NCBI GenBank assembly: GCA_946807835.1
Contig: OX327712.1
Location: 12,728,001 to 12,792,000 of the forward strand
Origin: Ailanthus altissimus
Taxonomy: Eukaryota > Streptophyta > Magnoliopsida > Sapindales > Simaroubaceae
Length of the DNA: 64,000 nucleotides
Direction: 5' to 3'
In this document: positions 1-64,000 of the stretch, piece after piece
Layout: each line of letters begins with the position of its first letter
How positions within the stretch are numbered: the stretch's first letter is position 1
The notes under the pieces: generated by a model
Databases searched by the model: none
Told to the model about the DNA's origin: nothing
Seen by the model: only the letters and a program-made list of their open reading frames with translations
Position numbers and translations under genes: made by a program

Positions 1-802
1 ATCTATGTTTTCTATAAATAGATAGCTTGTTTATGCCAAAGCATATAATTAGAGAGCTAAATTTTAGTTCAAAACACTTGTATTTTGTATTATCTCTTTG
101 TAATATTATTATTTTTATTTACTATTCTAAAGTCATGTTATCTCTTCTTCCATCTCTTTTCTTTTTCTTTAGTTTTATTATGTTCAAGTAATTTTCTTTT
201 TGCTAAGATGAAAGGGTGAAACTCTTGACAAGGTAATAAGATATACTTAATTCTTATTCATGAATTTAATGTTTCATTTTTAAGTTATATAAATTTATAT
301 ATAATATATTTATTTTGTTTGCAATATTAATATCATTTTCCTATAACGTGGTGTATCTTGATTTATTATAAAAAATTAAAAGATTGACATAATAAATACT
401 TGAACCAATTTATAAGATTTTGTTTATAATAATTGAAAGAAATAAATACAAGTTAATATATAAATAGTGATGAACTTTAATTGTTGTATCTTCCATTTTG
501 GATCCTCCTTTGTGTGAGAATTCCAATTGAATTATAAAAAGAGTTGAATATATTCTTATTTCATATGCCAGGAATGGATCCTCTTAAACTTAACTTTTAT
601 TTTGATTGGTTAATTGAATTCTTATTTGCAAATATCTTATACTGCTTTAATTATCTTTCAAATATTTATAACTTGTAATTTTAATTCTACTTTCCCGTGG
701 ATAAACCCCGTTCTCACTGAATTAATTTATTACTTCGACAATCCTGCACTTGAAAATAAAACTCCTATATTCTAAACCTGTCAAACACTAACTACTAAAA
801 AA
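1..802 (+). mobile_element. 3' part of a Copia-like LTR
   Basis: A TATA-like run (ctataaatagata) lies near position 14, followed by a T-rich stretch without any long open frame. The block ends just before a primer-binding-like site at 803. This order (TATA, untranslated tail, primer site for initiator tRNA-Met) is that of the R-U5 part of an LTR read on the plus strand. The left end is outside the window and the exact right edge, between about 787 and 802, is not certain. No coding sequence is seen. Assignment to Copia rests only on the primer-site type. Confidence 0.45.
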
Positions 803-815
803 TTGGAATCAAAGC
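803..815 (+). other. Primer-binding site (tRNA-iMet type), degenerate
   Basis: TTGGAATCAAAGC differs at two positions from TTGGTATCAGAGC, the usual complement of the 3' end of plant initiator tRNA-Met. About 85 nt of leader follow before element G interrupts it. Confidence 0.5.
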
Positions 816-902
816 TTCCTCAACAAAAAAAAAAAAACTTGCCTTCATGATCTGATCAATGATCTTGTCACTTAAAGAAGCCTCGCTATAACCTATGAAC
901 CT

Positions 903-2309
903 TAATGTGATTTTTCTAAGCACACAATTAAGCGCAAGTATAAGCTATCGTAACAAGTAACAAAGGGACAAAAGTGTCGAATGTCAAACTCATGTGGATA
1001 ATATCTATATTTACCAAGTAATAAAATTATGCATTTTTAGTAATTATTCAAAAAGATAAAAATTTAAGATTGAATATAAAAAATATAAAGCAATAACACA
1101 AAGTTAAGAGATATGGAAGATAATAATATAGAGAAAATTTAGGATTAATATTATCTCTCAATATGCTTTATAATTATTAATCTTTTAATATTTAAATCCC
1201 TTAGCTCTTGTTATTGATCAAGACACGAATATATTCACAAGCCTCTCTCAACTCATGTAAGTATATTTTAATTTACCAAATACTTATATTTTTATTGTAA
1301 TTAATAAATTAAAATTTATTAAGAACAAGCTTTATCAATTATACATGCCAGTTAGGTATATGCTTATCCTAATTTGAAACTTGTACATATACCTTAAGAT
1401 GTTATTCTACAATCATGCATCAAATTACTTAGGTCTAAATACAATGATGCCTCTCCCGAGTTTATCAAAGTATTACCAAAACAAATATAATATTGGTCAA
1501 ATATAATGAAGCATTAAGAACAAATAATTTGAATAACAATGAACTAAATTTATAAAATATTAGAAAGATATAGCAACTAAGCACATATATTAAGTTCAAA
1601 TATTAACCATAGAAAGAAAATTAGTTCATGGCTTCAAGAGAATTGCAACAAAAATATAAAGAAAACATGATACAATCAGTAGTAAATTGATATAGACATT
1701 GAATTGCTCTTGATTGAATTGCCTAAGAAACTCTTACTGCCATATAACGCCTTGAATTTCTCTCTATAGCTACTTTAATTATGCTCCAATTGCTCTCTAA
1801 GACTTATATTGTATGTCTCCTGAGTGTCTTGTGTGTTCTGTAGAGACTTGAGATGAGTGGCCTTTTATTGGGTTAGATATGAGCTTGAAAACTTAAATTC
1901 TTTTAGGGTTAAAAATCACGTGATCGCTGGGGTGAAATTCTTTTATCGCTGGGCTGATATGCCTTAATGCTAAAATGCTAAAGCATTGGGTCATTATTGC
2001 TGGGGCGATGGACTATCGTTGGGAAAAGAATTTACAACTTAATATGGTTTTATTTTGGTCTTTCTTGTTTTGATTCTACTCTTAGCGGGGGAGTGAAAAT
2101 ACTTATATTACTGGAGAGAAATTTCATCAGTTTTGAATATTTTGCAATTAGGTCACTGATTTTTACTGTTTTGCATCCTTGCTTTAATTTTTCTTTATCT
2201 TTTTCGGTCCAAATTCTATAAATAAACGATAATGCACATAATTAGTAATTTATTCTCATAAAAATATCAAAATGCCAAGTTAAAATAAATAACAAATATG
2301 CCCTCATCA
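903..2309 (-). repeat. Element G 3' LTR
   Basis: It matches 17609-19006 along its length, for example 'cacacaattaagcgcaagtataagctatcg' versus 'cacacaattaagtgcaagtatatgctatcg' split over two 15-nt halves, and both end in CCCTCATCA on the plus strand. By eye the copies differ at many positions, so the insertion is old. The edge at 903 is chosen from the AACCT duplication; 906 (TGTG) is the alternative. Confidence 0.75.
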
Positions 2310-2414
2310 AATTCCCCCAAACTTAAATACTCTCTTATCCTTAAGCAATCAAAAGTTCACTTGACTCAATAAAAAACATAGACTCAAAAAGAAAATATAA
2401 CAAAATATGTTGGG

Positions 2415-3977
2415 TGTTTACGCTCAAAATATAATGCGGCTATCGTAGTATAGATTGAGGTGTCGATCCCACGAGGAAGCTTTTGGCAAAATAGGTTGGT
2501 GAAGTAAAATATTAAAGCAGTAGCAAAGGAGAAAATTAATTAATTGGTTTAAGTGGATGAGATAGAATTGCCTATGAATTGAGAAAAATGTCTTATGATG
2601 ATTTAAGTAAGGCTTCGAGAATCACAATTATGCTTTATAAATGTACTCTATACTTTGATTCAATATTTATAACTCAATTGAAAGTTTCACATCCCAAACA
2701 ATCAATCGGAAGATGTGTAAAATATAGCACATTTGATAACACATGTATTTAGTGTGACTAAACTCTTTGCAAACATTAACACAAATCATGTTCATTTATA
2801 AAAGTTATCTAAGATTGACAATATATCAATTTGACAATATTGCAGTAAAAGATCAACTTGAATATCAAACATTTATTGTCTTTACATATTATCCAAGATC
2901 GACAATATATTAATTAACAATATTGCAGTAAAAGATTAACATATAAAACAATGTAATCAATAATAATTATAATTCAACAAGAATCACATAAGAAAAGCAT
3001 GACTGAGCATATATGAGATATAAGAATTAAAACCTCTGGATTATAAAAAATAAAATAGATAAGAGTTTAAGCAAAACCAAACTTACAAACATTTATATCT
3101 CTTGACAACGAATCAAAGCATTGAAGTAGATTTATTACATATAAAAGTTCATCTCTTAGCCTTGCCAAGAATTCTAGCCTAGATTATAATGTTAATGTGA
3201 AGAAAATAAGAGAGAATTATCTAATGTTGAAAACATCCTAAGAGTGTCCTTATATAGGCAATGAATGGAAATATGTTAAATGTGACATTAATCTTCAATT
3301 ATTTAGGCCAATAACTCGTTCACCCACTTGCAGCACTTTTTTGATAATGTAAATGACTGATGTAGCTTTTTTGGCCAACATGAAAGTTGTATTATTTTGT
3401 CCCTTCTTTCCATAAGCACTAGGTTCATACAAATTAGATGAGTATCCAATGTGATATGGGCAAAATGCCAAAGATACATCAGATTTAGGCCAACAACCAT
3501 TTTACTCACTTGCAAGATAATTTAGTCCATGATAACGGTTGATTTGGACTTTACCATCAACATAAGAGTTATTGATAATTAAGTCCGTATTTCACTTCTT
3601 CAAGAATTATACCAATTGGGTATGTATTTTATGAGATATGGTCTAAATACATGAGTTAGGTCAAGTTGAGCTGAAGTTATAGTCCGATTCTATTGTATCT
3701 CAATTTTTGGCCCATAACCTGTTAGATTTGACTTTTCAATTATTCTTCAAGTTTAATTAAGATTTAGTCATGTTATTACAGGTTCAAGAATTTTCTTCAT
3801 TTCAATTTCTACATTGAGAGTTACGTCCATTTTACCTAAACATGTGCAAATAAGATTTATTAATCACAATTTAAGGAGAATACTTTATTTCAAGCTAAAA
3901 GTACAAAAATGCTAAAATTAGTGACATTAAATAGTGACTGAATCTCTTAATAAATATGAATTTTTATGTATTCATCA
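2415..3977 (-). repeat. Copy A 3' LTR
   Basis: It starts TGTTTACGCTC and ends TTCATCA on the plus strand, the same ends as the LTRs of B. It is followed at 3978 by ACCCCCAACC, which is the polypurine tract GGTTGGGGGTTG on the element strand. No gene is present; the short frames inside it are chance. Confidence 0.85.
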
Positions 3978-5326
3978 CAACCCCCAACCAGCTAATTGCT
4001 ATTCTTTAATAATTCAAGCGTAAATAAAATATGCAAAACTCATAAGCATTTCAAACAAAAAGTCAGTTTAAGATCACTGCTGCTATTATGATTTTTTCAA
4101 TTATAACTTCCAAAAATTGTGTGTGTGAACTAAACCGTAACCATCTTACCACAAATCACAATAGATATAGCCTTAAGAATTTCTCCAAGTAAAAGCATAC
4201 ATATCCTCACAGGTGTATGGCTGTATAAAAGGTTAAGATTTCTCTCATGGAGTTGGAAAACAATTAAGCATTCAAGAAAAAGTCAATATAAAGGATAGAC
4301 ATATAAATTAACATTAATCCAAGATAGAAAAATTAGTTGTTTAGAAATTAATTATTCTTAACATGCATCAACTTTAAGACTTCAATTGTCTTGTAAGAAT
4401 AATACCAATATAGCTGGGTGAGAAAACTGCCTTACAAAAAATTTCTATTATAAAATTGAATGAAGACTTTTATTAAACTGAATTGATTCTTTTTTTCTCA
4501 TATATATATATATATATATATATTGGTATTTTTCTTTTCTTTTTTTAAAGAATACAAGGTAGCATTTCAAAGGTTTCTCAGCAAATTATATTATACATAA
4601 ATGCAACCAACTTATTCCGTAATTCAAATAATATTAGTCTAAACAAAAATTAACCAATTCAAAGGATCAATAGAGGTTCATAAGCTGTTTTCTCAACTTT
4701 TTCACTTATTCACAAAAGATATGTGAGATTAAAAAAATATATACTTAAATATGAGAATTCTCTTGCCTATATAAATTGAATCATCAGTCTTACCACAAGG
4801 CTTAGCATGTCACTCAAAAATATTTTGGAAGTCATTCTTTAGTAATCTAAATAGAAACAGTGACTCAACATAAATAATTTTGAAATCATACCTAGGTAGA
4901 AAAGTAAATTCCTTTATACAAGAATTACCAAGACTATAAGCAATAAACAAAAATACATGAAATATAAAACAAAATAACAAAAAGTTAGTTAAAATGCGAT
5001 TCAAAAGTTAGAAATAAAACTCCCTACTCTGCCATTCTAATTTGACCTAAAATGCGTCTCAAGAGTTCAAGAATGAACTCTTTACTCTGCCATTTAATCA
5101 AATGTTGAACCACAAATTTTTTTTTTTGAAAGCAAAATGCAACTTATGTCTACTATCCTCCCCCAAACCAGATGAAACATTGTCCTCAATATTTAAATAG
5201 AAAGAGATAAAGTATATGTGACATTACCTGAAACGCTAGTTATTCAAAAGAAACAAATCTGAGAGACACTTAAGCAAATATAAACTAAAATGATGATGCT
5301 GATAAATAAATAAAACAAAGAAAAAT
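3978..5326 (-). other. Copy A 3' untranslated region
   Basis: Non-coding stretch between LOG and the 3' LTR, colinear with 39370-40744 (B) and 62997-64000 (C). It holds an AT microsatellite near 4501-4522. The hairpin plus polypurine block at about 5159-5193 has one stem mismatch compared with B. No gene seen. Confidence 0.7.
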
Positions 5327-5951
5327 TTACAAACGAAGTGTCAGATCTAGTTTTCGCTTTTTAAGGCCCATTGACCAATCGATTCGAGTTATCGTTGGGT
5401 CAAGTTCGTAGGTAATTGTCTGTAATTTGTCAATCAATTCATCTACATTGGTGGCAGAAATGATGATCTGTCATGCTGAATATGAAGTAAAAATATGTTC
5501 CACAGTTTGATAAGAAAAAAGTAAGAAATCAAAATAGTTATTAACATTCAACAAACCTATGGGTTTTTGGTGGATATTCAGTTGGGCTCAAGAGGAATTT
5601 GAAAATTTTCTTCTAAGGTACCAAAACCATCTAGTAAAGCAATAAAAGCGTCTACATTGTAAAGCATTCTAGCTATACGTTCATGCATGAATAAGACTTG
5701 TAATTCTTCCCTTATTGTTTTCTCAGCCAGGTTTTCCACGGCTCAAGCTATAGGAATAATACCTAGAACTTGACTTCCTTCTAAATGTGCAGCTATTGAC
5801 ACACACCCCATTAACCCGAGGCTACCCCATTCATAAATCAAATGAATTTTCTTAGATTGTTTATTGCTTCTATAAACACTTTATTTCTCCCAGGACTAGA
5901 TCTACAAAATACACATATATTTTGAAATTGTTGAACTGAGGTTTTCTCCAT
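5327..5951 (-). pseudogene. LOG-like cytokinin-activating enzyme, copy A remnant
   Basis: This aligns end to end with the intact copy at 40745-41392 and keeps the same ATG (plus-strand cat at 5949-5951) and the same stop. It is broken: a deletion removes part of the Rossmann segment corresponding to residues 34-41 of copy B and shifts the frame, and the signature PGGFGTLEE is altered to LDGFGTLEE. LOG enzymes hydrolyse cytokinin ribotides to free bases; this remnant cannot be expected to work. It lies 322 nt downstream of the cysteine-rich gene on the same strand, the same order as in B and C. Confidence 0.85.
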
Positions 5952-6003
5952 ATCTATACTCACCTTTATCTCAACATATGAAAATAAAGAAAATAAGGTG
6001 TTA

Positions 6004-6012
6004 TATTTATAG
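6004..6012 (-). promoter_or_regulatory. TATA box upstream of LOG, copy A
   Basis: CTATAAATA on the minus strand ends 53 nt before the LOG ATG, the same distance as in copy B. Confidence 0.45.
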
Positions 6013-6272
6013 AGTATTAAATGATAACAATGATTATGGTAACTCGATAGTTTGTTAGAAGAGATTTAAAAATAAAACACAAAAATTTAAAGATAATGAC
6101 CTGTATTAGTTAACTAAAAGATTTGAATTTAAGACATCTACATGAGTAGTCTTACTATTTATAAAATTAAATATTAAAAAAATTGAATTTAAAACACATG
6201 TATTTACAAGTAGTTGTGATTATAGCTTACATCTTCCTCTGATTTTATGTCTAGTAACAGCTTAAATGCCCT

Positions 6273-6668
6273 CTATGGGTCGGGTATAGGCTTCTCATTC
6301 AATTTTATTATAAATTGGCAAACATGGTCTTTTAGAGTCAGATTCTCAAGACTATACGTTGATGTTCATTTTTGAATTTATTCCATAAATCAAGAAGTTC
6401 ACGTTGCATAAGACCACAGAGATGCATCTCAAGAGTTAATAGGATATCATCCAAAGACTCCTTACTCAGTTCATCCTTAATGAACGAAATTTTGTCTTCT
6501 CGATTTTTAGATGTAAATCCTAAAGAACGACAACTCTGGTTACAATTTCATCAAGCACATTTATGACAGACTTGTAACCTCTTTGCTCATTGCCTTTTAG
6601 CATAAGAGCTTCTTCCAAAATCAGGCATAAAAGAAATAAAATCTTTTACAGACTCACTAGCTAATTGA
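6273..6668 (-). pseudogene. Virus-like cysteine-rich protein, copy A, 3' part
   Basis: The downstream two thirds of the gene at 41709-42257, still recognisable (for example the Cys/Arg block and the end PIPDP before TAG), is separated from its 5' part by the solo LTR at 6669-9279. Additional substitutions break the frame. The 6664-6668 ATTGA pentamer is the target duplication of that insertion. Confidence 0.8.
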
Positions 6669-9279
6669 TGACAGGACCTGACCTGAGACCCTCTACTGTA
6701 GGTTCCAACGGCCCTGCCGGGCACCTCGACGAAAATTCCTCAGAATTTAATCGAGTGAGTTGAGAAATTTCGAGAGGCGAATTCCTTTTTAGTTCTTGCT
6801 ATTACTGAGAAAATCTGGTAATACACATGAAAATGACATCTAAATTTTAAAAAGAAACGGTAGAGTTTCCCCTATTTTTCTGAAAATCCAAATAAAACCT
6901 ACAAGAAAATTTCACTTTTATTTCAAATACTTCTCAATATCACCAATTCGGACATCCGGTCCTTTCCAACCCAAATCTAACATAACTCAATAGTTTCATT
7001 TAAATCACTAAATGAGCATACTTATAAAAAGTAAAAACGATCATCGTAATATCGAAATCTGCTCTTGTTGGTTCAAAACATACATACATATATACATACC
7101 AACAACTACTATGCAAAAAGTAAAGAGTGTTATTTAACACATCTAAAAGATACAAAATTATCTTTAGATTTGGCCCACTACCCAGCAATAGGAGAATCAG
7201 CAGCTTGCGTACCGAGACTTGCACCTGGGAAGGGGGTTTAGAAAACATGAAACACAAAACGAGTGAGCTAAAAGAGCTCAGTGAATGTAATTAAGATTTC
7301 AAATAAAATAATATTATACATAGATAATAAATTCTAAGTACATGCATAAATCATGCTTCTAAAATTGATGTAAAGCTGTAAAACAATTTCTAACATCATA
7401 TATTGATGAAATTTTTCCGAGTGAATTTTATGTACATTTTTGGAGAACAATATCCAAAATCTATACAACAACTACCATGAGCATATAAATGCATAAAATA
7501 CTCTCGGTAAATCAAAAACTAGTAAAGTCCTTGCTCGGCCATTTTCTTTTCAAACCGTACCAATCGTAACCCTAAAACTCTATACTCACATAGCGACTCA
7601 ATCTAGCATCGCACACGTGAGTAAGTCACGGGGCACCTCAACTAGCAGCACCCACAGTGACATCTCAAGACATCTCATTGGCTATGCAGCGGAATCTTAC
7701 ATCGCGTACCTATAGCGAGACAATACCCTGTACAAATAGAGCGACTTACATGACTCGACATCCCGACTTCTCGGAGTTAGTGACATACCCTAATGACCTG
7801 CCCATGTGCACGGGATATACTGACCGGGTCTAATACAATCACCATAACTATAATCTGAGGATACCAATGGCCTTTAAAATGGATACTGTAATTTAAAACA
7901 GTTTCTTAAACTAAATATGTAAAAGCATAACTATGCATATATATCAAGATCATAAATCATGTTTATACATTTAATGCTCATAAAACATACATTTTCATAA
8001 TGCGAAAACATGATAAACGAAAAATAAAAGAAATGCCAAATTTTCACTCATAAACTGTCCTTCACTAAAGTTTCTTTTCCGAGCTTGTACTTTCACCGGT
8101 TTCGCTCTTCGGCACCTACAAAGCATAAATTACGCTTTAGCCCCCTTAAAAGAAAAAATTATCAAAATACCCCTAGTGCACATTTTTAGCCACCACCCAA
8201 AATTCATTTCTAAATTTACAATTCCTCCCCCAACAATCTCAATTTATACACAAACTACTATTTCTTTGGACATAATTACCCTTAATCTTTGTCATAAATG
8301 ACCATTATGTCCCATATCCTAACTTTGATTTTCACCCATCAAAACTCATCTTAAGGGTCTTAGAATTCATTCTTAACCTCAATTTTAGCTAATTGCACTT
8401 GTACCACTAAAAATCCCAAAATGACCCAAATGAAATTTTTACCATTTTTTAAATTTATTCTTACCTATGGTCTTATCTACTCTCCAAATTTATTCTAATG
8501 CCCTAAATTTAATCAATTGAAGTCCAATTATACAAAAACCCTAATTTACTATTTTAGGGTTTAGAATTCTCACCTTTTAAAGCAAATTTACCCTTAATCC
8601 ACCCTTGAATCTTGCTTAGGCACCTGGAAACAACTTGAATTTGGTGTGGATTCCTTGATTTGGTTTAGAAACTTCATAAGTATCATTGTTCGTCTCTTTC
8701 CCTTCTTCATTTTTGAAATTCTCTCTCTCTCTCTCTCTGTTTTCTTTTTTTTTTTCTTTTTTCTTAACAATTCTTGAAAAAAAATACTTGACCTTTATAT
8801 ATAAACCAAAAAATTGCATAATGGCTCTCCAAGACATGCCTAATTTCTATTTAGTCCTTCAATTAAAAAATATTTGATTGGTGGCCTATAATTTAATAAA
8901 TATTACTAATAACTAATAAAATATAATATAATAGACCAATATATGCAATTGTCCCAATTTGATTAGTCCATATGTCTTAAAATACACATACTTATCCAAC
9001 AAAAATAGCTTACTTAGGGTGTGATACTTACACCAAAAATTATTGGTAAAAATATTGAATTTTCACTACTTAGTTAACCGAAAAAAATTTTAAAAATATT
9101 TAGTGAGCACCCAATGCCTAAATTGACTATAAAAATTTTCAATTGGGTCTATTACGGCTCACGTAAACACTAAAAAATTTTTTTTCCAAGAAGGATCAAA
9201 ATCTAGAACTTCTACGGTTCCCTATTTGTCAAATACCGAAATTCTAGGTATCGACTATAGAGGAGAAATGGGCATTACA
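6669..9279 (-). repeat. Solo LTR of a Tekay/Del-like chromovirus inserted in copy A
   Basis: On the minus strand it runs from TGTAATGCCC to GGTCAGGTCCTGTCA (plus strand begins TGACAGGACC and ends GGGCATTACA). It is flanked by ATTGA (6664-6668) and ATCGA (9280-9284), a 5-bp duplication with one change. The sequence is related throughout to the LTRs at 35408, 47973 and 53156. No primer site or coding region is attached, so it is a solo LTR left by recombination. A CT microsatellite and poly-T tract sit at about 8719-8765. No gene is seen in its 2.6 kb. Confidence 0.85.
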
Positions 9280-9284
9280 ATCGA

Positions 9285-9436
9285 ACCTTGGCTTCAATTA
9301 ACCAACGAAGATCCACAGAGATATTACTCAACATCAATAGTCTTAGTCTTTCACACCGTGCTTCATAAATCTTAAGTATAGTATTTTGAGGCAATAAAGA
9401 AAAATATTTTTTAAGGTTGGCAAGAATGCGATCCAT
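9285..9436 (-). pseudogene. Virus-like cysteine-rich protein, copy A, 5' part
   Basis: This encodes the first 50 or so residues, beginning MDRILANLKKYF like copies B and C, up to EAKVRL, where the solo LTR interrupts it. The upstream region to about 9680 is colinear with the spacer between integrase and this gene in B. Confidence 0.85.
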
Positions 9437-9686
9437 TTTGAAAGAAAGAAAAGAGATGAATGCACAATTTAAGGGATAGTTTTTAGAGAACTGAGAAATC
9501 AACTTTAATAGTCATAGAGAACCGTATCCGCCACTTGACCAGAAAATAAAATCACAATGAAGAAAAAATAAAAAAGAAGAAAATAAAGTAAAATAAAATG
9601 TGAAAGAAAATAAAAGCAAAAATAAAAAAGTCAAAAGATAAAATATAGACAAAATATAAAATATGGTACAAATAGATTGAACTTGA

Positions 9687-10012
9687 TCAAGCATGATAGA
9701 TAGGATCCACAAGAGAGATCTCGTATAGGTACATAGAGTGGTCTACCTTTTCCACATAGCTTTTCAGTCGCTGTCTATTCACTTTAAAAGTTCGCCCATT
9801 AGTGGGGTCATTGGTTTCAATAACACCATTAGACAAAACATGCCTTACTATAAATGGACCAGTCTATCACGATCTCAACTTTTTAGAGTGTAAATATAAT
9901 CGAGAATTATAAAGAGAAACCCATTGATTTGGCTCGAAGTGTTTCCTTCAGATCTGTTTGTCATGGGCTGCTTTCATTTTAACTTTGTAAATTCTGGAGA
10001 CCTGCAACACTT
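9687..10012 (-). pseudogene. Integrase C-terminal remnant, copy A
   Basis: Colinear with the last 110 residues of the pol frame in B and C, ending before TGA at 9687-9689. The frame is damaged. At 10013 it is joined directly to LTR sequence, which marks the large deletion. Confidence 0.75.
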
Positions 10013-10784
10013 AAATAAGAGAGAATTATCTAATGTTGAAAACCTCATAAGAGTGTCCTTATATAGGCAATGAATGGAAATATGTTAAGTGTGACATCAA
10101 TCTTCAATAATTTAGGCCAACAACTCGTTCACCCACTTGTAGCACCTTTTTGATAATGTAAATAACCGATGTAGATTTTTTTACCAACATGAAAGTTGTA
10201 TTATTTTGTCTCTTCTTTCTACAGGCACTAGGTTCATACAAATTGGATAAATATCCAATGCGATATGGGCAAAAATTTAAAGATACATCAAATTTAGGCC
10301 AATAACCCTTTTACCCACTTGTAAGACAATTTGGTCCATGATAATGGTTGATTTGAACTTTAACATAAACATAAGAGTTATTTATAATTAAGTTAATATT
10401 TAAAAAATTCAATAATTATACCAATTAGGTACGTATTGTGTGAGATATGGTCTAAATACGTGAATTAAGTCAAGCTGAGTGAAAGTTGTAGCCCGATTCT
10501 AGTGTATCTCAATTTTTGGCCCATAACATGTTGAATTTGGCTTTTCAACTGTTCTTTAATTTTATGTAAGAGGAAGTCGCGTTACTCTAAGTTTAAGAAT
10601 TTCTTCATTTCAATTTCTACATTGAGAGTTATGTCCATTTTACCTAAACATGTGCAAATAACATTCATTAATCACAATTTAAGGAGAACAATTTATTTCA
10701 AGCTAAAAGTACAAAAATGACAAATTAGTGATATTAAATGGTGACTGAATCTCTTAATAAATATGCATTTTCATGTGTTCATCA
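10013..10784 (-). repeat. Copy A truncated 5' LTR
   Basis: It corresponds to roughly positions 3205-3977 of the other LTR of copy A and ends in the same TTCATCA. The half nearer the primer site is missing, together with the primer site. Confidence 0.8.
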
Positions 10785-12548
10785 CTAGGTTAGTTAGATG
10801 ATTAAAATTATTGTCTCAAAGACTTGTGAAAATAGCACAAATCCTAAGATAGATAAATAACTATTAACAATTCTAATTATCTATATTAGTCCTTCATTCT
10901 TTCTCATGCATAATCAACATGTGTGTATGTGTGTGTGTGTGTGCATGTGTAATAGTAAGTAATAGCTAAAATCACACCTTGATTTACTATATACTTAAGT
11001 TTGTACACAAAAGATGATGTTTTGGCATTTTGATTTGTATAATAAAACTTTCATGGGCTTGTCTTTACTACCACTCTCTACTAATGTAAAAATCACATGT
11101 CTAGGGATCTATTTAAAAATTTACTTAACTTGTAACATAAGGCTATGGTTAAGATGGGATAAAAGAATAAACAATTTAGTTTAAATCACACTATGAACAC
11201 TTAGACTTTACTTAAAAACCTCTTGATCTTCTTTTCCTTGTATTACCTCCTCTCCCAAACTTATTGTGTTTCCTATTCTTATTTTCAACCATTATTTTTT
11301 TTAAAGAATTTCTTCTTTTTCTTTAGTTGGGGGTATTTTAAAGAATTGTTTTGAATACCCCCAAACTTAGATTGAAAAATACTACCCAAACATATTTTCT
11401 TGTAGTACTTTATACAACCACAACCTTTTCTTTCTCAAGAATATTTCTAAGTGAGCTTAAGGTTTGTGATGTTTATGGATAATGTTTTGGATAAATGAAC
11501 TTTAAGTCTTGGGCTTGTAATGTGTTTAAAATATTAAAAAAAAGGTAATTAGGCTCAAAATAGGGTACTAAGGATAAATATATATCTAAGATAGGCTAGA
11601 AGGCTCAATTGGTTCAAACATGACCTAATGTCATTTTTTTATTCATGTATTTCATAGGATTTTATCTCAAGTAGTAATCAAAGACAAGTTCTAGAGTCTC
11701 GATCTTTGAGACTTGAGTGTACTCCATAAAGCATAAGTATATCTATGTAATAGTTATAACTATTCTTCCTTATAAAGTATTCAAAAAAGGGTAATTATAA
11801 ATAAGATCGAACTTGTTCCTAAACTTAGATAATCAAAATTGTCTCTAGTATCTATCATTTCCTAGGGATTTGCAAAAAATAAATTTAACCATGTATTTTA
11901 TTTCTTATCATAGACTAACAACAATCATCTTGACAACCTAACAAAAAACTAATAACTAAAAGCTATTTTTAACTCATAAGACAATCAATCAAATCATACA
12001 GTAAAATAAGCACAAGAAAATATTTTTCACCCCAAAATTTAAATTAGACATCATCCCAAATGTCAACAAAAAAAAAATTGAGAATAAGAGACTTCCGTGG
12101 TAAGTGAAGTTTAACCATTGCAGCGTTGTGTTTGATCTATGTGACTGCGCTTTTTCTTGACTCTTAATACTTACAATTGCTCGTGCTTCTTTTATTGAAT
12201 GCTCATCTAAATGCTTTATTCCTACAAAGAAAAGAAACTAAAGTAACTAAAATTGAAATTAAGCAACATAAAATTAAAAATTACTTCGGTTACCTCTCAA
12301 AATGTGCTTGATTTAGTGTCATCGACTTGACGTGGCTTTCTTTCATTCTTATGGTAGATTAAAGGTAATGGTGAAAGCATATTTGGATGTGATCTAGTTT
12401 GCTCTCCTTTCTTATAGCTTCCATATCTTTGCAAATAAGCTAGTAGCTTTTATTTTATCTTCCTTGTACTTTTTCAGAAAGACTTTAATCTTAGATTGAG
12501 AAAGTGATTATTCATTGTTCATCTCTTTGATCCTAAGGTACTGCCCTT
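10785..12548 (-). other. Element G internal non-coding region
   Basis: No reading frame of any length on either strand. It contains a GT microsatellite (10919-10943) and a polypurine-like segment near 11330-11363. Its position downstream of protease, where reverse transcriptase should be, shows that element G is a non-autonomous derivative. Confidence 0.6.
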
Positions 12549-13513
12549 TCATTTTTTCTTTTTTGTCTTTCTATGCTTCAATATCTTCTTTCGGATATAA
12601 GGATACAGTGTATCTATATTTTTTAGTTGCTCAGTGTTTAGGTGTACTACATTAATGTTGAAACAATATCCATTCTCTGATGGTAACTTGATATCTTTAA
12701 AGACTTTAAATGTGACAGTGTCATCTTGCACTTCATGGTCAACTCCATTTTTTGAACATTAATGACTGTTCATCTTATGGTTAAGAAGAGTCTTCCAAGG
12801 ATGAAATAATCAAGAAAGATAAATTTATCTACTTTTACTAGCACATCTGCAATAACTCTTCTAGGATATGTAAGGGATGAACCAGCTAGTTGAAGTGTGA
12901 TATTGGTTGGTTTGGCTTCTCCTAGATCACAGTGGCACGAGGTTGATGCTTGTTCCTAGATCACAATGGCATGAGGTTGATGCTTATTCCTAGATCACAG
13001 TGGCATGAGGTTAATGCTTGTTCCTAGATCACAAACTGCTTTTTCCAAAGTTGTAGTTCCCAATTTTTCATGGTATAGTGAAGCTCCTAAGATCTTTAAG
13101 CTTTAGAGGTAACTTTTTTCTGAAGGATTATGCTACACCATTTTTTCAGGGCAACAGTCTTGAAGTCATCTAATCTTTCATTTTTTGATAGATTATCCTT
13201 CATGAATTTCATGTAGCTTGACATTTTCTTCAATGCATCTGCAAAAGGAAGATTAATATATAATTTCTTAAAAATTTTAAGAAATTTAGAAAATTGCTTA
13301 TATAGTTTATTCTTTTGCAACCTCTGAATGAATGGTGGAGGAAGAGTGCATGGGTTGATTTTGTAGGTTGCAACTTGTATTTCCTACTGAGTTTTCACTT
13401 TTCTGCCTTTCAAAATTTTGTTGTACTTGAATACCAATTTCTGCACTCTTTTTTGGACTTGTTTGCTTTTGTAACCTTTGAGAAAAAAGTATAGGTGGTC
13501 TATATGGCTGCAC
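12549..13513 (-). pseudogene. Element G protease region (Athila-type)
   Basis: Minus-strand fragments resemble the Athila gag-pro linker and protease: a stretch 'NLPFADALKKMSSYMKFMKD' followed by 'LDDFKTVAL' (13096-13320), then an aspartic protease core CDLGTSINLMPL, then 'LPSENGYCFNINVV' (12549-12731). Frameshifts and stops separate them. The protease core is present three times in tandem in units of 34 bp, which destroys the frame. Confidence 0.7.
12921..13033 (-). repeat. 34-bp tandem repeat over the protease active site
   Basis: Units at 12921-12954, 12955-12988 and 12989-13022, plus a partial unit to 13033, with three or fewer differences between units. Each encodes the active-site segment (CDLG-T/I-SINL) on the minus strand. 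Because 34 is not a multiple of three, each unit is in a different frame. Confidence 0.85.
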
Positions 13514-13859
13514 GTCATCTTGTTGTATTACCTTTCTTTCTCCTTAGTCTCTGACATGGGATGCTGAGATGTGTCGTCAGTATAATCTTACCATTTCTAA
13601 AGGAGATAACTTGACATTGTTCTATATTTTTCATTAGATTGGCTTTGGTGTCACTTGGTAAAGTTCATTGAGGTCACTTGTTTAATACTGTAGCTAGATG
13701 CCTTACTTAATTCTCTAAGGCTCTAAATGCTGCAGTTTGACTTTAAAAAAGTGCATAAGTTCTTTTAATATATTGTACGAACATATCTTCTAAGTCTAGC
13801 TTTTCTCTTGCTGAGTTTGTGCTTGCAGATGGATTCATGATCTTGGAAAGATTCTCTTA

Positions 13860-14472
13860 ATTATTTTTACTTCATGAAAAGTTGGGATGATTCCTCCATC
13901 CAGAGTTATACAAATTTAAATTGGGGTTACTGTGGTTGAAATTCCCTACATATTATATTGTCTTCATGTATTGCACATTAGCATGTTTGTCTTTACAGAA
14001 ATCACAAGTGATTGGTTGAGTCTTGATGGCATTAATTCCTAAGATGCTTAATTGTTTAGTCAAAAGGTTGACTTGGACAGATAATGTGGTCAAAGTGTCT
14101 ACTTTATATAGTCCAACGATTTTTTTTGATACTGCTCTTTCAATGGGCCATTGGTAGGCATTGAATGCCATTTTGTTTAGTAGATTATAAGCTTCATTGG
14201 TTGATTTGTTCATGAGTGCTCTTCAAGCTGTAACATTTATTTTTGTTCTGAATTAACCGGTTAAGCTATTGTAGAAGGTTAGCATAAGTATCCACTTTGG
14301 AACTCTATGGTGAGAAAATTTTCTTTGCATATCCTTTTATCTTTCCTAAGCCTCATATGAATATTCTCTATCTAGTTGTAGAAAGGATGTGATATCATTC
14401 TTTATCTTGACAGTTTTAGCAGGTGAAAAAAAATTTGGCGAGAATTTTTTAAGCAAGATCATCTTATGTAGC
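13860..14472 (-). pseudogene. Element G gag, C-terminal part
   Basis: The minus strand encodes a typical Athila gag tail: 'EAYNLLNKMAFNAYQWPIER' followed by a helical stretch and a CCHC-like knuckle CDFCKDKHANVQ (first two Cys and His present, last Cys lost), at 13953-14213. Upstream remains reach 14472, where the 14478-17036 insertion separates it from the N-terminal part. Confidence 0.75.
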
Positions 14473-15054
14473 TATGGTGTTGGGTGTTGATCATTCTAGG
14501 GTGCTTGCATGTGGGACGTGTTCATCATACAACAAATATACATATCTCATACATATTTATGCACAGCGGAAGATTAAAATAATACAATGAACACATGTAA
14601 TACATATTTATTAAATGAAAACTGAGATTGAGAAATATAACCCATGAAGCCTTTGGATTAATTTGCTTGAAGTCCATTATGAAATGAAACTTTGATCAAT
14701 CCTAGCAATCAACAAGGGTGGGTTTGATTATCTAGAATAACAGTATATTAATCCAGCATTTTGTTTCTCTTAAACTTGATTCAAAATTAAACTCTTTAAC
14801 TTAATTAAATTTGTTTTCCCTTTTATTCAATTTTTAAATAATTAAAACAAATCTCCTTTTTAGTTATTACATTTAGTAACTATTCACTTATTTGTTTTGT
14901 TGTTCTAACACTCAAAACAAAAAAAAAAACAAAGAATTTCAATTTCTGAAATTGAAATGGCTCCCAAAAATGCAAAATTTAAAAACATAAAAAAATTTTG
15001 AATTTTGAATTTCACTTCACTTTATATATAATGCATAAATTTCAAACTAATTTG

Positions 15055-15310
15055 AATTTCATTTGCATTTAATTTAACTTAACCTAACTTTAGTTAGGTT
15101 AGTTTAACTTAACCCTTAAGTTAAATAAATATTTAAATATTTTAACCATAATTAACTAACTTAATCATGGTTAATTAACTTAACCATTAAGTAAGGTTAA
15201 CTTAACTTAACTATATGATTAACCTTTAACCATAATTAAGTTAAATTATTTATTTAACAATTAAATAAATAAATATTTATTTTAATTATTTAACAATTAA
15301 ATAATCATAA
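15055..15310. repeat. Degenerate GTTAA/TTAAC-rich low-complexity block
   Basis: Many near copies of TTAACTTAACC and its complement, with alternating orientation, so it can fold on itself. No protein signal. Confidence 0.6.
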
Positions 15311-15906
15311 AGTAAAATTACTTTTATATCTTTACTAGGTTATCAAGTTAACCTAAAGTGGGTCCTACCATGTAACCATATACTTTAGTTAACTTGATTA
15401 TAGTAAATTTGCTGAATTATATTGTATTGAATCATTCAATATGCTAAACTGCTAAAGTGCTCAAAGAGTACATTTTATATTAGGACTCTCTAGGTTTACA
15501 CCCGATTTGTCAAATGAAACTATTCTATTAATCCGTAATCGATGCCCTACGCATACGTTACGAATATTACAAATTAGCGTGTTAGACCATGCAATTTGAG
15601 GCCATAATATTTAAGTATAATCCTTCCATCATTTATACCCTGGATGTGCGGGGACATAGATCAGTACCGTCAAATTCCTATTTGCTCATCTAGTATCTTA
15701 TCTCCAGATTCATATCTCAATAAACAATATACGCAAACACTTTTGCTATATTGTTTAACCCTGTAGAAAACTCTTTTCCTGGGTTAGTGCTTGTGGCTAC
15801 AAGTCTTTATGAAATTCAATCTAGGAGCATTGGATATATAACTTACCTACGTAAGCTGACAGATCCTGTATCTACACACACCGAACTCTATGAGCATCAA
15901 ACCATA

Positions 15907-16314
15907 TAGGGGTGGGCAAACCAGGTTCTTTTTTTGAAGAATAAAATCGAAAAGCGAACCGAGTTCATAGAGAACCAAACCGGTTTGGTTCAGTTTATAA
16001 ATTCAATTTAGTTCTCAAATTTTTGGTTCGGTTTTCTATTTTTCGGTTCAGTTTTTGCTTTTTTGGTTTGACTCAAATGGACTTAATTTAGGCTTATTTT
16101 TTGTTCGGTTCGGTTCGATTTGGTTCGATATTTTAATTTTTCAAAATTAAGTTTCTTGTTTCGGTTCTGAGTTTGGCCTTCCGAACTGAATTTTTTGGTT
16201 TTTTGAATTAAAAAACTAAAAATAGAACCAACCAAGAGAAAAGCCGAATCGAACCGGCCGGTTCGGTTTGGTTTTTGAGTCCGATTCAGTTTTTTGGTTT
16301 TTTGCCCACCCCTA
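15907..16314. mobile_element. hAT-type MITE
   Basis: Terminal inverted repeats TAGGGGTGGGCAAA and TTTGCCCACCCCTA are perfect over 14 bp, and TAGGGGTGGGCAAA-like ends are typical of plant hAT elements. The flanking octamers AAACCATA (15899-15906) and GGACCATA (16315-16322) agree at six of eight positions, the duplication length expected for hAT. The interior has many GGTTCGGTTT-like repeats and no open frame, so it is non-autonomous. Confidence 0.9.
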
Positions 16315-17041
16315 GGACCATACCCAGCGACACATAGCGGTCAAACCATGAAAAGTCTCTGACATATGTAGAACCAAAGTATGATGGAGCACTCATAAGA
16401 CCACCGTGACGCTCAGGTCAAAGGACCATGAATACTACTCAACTCGAGAGGAACTTCCTTTGACGGCTTCATAAGATATCTATTGGGGTACTTGTGAGTC
16501 TGTTCAATATCCAGTCCTGACTGGATACCCGCATGCCTAAACAAGCTCTAAGCTTATGGTCAGCTAAGAACAACCATATAAACCAGTTAAATATAGACAT
16601 ACACTAATTTATATTATGTGAATTCACCGATAGACCCGTATTGGTGATCATAGATCAGGAACATTATATTTGAGACATACTTACATAATGACATTTCTTA
16701 ACACTTATTGTAACTTTTTGCAATTATGTCATTACAAGTATACTCTCAGATCTTTGTTCCATTATAGACAAGGTTCTAACTATTTAAAATTCGCTGACGC
16801 TTATAACCTGCTAACTCTTAGCATTTATAACTCTCACTTTACTAACTATTAGTTCTGATCTAAACTCCTTTAGATAAGATCTGAACTCTTTCAGATCAAA
16901 CAGTGTCTGTAATGTTACAAGCATTATACCATATTAATATGATATTAACAATTTTTATTCGAAATATTTATTTTATGAATATTAACAATTAATATTCATA
17001 CAATATTGGAATGGCACGTGAGCACCAGCTCCAACATATGG

Positions 17042-17231
17042 ATCTATATAAAAGTGATAATGGCCAGCTCTTTACTTCGCCTCTAAAAAAAAAAGGAAAC
17101 AATCTTAGACGGATTGCAACATTGAACACCTCATCGTACTTGATTGTGTCACATATATCCAAGAAGTTGATTATGTGCATGTTTGGATCGTCATTGGGTA
17201 GTCCACTAAATTGCACTGAATCATTGAGCAT
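17042..17231 (-). pseudogene. Element G gag, N-terminal part
   Basis: The minus strand reads 'VQFSGLPNDDPNMHIINFL', then 'CDTIKYDEVFNVAIRLRLFP' and 'GEVKSWPL', matching the conserved Athila/Tat gag core (F-x-G-L-x-x-EDP-x-x-H and AIRLRLFPFSL). The frame is lost shortly before the insertion at 17036. Confidence 0.8.
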
Positions 17232-17608
17232 TTGAATTGTGCTTGGCTTGATCTCAAAGTTTTTGCCTTAAATAATTGGTCTTTGGATGCTTGAATGAAT
17301 TCCATTGACTAAGGGAACAACATATTCCTTTAGCTATCTTGTTTCTATGTTGGGTGCATTGAGTACTTAATCTTCCATGGTGTTGACTTGATTTTATTCT
17401 CTTCAAAGTCTTCTTAGAGTTCTTTCAATTTTTGGATCAAAGACAGTCAACTCTTCACTTTTTGCTCTTCACGTGTATCTTCAAAGAATTCTTATAAAAC
17501 AAAAACTAAATTAAAAGTAAAAAAAATAAATTCTGAAGTAAAAAGTAGAAAGATTGGTATTAATATTGGTGAAAAGTAGATAACTATCTCTGACAACGGC
17601 ACTAAAAA
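17232..17608 (-). other. Element G leader with decayed tRNA-Asp primer site
   Basis: Non-coding. The primer-like site lies at about 17586-17604, next to the LTR. Confidence 0.6.
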
Positions 17609-19006
17609 TGTGATGCAAGTTTTTAGACACACAATTAAGTGCAAGTATATGCTATCGTAACAAGTAATAAATGGATAAAAGAGTCAGATATTGAACACAT
17701 ATGGATAATATCTACTTTTTATCAAGTACTAAAATTATATCTTTCTAGTAATTATTAAAAAAAATTAAATTTTAAGAATGACTATAAAAAATATAAAGCA
17801 ATAACACAACATCAAGAGATATGAAATATAGCAATATAGAAAAAATCTAGGATTAATACTATTCTTCAATATGCTTTCTAATGATTACTCTTTTAATATT
17901 TAAATCCCTTAGTTCTTATTATTGATCAAGATACGAATGTATTCACAAGCCTCTCATATAGTCATGTAAATATATCTTAATTTTCTAAATACCTATATAC
18001 TTATGGTAATTAATAAATTAATATTCATTAAAAACGATTTTTATTAATCATATATGCCAATTAGGTATATTACTATTCTAATTTGAAACTTGTATATGTA
18101 ACTTAATATGTTACTCTATCATCATGCATCAAATTACATAAATTTAAATATAATGATGCATCTTCTGATTTTATTAAAGTATTACCAAAACAAATACAAT
18201 ATTGATTAGATATAATGAAGCATTAAGACCAAATAATTTAAATAACAAAGAACTAAGTTTATTAAATATTAGAAAAATATAACAATTAAACACATATATT
18301 GAGTCCAAATATTAACCCTAGAAAGAAATTTAATTTATGACTACAAGAGAATTTCAGCAAAAATATAAAAAAATGTTACAATCAATAGTAAATCGATATA
18401 GACGTCGAATTGCTCTTGATTGAATTGCCTAAGAAACTATTACTGTCGTAGAATGTCTTGAATTTCTCTCTATAACTGCTTCAATTATGCTCTAATTGCT
18501 CTTTAAGACTTGTGTTATGTGTTTCTTGAGTGTCTTGTGTGTTCTCTAAAGGCTAGAGATGAATGACTTTTTATAGGGTTTGATTTAAACTTGAAAATCT
18601 TAATTCTTATCAGGTCAAGAATCGCGTGATCACTGGGGTGATATGCCTTGATGCTGCAATTGCTGAAGCGTTGGATCATTATTGCTAAGGCGATCACAAA
18701 ATTTTGCTAGGCAAAATTTTGCAACTTAATTAGATCTTATTTCTATATTTTTTGTTTTGATTCTGGTCTCAGTGCTGAAGCAAAAATACTTGTACCGTTA
18801 GAGAAAAATTTCATTAGTTTTAAATATTTTACAATTAGGACCCTAATTTTTGTTGTCTTGCATTCTTACTCTTATTTTTTTTAAATCTTTTTGGGTCTAA
18901 ACTCTATAAATAAACAATAATACACATAATTAATCATTTATTTTTATAAAAATATCAAAATATCAAGATAAATAAAATAAAATAAATGACAAATTTACCC
19001 TCATCA
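17609..19006 (-). repeat. Element G 5' LTR
   Basis: Partner of 903-2309. Plus-strand ends are TGTGATGCAAG and CCCTCATCA. No open frame of note. Confidence 0.75.
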
Positions 19007-19149
19007 AACCTTTCAAACAAAAAAACTTGCAAAAAGTTTACAACCACAAGGATATTTATAATAAATCTTTTTGCATTACCAATCTCAATATAGTAGGTTT
19101 CATCAAGCTATTTTTAAACACAAGAGCAATAAAATAAAAAGCTAAAGAA

Positions 19150-19760
19150 CTGTAATAGTTATAGCCAGAGGAAACAACCTCTTTGGTATATGGCCAATAA
19201 TTTGGTCATAGAATACGAACTTGCTTAGCGATAGAGCTATCATAGCCTTAACCCTACAACCTAAGGCATAAGATTCTTCTTGAACAAAATGATCTTCATG
19301 TATAGAGCTATAAAATTGCTTTCCCTAACTTACGAATGTTGGCATGGATTCAACACTACTTTTCCATAAACAAGCCTTCGTATCTATCAATACTTGCATC
19401 TCAGAGGAAGACAACATAATGGTAAAAATGTCTCCTTCACCCAAAATGGGCAAGCTCGTGATGGCTACCACGTCTTCCAAGTTGGGGGTAAACTCTCCAT
19501 AAATTATAATGGAAGTGTAAGTCTCTAAACTCCCTCTCTGCACTAACTATCCCAAATAAGACCAATCCCTTATGACTTTCGACCTTCTAGAAGCAAAAAT
19601 AACAGCATATAGCCTACTTTGAGTAGCTACTTTGAAGGATGGCATCCTTGCATTCAAAGGCCATCCAATCAGACTAGTGATTGGATTCTGCAGGCACTCG
19701 AAAGTGAATAAGTTTTAGCTTTGTAATGCTCAGGCCAAACACAAATGCTAAATAAACTCT
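19150..19760 (-). pseudogene. Plant-mobile-domain-like relic
   Basis: The minus strand, with two or more stops, reads segments such as 'WPLNARMPSFKVATQSRLYA', 'YGEFTPNLEDVVAITSLPIL' and 'LSKFVFYDQIIGHIPKRLFP'. These follow the pattern of the plant aminotransferase-like/mobile domain (a GE-x-T-x-T-LEDV-x-x-L-x-x-LP-x-x-G core, then LSKFVF and VFPLA). Such domains occur in host nuclear genes and in transposons. The function of this broken copy is nil or unknown; the assignment rests on motif order only. Confidence 0.55.
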
Positions 19761-21178
19761 AGTTAGATTATAGTAGCCTTAGTCAAAGCATCCTCTAAAA
19801 GGCATTTAGCACTTCAAGATTCTGAGATTCTAACTTGCTCACGAAGTCATCACCCATGTCAAACAATATTTGCAATTAGGGAACGAGAGAGAGAAGGAAA
19901 ATTTATTTTATTTAATGTAATAATTAAATATAAAATATATTATTTAATTAAATTATATTGAATAAATAAATTAAATTGTGCTGTGTTCATAATTAAATTG
20001 TACAATGACAGATTAAATTATGGACAAAATTAGTTTTAATTTTAATTTTTATATTAATTAAAATTAATAAATTTTCATATGTCAATTCGTAATTGGCACA
20101 TAAATACAATAAGACATCTTATATGTGAAATTGCATCCCACTCACTAGTTCATATCAGCTCATGAAATGCAAAAATGTCATTATATAAAAAATTAATTTT
20201 TTTAATTAAAATTTATAAAATCCTGTTTAAAATTAATATTTTTAAAATTTGTAAGACAAAATTACGAATTAAGCTAAATTTTTAAGATAAATGTGTCAAC
20301 TCCCTTTTATAAACAATTACTAACTTGTTTGGTATGACCTTCTTACAGTATAAAGGAGTTTTTTTTTAATGTTAAAAGGTTTAGCATTTAAATAAATGAA
20401 ATCTTTTAAGAATAAAAAACTTATTTTGTTAAGAAAAAGCTCAAAGTTTTAAACTTATAGGAGTTGACATAAAAAAACTTTCTAAGTGTCTAAAATACCC
20501 TTATTTTTATTTTTAAAGTTCTACTTTAATTCTTTTATAACAAAAAATAAAAATTAAAAATAAAGTGTCTATTAAAGTAATTATATAATTTTTTTAAAAA
20601 AGGAAAACTATAGCTACAACCAGACAAATGACTACTAATTATTTTCTTACAATTCTGCCTATAAAAGCCCTATTAGTGTACTAATTTTTTTCTTAAACTC
20701 TACCTATTAAAGCTCTTTTAGTGTAAGCTCAATTTGAAGAATCTCTACTTAAATAGCCGTACGAAACAAACCCTACAATATGTTTTACTATAAAAAGACC
20801 TCAAACTAGTCAGAAAGATGCATCAAGCAGAACATGCCACTCTGTTCTGCTGATTTATGTTGAGAAATAAACTCCATGTTATTGAGCATCAAAGTGGAAC
20901 CTGCTGGCACAGTAAAAATGGTATCCACATATCAATAAGTCTAAAATGGATTACACTTTTAAAGGGGCAAATGATTATTGCGTGAAGAGAGAGAAAACCA
21001 TCTGTGGTTAATAAAATGTGACAGCCAAACTTAAACAAAATCAAACTCTTACATGAAAGGTCTCCCTAATCCTGATATGATTGGATCAAATCTCACACCC
21101 TTGTACTGGGCCAAAAGATGTTATTGATTGAACCACTACCAGCCAGAGTCAATAAAACTAGAGAAAATTGCTGAAACT
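19761..21178. other. Host intergenic DNA
   Basis: AT-rich, with no convincing reading frame or repeat structure. It lies downstream of the gene at 21179-25989 and may include its 3' untranslated region. Confidence 0.5.
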
Positions 21179-24100
21179 TAAGATGAGACAACAAGAAACT
21201 CATGGTTAAACAGAAATGGCTTACGGGCCATACATTTTACTTCAAATATTTCACCATTCTTGAGTATACAGGTACAGGATGTATAGAGTCGCATATCAGG
21301 GGCAGGGAATGCTTGTAATTTGGTGTCTACATCAAACGTCCTCACACAACAAGAAATGGTCCCATATCAACTTCAGGTTGTCTTTAAACACATTGTAGAC
21401 AGAATCAATATCAACCTTCCCTTCCTGAAAGTTATAGGAAGTAATGATCACATAGAATCTTCTGTGGACGAGAAAAAACACATATTCATGAAAGCCAAAC
21501 AAAGGGGACTGCCAATTTTGTGTAACTTATAGAGAAACAGCCATAAGAAACAGTGTGCAATAATAATCATGAAATATATATAGCTGAACTGATGAGTATC
21601 ATATTCAAAACCAGCTGTTTTGGGCACAGAGAGCTAATAAAGGAACTCCTGGTTCTTTTTACTGGAAATTACCGAGAAGTTTGAAGTTGTAATCTAATTT
21701 ATCCCAAGAAAATCAACTGGACTAAAAGTAATTTGACACTGAAACTGATGTCACTATAATGCAAATGTCAAAGAGAAATACTAAATAACGAACATCTGTG
21801 TAAACAATAAAAGGAGTTAATGAAGAAAATGTTTTAAGATATTGGGACAACTTGCTGTTTCATTGATGAAATCTTCTATGACACTATTATTGCACAAGGG
21901 TAAAAATAGAAGACATGGTTTTGGGATAGTTACAACTAGTATTACAATTTTAACAACAAAGCTCTGTAGAAGTAAAAGATGCATTTACAATATGTTCAGA
22001 ACCTATGGAGGCAGTTTCACAATAGCAAGAATTACAGGCCTTATTAAGTAATATACACAAAGGTATGGGTTAAGGAAAGAATTGACGAATGTAAAAAACA
22101 GCAAATACCTGTATCTCTGAAAGTACTCTTTTCAACTTCAGAGTAATATCAATCGTAGCTTCTCCCATTGAAGTCTCAAAATGAAACCAATCGGAATGTC
22201 TTACCTTGAGCTTTAGTGATGGGCTAGTATATGACTTAATTTTGTTGTGGCTAATACTGATAACTCTGTATCTATCCCCAAAATTTGACTTCCCCAGGGG
22301 CCACCTTAACCCACCCTTCACTTCCAGATCCAAAACTGCTGAATTAATGATATTTCTAATGCTATGCATTTCATCATCCTGGAAAGATGTAGGATGGATA
22401 GTCAAATAAAATATTAGATAAAGAAAAGGAAGATAAATATATGGAGAGAAAATCCAATGGAAGAACAGAAAACAGAAAAACAGCTACAAGAAATCAGGGG
22501 AGAAACAAATGTAAATTCATTCATCAAAACATCTTCTTCTCTTAACTAAATATGAAGCCCTTTTTACAGTGATCAAACCATAAATAAAGCTGGAAATAAA
22601 ATAATATTATTACTAAAAGTAACACAAAACCTACATGAACAATAAACTACTTTAGGAAAGATAAACTGGACCTAAATAAGTAACAAAGACGACTCAAATA
22701 ATAAAAATCAAATCAAATTTTAAAATAGGAGCTCTTATACTGCATTGTGGAAAGGGTATAAAATTATTTTTGATCTCAAAGTCCACTCTCAGGAAAAATT
22801 TAATATAGATAGAAGATCTAAAATATGGTACATGTTAGAAATATAAATGAATATTACTCATAATGGATAGACAGGAAAAAAAAAAAAAGAAGAAACTTTT
22901 TCTTCTGATGGTTAAATTCTTTTCTTTTATTTTTTTATTTTTGTTACTAAAAAGTTTCTGATGTCTAAAGAAAAAATCTCAGAAATTAGGATACTGCTGA
23001 CTTGTTGATGTCAATACTAAATGAACAGGGGAGGGGACATGCGTGACTTACAGTTAAAGTCTTAACTGTTTTAAGCTTGACTATTGCAATTTTTTTTCTC
23101 ATCAAAACTCATCTACTTATCTTTTCTCATCCCTTGGACAGTAAACTTATTTGGTAGAAGAAAAAAGTTATTAGTTAGAGTTCTCCTTGCTTCCACTTTC
23201 TTGATAATTTTATCATTTCCAGTGTTCATAAAGGAAAGGATCCCAATCAGAAATGACCAAGATAAAATGAGAAGGAAAAATGGAAGAATCAAGAGGTATC
23301 TTATCTACCTAACATATGCAATGTTGCAGATTAACTTACAGTGAGAGCAGTTAAGATACTCTTTGTATAAAATGAGAGCCTTAGGTCTAAGCTCTTATAA
23401 AGGCATGATATATCTTCATCCATGTGACGCACTGGCTTTAGTCTGACCTACAAAAGGATATGTTTTATACACTGCATCAGCCTCCACACACAACCAAAAG
23501 TTTGGAACTTTATGGATAAATTAAAAAAATATCTCCATGAGGTAGTTAATAGTTGTGGATGTAAACAATACCATATAAAGAAGATTGTAATGATCTAAAT
23601 GCTATAAACTGAAAGAACTTACTAAAAATTGGAAAATTCAATATGGTTCCTGATCAAAAGTACTTGGTAACTACATGGTAACATCAGCTATCTTATATGG
23701 TTTCGACATTCACATCACGAGATTAGTCAAACAAATTATTTTTTAGTTTTTATTAGTTAGTTATCAGAGCTTTCCTTGTTGAATAGTATGCCTATTTCTT
23801 CTTAGATGTATACTTAGCATACTTTTGTAAGAGAAGTTCTGTATAAATAATTTCAAAACATGAAATATTTTGCCTTCTAAAGGCAAGATTCAATTGAGAT
23901 ACTACCATGAATGACTTCTAAATAAAATGTCTTCTTGGCATTCTAAGGTTTTTGTCCTCCATGTTCTCTTTCTTCATCTAAACTGTTTCTATTTCTATAG
24001 CCTAATCATAATCTACATTAAAAAAATTTCATCATAAAACCATTTGTTATCAATTTAATTAGAGAACATCAAGAATTGTTTTAGCATTTTTTGCACTAGC

Positions 24101-25989
24101 AAAAGTCTTATTTCATCTTCTTTAGTTCAGCAACCATCTTTGAGTGCAGAACAACGCTGATTATCAAATTTCAAAAGCATTTTACATCATCCCTTTTTAA
24201 TGCACTGATGCATGTGTTATAATAGGTTTAAAAAAAATGGCAACACTTGTACTGAATTTCATTATCCATTAACAAAATTTGCGAGTAGCACAAACTTGCC
24301 TTACAAAGCTCAAGCTTTTTACCTTCTTTTACATCATCCCATTTTAATGCACCGATGCATGTGTTATAATAGGTTAAAAGAATTGGCAACACATGTACAG
24401 GATTTCATTATCTATCAACAATATTTGTGAGTAGCACAAGCTTGCCTTACAGAGCTCAAGATTTTTATCTTCTTTTACACGACATTTGCATGAAATATTT
24501 GAACTTGGTCTTGCGCTGTCAGACAGCTACACAAAAGGAAAAAAAATTAGAATTCAATTGCTAATTGAGTCAAAGGTAAAAGAATGTTCATCATTGAATG
24601 TCGAGGAGTTTAGCAGAAGTACCTTGAAAATGTATATATCCTTGTACCCTTCAAAATCAACTCCAATCTTTGGCGCAATTTCATTTATGACTTTTTCCAT
24701 GTATGAAGTAGAAACGGTTGGGGAGAAAATTCTCTTCAATTGTCTCAAAATGCTTTCAGTAACCTGTCCTTCTCTGGCACTTTCTAAGCTCGGTGAATTG
24801 CTCCTGCAACAAGAAGATTAATTTAATTATTGCGTCTTCAGGGCACATTTACTACAACTATTAACTGCCATATACTTCGCATTACAAAAAATAGAAGACA
24901 AATACAAAGAAGATGGAAGAGAAGATATATATGGTACACATAGTATCATTTCTACGGTAAGAAACCGATGTGTTAATAGGATCGTTTTAGGCGCTAGTGA
25001 AATATTCTACATGACAGGTCAAAGAACAAAACTTAGCCACACCCCAGTAATCAAGCAATAATGTGCAAGGGGTAATGGATAAATTTGTTTCCAAGAGGAG
25101 CACAGACATGTCCCTAGAGAAAACCAAACCATATTCTAGGTGCCACAACAGCTTCCATCAGTGCAACTAACTGAATTGTTGGTTAACCAAGAAGGAACCA
25201 AAAGCATAGAATCATTCCTTTCTAAGGTTAGAATTAATGGCAAACATCACAATTTTTACTGCCAATTTCTGTTCAACCACAAAGGGTTTCCGTAAGATTT
25301 TGATATAAGTAGGCAAATTATTATTTTTTGAGGTTTCAATTTCCAAGCATAAAGACAGATAAAAGAAAGAAAGTATATGACATGAAACATTCAATCAATA
25401 ACATCAAATGAAAACAAGATCACATACCCTTGAAAAAGAATTTTGCCAAGTCTAGCAACTAATGTTCGCTTCTCCTCCTTTTCCTTCATGACGGTTACAT
25501 AAGAAGACAATAAATCTGGCCATACAATTTTGGCTACAGATTCCCATGGGCTCGTTGATATATTCCCTCTAACTTCATCATTATCTACCAAACAGAAGGC
25601 AAAAGGTTAATCCTACAAAATTGAAAACCAGACTATAAATAAAGAACAAGAACATATTAGAGTGATGCTAAAAAGGAAGAATCCTAACCTTTAGCCGGAT
25701 TATCATTCTCTAAAACCGAGGGCTTTTCACCCCATATCCGCTCAACATATTCCACTGAAATTGGCTCAAGATGGACAGAAGAAGGAAAGGGATTATTATC
25801 ATCGAAGTCAGCAGCAAACCACCTATACACAGCGCTGTCTGGATACACAATCTTCCCACTCCTGTCTGCATTCGGTTTGGGCAATCCCAAGTTTAAGTTT
25901 CTATTGAATTGAGGAACAAACACTTCCGGGGTTGGACATGGCCTTTGTGGATCCTTGGAATGGCGCTTGTGCGGTGGAATGTAAGACAT
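21179..25989 (-). CDS. Plant-specific uncharacterised protein (MSYIPPHKRHSKD family), possibly damaged
   Basis: Exons inferred from reading frame and GT/AG borders: 25689-25989 (ATG at 25987-25989; MSYIPPHKRHSKD start), 25428-25584, 24623-24803, 23340-23447, 22109-22378, 21179-21461 (stop TAA). Phases agree for the first five (1, 2, 0, 0). Conserved blocks are SSVHLEPISVEYVER (exon 1), STSPWESVAKIVWPDLLSSY (2), ILRQLKRIFSPTVSTSYME (3), PVRHMDEDISCLYKSLDLRL (4), LKLKVRHSDWFHFETSMGEA (5) and FPAPDMRLYTSC (6). I recognise this as a plant-only family of unknown function (I believe Pfam DUF7903, from memory); no catalytic motif, signal peptide or membrane span is seen. Two oddities: exon 5 ends in phase 0 but exon 6 reads correctly only from phase 2, so a small exon may be missed or the frame is broken; and near 21335-21340 the reading shifts by one frame, with a TGA if uncorrected. 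Confidence 0.7.
24181..24473. repeat. Tandem duplication in intron 3
   Basis: Two copies of about 147 bp (24181-24327 and 24328-24473), each starting TTTACATCATCCC and sharing TGCATGTGTTATAATAGGTT, at roughly 85-90% identity by eye. It lies between the exons at 23340-23447 and 24623-24803. Confidence 0.8.
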
Positions 25990-26525
25990 TACGGAAACAG
26001 ATACTTCTCACTACCTTAAACCACAATAAAAAAAACAATCACTTTTTACAGAATTCCGCGAAATAAAGCGCCATTGTCTTACAAAACAAGAACTTAATTC
26101 CTACAAAAAATGAAAGAAACAGTCCAATAACCCTAAAACAAACTAGTTCTTTCTTTAAACTCAAAACTTACCAAAGAAATTATATGTATAGAAAAGAAAT
26201 GGCCGCAACCTTAACATGCAACAAAGAATGTGAATCATAAAAGAATGACAGAAAGAAAGTAAATGAAATTATTTCTTTGTAACATTTTATTTAATAATTT
26301 CTTCCACTTCATAAAGACACGTCAAAATCATTCAACAAAAGCACATAATGAGTAAAAATAGCATTCACCCAGAAACGCAACTGAAGTAAAATATAATCAA
26401 TTGAACAAGCAATAAGAAGTGAGAAAGAAAGAAATATTACTCACGAAGTATTTGAAACTCTTTCATGTTTTAGCTTAGCTGACTATCAGACTTATAAATA
26501 CACGTAACTGGAAAAGGAAAGGAAC
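25990..26525 (-). other. 5' untranslated/proximal upstream region of the MSYIPPHKRHSKD gene
   Basis: No open frame. Purine-rich on the plus strand, as expected for a pyrimidine-rich plant leader on minus. A leader intron is possible but cannot be placed. Confidence 0.4.
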
Positions 26526-26724
26526 TGCTTACGTCAATTATATATCGCTTCTTAAAGACTTAAATAAGCTTTCGAATTTTGTTGCTTACGTCAATTATAT
26601 ATCGCCTTCTTCAAGAAGTTTCTTAAAGACTTAAATAAGCTTTCGAATTTTGTTGCTTACGTCAATTATATATCGCCTTCTTCAAGAAGTTTCTTAAAGA
26701 CGTAAATAAGCTTTTTGAATTTTG
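26526..26724 (-). promoter_or_regulatory. Three tandem 57/71/71-bp units with ACGT elements and TATA-like runs
   Basis: Units at 26526-26582 (lacking 14 bp), 26583-26653 and 26654-26724 are nearly identical. Each carries TTACGTCAA, an ACGT-core element of the bZIP (as-1/CRE-like) type, and AATTATATATCG, a TATA-like run. They sit 540-740 bp upstream of the start codon at 25989, so they are a candidate promoter with triplicated binding sites. Confidence 0.6.
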
Positions 26725-27793
26725 TTGCTTTGGGAAAGTGAATCCACGACGAGATTCCTTGTTATCGAAGGAAAAAAAAAGTGGAAGAGAATGTGATTAG
26801 TTAATTGAAAATTTAATATAAGAAAATTTATTAGAGTGATAATATTTGTATATTGTATTTTAAATTAGTGTGTTAAAAAATTTTAAAATTTATATTATTT
26901 TATTATTTAATTAATACTTTATACATTCTTTGTAAAGAGCTTACGAATTATATATAAGTTTTGCTATCGGGTTACACCCAAAAAGATTTATGTTAATAAA
27001 AATATAATTTATTTTTTATATATTTACAATTCTCTTTCATTTTTTTACGATGTAAAATTTTTATTTACTTTCTTAACAACTCTTACTTCGAACAAAGGAT
27101 CATTGAGCATCTCCTTAAATAATATCTTATCCATTTATCTTTTACACATGAAAACTTCACTATCTTTTTTATACTCATTTTATACTTATTTTTATTGCGT
27201 TCTAGGTGTACGTCTTACGTGAAGTGTTAGAGTACCACCTACCTTAAGAGCTCATTCTATCAAGTCAACTCCTCATTACTACTCATCTTCACTACATTAT
27301 GGGCACACACCTTACGTGAAGCTTGAAGTACAACAATGTCTATCCATAGAGCACAACACTGATCCATCATAAACTAGAGGCATGCACCAAGCTCACCACC
27401 TTCTCGTTCAGCACCGAGGATTTCTCCACCACTGAGCCTCCCCTCAAATGATATCCTATTCGCCTCTCTTCCACACTAGAAGACCTCGATCTGTTATTCG
27501 AACTCATCTTCTACTTATCTTCACCGCGTTGTCGGTGTACGCTTTATATGAAGTGCCAAAATACCGCTTACCTCGAGACCCACTCCATTAGGTCAACTCC
27601 TTATTGCCACTCATCTTCACTGCGTTGTAGGCGCACGTCTTATATGAAGTCCGAAGCATAACAACGCCTGTCCATAAAGTACAACACGAGATACATTGCA
27701 AACTAAGGGCATGCACTAGGCTCACCACCTTCTCGTTCAGCGCCAAGGATTTTTTTCACATGATTAACTTCGGGGCATGGTTTTGATACCACT
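26725..27793 (-). mobile_element. TRIM/LARD-like internal region with a 329-bp repeat
   Basis: About 27208-27420 and 27537-27750 are diverged direct copies, both ending ACCACCTTCTCGTTCAGC, with a period of 329 bp. At 27779-27791 the minus strand has TGGTATCAAAACC, a primer site for initiator tRNA-Met, two bases from the LTR at 27794. No coding sequence is seen, and the second LTR of this element is not recognisable to the left. 26725-27000 is plain AT-rich sequence. Confidence 0.5.
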
Positions 27794-27902
27794 TGTTAGG
27801 AGCCCGATGAATTACCTATATCTCCACATTAGTATGATGTTGTCCACTTTGAACTTAAGCCCTTATGCTTTTACTCTTAGTGTAGTAACCACTTATCCAA
27901 CA
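27794..27902 (-). repeat. 109-bp TRIM-like LTR
   Basis: On the minus strand it runs TGTTGGAT...CTAACA, followed by AG and then the primer site TGGTATCAAAACC. Terminal TG/CA, length and primer site fit a TRIM element. Confidence 0.6.
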
Positions 27903-27999
27903 CCGAAAAGAATAAATATTTATATATATGTATACTATTCATATTTTATTTGTATATGGATGATACTTAATTTATGTATTGTTATTAGTATTATTTGTA

Positions 28000-30493
28000 T
28001 AGATTAAGATATACTATTAGTATTGGATTTATTTGCAAGACTTTAGATTTATTTTAGGGACCAAATTATAATACTTTAAAAGTTTTAAGAGTTAATTTGT
28101 AAATATTAAAAGTTAGCATCTTAATATAAAAATACACATTTTAAACCCTAATTTACTCATTTTTTGGTCGAGCTACCCTTTAGAGAGAGAAAGAGAAGAA
28201 AAAAAATTAAAAATTTAAGTTTTAAGAAGTATATCATTATTATTTCTTAATTTACTGGTGTTAATTAAGTTAATTTCCTCAAGTTTTGATTTCTGAAAAT
28301 ATGTACAATTGAGGATTTGATGTGAATTTTTTAAGAAATATTGAGAATTAATGATGATTATGTAGATAACTTGATAAATCATGATATATTTGTACAAAAT
28401 TTACTTGATAGTCTCTTGATATGAGAATTTTATAAATTCTTGTACTTTGATTCTGGTTTTATATTTTGGAAATATAAAACTAGACATGTCTAAAATCATC
28501 TGAGACTTTAAATCGATTGAAAATTTTAGAAATCGAATTTTTAATGAATTTACAAAACTAACTCTGAAATTCTAGAAATTTTCTATGTTAACGGTATGTT
28601 AAAGTAACAAATAATTTTTGATCTGCAAAATGATCTTTAAAAATTACAATTTTATAAAATATGATAAATTTATATGTCTAATATGATATACTCAGAATTG
28701 AGAATTTAGATCAATGTGGTTAAATTGTTATGATTTTCTAAAGTGTATCAATTCATTGCAGTATTTGATTAACAGATTTTTAAAGCTATGGAATAAAATA
28801 GCTTTAAAATACTTTTGGCAAGGATTTTGAAGTAAAATATTTATGATGAATTGAGATATGTCTCAAGAGTAATCCTGTGGTAGTTTTATCATTTTTGAGA
28901 TAGTATATGATTTTATAACATTGGGGGACAAAATACTGTTCTGTAAATATCTTGATCCTGCCAAGATAATAGTTTGGATTTGATGGTATTTATAAAATGG
29001 ATTGTGTAAGAATTATGATATAATATTCATACATAAGGAGGATATATGATTTAAAAAAGATATATTTTAATTTTAGAGCAACTGGATATTATTTGTTGTA
29101 TATGAAAATTTTGTTAAGTGTAAGTGGTCAGAATGACAGGTTTTAAGAAACAAAGTAATTAGACTAATTCGATGTCATAAGTGCAATATGTGTAATTTTG
29201 TAAGCCATTTAAAGTATTTTGTATAAATTTTGAGGCTTATGAAATGATTAATCTCCATTGATAGGTTAAGGAGAATTAGCCTTGTACTCGAAAGTGCTAA
29301 GAGGTAAGTATACTAGACTTTGACTGAAATCACAATAAACATAGTAATTATTTATGTATGATTTTGTAAATGTGCTTAGAAATATGTTTATGGTTATATT
29401 ATGTCAAAGTATATTTTGATATGAAATATGAAAGATATATATTTATGAATGTGAGCATGGACATACATGACATATATGTGTTTTTGAAAGTGAGCTTTCA
29501 AAATGAAATATGTTTAATAAAGAAAGCTTTTGAAGTGTAATATATCCATGAGAAATATTTTTTATTTTGAGGATGCTTGAACTCACTATTGACTTAGTAG
29601 GCATCTTATATAATTTGTGGAGCCTTTATGTGTGGCCTTTTCTTCAGGATTGGTATATGTTATGTGTTCTGTATATAGGGAGGATCCTATTGGTACTTAA
29701 AAGAATAGTGAGTCATCACATTTGTGTGGTGGCGTATTGGTGCATTGGTGTATTGGTACATGTGAGATGACTCACTAATGATTAGGGTGAGAGTTTTGCT
29801 CTTACCTTCGGGCATGAACATTATATATGTGTAATTTAAACATCACTTGTACTATTTCTTTCATACAGTATATTGCATACGAGTGACATTTGGCTCATTA
29901 TATGATATGTGATATGGAAGTCCTACTAAGTAGTGGTTGAGTGATGGTATTCCTATTATATGTTTTATAAGAATGTGTAAGCGCTTACCTGACATGTTAT
30001 TTGATAAGATTATAATTTTAATTTATCACGGCATATCATACATATGCATTGTGTATATATATGTATTTGTATTTTGATATATGAAAAACTAGTATGCTTA
30101 CTGAGTTTTATACTTATTATAGTTTATGGTGATTTCAAATAAATAAGGTACATGTGTGCTTAGTAAATTTAGCAAGGCTTCTACTGTCCCTTAGGTTTCT
30201 TAAGTTACTAGGTTGTTGAGTATTTCATTTGTGGACATGTGGTTTAAAATATTTGATTTGTCCCTATTAAATAAATACTTATGTATTATTTTATTAAGTG
30301 TGGTTGTATTTGGTTTATGTTTTACCAATTATGATAATGAGTGAAATTTTATGTTGAACTTACTATTAACTTGCTAAAGATTTCTATGTTGAATTTAAGT
30401 TTAAAATTTTATGCAATATTAATTATGAGTGCACATTATTGAATGAGTGTAAGTTATGTCGTGTGTCAGATCATTTGGGTCTGGGGTGTGACA
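28000..30493 (+). repeat. Element F 5' LTR (chromovirus-like); left edge undetermined
   Basis: The block ends CTGGGGTGTGACA and is followed by a decayed initiator tRNA-Met primer site (TGGTGTCAGAG, 30502-30512), the usual arrangement in Tekay-like elements. It is not the same LTR as at 35408-37828, so the coding part downstream is not its natural partner. The start coordinate is approximate. Confidence 0.5.
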
Positions 30494-30512
30494 GCTTTTA
30501 GTGGTGTCAGAG

Positions 30513-30958
30513 TTAAGATATGATTCTATAGACTTTTAGGTGTCAAGTCAAGGGAATCGAACAGATGCAAAATCCTTAGGATTGTATTTGTAGTTTTGTT
30601 ATGTAAATATTTGACATATTGCTTAATTTTTGTATGATTTTGAAAAGATAACACATTATCTAAGAGCTATTAAGATTCTTTATATTATAGATAATGGTAC
30701 TTTTATGGATCTTAATGTTACCATTTAAGATTTTTTTTAAGTTGTGACTAATATGCTTAGCAAGAATGATGCACAACATCTTATAATGATAATTTGCATG
30801 TTATAGAGCAAATTGAGATAGTTTTCTCAATGTCAAAATATAGAGAAGTAGAGTATTAAAGACATCAATTGAAACAATTTTTATTGAAATAGAAATCTTG
30901 CTAAAAAAAAAGAAAAACAACAACAACTACAATGGCAACAACAAAATAACTGTAGAGG
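30513..30958 (+). other. Element F leader/decayed gag start
   Basis: No continuous frame. Short segments suggest a 5' leader and the beginning of gag with many stops. It ends at the LOG relic. Confidence 0.4.
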
Positions 30959-31235
30959 CTACAAACTGAGGTTTAAAATTATTTTGCCCTTTTTTCACTT
31001 TCATGAGTAGACCAATCTAGCTGATACAATGTTGGATTAGACAGATGGATAAAATACTATAATTGATCAATCAGTTAATCAACAGTTGGGGTAAAAATAA
31101 GAATGCGTTGTGCTAGAAGTTGAATGAATTATTTTTTCACTGCATAGTTAAGAAAAGATAACAAACTGTTATAAAAACCATTAACATTTAACAAACCAAT
31201 AAATTTTTTGTGGATTTGTAATTGTGCCCATGAGG
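30959..31235 (-). pseudogene. LOG-like relic, C-terminal third, older lineage
   Basis: Read on the minus strand it gives [20 protein letters not shown] then YNSLLSFL, two stops later LIDQL, then LDWST...KRAK and a stop at the same place as the LOG genes in A-C. The end (x-DWS-x-KR and final codons) matches the retroelement LOGs, whereas [12 protein letters not shown] resembles cellular plant LOG (NVDGYYNSLLSF) more than the NVNNYFDCLLCF of copy B. It has stops and small shifts. It is joined at 31235/31236 to chromovirus gag in the opposite orientation. Confidence 0.75.
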
Positions 31236-31960
31236 CTCACGGTGGCAGAGTATGAGAAGAAGTTTTCAGAGCTCTTCCATGCCGTTCCCTTTATAGCTGA
31301 TAATGAAGAGCAGAAGGCTAATAGGTTTATAGTGGATCTCAATCCTCAGATTAGGGCGTACATGGTATTGGCAGCCCACACTCAGTATAGAGCATTGGTG
31401 GAAGTTACAATTCGAGTTAAAAGAAGCATGATTTTCATCCCTAAACCGAAACAGCAGAGCCAGAAAAGAAGTTGGTCATGTGGTTCTTAAGGAGGACCTA
31501 GTAAATTCACACGAATAAAGGAGAGATCTATATGGTCTAGTAGTCAAAAACCAAGCCAATGAGCTCAATCCAACCAAGCTTCCGTTAAGCAACCATCAGC
31601 CGAATTCTGAAGCACTAAAGAGAGTTGAAAGAATTTTTCGGTGAGTAATAAATGTGGCAAAACCCATCCAGGAGATTGTAGGAAGGAGACTATCGATTGT
31701 TATAAATATAGTTAAGAGGGCTACTACATGAGATATTTCCCGAATGTTATAAATATAGCAGTAGGCCAGATGATAGTCCATCAGCTCCGGGATAAACTAG
31801 TGGTGGCCGAGGAAGATTCGAGGCAATCCCTAATTCAGAAGGCCGAATGGCTCGAGCCAGCCTAATACAGGAGCTGGTCGAGGAGGATGTTTTGGAGGAC
31901 CATAAGGCAGACCTCATACTTAGGCTAGGGTATTTGTAGTGACCTAGCAAGATGCGGATG
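31236..31960 (+). pseudogene. Element D gag remnant
   Basis: Reads TVAEYEKKFSELFHAVPFIA then NRFIVDLNPQIRAYM and VEVTIRVKRSM, matching the conserved capsid end of Tekay gag. It lacks the N-terminal part and is broken after 31490. A related gag is on the opposite strand in element E. Confidence 0.75.
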
Positions 31961-31964
31961 TAGC

Positions 31965-32310
31965 CCCAAAGGTTGTCATAGGTACGATGTCAATTTTTGA
32001 TTGAGATGCTTATATACTGATAGATCTTGGCGTGACCCATGCTTTTATTTCTATGGAGTTTATTGCAAAAGCTAGTATAGTGCCCCAATTATTAGATTGT
32101 GCAGTAGTAGTGTCTCTTTCTACAGGAGACTTTATTGTAGCAGAAATGGTGTATAGGGTTATTAAAATCAGTATTGAGAGCTAAGAGTTTATAACAGATT
32201 TGATTTTGCTAGCCATCAATGAGTTTGATGTGATTTTAGGGATGGACTGGTTGTCTAAATATTGGACCTCAGTGGATTATTTTCGAAAAGAAGTCAAATT
32301 ATGTAGCTGA
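31965..32310 (+). pseudogene. Element D aspartic protease remnant
   Basis: The active-site region reads LIDLGVTHAFIS (usual form D-S/T-G, here DLG), later VILGMDWL, the conserved flap-side motif. Interrupted by a stop near 32184. Confidence 0.7.
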
Positions 32311-32316
32311 GGGGGA

Positions 32317-33410
32317 ATGGAAGTCATTTTCTATGGAGTGCAAAAATTACTTCCCGCCAGTATAGTGTCAATAATAAAGGGAGAAAGATGCTTTGAAAGT
32401 TGTGTCAGAGGGTACTTAGTCTGTGCCATAGACATAAGAGATGGTACAACGAAATTTGAGAATATCTCAGTGGTTAGAAAGTTTCCAGATGTATTCTCAG
32501 AGTATCTTCCGGCCTTGCCTCTAGATAGAGAGATAAAGTTTAAAATAGAAGTAGCCCCTGGAACGCAACTAATTTTCAAAGCACTCTACAGAATGACTCT
32601 TTCAGAATTGAAAGAACTGAAGGTCCAGCTAGAAGAGTTAGTGCATAAGGGGTTTATCAGATCGAGTACTTCTCCTTGGGGGGCACCGATTTTGTTTGTA
32701 AAGAAGGAAGAAGAAAGTATGATATTATGCATTGATTACAGGGAACTAAATAAAGTAACGGTGCGTAATCAATATCCACTTTCGAGAATTAATGATTTGT
32801 TTGATCAGCTACAGGGGGCCAGAGCATTTTTTAAGATAGATCTGAGGTCAGACTATCATCAATTGAAAATTCGGAAGGAAGATGTTCCCAAGATGGCCTT
32901 TAGGACCCGATATGAGCATTATGAATTCTTAATTATGCCTTTTGGGTTGACTAATGCCCCAGCCGCTTTTGTGGCTCTTATGAACAGAGTTTTTCGATCA
33001 TATTTAAATCGATTTGTGATAGTATTTATTGATGATATATAGGTTTATTCAAGCAGTGAGGAAGAGCATGCAGAACATCTGAGGATTGCTTTGCAAACCT
33101 TAAGAGAGCATTGGCTGTATGCCAAACTCAGTAAATGTCAGTTCTGACTAGATCGGGTTGCATTTTTGGAGCATGTAATCTCTGTAGAAGGGGTAGCAGT
33201 AGATCCTCAGAAGATTGAAGCTATAGTGAATTGGAGATCGCCTACAAATTTGACAGAGGTCTATAGTTTCTTGGGTTTAGCTGAGTATTATAGGAAGTTT
33301 ATAAAGGGATTTTCAAGGATAGCCTATCCTCTGACTAAACTAACTCAGAAAGAAGAGAAGTTTATATGGTCAAAGCGTGCCAGTAGAGTTTCAAAGATCT
33401 AATGCAAAGG
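32317..33410 (+). pseudogene. Element D reverse transcriptase
   Basis: An open stretch of 241 codons contains the fingers and palm: [48 protein letters not shown] and the catalytic FIDDI, after which a stop replaces the leucine codon (33040-33042). The thumb continues as [16 protein letters not shown]...[17 protein letters not shown] (33166-33402) after another stop. Confidence 0.85.
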
Positions 33411-33870
33411 TTAACTTTGGCCCCAGTGCTCACACTTTCGTCTGAGAAGGACAGATTTACTACATATTATAATGCTTCCAGGCAGGGTCTAGGTTATGTG
33501 TTGATGTAGAAGAAAAAAGTAATAGCCTACACTTCTAGACAATTAAAGAAACATGAATAGAATTATCCTATGCATGACCTAGAACTAGTTGCAGTAATTT
33601 TTGCTCTAAGAATTTGGAGGCATTATTTGTATGGGTTCCTTGCAAGATCTTTACGGATCATAAGAGCCTGTAGTACTTATTCACTCAGAAAGAATTGAAT
33701 ATAAGGCAAAGAAAGTGGCTGGTGTTTATTAAAGATTATGAGTGCACCCTAGAGTACTATTCTAAAAAAGCCAATGTGGTGACAGATGCTCTCAGCAGAA
33801 ATTCTATTGGTTCAATAGCTCACTTGAAGGTCGCATATCTATCAATGTTGATAGAATAGAGGTCTTTGGG
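33411..33870 (+). pseudogene. Element D RNase H remnant
   Basis: Broken frames carry pieces such as YNASRQGLGYVLM, then [18 protein letters not shown] and [20 protein letters not shown], the family order. Several stops and shifts. Confidence 0.65.
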
Positions 33871-33899
33871 TGTAAAATTAGAATTGTTAGATTCGGGAG

Positions 33900-34880
33900 C
33901 ACTATTAGCCACATTTTAAGTCCGTCCGATACTGGTTGATCGGATCAGAAAACTACAGACTCAAGATCCACAGATAGTTAAATTAAAGGGTGAAATAGAG
34001 TATCGGCAGCGAAAAGATTTTTCAATGACCAAGGATGGTGTAGTAACCTCAGGTCAGAGATTATGTGTTCCGAATGTAAATGAATTAAGAAGAGAGATTA
34101 TAGAAGAAGCTCATTCTTCTACATATACTATATATCTGGGGAGCGCAAAGATGTACCATACACTAAAAGAACACTATTGGTGGAAGGGCATGAAGAAAGA
34201 TATAGCCAAAATTATCTCGAGATGCCTAACTTGCCAGCAAGTAAAGGCTGAGCATCAGAAACTTGTAGGGCTCTTGCAACCCCTTCCAATTCTAGAGTAA
34301 AAATGGGAGAGAATAATGATGGACTTCGTGATTGGACTTTCACGCAGTCAGAGAGGCAATAACACAATATGGGTAATCGTTGATAGACTGATGAAATCTG
34401 CCAATTTTCTACCCATTAGAAGTAGTTATTCTTTAGATAAATTGGCCCAGTTATACGTAGATGAAGTGGTACGACTCCATGTGTTCTAGTATCCATTATG
34501 TCAGACAGGGATCTACGGTTCACTTCCCGATTTTAGCCCAGTTTACAGAAAGCTCTAGGCACTAGATTAAGTTTCAGTATGGCCTTTCATCCACAGACAG
34601 ATGATCAGTCTGAATGGACAATTCAGACACTCGAATATATGCTTAGAGCGTGTGTTATGGAGTTTAAGGAGAGTTGGGATACTCATCTGTCGCTAATGGA
34701 GTTTGCCTATAATAATAGCTACAGACTAGCATTGGGATGCCACCATATGAAGCATTGTATGGAAAGAAATGCAGAACTCAAATTTGTTGGGATGAAATAG
34801 GTGAAAGGAAGCTGATCGGCCCAAAAGTTGTCCATATTACTTCGGAAAAAATTCAAGTTATCAAGCAGAGATTGAAAAAT
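33900..34880 (+). pseudogene. Element D integrase
   Basis: The HHCC zinc domain is seen at 34025-34300 (AHSSTYTIYLGSAKMYHTLK, then CLTCQQVKAEH). The catalytic core follows in shifted frames (WERIMMDFVIGL; later MAFHPQTDDQSEWTIQTLEY, 34579-34800, where the usual glycine-glutamine is changed). Multiple stops. Confidence 0.75.
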
Positions 34881-34989
34881 AGCTAGTGATAGATAGAAGA
34901 GTTATGCAGATAATAGGAGAAGAGACTTGGAGATTCAGATTTGTGATAAGGTCTTTCTGAAGATATAGCCATAGTATGGAGTACTAAGA

Positions 34990-35370
34990 TTCGGGAAGCA
35001 AGAAAAGCTGAATCCCCGATACATTGGGCCATATGAGATAGTTGAAAGAGTTAGAGAGGTGGCATATCGCCTAAATTTACCAAAAGATCTGGCTAGAATT
35101 CATGACATGCTTCACGTTTTCATGCTTCGCAAGTATTTAACAAATCTTTTGCATATCCTAAAGAAACAGTTAGTAGAACTGAACGAGAATTTGACCTACG
35201 AAGATAAGCCTATGCAAATCCTAAACAGGAAAGAACAAGTGCTTCGTAATAAAAGCATTCCCTTAGTGAAGGTGTTATGGATGAACCATGGAGTAGAAGA
35301 AGTCACGTGGGAACGTGAAGATCAAATACGAGTACAATATCCCCACCTTTTCGAGACATGTACGTTTTAA
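34990..35370 (+). pseudogene. Element D integrase C-terminus with chromodomain
   Basis: Contains AYRLNLPKDLARIHDMLHVF and, near the end, VLWMNHGVEEVTWEREDQIR, the chromodomain core of Tekay-type chromoviruses, which is thought to steer integration to heterochromatin. Its stop is at 35368-35370, 37 bp before the 3' LTR. Confidence 0.8.
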
Positions 35371-35407
35371 ATTTTGAAAACGAATTTTTTTTAAGGAGAG
35401 GTGAAAT

Positions 35408-37828
35408 TGTAATATCTAATCCCTATTAGTAGTATTGGTGCCTAGATTTCGGTATAGAGCAATAAAGACATCGTAGGGTTACCTGATTCTAACACTATTA
35501 GAAATATTTTTTTATGGTGTGCGTGAGAGATATTAGACCTAATTTGGTAATTTCACACTTGTTCAGAGCATCAAATAACCCTAAAATATTTTTGAAATTT
35601 TTTCTTATTGGCTTAGAAAAGGAAATTTTAATTTACTACATGAATTTTCATTTAAGGGTTATGTATCAAACAAGCATTTGTTGAGGAACACAATCCACAT
35701 ATTAGAGAATGGACCAATTAGAAACAATCTCATGAATTGCCAAGTTGGGTATTCTAGTTAGTTCCTTGGACTATTCTAACTAGATAATTACAAAGGAACC
35801 AATTACATACTTAGTTTTCAACTAATGATAATTTAGAAATTTTGAGTTAGTTGAGGGGAAAATTGATCTTTTGAGAGAGCACTATATATATATGGTAAAA
35901 GTGTGTAGAAATTTCAAAAGAGTAAAGTTAAACACTTAGAGCACAAGAGAGCAAAATTCGTGCAAGAAGGGTGGTGCTACTATAGTGACATTTCAATTTT
36001 TTTTCTTCATAATATTTTATGCTTAACGAAGCTATAAGAAGGTCAAGCATAAGTCCCTAAGCTCAATTGAAGCCTCCATTAGTGAAAGTTTAAGAAAAAG
36101 AGGTAAGAAAAGCATTGTTTTGTGAGATTAATATGTGAACTTTTAAGATTGTTTCAATTGATGTTCTTGTGTGTATTCTTGGTTTAGATTGAGTTGAATT
36201 CTAGTGTAAAGCTTGAAGGAGTCATCAATGTGAAGAAATTGACAAGGTAAGAATTAGGGTTTTGGGTGATTTAGATGTATAGACTTCAATTAGTTATAGT
36301 TAGGACATTAGAATGAAATTGGCTTGATTTTGATGTAATAGGAACAAGAATTTGAGAAAAGAAATATGTTGGAACATAGGGTGAAATTATGCCACTTTAG
36401 GGAAGTTAGGGATTGAGTTGTGTTTCGGTTGAATTGTTGTGTATAAATGGTGCTTTTTGTAAATTGAATGTATATGGTTGATGGAAAAATAAAAAATGAA
36501 GAAAATGGGACATAATTATCCATTTTGAAAAGGTAAAGGGCAATTATGTCCAACCGAAATTATAGGTATTAAGAAATTTTCAGGGTGTCGAATGGTAAAT
36601 TAGACAAGATTGAATGGCTCTGTAAATGGAAATCATAAAGTAGTATCTATCTGGACTTTTATGCTGATTAGGGCATTTAGTATTTAAATGAGGTTCTAGC
36701 ATTCGATTTGGTTCTACATGTCATTTATGGCGTGCAGGTGAAGAAAACTGAGACCGGTAACGGGAGTAGAAATCCAGAGTGAAATTGAACTTAGAGCTGT
36801 TGTGAGTGAAAACCCGTTATTTTGTTTATTATGTTTTTGCATAATGAAATTGTATGTTTTAAGAGCTTTTAATGCATAGACCTTATTGCTTATTTTGATA
36901 TATATCCATAGATATGCATTTATATGTTCGGTTTAAGAAACAGTTTTAAAATTACTACATCAGTTTCAAATACCATCGGTACCCTCAGATTGTAGTGGTG
37001 GTGATTGTATTAGACTTAGCCGGTATATCTCGTACACATGGGCAGGTTTTGGGGTATGTCATTAACTCTGAAAAGTTGGGATGTCAAGTCATGTGAGTCG
37101 CTCTATATATACAGGGTATTGTCTCGATGTATGCGATGTAAGATTCTACTGCATACCCAGTGAGATGTCTTGAGATGTCATTGTGGGTGCTGCTAGTTCA
37201 GGTGCCCCATGACCTACTCACGTGTGCAGTGCTAGTTGAGTCGCTATATGAGTATAGGGCTTTAGGTTACCATTGGTACAATTTAGAAAAAAAATGCCTA
37301 AGCGAGGGCTTTAATAGTTTTCGAACTATCGATTGCATATTATGCATTTATATGCACATGCTAGTTATTATATTGTAATGATTTTAGATATTATTTTCCG
37401 AAGATGTAAGTAAAACCTGCTCAGCAAGATTTTATCGGAATATGATATTAGAAATCGTTTTACAGCTTTATACCAGTTTAAAAGCATGATTTATGCATGT
37501 CTTTTAGAATTTAATATGTATACCTAGTGTTATTTTTATTTGAAATCTTAAATGCAGTCACTGAGCTCCTTTAGCTTACTCGTTTTGTGTTATATTTTTT
37601 CTAAACCCCCTTCCCAAGTGCAGGTTTCGGTACGCCAGCTTTTAATTCTCCAATTGCTAATTGGTGGGCCAAATCTAAAGATCATTTTGTAAATATAAAT
37701 GTGCTAAGTAGCACCCTTTTTTGCTTTCTGCATACTAATTATTGGCATATGTATTTGTATGTATGTTTTGAACCAACTAGAAGAGATTTTAAAATTATCA
37801 TGATCGGTTTATTTTTTATGAGTATGCT
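35408..37828 (+). repeat. Element D 3' LTR, first part
   Basis: It starts TGTAATATCT and matches, in reverse complement, the solo LTR ending at 50744 over its whole length. It is cut at 37828 by copy B. Compared with that solo LTR, the distal end (47743-47794) lacks about 300 bp before the terminal GTTCTGTCA. No gene is seen in it. Confidence 0.85.
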
Positions 37829-39369
37829 TGTTTACGCTCAAAATATAATGCGGCTATCGCAGTATAGATTGAGGTGTCGATCTCACGAGGAAGCTCTTGG
37901 CAAAATAGGTTAGTAAAGTAAAATATTAAAGCAGTAGCAAAGGGTTAATTAATTTAAACGGATGAGATAGAATTGTCTATGAATTGAGGAAAATATCTTA
38001 TGATGATTTAAGCAAGGCTTTGAGAATCACAATTATGCTTTATAAATCTACTCTATGCTTTGATTCGATATTTATAACTCAACTGAAAGTTTCACATCCC
38101 AAACAATCAATCGGAAGGTATGTAATATATAGCACATTTGATAACACATGTATTTGATTTAGTTAAATTCTTTACAAGCATTAACACACATCATGTTATT
38201 TATACAAGTTATCTAAGATCGACAATATTGCAGTAAAAAATTAACTTGAATATCAAATATTTATTGCCCTTACATGTTATCCAAGATCGACAATATATCA
38301 AATTGACAATACTGCAGTAAAAGATTAACATATAAAACAATGTAACCAGTAACAATTATAAACCAACATGAATCACATAAGAAAAGCATGACTGAACATA
38401 TATGAGACATGAGAATTATAACCTCTGGATTATAGAAAATAAAATAGATAAGAGTTTAATCAAAACTAAACTTACAACATTTATAGCTCTTGACACTGAA
38501 TCAAAGCATGGAAGTAGATTTACTACACATAAAAGTTCATCTCTTAGCCTTGCTAGGAACTCTAGCTTAAATTACAATACATGTTAATGAGAATAAAAGA
38601 AGAGAGAATTCTCTCTTCTTAAAAACGTCCTAAGTGTCTCCTTATATAGGCAATGAATGGACATATGTCATGGATGACATCAATCTTCAATAATTTTAAG
38701 CCAATAACTCATGTATCCATTTGCAACATGTTTTTGATAATGTAAATGATCAATTCAACTTCTGAAGCCGACATAAAAGTTGTAGCATTTTGACTATTCT
38801 TTCCATAGGCACTGATTTCATGCAAATTGGATGAGTATCCAATGAGATATGAGCAAAATTCCAAAGATACATCAGAATTCGGCCAACAACCATTTTACCC
38901 ACTTGCAATGCGATTTGGTCCATGATAACGGCTGATTTGGACTTTACCATAAAAATACGAGTTGTTGATAGTTAAGTCAGAAATTCACAGCTTCAAGAAT
39001 TATACCAATTGAGTACGTATTTTGTGAGATACGGTCTAAATACGTGAGTTGGGTCAAGCTGGGTAAGAGTTGTAGTTCGATTCTGTTGTATCTCAATTTT
39101 TGGCCCATAACATGTTAGATTTGGCTTTTCCACTATTCTTCAAATTTGTGTAAGATTGAGTCATGTTGCACGAGGTTTAAGAATTTCTTCATTTCGATTT
39201 CTACATTGAGATTTATGTCCAATTTACCTAAACCTGTCCAAATAACATTCATTAATCACAATTTAAGGAGAACACTTTATTTCAAGCTAAAAATACAGAA
39301 AATACTAAAATTAGTGACATTAAATGGTGATTGAATCTCCTAACAACATGTATTTTCATGTGTTCATCA
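37829..39369 (-). repeat. Copy B 3' LTR
   Basis: 1541 bp; ends TGATGAAC...GTAAACA on the minus strand. Partner 46203-47742. Most differences between the pair are C/T or G/A transitions. Confidence 0.93.
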
Positions 39370-40744
39370 CAGCCCCCAACCAGCTTATTGCTAGTCTCTA
39401 GCAATTCAAGCGTAAATAGAATATGCAAAACTACCTAAGCATTTCAATCAAAACGTCAGTTCGAGATCACTGTTGCTATCATGGTTTTTTCAATTACAAC
39501 TTCCATAATTTGTGTGTGTGTGAACTAATCCATAACCATCTAACCACAAACCACAATAGATATAACCTTGAGAATTTCTCCAAGTAAAAGCCTCAACTCC
39601 ATATCCTCACAGGTGTATGACTGTTTAAAAGGTTAGGACTTCTCTTATGGAGTTGGAAAACAGTTAAGCACTCAAGAAAAAGTCAATTTTAAGGACAGAC
39701 ATATAAACTAACATTGATCCAAAGATAGGAAAATTATTTGTTTAAAAATTAATTATTCATATCATACGCCAACTTTAGAACTTTAATTGGCTTGTGAGAA
39801 TAATACAATTATAACTTGGTGAGAAAACTGTTTTACAAGATATTTGTCTTCTAAAATTGAATGAAGACTTTATTAAACTCAATTGCTTATTATTTTTTTG
39901 TTTCTGGTATTTTTGTGTTTTTTTTTTGTTTCTCTTTTATTTTTTTATTTTTTTGAAGAATACAAGGAAGCATTACAAAGGTTTCTCACCAAATTATATT
40001 ATGCACAAATGTAACCAACTTATCCCTTAATTCAAATAATATCATTCTAAACAAAAATTAACCAATTCAAAGGATCAATGAAGGTTCATAAGCTGTTTTC
40101 TCAACCTTTTCACTTACTCACAAAAGATATGTGAGATTAGAAAAATATATACTTAAACATGGGAATTCTCTTGGCTATATAAATTGAATCATCCATCTTA
40201 CCACAAGGCTTAGCATTGTGCTCAAAAATATTTTGGAAGTCATTCTTTAGTAACCTAGATAGAAACAGTGACTCAACCTAAACAATTCTGAAATCATACT
40301 TAGGCAGAAAAGCAAATTCCTTTATACAAGAATTACCAAGACTACAAGCAGTAAACGATAATGCATGAAATATAAAACAAAATAACAAAAAGTTAGTTAA
40401 AATGCATTTCAAAAGTTAGTACTAAAACTCCTTACTCTGCCATTCTAATTTGACCTAGAATGCGTCTCAAGAGTTCAAGAATGAACTCTTTACTCTGCCA
40501 TTTTAATCAAATGTCGGACCACAAAATTTTTTTATTATTTTTTTTTTGCAAAATGCAACGTATGTCTACTATCCTCCCCCCAAACCAGATGAAACATTGT
40601 CCTCAATGTTTAAATAGAAAGAGATAAAGTATAGAAGACATTACCTAAAACGCCAGTTATTTGAAAGAAACAAACCTGAGAGACACTTAAGCAAATATAA
40701 ACTAAAATGATGGTACTGATAAATAAATAAATAAAAAGAAAAAT
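39370..40744 (-). other. Copy B 3' untranslated region with polypurine tract
   Basis: Non-coding, conserved in A and C. GGTTGGGGGCTG on the minus strand (39370-39381) abuts the LTR and is the expected plus-strand primer. No open frame of note. Confidence 0.75.
40570..40611 (-). promoter_or_regulatory. Conserved hairpin and internal polypurine tract downstream of LOG
   Basis: On the minus strand AAACATTGAGGACAATGTTT forms an 8-bp stem with loop AGGA (40592-40611), followed by CTGGTTTGGGGGGAGG (40572-40588). The same block is at 63119-63157 (C) and about 5159-5193 (A, one stem mismatch). It could be a second plus-strand priming site or an RNA signal. Confidence 0.6.
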
Positions 40745-41392
40745 TTACAAACGAAGTGTCAGATCCAATTTTCGCTTGTTAAGGCCCACTGACCAATCGA
40801 TCCGAGTTATTGCTGGGTCAGGTTCGTAGGTAACTGCCTGTAATTTGTTAATCAATTCATCCGCCTCAGTAGCAGAAACCAGGATCTGTCGCACCGAATG
40901 TGAAATAAAATTCTGTTCCACAGCTTGATCAAGAAAACAAAGTAAGCAATCAAAATAGTTATTAACATTCAACAAACCTATGGGTTTTCGGTGGATATTC
41001 AGTTGGGCCCAAGAGACAATTTGAAAAATTTCTTCCAAGGTACCAAAACCACCTGGTAAAGCAATAAAAGCGTCTACATTGCAAAGCATTCTGGCTATAC
41101 GTTCATGCATGGATGAGACTCGTAATTCTTCCCCTATTGTTTTCCCGGTCAGATTTCCCACGGCCAAAGCTGTAGGAATAATACCTAAAACTTGACTTCC
41201 TCCTAAATGTGCAGCTGTTGACACACACCCCATTAGCCCAAGGCTACCTCCTCCATAAATCAAATGAATTTTTCTTACAGCTAATGTTTTTCCTAGATTG
41301 TTTGCTGCTTCTACGAACACTTTACTCTCCCTAGGACTAGATCCACAAAATACACATATATTTCGAAATTGTCGAACTTGGGTTTCCTCCAT
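40745..41392 (-). CDS. LOG-like cytokinin riboside 5'-monophosphate phosphoribohydrolase, retroelement-borne, intact
   Basis: 215 residues from the ATG at 41390-41392 (an in-frame GTG four codons upstream is not a likely plant start). LOG enzymes cleave cytokinin ribotides to the active free base in the cytosol in one step. Seen: N-terminal CVFCGSSP, Rossmann GGGSLGLMG (47-55), SSMHER (93-98), signature PGGFGTLEE (113-121) with the catalytic Glu, then SWAQLNIHRKPIGLLNVN. Length is normal for plant LOG, but the end (DWSVGLNKRKLDLTLRL) is unlike those I know. There is no intron, whereas plant LOG genes have several, so it was captured through RNA. It lies 316 nt after the cysteine-rich gene, between the LTRs of copy B, and has its own TATA box. 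All copies in A, C and at 30959 are broken. Activity is inferred from intact motifs, not shown. Confidence 0.92.
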   Translation of the reverse strand: MEETQVRQFRNICVFCGSSPRESKVFVEAANNLGKTLAVRKIHLIYGGGSLGLMGCVSTAAHLGGSQVLGIIPTALAVGNLTGKTIGEELRVSSMHERIARMLCNVDAFIALPGGFGTLEEIFQIVSWAQLNIHRKPIGLLNVNNYFDCLLCFLDQAVEQNFISHSVRQILVSATEADELINKLQAVTYEPDPAITRIDWSVGLNKRKLDLTLRL

Positions 41393-41444
41393 ATCTACTC
41401 TCACCTTTATCTCAATATATGAAAATGAAGAAACTGAGGTGCTG

Positions 41445-41453
41445 TATTTATAG
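41445..41453 (-). promoter_or_regulatory. TATA box for LOG, copy B
   Basis: CTATAAATA within CTCTATAAATACAGCAC on the minus strand, 53 nt before the LOG ATG. That places a transcription start about 25 nt before the ATG. Position and sequence are kept in A and duplicated in C, which supports an internal pol II promoter. Confidence 0.55.
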
Positions 41454-41708
41454 AGTACTAAATGATAACAATGATTATGGTAACCCGACAGTTTGTCAAA
41501 AGAGAGTTAAAAATAAAACACAAAAAATTTAAACATAATGACCCACATGCATTATTGAACAAAAAGATTTGAATTTAAGACATCTACATGAGTAGCCCTA
41601 CTATTCATAAAATAAAGTTTGAAATTAAAACACATGTATTTACAAGTAGTTGTGATTGTGGCTCATATCTTCCTCTGGTTTTACGTCCAGTAACGGCTTA
41701 AACGCCCT

Positions 41709-42257
41709 CTATGAGTCGGGGATAGGCTTCCCATCCAATTTTCTTATAAATTGGCAAACAGGGTCTTTTAGAGTCAGATTCTCGAGACTATACCGTTGAT
41801 GTTCATTTTTGAATTTGTTCCATAAATCGAGAAGTTCACGTTGCACGAGCCTACAGGGATGCGTCTCAAGAGTCAATAGGATATCATCCAAAGACTCCTT
41901 ACTCAGTCCATTCTTAATGAACTGAATTTTGTCTTCTCGATTTCTAGATACGAATCCTAAAGAACGACAACTCCGATTACAATTCCATCGAGCACATTTA
42001 TGACAGACTTGTAACCTTTTTGCTCGTCGCCTTTTGGCATAAGAGCTTCTTCCAAGACCAAGCATATGAGAAACAAAATCATTTTCAAACTCACCAGACA
42101 ACCGAACCTTAGCTTCAATTAACCAACGAAGGTCCACAGGGATATTACCCAACATCAATAGCCTGAGTCTTTCACACCGTGCTTTGTAAATCTTAAGTAG
42201 AGCATTTTGAGGAAATGAAGGAAAACATTTTTTAAGGTTGGCAAGAATGCGATCCAT
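41709..42257 (-). CDS. Virus-like cysteine-rich nucleic-acid-binding protein (carla/allexivirus CRP type), intact
   Basis: 182 residues, basic. The central block GRSSYAKRRRAKRLQVC (69-85) followed by C88, C93 and C97 has the layout of the small zinc-finger proteins at the 3' end of carlavirus and allexivirus genomes (glycine-rich G-x-S-x-YA, arginine-rich nuclear-targeting stretch, then CxxC). Those viral proteins bind nucleic acid, weaken RNA silencing and, in one chrysanthemum carlavirus, act in the nucleus as a transcription factor promoting cell proliferation. The N-terminal 60 residues (MDRILANLKK start) and the C-terminal 80 residues are longer than in the viruses and unrecognised. It occupies the env-like position after pol and precedes LOG on the same strand. 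The match is by motif only, so a cellular zinc-finger origin cannot be excluded. Confidence 0.75.
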   Translation of the reverse strand: MDRILANLKKCFPSFPQNALLKIYKARCERLRLLMLGNIPVDLRWLIEAKVRLSGEFENDFVSHMLGLGRSSYAKRRRAKRLQVCHKCARWNCNRSCRSLGFVSRNREDKIQFIKNGLSKESLDDILLTLETHPCRLVQRELLDLWNKFKNEHQRYSLENLTLKDPVCQFIRKLDGKPIPDS

Positions 42258-42505
42258 TTTGAAAGAAAGAAAAGAGATGAATGCACAGTTTGAGGGACAG
42301 TTTTTAGGGAACTGAGAAACCGACTTTAATAGTCACGGAATACCGTATCCGCCACTTGACCGGGAAATAAAATCACACTGAAGAAAAAATAAAAAGAAGA
42401 AAATAAAGTAAAATAAAATGTGCAAGAAAATAAAAGAAAAAATAGAAAGTCAAAAGATAAAATATAGACAAAATATAAAATATGGTACAGATAGACTGAA
42501 CCTGA

Positions 42506-43834
42506 TCAATCATGATAGACAGGATCCACAAGAGGGATCTCGCCTAGGTACATAGAGTCCTTTACCTTTTCCACGTAGCTTTTTAGCCACTGTCCATTCA
42601 CTTTGAAAGTCCGTCCATCAATGGGGTCTTCTATTTCAACAGCACCATTAGGAAAAACATGTCTTACTATAAATGGACCAGTCCATCGAGATCTCAACTT
42701 TTCAGGGTGTAAATGCAATTGAGAATCATAAAGATAGACCCGTTGATTTGGCTCAAAGTGTTTCCTTGAGATCTGTTTATCATAAGCTACTTTCATTTTA
42801 GCTTTGTAGATACTGGAGTTGTCATATGCGTCATTTCGTAGCTCTTCTATTTCTAACAATTGTAACTTTCTCTGGAGACCTGCAGCATTCAAATCAAAGT
42901 TAAGGGCTTTGACAGCCCAATAAGCTTTATGAGGTTTTCTAGAACTGAAATGTGTTCCTTGGTCACCAATGATGACACGTGGTGTCTCGAGTTTTGATGA
43001 TTTTGGTTTCTCCCTCTCACATGGCAACTTTTCAATGCCTAGTTTCCAAAATCGAATCCCTTTATCCTTTGAGTCAAAAATACTAAACATATCAGTTGTT
43101 TCATCAAGATAATACAATTCTTCAATATCAAAATCAAAGAGATTTTCTAAAGAATTAGAGCCATAATTTTTATAAGCTTCCTCCGCTCCAAGTGTGTCTA
43201 TCATATATGAATGATAGCATTCGTCTTCTTCTCGTGATTGCTTATCAATATGAAAAATGTTCACCTTAAGAGTCATATTCCCAAAAGATAATTTCATTAG
43301 ACCATTTTTGCAATTAATAAGAACATTAGCAGTGGCAAGAAAAGGTCTCCCCAAAATAAGAGGGATTTTTGACTCCATGTTAACAACAGAATGAGTATCT
43401 AAAACAAGAAAATCAATAGGGTAGTAAAATTTATCAATTTGCAACAAAACATCTTCTACTATTCCCCGTGGTTTCTTGATTGATCGGTCAGCTAATTGTA
43501 GGACTACAGATGTTGGTTTAATCTCACCAAGTCCTAACTGCAAGTAAATAGAATAAGGCATTAAATTTACACTTGCTCCTAAGTCTAATAAAGCTTGACC
43601 AAACTCATGTGTCCCAATTTGGCAGGAGATTGTGGGACATCCTGGGTCTTTATACTTGGGTGGTGTCTTTTGTTCAATCACTGCACTTACTTGTTCTGCC
43701 AAAAATGCAGTTTTCTTCACATGGTGTTTTCTTTTGATAGTGCATAAATCCTTGATGACTTTGGCATAAGTTGGAACCCGCTTAATCAAATTTAACAAGG
43801 GAAGGTTAATTTTAACTTGTTTCAAATGTTCCAA
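42506..43834 (-). pseudogene. Copy B protease joined by deletion to integrase C-terminus
   Basis: A 442-codon open frame. The first half is Athila protease: DLGASVNLMPYSIYLQLGLG with the catalytic Asp, then IPLILGRPFLATANVLIN. At KLETPR it jumps to VIIGDQGTHF of the integrase core, and a few codons later (SSRKPHKAYW) to the integrase end, which runs through RWTGPFIVRHVFPNGAVEIE to the stop. Compared with copy C, two deletions of about 2.2 kb and 0.27 kb have removed reverse transcriptase, RNase H, the zinc domain and two of the three integrase catalytic residues. The first junction lies in a shared CCAC(G) stretch. The frame stays open across both junctions, but a working protein is not expected beyond protease. 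Confidence 0.85.
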
Positions 43835-45357
43835 AATCTCACCTTGAATTTTTGAATTTTTCCCAACCGGTCGAAGAGCTTAAGGAAAAGGCACTGGGAT
43901 TGAAAACTTACTTTCGGGCTCTTTTTCCATTGTGGCCTCTTTTTCAAGGGGGGCGTCTTTACTACTCATAGATGTGTTAATTTCAGGAGTAGGCTCACTT
44001 ACAATCTTACCACTTCGAGTAGTAATGACATTGACTTCTTTGAGATTTTGAACATCAGAAGTAGAAGCTTGTGCCATGAATTGTCCTTTCGGATTGGATT
44101 GAGGTTGAGATGGAAACTTACCTCGATCTTGTACAGTTAAGGCACTGGTCAATTTTGTGATTTGACTCTTGATTTCTTTGTTTTCGTCCACCACCTGTGC
44201 AAGAATTGTTTCAAATTTTTGATTAGTCTTACTTTGTGCCTCCATAAATGCTTGTAATGTATCCTCTAAAGAACTCCTAGTTGGTCGTGCATTATATTGA
44301 GGTGCAACATAAGACTTGGGTGCTTATTGTTCTTGTTTCCATTGGTTGTTGGCTTGTTGGTCAGATTTCCAACTGAAATTTGGGTGGTTTCTCCAGCTAG
44401 GATTATATGTTTCAGAGTAGGGTGAATAAGGCTTCTTGTACATCCCTAGGGCATTACATTGTTCCTCATATATCCTTCTCATCTCACTATACGTGGGACA
44501 ATCCTGAGCTAAGTGTTCCGCTCCTCCACAGACAAAATAGACATCGTGTGACTCAACTCTAGCAACCGTGTGGGTGACCCTTCTATCTTTGGTTTTCAAG
44601 GCCTCTAACTCCCTGGTTAAGACCTCTAATTGGGCTTTGAGGTTATCCTCTTCCCTAAGATGGAAAACTCCATTGGGTCATGACCTATTTGTGCTTTCAG
44701 TAATGCTAGGTCTAGTTCATGTATGGGCTTTTTCGGTTAAGTCATTAAGGAATTCTATGGCTTCCTCAGGATCTTTGTGAAGGAACTCTCCATTACACAT
44801 CATCTCAACAAATTGGCGCTCTCTAATTGTGAGTCCCTCATAGAAATAACTAACCAAGCGCCAATTTTCATACCCATGGTGAGGGCACAGATTTAACAAC
44901 TCTTTAAACCTTTCCCATGCTTGATATAATGTTTCACTGTCTTTTTGGGAGAAGGAAGAAATTTGTCTTTTCAGGCCATTAGTTTTGTGTTGTGGGAAGT
45001 ATTTATTGAAAAATGCTTGGGTCATTTCTGCCCAAGTTCCTATAGACCTCGGCCTCAAAGAGTATAGCCAACTCTTTACTTTGTCTTTCAAAGAAAAAGG
45101 AAAAATTTAAGTCTAACAGTGTCTATGGCCTCAGGTTGGCTATGGAAGGTGGCAATTACCTCTTCAAATTCCCTAACATGTACATAAGGATTTTCAATAT
45201 CTAGACCATGAAAAGTGGGAAGAAGTTGTATCATTCCAGGTTTAAAATCCGAATGGGGTGTGTTAGGTGGAAATATAATGCATGATGGTGTGGCTGTGCG
45301 AGTAGGATGCAAGTAATCTTTTAGAGTTCTAACGGGGTTTTCTTTGTGTTGGCTCAT
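43835..45357 (-). pseudogene. Copy B gag (capsid, zinc knuckle, linker) with few stops
   Basis: Starts MSQHKENPVRTLKDYLHPTR (45357). Capsid core: MIQLLPTFHGLDIENPYVHV, then a one-base shift near 45090-45105, then KSWLYSLRPRSIGTWAEM and QAFFNKYFPQHKTN. A TGG-to-TGA stop follows at about 44717. The knuckle is VYFVCGGAEHLAQDCP, where the first Cys of CX2CX4HX4C has become Tyr. The linker 43880-44245 ends in TAA just before the protease frame. In copy C the arrangement is the same, so gag-pro-pol was originally one long frame, as in Athila. Confidence 0.85.
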
Positions 45358-45610
45358 TGTGTTAGAATTACAAGATGAACTAGAAGGTGAATTCTCTTCA
45401 CTTATAAATTATGGGGTGGTTCTAGTTCTAGTTCTAGTTCTCTCACAAATCTTCCTCGTTTGTCTCTAAATCGATGCATACATCCTAACAACAATATTAT
45501 TTTTTATTTATTTATTTATTTATTTTTATTTTTTATTATTTTTTTTTAAGGAAAGAAATGCTTAAGAAAAATTAAGAAGTGGAATAAATACAACAATAAA
45601 TAGAAATGAG

Positions 45611-46062
45611 TTAGGTGGTAAGACCAATCATGAAATATAAATACAATAACTAAACAAAAGACTATAAAGTACAAAAAAAAAGTACAATAAATAAATAATA
45701 AAAAGAAAATACAATAAGTAAATAAATAAAAGGTTAGGCGGTAGAACTGGCCATAAAAAGAAAATACAACATGTTAACTAAAGTAAATAAAGTGCAATAA
45801 ATACGTAAAAGAAAATGAAAATAACGTGCAATAAAAAAAGTGAATTAAATAAATAAAGTACAATAAAAAAAAATAAAGAAACAAAGTTAGGCGGTAGAAC
45901 CGGCCACAAAATAAAAAGAAAATACAACAAATTAACTAAAGAAATAAAGTACAATAAATAAATAAAAGAAAGTGAACAAAGTTAGGCGGTAAAACCAGCC
46001 ATTAAGATAATATAAAATATAACAAAAGAAATCAAAATAAATTAGGTGGTAGAACCAACCAT
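45611..46062 (-). repeat. Array of five short hairpin motifs in the copy B leader
   Basis: Minus-strand consensus GGYYGGTTYTACCRCCTAA at 45611-45630, 45734-45754, 45887-45907, 45982-46002 and 46042-46062, separated by A/T-rich spacers of 40-130 nt. The YGGT/ACCR halves pair around a 3-nt loop, and C-G to U-A exchanges keep the pairing. The rest of 45358-46178 is AT-rich and non-coding. Confidence 0.75.
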
Positions 46063-46178
46063 GAATAATAAATAAATTACAACAAAGGAAATAAAACTAA
46101 GAGTTTACAAAGAAAAGAAAATATACAAAGTTACCACTTTAGTATTTATAATCGCAACCGACTTTCGCTTAGTGTGCT

Positions 46179-46196
46179 TCCCCGGCAACGGCGCCA
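46179..46196 (-). other. Primer-binding site for tRNA-Asp, copy B
   Basis: The plus strand TCCCCGGCAACGGCGCCA is identical to the 3' end of plant tRNA-Asp including CCA, so the element RNA can pair with 18 nt of it. It is 6 nt from the LTR. This primer is characteristic of Athila/Tat elements. Confidence 0.93.
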
Positions 46197-46202
46197 AACT
46201 TT

Positions 46203-47742
46203 TGTTTACGCTCAAAATATAACGCGGCTATCGCAGTATAGATTGAGGTGTCGATCCCACGAGGAAGCTCTTGGCAAAATAGGTTAGTGAAGTAAAATAT
46301 TAAAGCAGTAGCAAAGGGTTAATTAATTTAAACGGATGAGATAGAATTGTCTATGAATTGAGGAAAATATCTTATGATGATTTAAGCAAGGCTTTGAGAA
46401 TCATAATTATGCTTTATAAATCTACTCTATACTTTAATTCGATATTTATAACTCAACTGAAAGTTTCACATCCCAAACAATCAATCGGAAGGTATGTAAT
46501 ATATAGCACATTTGATAACACATGTATTTGATTTAGTTAAACTCTTTACAAGCATTAACACATATCATGTTATTTATACAAGTTATCTAAGATCGACAAT
46601 ATTGCAGTAAAAGATTAACTTGAATATCAAACATTTATTGCCCTTACATGTTATCCAAGATCGACAATATATCAAATTGACAATACTGCAGTAAAAGATT
46701 AACATATAAAACAATGTAACCAGTAACAATTATAAACCAACATGAATCACATAAGAAAAGCATGACTGAACATATATGAGATATGAGAATTATAACCTCT
46801 GGATTATAGAAAATAAAATAGATAAGAGTTTAATCAAAACTAAACTTACAACATTTATAGCTCTTGACACTGAATCAAAGCATGGAAGTAGATTTACTAC
46901 ACATAAAAGTTCATCTCTTAGCCTTGCTAGGAACTCTAGCCTAAATTACAATACATGTTAATGAGAATAAAAGAAGAGAGAATTCTCTCTTCTTAAAAAC
47001 GTCCTAAGTGTCTCCTTATATAGGCAATGAATGGACATATGTCATGGATGACATCAATCTTCAATAATTTTAAGCCAATAACTCGTGTATCCATTTGCAG
47101 CACGTTTTTGATAATGTAAATGATCAATTCAACTTCTGCAGCCGACATGAAAGTTGTAGCATTTTGACTCTTCTTTCCATAGGCACTGATTTCATGCAAA
47201 TTGGATGAGTATCCAATGAGATATGAGCAAAATTTCAAAGATACATCAGAATTCGGCCAACAACCATTTTACCCACTTACAATGCGATTTGGTCCATGAT
47301 AACGGCTGATTTGGACTTTACCATAAACATACGAGTTATTGATAGTTAAGTCAGAAATTCACAGATTCAAGAATTATACCAATTGAGTACGTATTTTGTG
47401 AGATACGGTCCAAATACGTGAGTTGGGTCAAGCTGGGTAAGAGTTGTAGTCCGATTCTGTTGTATCTCAATTTTTGGCCCATAACATGTTGGATTTGGCT
47501 TTTCCACTATTCTTCAAATTTGTGTAAGATTGAGTCATGTTGCACCAGGTTCAAGAATTTCTTCATTTCGATTTCTACCTTGAGAGTTATGTCCAATTTA
47601 CCTAAACCTGTCCAAATAACATTCATTAATCACAATTTAAGGAGAACACTTTTTTCAAGCTAAAAATACAGAAAATACTAAAATTAGTGACATTAAATGG
47701 TGATTGAATCTCCTAACAACATGCATTTTCATATGTTCATCA
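46203..47742 (-). repeat. Copy B 5' LTR
   Basis: 1540 bp, the partner of 37829-39369, with TG...CA ends. It presumably carries the promoter; the TCCTTATATAGGCAATG stretch near 47010-47030 contains a TATATA-like run. Confidence 0.93.
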
Positions 47743-47794
47743 ATACTTGTTTTGTGATTTAAATAAAATTATTGATTTGGGGCGGGTTCTGTCA
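47743..47794 (+). repeat. Element D 3' LTR, distal end
   Basis: Continues 35408-37828 after copy B (TTTTGTGATTTAAAT is shared with the solo LTR) and ends GTTCTGTCA. About 300 bp present in related LTRs are missing. Confidence 0.75.
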
Positions 47795-47972
47795 TAACAT
47801 GCCCAAGGAATGTAACCTTATCCAACAAAATTGGGATTTGTTATGCTTGGCATATAATCGATATTCTCTTAAAGTCTGTAGAACTGCCCTAAAGTGTTCT
47901 ACATGCTCTTCCTTGCTACGTGAATAAATCAGTATGTCATCAATAAATACCACCACAATTTGATCCAAAAAT
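47795..47972 (-). pseudogene. Element E reverse transcriptase, palm and thumb fragment
   Basis: The minus strand reads [20 protein letters not shown] then [15 protein letters not shown], containing the catalytic FIDD. It is bounded by element D on one side and by the solo LTR on the other. Confidence 0.85.
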
Positions 47973-50744
47973 TAACAAGACCCGACCCGAGACCCTCTAC
48001 TATAGATCCCATCGGCCCTACCGGGCACCCCGACGGAAGTTCCTCTGAACCTAACTGGGTATGTTGAGAAATTTCGCGAGGCGAACCCCTTTTGAATTCT
48101 TGTTACTAATAAGAAGATCTAGTAATATACATGAAAATGGCATCTTAGTTTTAAAAACAAACGGACAAAGTTTCCCTTGTTTTTCGAAAAATTCATATAA
48201 ACCTGCAAAGAGATTTCATTTCTAATTCCAATACATCTCAATTCTACCAATTCGGACCTCCGGTCCTTTCCAAATCAAATCCAACACAACTCAAAAAATT
48301 CATTTAAATCACAAAATGAGCATACTCATAAAAAGTAAAGATGATCATCAAAATCTCGAAATATTTTCTTGTTGGCTCGAAACATATATACAAATATACA
48401 TGCCTACTACTACTATGCATAAAGTAAAGAGTGTTATTTAGCACATTTACATGTACAAAAATAATCTTCGGATTCGGCCCACTACTCGGCAACAGGAGAA
48501 TCAGCAGCTTGCGTACCGAGACCTGCACCTGGGAAAGGGATTTAAAAACATAAAACATAAAATGGGTGAGCTAAAGGAGCTCAGTGAGTGTAAATGAGAT
48601 TTCAATTATAAGAACATTATACAAATATAGCAATTTCTAAAGTACATGTAGAAATTATGCTTCTAAAACGGATGTAGAACTGTAAAATGGTTTCTAATAT
48701 CATATGCTAATGAAATCTTGCCGAGCGGGTTTTATCTACATCTTTGGAAAACTATATTCAGAATCTGTATAACATAATAACTGCTGTGTGCGTATAAATG
48801 CATAAATGCTATCGGTAAATCGAAAACTAGTAAAATCCTCACTCGGCCATTTTCTTTCTAAACTGTACCAATGGTAACCCTAAAGCTCTATACCCAAGCA
48901 GTGACTCAACTAGCACCGCATACGTGAGTAGGTCATGGGGCACCTCAACTAGTAGTACCCACAGTGACATCTCAAGACATCTCACTGGCTACGCAGCGGA
49001 ATCCTACATCGCATGCATATAGCGAGATAATACCCCGTACACATAGAGCGACTCATATGACTCAACTTTCCAACTCTCCGAAGTTAGTGACTCACCCCCA
49101 AGACCTGTCCATGTGCACGGGATATACCGGCCGGGTCTAATACAATCATCACCACTATAATCTGAGGGTACCAATGGCCTTAAAAACGAATGCAGAAATT
49201 TTAAAACTGTTTCACAAATCGATCATGTAAAAACATGTCTATGAATACATCAAGATCATAAATCATGTTTATGCATCGAAAGCTCATAAAACATACATAG
49301 TCATTGTGCGAAAACATAATAACCGAAAAGTCAAAGAAATGGCAAATTTTCACTCACAACTGCTCCGCGCTCAATTTCGCTCCTGATTCCTGCTCCCATT
49401 AACGCTCTCGGTTATCTTCACCTACGCGCCATAAATGACATTTAGAACCAAATCGAATACTAGAATCTCATTTAACTACTAAATGCCCTAATCGGCATAC
49501 AAAGCCCGGATGTAAACTACTTCCCGATTTTAGTTACGGAGCCATAATCAAAACTAACTCACCATCTGGCGCCCTGAAAATTATTGAACACCTTATAATT
49601 TGATTGGACATACTTGCCCTTCACCTTTCCAACATGGACAATTATGTCTTATTTTCTTTATTTTTGGGTTTTTCCATCAACCATATACATTCAATTCATA
49701 ATATGCATCATTTACACACAATAATTCAATCAAAACACCACTCAATTCCTAACTTCCCTAAAGTGGCAGAATTTCACCCTAGGTTCCAACACATTCATTT
49801 TCTCAATTTCTTGTTCCAATTGCAACAAAATCATGCCAATTTCATTCTAAAGCCCTAATTACAACCAATTGAAATCTCTACAACAAAATCACCAAAAACC
49901 CTAATTCTCACCTTACCAATTTCTTCAAATTGATGACTCGTTCAAGCTCCACACTAGAATTCAACTCAATCTAAGCCAAGAATACACATAAGAACATCAA
50001 TTAACACATTTTTGAAATCTCACTTATCAAACTCATAAAAGATATTTTTCTTACCTCTTTTTCTTGAATTTTCACTAATAAAGACTCCAATTGAGCTTAG
50101 GGATTGGTTTGTAACCTTAATTTGGCTTGATTACACATGAAAAATCATGAAAAAAACTTGAATAGTCACTGTAGCAGCACCCCTCTTTGAAGCTCAAATT
50201 TCTCTCTTTTGTTCTAAGTGTTTGCTTTTGATCTTCTTCAAAATTCTACATACTTCCAACCTATTTATAGTCCTCCCTCAATTTACCATTTTGCCCTTCA
50301 ACTTTCTCAAAATTACTAATTTGCCATTAGTTGAAAACTAATTATGTAATTAGTTCATTTGTAACTATCTAGTTGGAATAGTCCAAAGAATTAACTAGAA
50401 CTTCTAACTTGGCAATCCATGAGATTTCTTCTAATTGGTCCATTCTCTAATATATGGATTATGTTTCTCAACCAAGGCTTGTTCCATTCATAACCCTTAA
50501 ATGGAAATTCATGTAGTAAATTAGAATTTTCTTTTCCAAGCCAATAGAGAAAAATTCTAAAAATATTCTAGGGTTATCCGGCGCACCGATTGAGTGTGAA
50601 ATTACCAATTTAGGTCTAATATCTCTCACGTGCACTATAAGAAAATATTTCTAATAGGGTTAAAATCGAGTAACCCTACGATGTCTTATTTGTTTTATAC
50701 CAAAATCTAGGCGCCAATACTACTAATAGGGATTGGATATTACA
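47973..50744 (-). repeat. Solo LTR of the chromovirus family in element E
   Basis: Runs TGTAATATCC to GGGTCTTGTTA on the minus strand (terminal CA changed to TA) and is flanked by a perfect AAAAT duplication (47968-47972, 50745-50749). After removal, E reads through as [14 protein letters not shown]. Length 2772 bp. It is the best full-length reference for the LTRs at 6669, 35408 and 53156. Short frames inside are chance. Confidence 0.9.
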
Positions 50745-50749
50745 AAAAT

Positions 50750-51330
50750 GGCTTGAATATCTGGTTCATCAAATCCATAAATGTAGCTGGGGTATTTATT
50801 AACTCAAAAGGCTTGACTAGTAATTCATAATGCCCATAACGAGTCTTGAAGGCAGTCTTAAGAGAATCCTCTTCCCGTATCTTCAACTAATGATAACCAG
50901 ACCTCAGATCTATCTTAGGGAATACTCTGGCTCCTTATAACTAATCAAATAAATCGTCGATCCTTGGAAGTGGGTACTGATTACGTACTGTTACCTTATT
51001 GAGTTCTCAGCAATCAATACACAATCGCATACTTCCATCTTTCTTTTTCACAAATAATACTAGCGCTTTCTATAAGGACGTACTCGGTCGAATAAAGCCC
51101 TTATACACTAACTCCTCCATCTGCACTTTCAATTCTTTCAACTCGGAAGGAGCCATTCTATAGGGTATCTTATATATTAGTTTCGTGCTAGGGATTAGTT
51201 CTATTTTGAATTCCACCTCTCTATCTGGGGGCAATGCTGGTAAATCTTCTGGGAACATGTTCGAAAATTCCCTAACTACTGGGATATCTTCCAATTTCGT
51301 ACCCTCATCTCTGGCTTCAGTAGCATATAC
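50750..51330 (-). pseudogene. Element E reverse transcriptase, N-terminal part
   Basis: The minus strand reads [40 protein letters not shown] and KGFIRPSTSL (51070-51294), then broken palm sequence ending [14 protein letters not shown] at 50750. Stops and shifts throughout. Confidence 0.8.
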
Positions 51331-51349
51331 AAGATAGCCTTGACATGAT

Positions 51350-51960
51350 TTCGTTAGCAGCTTCCTCGCTTTAACTGCTAATATGATACTGTGGAAAGAA
51401 TTCTCCGAGTCCCACAGAAACGGACCTCAGATTCCCCTGGCTTACAAAACCAAACCTCCTTCCTGAAACAATCCACCATGGCCAGATATGTGGACAACAA
51501 ATCCATTCCCAGATATCTAAGAGGATTAGATCTGCTAAAAACTCTTGACCCTCAATACTAATGTCACTATTCTTGCACACTTTATCAGCCACTATAACAT
51601 CCCTGGTAGGAAGAGATATAACTACACTATCCTCGAATAATTAAAGCACTACACCTACAATTGTTATAAATCTCGTAAATACAAAAGAGTGAGTAGCTCC
51701 AAGATCAATCAATACATGAGCATCTTGATTAAAGACCGACAGTGTACTTATGACAACATCTGGTGTCACCTCTGCCTCCTGCTGCATCACTGCAAACACC
51801 TTGGCCTAGGTATGAGGTCTACCTGACTGTCCTCCTAAAGCCCTACCTCAACCAACTCCTCCACTAGACTAGCTTGATCTATTGGGTACTCTGAATGAAG
51901 CACTCATTCTGCTCTGTACTTGGCTTTTACTACTCTGTCCCTGGACTGAGGCTCTGTTCT
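51350..51960 (-). pseudogene. Element E aspartic protease remnant
   Basis: The active-site stretch HVLIDLGATHSFV lies near 51690-51725 on the minus strand, followed by VADKVCKNSDISIEGQEFLA (51540-51592). Shifts follow. Confidence 0.7.
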
Positions 51961-52129
51961 TGGATCTGCCACTGGGCGTCACATTAAGGTAATCACTCAT
52001 CAAATGGCCCTTATGTCCAAATTTGTAATAACTGATGATCCATATTCTACACTCCCCTGGATGAGATCTCCCACACTTACTGCATGCCGAGAACCTCTTA
52101 AATACTCTCGGCAGCCTTTAGATCCTGCT

Positions 52130-52871
52130 GACTGTGTGCGCACTGAGGCTTGGCTGGACTAGGTCTAGTCTCCTCGGCTAGGCCTCTGGCTACTAGATCC
52201 CACAAATCTCTCTTTGGGCCTCATTAGCTTACTCAGGCCTCCCTGACTATTCCCGTCCAACTACGATTTAGACTCTGCTGACACGGCATAGGGATGGCTA
52301 CCTTACTCCTCTATATTCTAGTTGCCGCCTCCACTAGTACTCTATATTGAGTGTGAACAGTTGAAGCAACATGTGTTTGTATCCTAGGATTTAGTCCCAC
52401 AGCAAGTCTACTTGCTTTCTGATCCTCATCATCTGCTATAAATGGGACTACTCGCATCAACTCTGAGAATTTCTTCTCATATTCTGCTACTGACAGCGAT
52501 CCCTGTTCTAATTTAAAAAGCTCCGCTATACGGGCATCCTTATAACTCTTATGATAAAACCTGCCCGAGAACTCTTTTCTAAATAATGCCCAAGATATAC
52601 CTTCTGTGTGCCTCCTCTGTAGCGGCCTCTACTAATCTCTTGCTCTCTCCTTGAGCCGGAATGCTGAGTAAGAGACCATCTTGTCCTCGAAGCACATCAT
52701 AATTTGAAAACTCTCTTTATTGTTCTCCAGCCATGGTAATGCTCTATGTGGATCTTCAGTGCCATCATTTGACATGGCGCCTAATTTCTTGTCATGCTCT
52801 AATGATACCCTTGACTTTCTGGGCTGCAAAATTGTGGCAGCCAATATCTGAGCCATCTGTACTATATCCAT
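52130..52871 (-). pseudogene. Element E gag
   Basis: Starts MDIVQMAQILAATILQPRKS and includes LGAMSNDGTEDPHRALPWLE, the typical Tekay gag start (52632-52871). Later broken frames carry VAEYEKKFSEL and the DL-N-P-x-I segment shared with element D gag. Confidence 0.75.
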
Positions 52872-53155
52872 AGCTCAATCTTATGGCTCCACACGCTGAG
52901 GTGACTCCGGAAGGGCTGGTGGTCTCGAGGTATTTATTGACTCATTAACTTGTTCTGGTTCAGGTACTGCAGCCTAAGTAGCGACTCTCTTGATAGGTGG
53001 TTGTCCACAATGACATATATTTCTATGCATGTGAATAATGAAACATGATTAATTATGCATGAAATGCAATTTTTGTAATGTTGAGAATGCATGCCATACT
53101 CACAAAAATTCAAACCAAAATAAATATTTAACTCAAAACATTAAAAGCCTTGCTC

Positions 53156-53512
53156 TGACAGAACCTGACCTAAAATCCTACAACGTGGACCTAGGTAGGC
53201 TCTACCGGGCACCTCAACGAAAACTTTTCAAAGTCTACTATCAACCCTGAAAAATTCCATGAGGCGAACCCTAAAATTTCTTTTAATTTTTATCTAATAT
53301 AATTTTATAAACACGAAAAAAATTTATTTTTTCTAAAAATTTTGAATTAAAACGGACAGATTTTTTCCTGTGTTTTTGAAAATCTATATTTCATAAACAT
53401 GCAGAAAATGCACTCCAAATATTTCTCACATCTCTCATCTGCAAATGGGACCTCCCTTCTCTTCCCAAATCAATCAACACATGCATTTTTTATCATACTC
53501 CAACAAAGATCC
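53156..53512 (-). repeat. Element E 5' LTR fragment
   Basis: Plus-strand start TGACAGAACCTGACC and the GGCTCTACCGGGCACCTC segment match the ends of the other chromovirus LTRs. Copy C interrupts it at 53513; the rest lies beyond the window. The adjacent leader (52872-53155) shows a badly decayed initiator-Met primer site. Confidence 0.75.
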
Positions 53513-55064
53513 TAATGAACACATGAAAATGCATATTGTTAAGAGATTCAGTCACCTTTTAATATCACTAATTTTAGCATTTTCTGTAATTTTAGCTTGA
53601 AATAAAGTGTTCTCCTTAAATTGTGATTAATGAATGTTATTTGGACAGGTTTAAGTAAAATAGACATAACTCTTAATGTAGAAATCGAAATGAAGAAATT
53701 CTTAAACCTGGTGTAACATGACTAAATATTACATAAATTTGAAGATAGTGAAAAAGTCAAATCCAACATGTTATAGGCCAAAAATTGAGATAAAATAGAA
53801 TCGGGCTACAACTTCTTCCAGCTTGACCCAACCCACGTATTTGGATCGTATCTCACAAAATACATACTCAATTGGTATAATTCTTAAAGCTGTGAAATGA
53901 TTACTTAATTATCAATAACTCGTATGTTGATGGTAAAGTTCAAATCAGCCGTTATCATGGACCAAATGGCATTGCAAGTAGGTAAAATGGTTGTTGGCCA
54001 AAATCTGATGTGTCTTTGGAATTTTGCTCATATCTCATTGGACATTCATCCAATTTGTATGAAATTGGTGCCTATGGAAAGAAAAGACAAAATTCTACAA
54101 CTTTTATGTCGGTTGTAGAAGCTAAATCGGTCATTTACATTATCAAAAATATGCTGCAAGTGGATAAATGAGTTATTGGCTTAAAATTATTAAAGATTGA
54201 TGTCATCCATGACATATGTCCATTCATTGCCTACATAAGGAGACTCTTAGGAAATTTTTAACATTAGATAATTCTCTCTTCTTTTCTTCTCATTAACATG
54301 TATTGTAATTTAGGCTAGAGTTCTTGGCAAGGCTAAGAGATGAACTTTTATGTGTAATAAATCTACTTCTATGCTTTGATTCGTTGCCAAAAGCTACAAA
54401 TGTTTGTAAGTTTGGTTTTGATTAAACTCTTATCTATTCTAATTTCTACAATCTATAGATTATAATTCTCATGTCTCATATAAGTTCATTCATGCTTTTT
54501 TTATGTGATTCTTGGTGAACTATAATTATTACTGGTTACATTATTTTATATGTTAATCTTGTACTGCAGTATTGTCAAATTGATATATTGTCGATCTTGG
54601 ATAATATATAAGGGTAATAAATGTTTGATATTCAAGTTGATCTTTTACTGCAATATTGTCAAAGTGATATATTGTCGATCTTAGATAACTTGTATAAATG
54701 AACATGATGTGTGTTAATGCTTGCAAAGAGTTTAATTACAACAAATACATGTGTTATCAAATGTGCTATTTTTTACCTATCTTCCGATTAATTGTTTGGG
54801 ATGTGAAACTTTCAATTGAGTTATAAGCAGTGAATCAAAGTGTAGAGTAGATTTATAAAGCATAATTGTGATTCTCGCAGCCGTGTTTAAATCATGATAA
54901 TATATTTTCCTCAATTCATAGACAATTCTATTTCATCAATTAATTTTATCCTTTACTACCTCTTTAATATTTTACTTCACCAACCTATTTTGCCAAGAGC
55001 TTCCTCATGGGATCGACACCTCAATCTATACTGCAATAGCTGTGTTATATTTTGAGCGTAAACA
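53513..55064 (+). repeat. Copy C 5' LTR
   Basis: Starts TAATGAACAC (TG changed to TA) and ends GAGCGTAAACA, as in B. 1552 bp. Confidence 0.88.
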
Positions 55065-55070
55065 AAAATT

Positions 55071-55084
55071 TGGCGCCGTTGCCG
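55071..55084 (+). other. Primer-binding site for tRNA-Asp, copy C
   Basis: TGGCGCCGTTGCCG, six nt after the LTR; thereafter it diverges (AGGA for GGGA). Confidence 0.88.
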
Positions 55085-55204
55085 AGGAGGCACACTAAGC
55101 GAAAGTCGATTGCGATTATAAATACTAAAGTGGTAACTTTGTTTATTTTCTTTTCTTTGTAAAATCTTAGTTTTATTTCCTTTGTTGTAATTTATTTATT
55201 ATTC

Positions 55205-55768
55205 ATGGTTGGTTCTACCACCTAATTTGTTTTTGTTTTCTTTAGTTAATTTGTTATATTTTATATTATCTTAATGGCTGGTTTTACCGTTTAATTAGTT
55301 TATTTTTTTTATCTATTTATCGCACTTTATTTATTTATTTATTTATTGCACTTTTTTTTAATGGCTGGTTTTATCGCGTAACTTCGTTCACTTTCTTTTA
55401 TTTATTTATTGTACTTTATTTCTTTAGTTAATTTGTTGTATTTTGTTTTTATTTTGTGGCTGGTTCTACTGCCTAACTTAGTTTATTTATTTATTTATTT
55501 TATTGTACTTTATTTATTTATTGCACTTTTTTTATTGTACTTTATTTTCATTTTCTTTTATGTATTTATTGCACTTTATTTTCTTTAGTTAATATGTTGT
55601 ATTTTCTTTTTATTTTAATGGCCGGTTCTACCGCATAACCTTTTATTTATTTACTTATTGTATTTTCTTTTTATTATTTATTTATTATACTTTTTTATCG
55701 TACTTTAGAGTTTATTATCTTTTGTTTAATTATTGTATTTATATTTCATGGTTGGTCTTACCACCTAA
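55205..55768 (+). repeat. Array of six short hairpin motifs in the copy C leader
   Basis: At 55205-55225, 55274-55294, 55361-55381, 55456-55476, 55618-55638 and 55748-55768, following GGYYGGTTYTACCRCCTAA. Most keep pairing between YGGT and ACCR by exchanges or G-U pairs. The rest of 55085-55843 is T-rich and non-coding. Confidence 0.75.
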
Positions 55769-55843
55769 CTCATTTCTATTTCTTGTTGTGTTTTATTCCA
55801 CTTCTTAATTTTCTTTAAGCATTTCCTTCCTTAAAAAAAAAAA

Positions 55844-57428
55844 TTGTTGTTAGGATGTATGCATCGATTTAGAGACAAACGAGGAAGATTTATGAGAGAA
55901 CTAGAACTAGAACCACCCCCACAATTTGTAAGTGAAGTGAATTCACTTTCTAGTTCATCTTGTAATTCTAACACAATGAGCCAACACGAAGAAAACCCCG
56001 TTAGAACTCTAAAAGATTACTTGCATCCTACTCACACAGCCACACCATCATGCATTATATTTTCACCTAACACACCACATTCGGATTTTAAACTTGGAAT
56101 GATACAACATCTTCCTACTTTTCATGGTCTAGATAGTGAAAATCCTTATGTACATGTTAGGGAATTTGAAGAGATAATTGTCACCTTCCATAGTCAACCT
56201 GAAGCCATAGACACTGTTAGACTTAAATTTTTTCCTTTTTCCTTAAAAGACAAAGCAAAGAGTTGGCTATACTCTTTCAGACTGAGGTTTATAGGAACTT
56301 GGGCAGAAATGATCCAAGAATTTTTTAATAAATACTTCCCACAACACAAAACTAATAGTTTGAAAAGACAAATTTCTTCCTTTTCCCAAAAAGACAGCGA
56401 AACCTTATATCAAGCATGGGAAAGATTTAAAGAATTGCTAAATCTGTGCCCTTACCATGGGTATAAAAATTAGCATTTGGTTAGTTATTTCTATGAGGGA
56501 CTCATAATTAAAGAGCGCCAATTTGTTGAGATGATATGTAATGGGAAGTTCCTTCACAAAGATCCCGAGGAAGCCATAGAATTTCTTAATGACTTAACCG
56601 AAAAAGCCAATACATGGATTGGACCTAACATTGCTGAAAGCACAAATAGGTCACGACCCAATGGATTTTTCTATCTTAGGGAAGAGGATAACCTCAGAGC
56701 CCAATTAGAGGTCTTAACTAGGGAGTTAGACGCATTGAAAACCAAAGATAGAAGGGTCACCCACACAGTTGCTAGAGTTGAGTCACACGATGTCTGTTTT
56801 GTCTGTGGAGGAGTGGCACACTTAGCTCAGGATTCCCCACTTATAGTGAGATGAGAGGGATATATGAGGAATAATGTAATGCCCTAGGAATGTGTAAGAA
56901 GCCTTATTCACCCTACTCTGAAACATATAATCCTAACTGGAGAAACCACCCAAATTTCAGTTAAAAATCTGACCAACAAGCCAAGTCTTATGTTGCACCT
57001 CAATATAATGCACGACCAGCTGAGAGTTCTTTAGAGGATACATTACAGGAATTTATGGAGGCACAAAGTAAGACTAATAAAAAATTTGAAACAATTCTTG
57101 TGCTGGTGATAGATGAAAACAAAGAAATCAAGAGTCAAATCATAAAGCTGACCAGTGCCTTAACTATATAAGAGTGAGGTAAGTTTCCATCTCAACCTCA
57201 ATCTAATCTGAAAGGACAATTTATGGCACAAGCTTCTACTTCTAATGCTCAAAATCTCAAAGAAGTCAATGCTATTACTACTCAAAGTGGTAAGATTGTA
57301 AGTGAGCCAACTTTTGAAATTAACACATCTACAAGTAGTAAAGACGCTCCCCGTAAAAAAGAGGCCATAGTAAAAAAAGAGCTCGAAAATAAATTTTCAA
57401 TCCCAGTGCCTTTTCCTCAAGCTCATTG
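55844..57428 (+). pseudogene. Copy C gag
   Basis: The open part starts MLLGCMHRFRDKRGRFMREL; MSQHEENP at 55976 equals the start seen in B. Capsid core PTFHGLDSENPYVHVREFEE, AEMIQEFFNKYFPQHKTN. A TAG replaces Trp at 56471-56473. The knuckle CFVCGGVAHLAQDSP keeps CX2CX4H but a shift alters the end. The linker is open from 57223 to 57429, ending in TGA before protease. Confidence 0.85.
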
Positions 57429-58230
57429 ACCGGTTGGGAAAAATTCAGAAATTCAAGGTGAAATTTTAGAACATTTAAAACAAGTTAAGATTAATCTTCC
57501 CTTGTTGCATTTGTTTAAGCAGGTTCTAACTTATGCCAAAGTCATCAAAGATTTATGCACTATCAAAAGAAAACACCATATGAAGAAAACTTCATTTTTG
57601 GTAGAACAGGTAAGTGCAGTGATTGAACAAAAGACACCACCTAAGTATAAAGACCCAGGATGTCCCACAATTTTCTGCGAAATTGGGACACATGAGTTTG
57701 GTCAAGCTTTATTGGACTTAGGAGCAAGTGTAAATTTAATGCCTTATTCTATTTACTTGCAGGTCGGACTTGGTGAGATTAAACCAACATCTATAGTCCT
57801 ATAATTAGCTGATCGATCAATTAAGAAACTACGGAGAATAGTAGAAGATGTTTTGTTGTAAATTGATAAATTTTACTACCCTGTTGATTTTCTTATTTTA
57901 GATACTCATTCTGTTGTTAACATGGAGTCAAAAATCCCTCTTATTTTGGGGAGACCTTTTCTAGCCACTGCTAACGCTCTTATTAATTACAGAAATGGTC
58001 TAATGAAATTATCTTTTGGGAATATGACTCTTGAGGTGAACATTTTCATTATTGGCAAACAACCACGAGAAGAAGATGAGTGCTATCATTCATATATGAT
58101 AGACACACTTGTAGCAGAGGAAGCTTATAAAAATCATGGCTATAATTCTTTGAAAAACATTCTCAATTTTGATTTTGAAGAATTGTATTATCCTGATGTA
58201 ACAACTGATATGTTTAGTTTTTTTTTACTC
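57429..58230 (+). pseudogene. Copy C protease
   Basis: LLDLGASVNLMPYSIYLQ with active-site Asp at 57715-57717, then IPLILGRPFLATANALIN. TAA codons at about 57801 and 57858 break it. It aligns with the protease half of the fused frame in B. Confidence 0.85.
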
Positions 58231-59340
58231 ATAGGATAAAGGGACTCGATTTTGACAGCCACGCTTTGAAGAGTTGCCACTAGAGAGGGAGAAACCAAAA
58301 CCATCAAACCTCGAGACACCACAAGTTAAGCTTTCTCCACTACCCAAAGGTTTGAAATACGCATTCTTAGGACCAGGTGATATCTTTCCTATTATCATTT
58401 CTTTTGAGCTTAGTGCTGAACAAGAGGAAAAATTGATGAAAAAAAACATAAGTCTGCACTAGGTTAGACCATAGCTAATATTAAAGGTATTTCTCCATTG
58501 ATATGCTCCCATAGAATTCATTTAGAGAAAGGCGCCCAACCTCGTAGGGACCCACAAAGAAGACTTAACCCAATAATAAAAGAAGTAGCAAAGAAAGAGG
58601 TCTTGAAACTATTAGATGTGGGTATAATCTATCCAATTTCTGATAGTCAATGGGTAAGTCCAACTCAAGTAGTTCCTAAGAAATCTGGGGTTACTGTTGT
58701 TGAAAATGAGAATGGGATACATGTTCCAACTAGGGTAGTAAGTGGTTGGAGAATGTGCATTGATTATAGAAAGTTAAACATAGCCACTAGGAAAGACTAT
58801 TTTCCATTGCCTTTTATCGACCAAATTTTAGAACGTGTAGCTGGACATCCTTTTTATTACTTTCTTGATGGATATTCAGGATATTACCAGATTGAGATAG
58901 CTATAGAAGATAAAAAAAAAGCAACTTTTATATACCCTTTTGGTACTTATGCTTTTCGTAGAATGCCATTTGGATTATGTAATGCACAAGCTACTTTTTA
59001 GCGTTGTATGTTAAGTATTTTCTCTGATATGGTTGAAAAATGCATGGAAGTCTTTATGGATGATTTGACTGTTTTTGGTAATTCTTTTGATTTATGCCTA
59101 CTTAACTTGAAATCTGTTTTGAGTAGGTGTGAAGAAAAAAGACTTATTCTAAATTGAGAGAAATATCATTTCATGGTATCTTCAGGAATCGTTTTGGGGC
59201 ACATTGTATCTGAAAAAGGGATAGAGGTTGACAAGGCAAAAATTAAATTAATCTCTAAATTATCTAGACCCAAAACGGTAAAAGATGTCCGATCCTTTCT
59301 TGGACACGCTGGCTTTTACAGAAGGTTTATACAATAATTT
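58231..59340 (+). pseudogene. Copy C reverse transcriptase
   Basis: Includes WVSPTQVVPKKSGVTVVENE, CIDYRKLN, FYYFLDGYSGYYQIEI, FRRMPFGLCNAQATF and the catalytic FMDD at 59053-59064, then LGHIVSEKGIEVDKAKI and FLGHAGFYRRFIQ. Stops near 58999, 59155 and 59335. The order and sequence are those of the Athila/Tat clade. Confidence 0.88.
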
Positions 59341-59369
59341 TCTGCCATATCTAGACCATTGTGTAACCT

Positions 59370-59919
59370 TTTGTTAAAAAATGCAGAATTTACATGGACA
59401 AAAGAGTGTAAGGAGGCATTCCGAACACTCATTGCCAAACTCACCGCCGCTTCTATCATGCAATCACCGGATTGAAAGCTCCCATTTGAAATTATGTGTG
59501 ATGCAAGTAATTATGCTGTAAGAGCAGTTCTTGGGTAACGTAGGGAAGGAAAACCTTTTATTATTTATTATGCTAGTAGGACTTTGAATGATGCTCAAAT
59601 GAATTACACTACTACTAAAAAAGAACTACTAGCTGTTGTTTTTGCCTTAGATAAATTTCGTTCTTATTTGATTGGTTCACTTATTGTTATTTTTACTGAC
59701 CACGCAGCCCTTAAGTACCTTCTTTCTAAGAAAGATGCTAAAGCCCGTTTAATTAGGTGGATTCTTCTTTTGCAGGAATTTGATATAACCATTAAAGACA
59801 AGAAAGGCATTGAAAATGTTGTTGCTAATCATCTATCCTGCCTTGAGTTCACTGACTCCACTGATTTGTCACCTATTCAGGATGATTTTCCTGGTGAACA
59901 TCTTTTTGCTATAAACTAA
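59370..59919 (+). pseudogene. Copy C RNase H
   Basis: IMCDASNYAV with the first Asp, [19 protein letters not shown] with Glu, and [20 protein letters not shown] with the third acidic residue; end [11 protein letters not shown]. Stops near 59475 and 59536. Confidence 0.85.
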
Positions 59920-61224
59920 ATACCTTAGTATGCACATATCGTACATTATTTGGTTTGTGGTGAACTTCCATCTGACTGGAGTGCACAAGATAAGCGTAAA
60001 TTCTTGGTTGAGGTACGTAATTTTTATTGGGATGATCCATATCTTTTCAAATACTGTCCTGACCAAATCATGAGACGTTGCATTCATAAAAGTGAAATTT
60101 CTAGTGTCTTAAATTTTTGTCATAGTATTGCTTGTGGTGGCCATTTTTCTATGAAGAAGACAGCTGTAAAAATTTTACAGTGTGGTCTTTACTAACCCAC
60201 TTTGTTCAAAGACACTAATAATTTTTGTCGTTCCTGTGAAAGATGTCAAAAGTTAGGTGCTTTATCTCGAAGAAATATGATGCCTCTTAACCTTATTCTT
60301 GTTATCGAGATATTTGACTGTTGGGGTATCGATTTTATGGGTTCTTTTCCCTCATCTTTTGGCTACCTTTATATTCTTTTAGCTGTTGACTATGTATCAA
60401 AAGGGGTAGAGGCTGTAGCTTGTCGTACTAATGATAATACAATTGTGGTAAAGTTCTTAAAAGAAAATGTGTTATCTATGTACGGTACGCCACGTGTCAT
60501 CATTAGTGACCAAGGAACACATTTTTGTAATTATTTTTTTGAAGCTTTGATGCGTAGGTATGGTGCTCTTTAAAAAGTTTTTACTGCATATCATCCACAG
60601 AAAAATGGACAAGCTGAGCTAGCAAATAGAGAGGTTAAACAAATTTTGAAAAAGACGGTTAACCCGAATTACAAAGATTGGTCTCTACGCCTTGCTGATG
60701 CATTATGGGCATATCGCACTGCATATAAAACCATCTTAGGAATGTCCCCATACCGGCTTGTTTATGGGAAAGCTCGCCATTTACCTGTTGAGTTAGAGCA
60801 TAAAGCTTACTGGACTGTCAAGGCCCTTAACTTTGATTTGAATGCTGCAGGTCTTCAGAGAAAGTTACAATTGTCAGAAATAAAAAAGCTACGAAGTGAC
60901 GCATATGACAACTCTAGAATTTACAAAACTAAAATAAAAGTAGCTCATGATAAACAAATCTCAAGGAAACACTTTGAGCCAAATCAACGGGTCTATCTTT
61001 ATGATTCTTGATTGCATTTACACCTTAAAAAGTTGAGATCTCAATGGACTGGTCCATTTATGGTAAGACATATTTTTCCTAGTGGTGCTGTTGAAATAGA
61101 GGACCCCACTGATGGACAGACTTTCAAAGTGAATGAACAGCAATTAAAAGGCTACGTGGAAAAGGTAGATGACTCTATGTACCTAGGCGAGATCCCTCTT
61201 GTGGATCCTGTCTATCATGCTTAA
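59920..61224 (+). pseudogene. Copy C integrase
   Basis: Zinc domain CHSIACGGHFSMKKTA...CERCQKLG; catalytic core WGIDFMG, ISDQGTHF and [17 protein letters not shown] give the D, D, E triad. The C-terminal part is [20 protein letters not shown], then WTGPFMVRHIFPSGAVEIED, stop at 61222-61224. Stops near 60193, 60571 and 61009. No chromodomain is present, in line with Athila. Confidence 0.87.
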
Positions 61225-61462
61225 TCAAGTTCAATCTATCTGTACCATATTTATATTTTATCTTTTGATTTTTTATTTTTGCTTTTATTTTCTTTCACAT
61301 TTTATTTTACTTTATTTTCTTCTTTTTATTTTTTTTCTTCAATGTGATTTTATTTCCCGGTCAAGTGGTGGATACAGTACTCCGTGACTATTAAAGTCAG
61401 TTTCTCAGTTCCCTAAAAACTGTCCCTCAAACTGTACATTCATCTCTTTTCTTTCATTCAAA

Positions 61463-62011
61463 ATGGATCGCATTCTTGCCAACCTTAAAAAATATTTTCC
61501 TTTATTGCCTCAAAATGCTCTACTTAAGATTTACAAAGCACGGTGTGAAAGACTAAAGCTATTGATGTTGGGTAATATCCCTGTGGACCTTCATTGGTTA
61601 ATTAAAGCCAAGGTTTGGTTGTCTGGTGAGTTTGAAAATGATTTTATTTCTCATATTCTTGGTCTTGGAAGAAGTTCTTATGCCAAAAGGCGACGGGCAA
61701 AGAGGTTACAAGTCTGTTATAAATGTGCTTAATGGAATTGTAACCGGAGTTCTCATTCTTTAGAATTTGTATCTAGAAATCGAGAAGACAAAATTCAGTT
61801 CATTAAGGATGGACTGAGTAAGGAGTCTTTGGATGATATCCTATTGACTCTTGAGACGCATCCCTGTGGGCTCATGCAACGTGAACTTCTCGACTAATGG
61901 AACAAATTCAAAAATGAACATCAATGGTATAGTCTTGGAAATTTGACTCTAAAAGACTATGTTTGCCAATTTATAAGAAAATTAGATAAGAAGCCTATCC
62001 CTGACCCATAG
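61463..62011 (+). pseudogene. Virus-like cysteine-rich protein, copy C
   Basis: Colinear with 41709-42257 from MDRILANLKKYF to the stop. The central block GRSSYAKRRRAKRLQVC and the next Cys (YKCA) are kept, then CGA (Arg) has become TGA... reading CA-stop at 61731, and TAA appears near 61894. The remaining frame still aligns. It follows integrase by 238 nt. Confidence 0.85.
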
Positions 62012-62347
62012 AGGGCGTTTAAGCCGTTACTAGACATAAAACCAGAGGAAGATGTGAGCCACAATCACAACTACTTGTAAATACATGTGTTTTAATTTCA
62101 AACTTTATTTTATGAATAGTAGGGCTACTTATGTAGATGTCTTAAATTCAAATCTTTTTGTTCAATAATGCATGTCGGTCATTACGTTTAAATTTTTGTG
62201 TTTTAGTTTTAACTCTCTTTTGATAAACTGTTGAGTTACCATAATCATTGTTATCATTTGAAACTCTATAAATACAGCACGGTACTCTATAAATACAGCA
62301 CCTTATTTTCTTCATTTTCATATATTGAGATAAAGGTGTGTGTAAAT
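62012..62347 (+). promoter_or_regulatory. Spacer with duplicated TATA element upstream of LOG, copy C
   Basis: ACTCTATAAATACAGCAC occurs twice in direct repeat, 62263-62280 and 62284-62301, with a 21-bp period. The second copy corresponds to the TATA box in B and A. The rest is AT-rich and non-coding but conserved with the other copies. Confidence 0.6.
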
Positions 62348-62996
62348 ATAGAGGAAACCCCAGTTCAATAATTTCAAAATATATGTGTATTTTGTGGATC
62401 TAGTCATGGGGAGAGTAAAGAAGCAGCAAACAATCTAGGAAAAGCATTAGCTGCAAGAAAAATTCATTTGATTTATAGAGGGGGTAGCCTTGGGCTAATG
62501 GGGTGTATGTCAACAGCTGCAAATTTAGGAGGAAGTCAAGTTTTAGGTATTATTCCTACAGCTTTGGCCGTGGAAAACCTGACCGAAAAAATAATAGGGG
62601 AAGAATTACGAGTTTCATCCATGCATGAATGTATAGCTAGAATGCTTTGCAATACAGACACTTTTATTGCTTTACCAGGTGGTTTTCGTACCTTAGAAGA
62701 AACTTTTCAAATTGTCTCTTGGGCCCAACTGAATATCCACCGAAAACCCATAGGCTTGTTGAATGTTAATAACTATTTTGATTGATTACTTTGTTTTCTT
62801 GATCAAGCTATGGAACAGAATTTTATTTCACATTCGGCGCAACAGATCCTGATTTCTACTACTGAGGCGGATGAATTGATTAACAAATTAAAGGCAGTTA
62901 CCTACGAACCTGACCCAACAATAACTTGGATCGATTGGTCAGTGGGCCTTAACAAGCGAAAATTGGATCTAACACTTCGTTTGTAAATTTTTTTTT
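62348..62996 (+). pseudogene. LOG-like enzyme, copy C (start lost)
   Basis: Aligns with the intact LOG of B. The ATG is ATA (62348-62350), an early TAA follows (about 62372), 9 bp are missing after GESK, GGG of the Rossmann loop reads RGG, the signature reads PGGFRTLEE, and TGA replaces Cys after NVNNYFD (62783). The last 50 codons to TAA at 62994 are open and close to B. Confidence 0.88.
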
Positions 62997-64000
62997 GTTT
63001 TATTTATTTATTAGCGTCATCATTTTAGTTTATATTTGTTTAAGAGTCTCTCAGGTTTGTTTCTTTCAGATAACTGGCGTTTCAGGTAATATCTTCTATA
63101 CTTCATCTCTTTCTATTTAAACATTGAGGACAATGTTTCATCTGGTTTGGGGGGAAGATAGTAGACACAAGTCGTATTTTTTAAAAAAAAATAAAAAAAA
63201 TTTTGTGGTCCGATATTTGATTAAAATGGCAGAGTAAAGAGTTCAGTCTAGAACTCTTGAGACACATTCTAAGTTAAGTTAGAATGGCAGAGTAAACACT
63301 TTTAGTTATAACTTTTGAAACGTATTTTAACTAACTTTTTGTTGTTTCATTTTATGTTTCATGTGTTGTTGTTTATTGCTTATAGTCTTGATAATTCTTG
63401 TATAAAAGAATTTGCTTTTCTGCCTAGGTATGATTTCAAAATTGTTTAGGTTGAGTCACTATTTCTATTTAGGTTACTAAAGAATGATTTCCAAAATATT
63501 TTTGAGCACAATGCTAAACCTTGTGGTAAGATGGATGATTCAATTTATATAGCCAGGAGAATTTCCATGTTTAAGTATATATTTTTCTAATCTCACATAT
63601 ATTTTGTGAGTAAGTGGAAAGGTTGAGAAAACAGCTTATGAACCTTCATTGATCATTTGAATTGGTTAATTTTTGTTTATAATGATATTATTTGAATTAA
63701 GGGATAAGTTGATTGCATTTGTGTATAATATAAATTGGCGAGAAACCTTTGTAATGCTTCCTTGTATACTTAAAAAAAAAAGTAAAATACTAAAAAAAAA
63801 AAGAAGAAGCAATTCAGTTTATAAAGTCTTCATTCAATTTTAGAAGACAAATATTTTGTAAAATAGTTTTCTCACCAAGTTATAATTGTATTATTCTCAA
63901 AAGCCAATTAAAGTTCTAAAGCTGGCGTATGATAGTAATAATTGATTTTTAAACAAATAATTTTTCTATCTTTGGATTAATGTTAGTTTATATGTCTATC
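62997..64000 (+). other. Copy C 3' untranslated region
   Basis: Non-coding, colinear with 39370-40744 in B. Contains the AAACATTGAGGACAATGTTT hairpin (63119-63138) followed by CTGGTTTGGGGGGAAG. Confidence 0.75.

Follow-up and report, generated by a model that had tools for sequence, protein, structure and literature searches.

An accessory pair of a CRP-type gene and a LOG-derived gene in an Athila-like retrotransposon of Ailanthus altissimus

An Athila-like LTR retrotransposon of Ailanthus altissimus carries a pair of accessory genes, one of the viral CRP type and one derived from a LOG gene. The pair is real, and each gene has many conserved relatives in plants. It was found in a stretch of 64,000 nucleotides of contig OX327712.1, here called the window. 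Relatives of both genes occur in many plants, which hints at a set of tools for dealing with the host cell. The explanation that we rate best, with a probability of roughly 0.45 as judged from sequence, is that a conserved CRP-type protein and a remodelled LOG would act together in nuclear manipulation of the host.

Results

Structure of the element and its copies

Three copies of the element (A, B and C) were located in the window, and their features are listed in Table 1. The LTR pair of copy B is 97.9% identical over 1542 columns. The copy ends in TG..CA and is flanked by ATGCT and ATACT, a target duplication matching at 4 of 5 positions. Its primer-binding site, TGGCGCCGTTGCCGGGGA, is presumably of the tRNA-Asp type, which we take to be typical of Athila. 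The gag of copy B gave a Pfam match to PF03732. Copy C starts at 53515 on the plus strand and contains gag, and its 3′ LTR lies beyond the window. In this copy, RT, RNase H and integrase are followed by the extra frames, which is the Gypsy order; most of that pol is absent in copy B. The LTR pair, the TG..CA ends, the target duplication and the Gypsy order in copy C bear out the placement in an Athila-like element proposed by the initial annotation of this DNA.

Table 1. Coordinates of the retrotransposon copies and their parts in the window
Feature	Position	Strand	Remarks
Copy A, CRP-type frame	6279..9436	(-)	stops; pieces 9436-9278 and 6667-6279
Copy A, LOG frame	5963-5330	(-)	stops and frame shifts
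Copy B	37829..47742	(-)	Athila-like LTR element without most of the RT-integrase region
Copy B, 5′ LTR	46203..47742	(-)	
Copy B, primer-binding site TGGCGCCGTTGCCGGGGA	46179..46196	(-)	
Copy B, CRP-type gene	41709..42257	(-)	182 aa, intact
Copy B, LOG-derived gene	40745..41392	(-)	215 aa from ATG, intact
Copy B, 3′ LTR	37829..39369	(-)	G-rich purine tract before it
Copy C, RT, RNase H and integrase pieces	58498..60573	(+)	separate frames; PF00078, PF17917, PF00665 above cut-off
Copy C, CRP-type frame	61463..62005	(+)	2 in-frame stops
Copy C, LOG frame	62336..62983	(+)	2 in-frame stops, 9-base gap

The two open frames of copy B were found where they had first been placed, at 41709-42257 and 40745-41404 on the minus strand. 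The second interval is the longest form of the LOG frame (219 codons from a GTG); the ATG at 41392 is the start used by the nearest relative, P0121. Both frames sit between a pol remnant and the 3′ LTR on the minus strand. Copy B lacks a 2.5 kb pol stretch that is present in copy C, yet both of its extra frames are intact. The position between pol and the 3′ LTR, as originally described, thus holds for copy B only with a pol remnant, and copy C has the pol with its 3′ LTR outside the window. With LTRs 97.9% alike, the region from RT to integrase gone and the extra genes intact, copy B is possibly a non-autonomous form.

The recurrence of the pair in separate copies was also borne out, since both genes are seen together in 3 of 3 copies; their order in copy C is that of copy B. 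Among these, both frames are intact in copy B only and are broken in A and C. In copy A, the LTR pieces of which are 88% identical, an insertion of ~2.6 kb (6661-9276) splits the CRP frame. The window contains 67% A+T and 7.5% stops per codon; given this composition, the chance of an open run per start is ~6e-7 for 182 codons and ~4e-8 for 219 codons, and chance open frames were rejected.

Further repeats were observed around the copies. Within the insertion in copy A (6661-9276), the part at 6671-8053 is common to 47975-49359 (82%). Gypsy-type repeat pieces, 66-80% identical, flank copy B in inverted orientation (31242-37828 and 47794-52490). The leader between the 5′ LTR and gag contains internal direct repeats, at 45586-46134 in copy B and at 55133-55746 in copy C. 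A further Athila-type gag-protease stretch at 13225-13344 (-) shares 36% identity with a Xanthoceras LOG gene model across 42 residues. At 30988-31233 (-), a second TE-type LOG of another kind survives as a remnant truncated by a further Gypsy-type stretch; it is 62% identical to P0184 and at best 46% to the host set defined below.

The CRP-type protein

The initial annotation had assigned the product of the upstream frame to the viral CRP type on the basis of its layout. Two Pfam families agree with this assignment, PF01623 (Carla_C4; 31.4 bits, cut-off 20.9) and PF05515 (Viral_NABP; 29.7 bits, cut-off 23), and neither was matched by any of five decoys (one reversed and four shuffled versions of the protein), some of which matched other families below the cut-offs. 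The search for relatives returned 485 proteins at E<=10; named ones among the best 120, which were listed, come from Populus, Xanthoceras, Acer and Rhamnella. The window protein and 92 of the 120 listed relatives, chosen by length and identity, were aligned. Among these 93 proteins, PF05515 was matched by 86 and PF01623 by 83 at E <= 0.01. Conservation across the family is tight and extends to a C-terminal VCQFIRKLDGKPI block beyond both Pfam matches.

The window protein has a pI of 9.85 and one basic cluster, which adjoins the cysteines: a basic run occupies residues 75-81 and a C-x2-C-x4-C-x3-C arrangement residues 85-97. It contains no strongly hydrophobic stretch. A PDB search with the protein or its alignment gave nothing significant, and scans of viral_contigs returned no locus. 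According to the literature, viral CRPs suppress silencing and act as pathogenicity factors, and they possess an NLS and a zinc finger (PMC12172455, PMC10141686). The likeness to the CRP/NABP proteins of carla-, allexi- and mandariviruses (PF01623, PF05515) consists in the Pfam match and in the basic run beside the cysteine cluster. The window protein differs from them in its length of 182 aa, in the conserved C-terminal block outside the Pfam matches and in the finger spacing. For carlavirus CRPs, the finger is given as CX2CX12CX4C (PMC10141686), a spacing not found in the window protein. For this reason, we call it a member of the same Pfam families and not a carlavirus CRP. Its likeness to viral CRPs raises the question whether RNA viruses and LTR elements have exchanged genes, in either direction.

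The LOG-derived protein and its base pocket

The LOG homology noted at the outset, together with the PGGFGTLEE motif, is well founded. The frame matched PF03641 with an E value of 2.7e-37 (128.3 bits, cut-off 27) and TIGR00730 with 162.7 bits (cut-off 96.35), and it aligned to AtLOG3 in PDB with an E value of 4.2e-64. The NCBIfam model of the cytokinin enzyme gave a score of 112.8 against a cut-off of 300, a model that may be narrow. For comparison, we took as the TE-type set the best 120 relatives of the window protein, of 7905 found at E <= 1e-10 among 8000 scored candidates. The label is inferred: element context was seen directly in the window copies and by indirect evidence in a few more proteins. 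The host set consisted of the 120 best relatives of AtLOG3, plus AtLOG8. At least 120 LOGs are closer to the window protein than AtLOG3 is, and most of them have the same length and the C-terminal tail described below.

Residues are numbered as in CgLOG, in which Lys100 is assigned to both the adenine and the prenyl site and Glu125 to the latter (PMC4979012). Alanine substitution of the AMP-site residues of CgLOG, S19A excepted, is reported to nearly abolish activity (PMC4979012). In the window protein, PGGFGTLEE, Arg99, Glu122 and Trp129 are kept, and Lys100 is replaced by I and Glu125 by Q. The same pattern was observed in the best 120 relatives: Arg99 is retained in 113, Glu122 in 117 and both in 110, while position 100 is M, I or L in 114 (K in 6) and position 125 is mostly Q (90) or H (21), with E left in 5 and a different residue in 4. 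In the host LOGs, Arg99, Lys100, Glu122 and Glu125 are each found in 120/120, and AtLOG8 and two bacterial LOGs also have Lys and Glu at positions 100 and 125. The window protein thus shares with AtLOG3 and AtLOG8 the PF03641 domain, PGGxGTxxE and the catalytic Arg and Glu, and differs from them in the replaced Lys100 and Glu125 and in its LxLxL tail. The original statement that all LOG motifs are present holds for PGGFGTLEE and the catalytic Arg/Glu; it fails for the base/prenyl-pocket pair (K to I, E to Q). The retention of Arg99 and Glu122 with the replacement of Lys100 and Glu125 indicates that the catalytic core is retained and the base pocket altered, and makes an output of active cytokinin doubtful. 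Judging from these residues, the protein is probably not a plain cytokinin enzyme, and the reading as a plainly conserved one was rejected.

A C-terminal LxLxL tail

The window LOG protein ends in NKRKLDLTLRL, a feature that the initial annotation did not mention. LxLxL within 8 residues of the end was found in 98 of the 120 best relatives (TE-type) versus 0/120 host LOGs, and a basic run ahead of it in 93/120 versus 0/120. At any position, the motif is present in 99 of the 120 TE-type LOGs versus 6/120 hosts. The sequence terminates exactly in LxLxL, or one residue later, in 97 of the best 120, and all 97 such tails have Leu at the last, third-last and fifth-last place. Ahead of the basic run, the sequence varies, as it would around a short linear motif. 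The tail is absent in 22 of the best 120; some of these are shorter or oddly modelled, and others show the near-miss LxLxI or LxLxF. LxLxL as such is not rare, being present somewhere in 30 of the best 120 of the 485 CRP relatives.

LxLxL is one form of the EAR motif (PMC7446885). The effector HaRxL21 recruits TOPLESS with a C-terminal LxLxL; for ten further effectors that contain the motif, the same work describes no TOPLESS binding from LxLxL alone (PMC7446885). The LOG-derived protein resembles EAR effectors such as HaRxL21 in having a C-terminal LxLxL in a protein made by a plant parasite; TOPLESS binding is demonstrated for HaRxL21 (PMC7446885), whereas the motif of the LOG-derived protein is known from sequence alone. 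The two proteins appear to be otherwise unrelated. The tail points to a nuclear, transcription-related role, and it may recruit TOPLESS.

History of the LOG lineage

Two trees were calculated. The first contained 57 hand-picked rows, namely 33 of the 120 TE-type proteins with the window protein, 20 of the 120 hosts with AtLOG8, and 2 bacterial sequences. In this tree, the 34 TE-type rows form one clade apart from the 21 hosts (99/93). The second was a quick tree of 78 rows, from which the two pocket columns were removed and in which the tail columns were kept. The first to diverge are three Xanthoceras rows (Lys, Glu, no tail). The second branch is the single row P0233 (Lys, Glu, tail), with a fork support of 91, followed by the rest (95). 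On this tree, one change accounts for the loss of Glu and two for that of Lys, P0214 (Lys, Gln, tail) lying within the rest; the presence of the tail takes seven changes. Through the one row P0233, the tree suggests that capture may have been followed by the gain of the tail and then by the loss of the pocket, an order to be read with Xanthoceras gene models that may misplace the C-terminus and with host LOGs represented by the AtLOG3-like set and AtLOG8 only.

Selection

Comparison of copies B and C gave dN 0.056 and dS 0.124 for the CRP gene (dN/dS ~0.45) and dN 0.066 and dS 0.057 for the LOG gene (~1.2). Between B and A, the dN/dS pairs were 0.077/0.192 and 0.105/0.187 for the CRP pieces and 0.117/0.151 for LOG. 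The identity of B and C is 94.5 and 95.7% in the spacers, 91.5-93.7% in the coding stretches and 91.4% in the 3′ non-coding part. No coding constraint is thus visible between the B and C stretches, as expected of silenced, decaying copies, and the ratio of ~1.2 means that the window copies show no constraint on LOG. The changes between B and C are mostly transitions (33/39 in CRP, 33/41 in LOG; G>A plus C>T account for 24 in each), and a reading of selection from these two copies was rejected. At 24 of the 29 positions at which the LOG proteins of B and C disagree, and at 16 of 22 in CRP, the residue in B is the one more common in the family; two of the differences in each protein are stops in C. 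As judged from the alignments, only the protein family as a whole shows constraint.

Linkage of the pair beyond the window

Contig sizes of the listed relatives were compared (114 CRP versus 51 LOG sizes, chromosome-size records left out). For both genes, the lists include contigs of 8723 and 4511 bases, with matching sources (ena, jgi). Finding two common values among 25 CRP and 11 LOG contigs of 3-13 kb has a probability of 0.0002 under a jitter null. In total, 8 sizes are common to both lists. Six of them are below 3 kb, where the jitter null expected 2.0, and four (734, 905, 1018 and 1100) are too short to hold both listed proteins. Equal sizes therefore arise without a common contig, and more often than under the jitter null; because of such short contigs, only 8723 and 4511 were relied upon. 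One Xanthoceras chromosome length is listed for both genes, and the locus numbers (032187 and 032800) indicate that they are not side by side. In two Xanthoceras LOG gene models, a stretch of 33 residues aligns at 48% identity (E 5e-4) with the junction of gag and protease in copies B and C. The evidence for CRP-LOG linkage beyond the window is thin.

Relation to known elements

Two Athila-like elements with similarity to LOGL4 were reportedly described in Steinbauerova 2011. A survey of 121 angiosperm genomes lists Gypsy elements bearing the YgdH (LOG) domain from two Citrus species and, with its filter off, from Populus too, in agreement with Steinbauerova 2011 (PMC9289625). The LOG half of the pair is thus not new, and the original statement that no plant retrotransposon with the pair had been described must be narrowed to the CRP partner: no report of the CRP type in retrotransposons was found in the literature searched. 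By term search, 'Carla' is absent from the main text of the survey (PMC9289625), and the consulted text of a review of extra ORFs (PMC7264820) has no terms for either domain. As far as this literature goes, the CRP-type partner, the altered pocket and the tail are new. The Citrus and Populus elements are alike in being Gypsy LTR elements with an extra LOG domain, and differ in that their description in the survey, through which alone they were compared, mentions no CRP partner, pocket change or tail (PMC9289625). An orchid Gypsy element with an AlkB-type RNA demethylase is likewise a case of a captured enzyme with a proposed help against the host; its enzyme is a different one with activity shown in vitro (PMC9289625). 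Extra ORFs of plant Gypsy elements are described as mostly lacking known domains (PMC9289625). Here, one extra ORF matches a viral family, and in the other a route leading away from a hormone enzyme can be traced.

Discussion

According to the preferred reading, an Athila-like lineage of flowering plants would carry a conserved accessory gene pair 3′ of pol. Its CRP-type protein, by analogy with its family, would enter the nucleus, bind nucleic acid and dampen RNA silencing of the element. The LOG-derived protein retains the catalytic Arg/Glu, has lost the charged base-pocket pair and bears the basic LxLxL tail. Through this tail it may work in the nucleus, recruiting or sequestering TOPLESS-type co-repressors, and any leftover hydrolase activity might be directed at a base other than that of the usual cytokinin precursor. 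The most specific form of this reading, a two-protein nuclear module of a silencing modulator and a LOG turned into a TOPLESS-recruiting effector, which gained its tail before it lost the cytokinin pocket, is tentative, and we regard it as rather unlikely. If true, a selfish element would interfere with host transcription in the manner of secreted pathogen effectors. The residues and the tail being defined, the question of retrotransposon effectors directed against host control becomes testable by standard assays.

The LOG protein could instead be a working cytokinin enzyme: by stimulating host cell division, it would aid the spread of the element, with the CRP weakening silencing, as first proposed. 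Strong LOG homology, the conserved PGGFGTLEE, Arg99, Glu122 and Trp129, and the description of carlavirus CRPs as silencing suppressors (PMC10141686, PMC12172455) speak for it. However, the replacement of Lys100 and Glu125 in the window protein and in 114 and 115, respectively, of its best 120 relatives, and the low NCBIfam score (112.8 against 300, the model being possibly narrow) argue against cytokinin production, which would also leave the LxLxL tail unexplained; we consider this unlikely. We give the same low standing to a nucleotide hydrolase whose base preference has changed, perhaps towards unusual or damaged nucleotides, and which would serve reverse transcription and use its tail for import or stability and not for TOPLESS. 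The joint retention of Arg99 and Glu122 in 110 of the best 120 relatives with a changed pocket fits such an enzyme, as does the basic run before LxLxL in 93 of the 120. Nevertheless, the substrate of such an enzyme would be hypothetical, and Leu at the last, third-last and fifth-last place in 97/97 tails asks for more than an import signal.

That both genes are captured passengers without function, carried by chance and decaying, would agree with the broken frames of copies A and C and with the neutral look of the B-C LOG differences. It is very improbable in view of the 485 CRP relatives (E<=10), the at least 120 closer LOGs, most of the same length and with the tail, and the columns conserved family-wide. 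Least credible of all is an ordinary host LOG gene that happens to be flanked by LTRs, a possibility that the initial annotation had itself named. The uninterrupted frame, the three copies with the same neighbours, the clade apart from the sampled hosts and the tail, found in 0/120 host LOGs, led us to reject it, and two Xanthoceras models fuse a LOG with an Athila-type gag-protease stretch. In its favour are records of the TE type from Populus that bear the name LOGL10. These records, P0206 and P0222, have the TE-type tail and the changed pocket, so some plant genes annotated as LOGL may be retrotransposon proteins.
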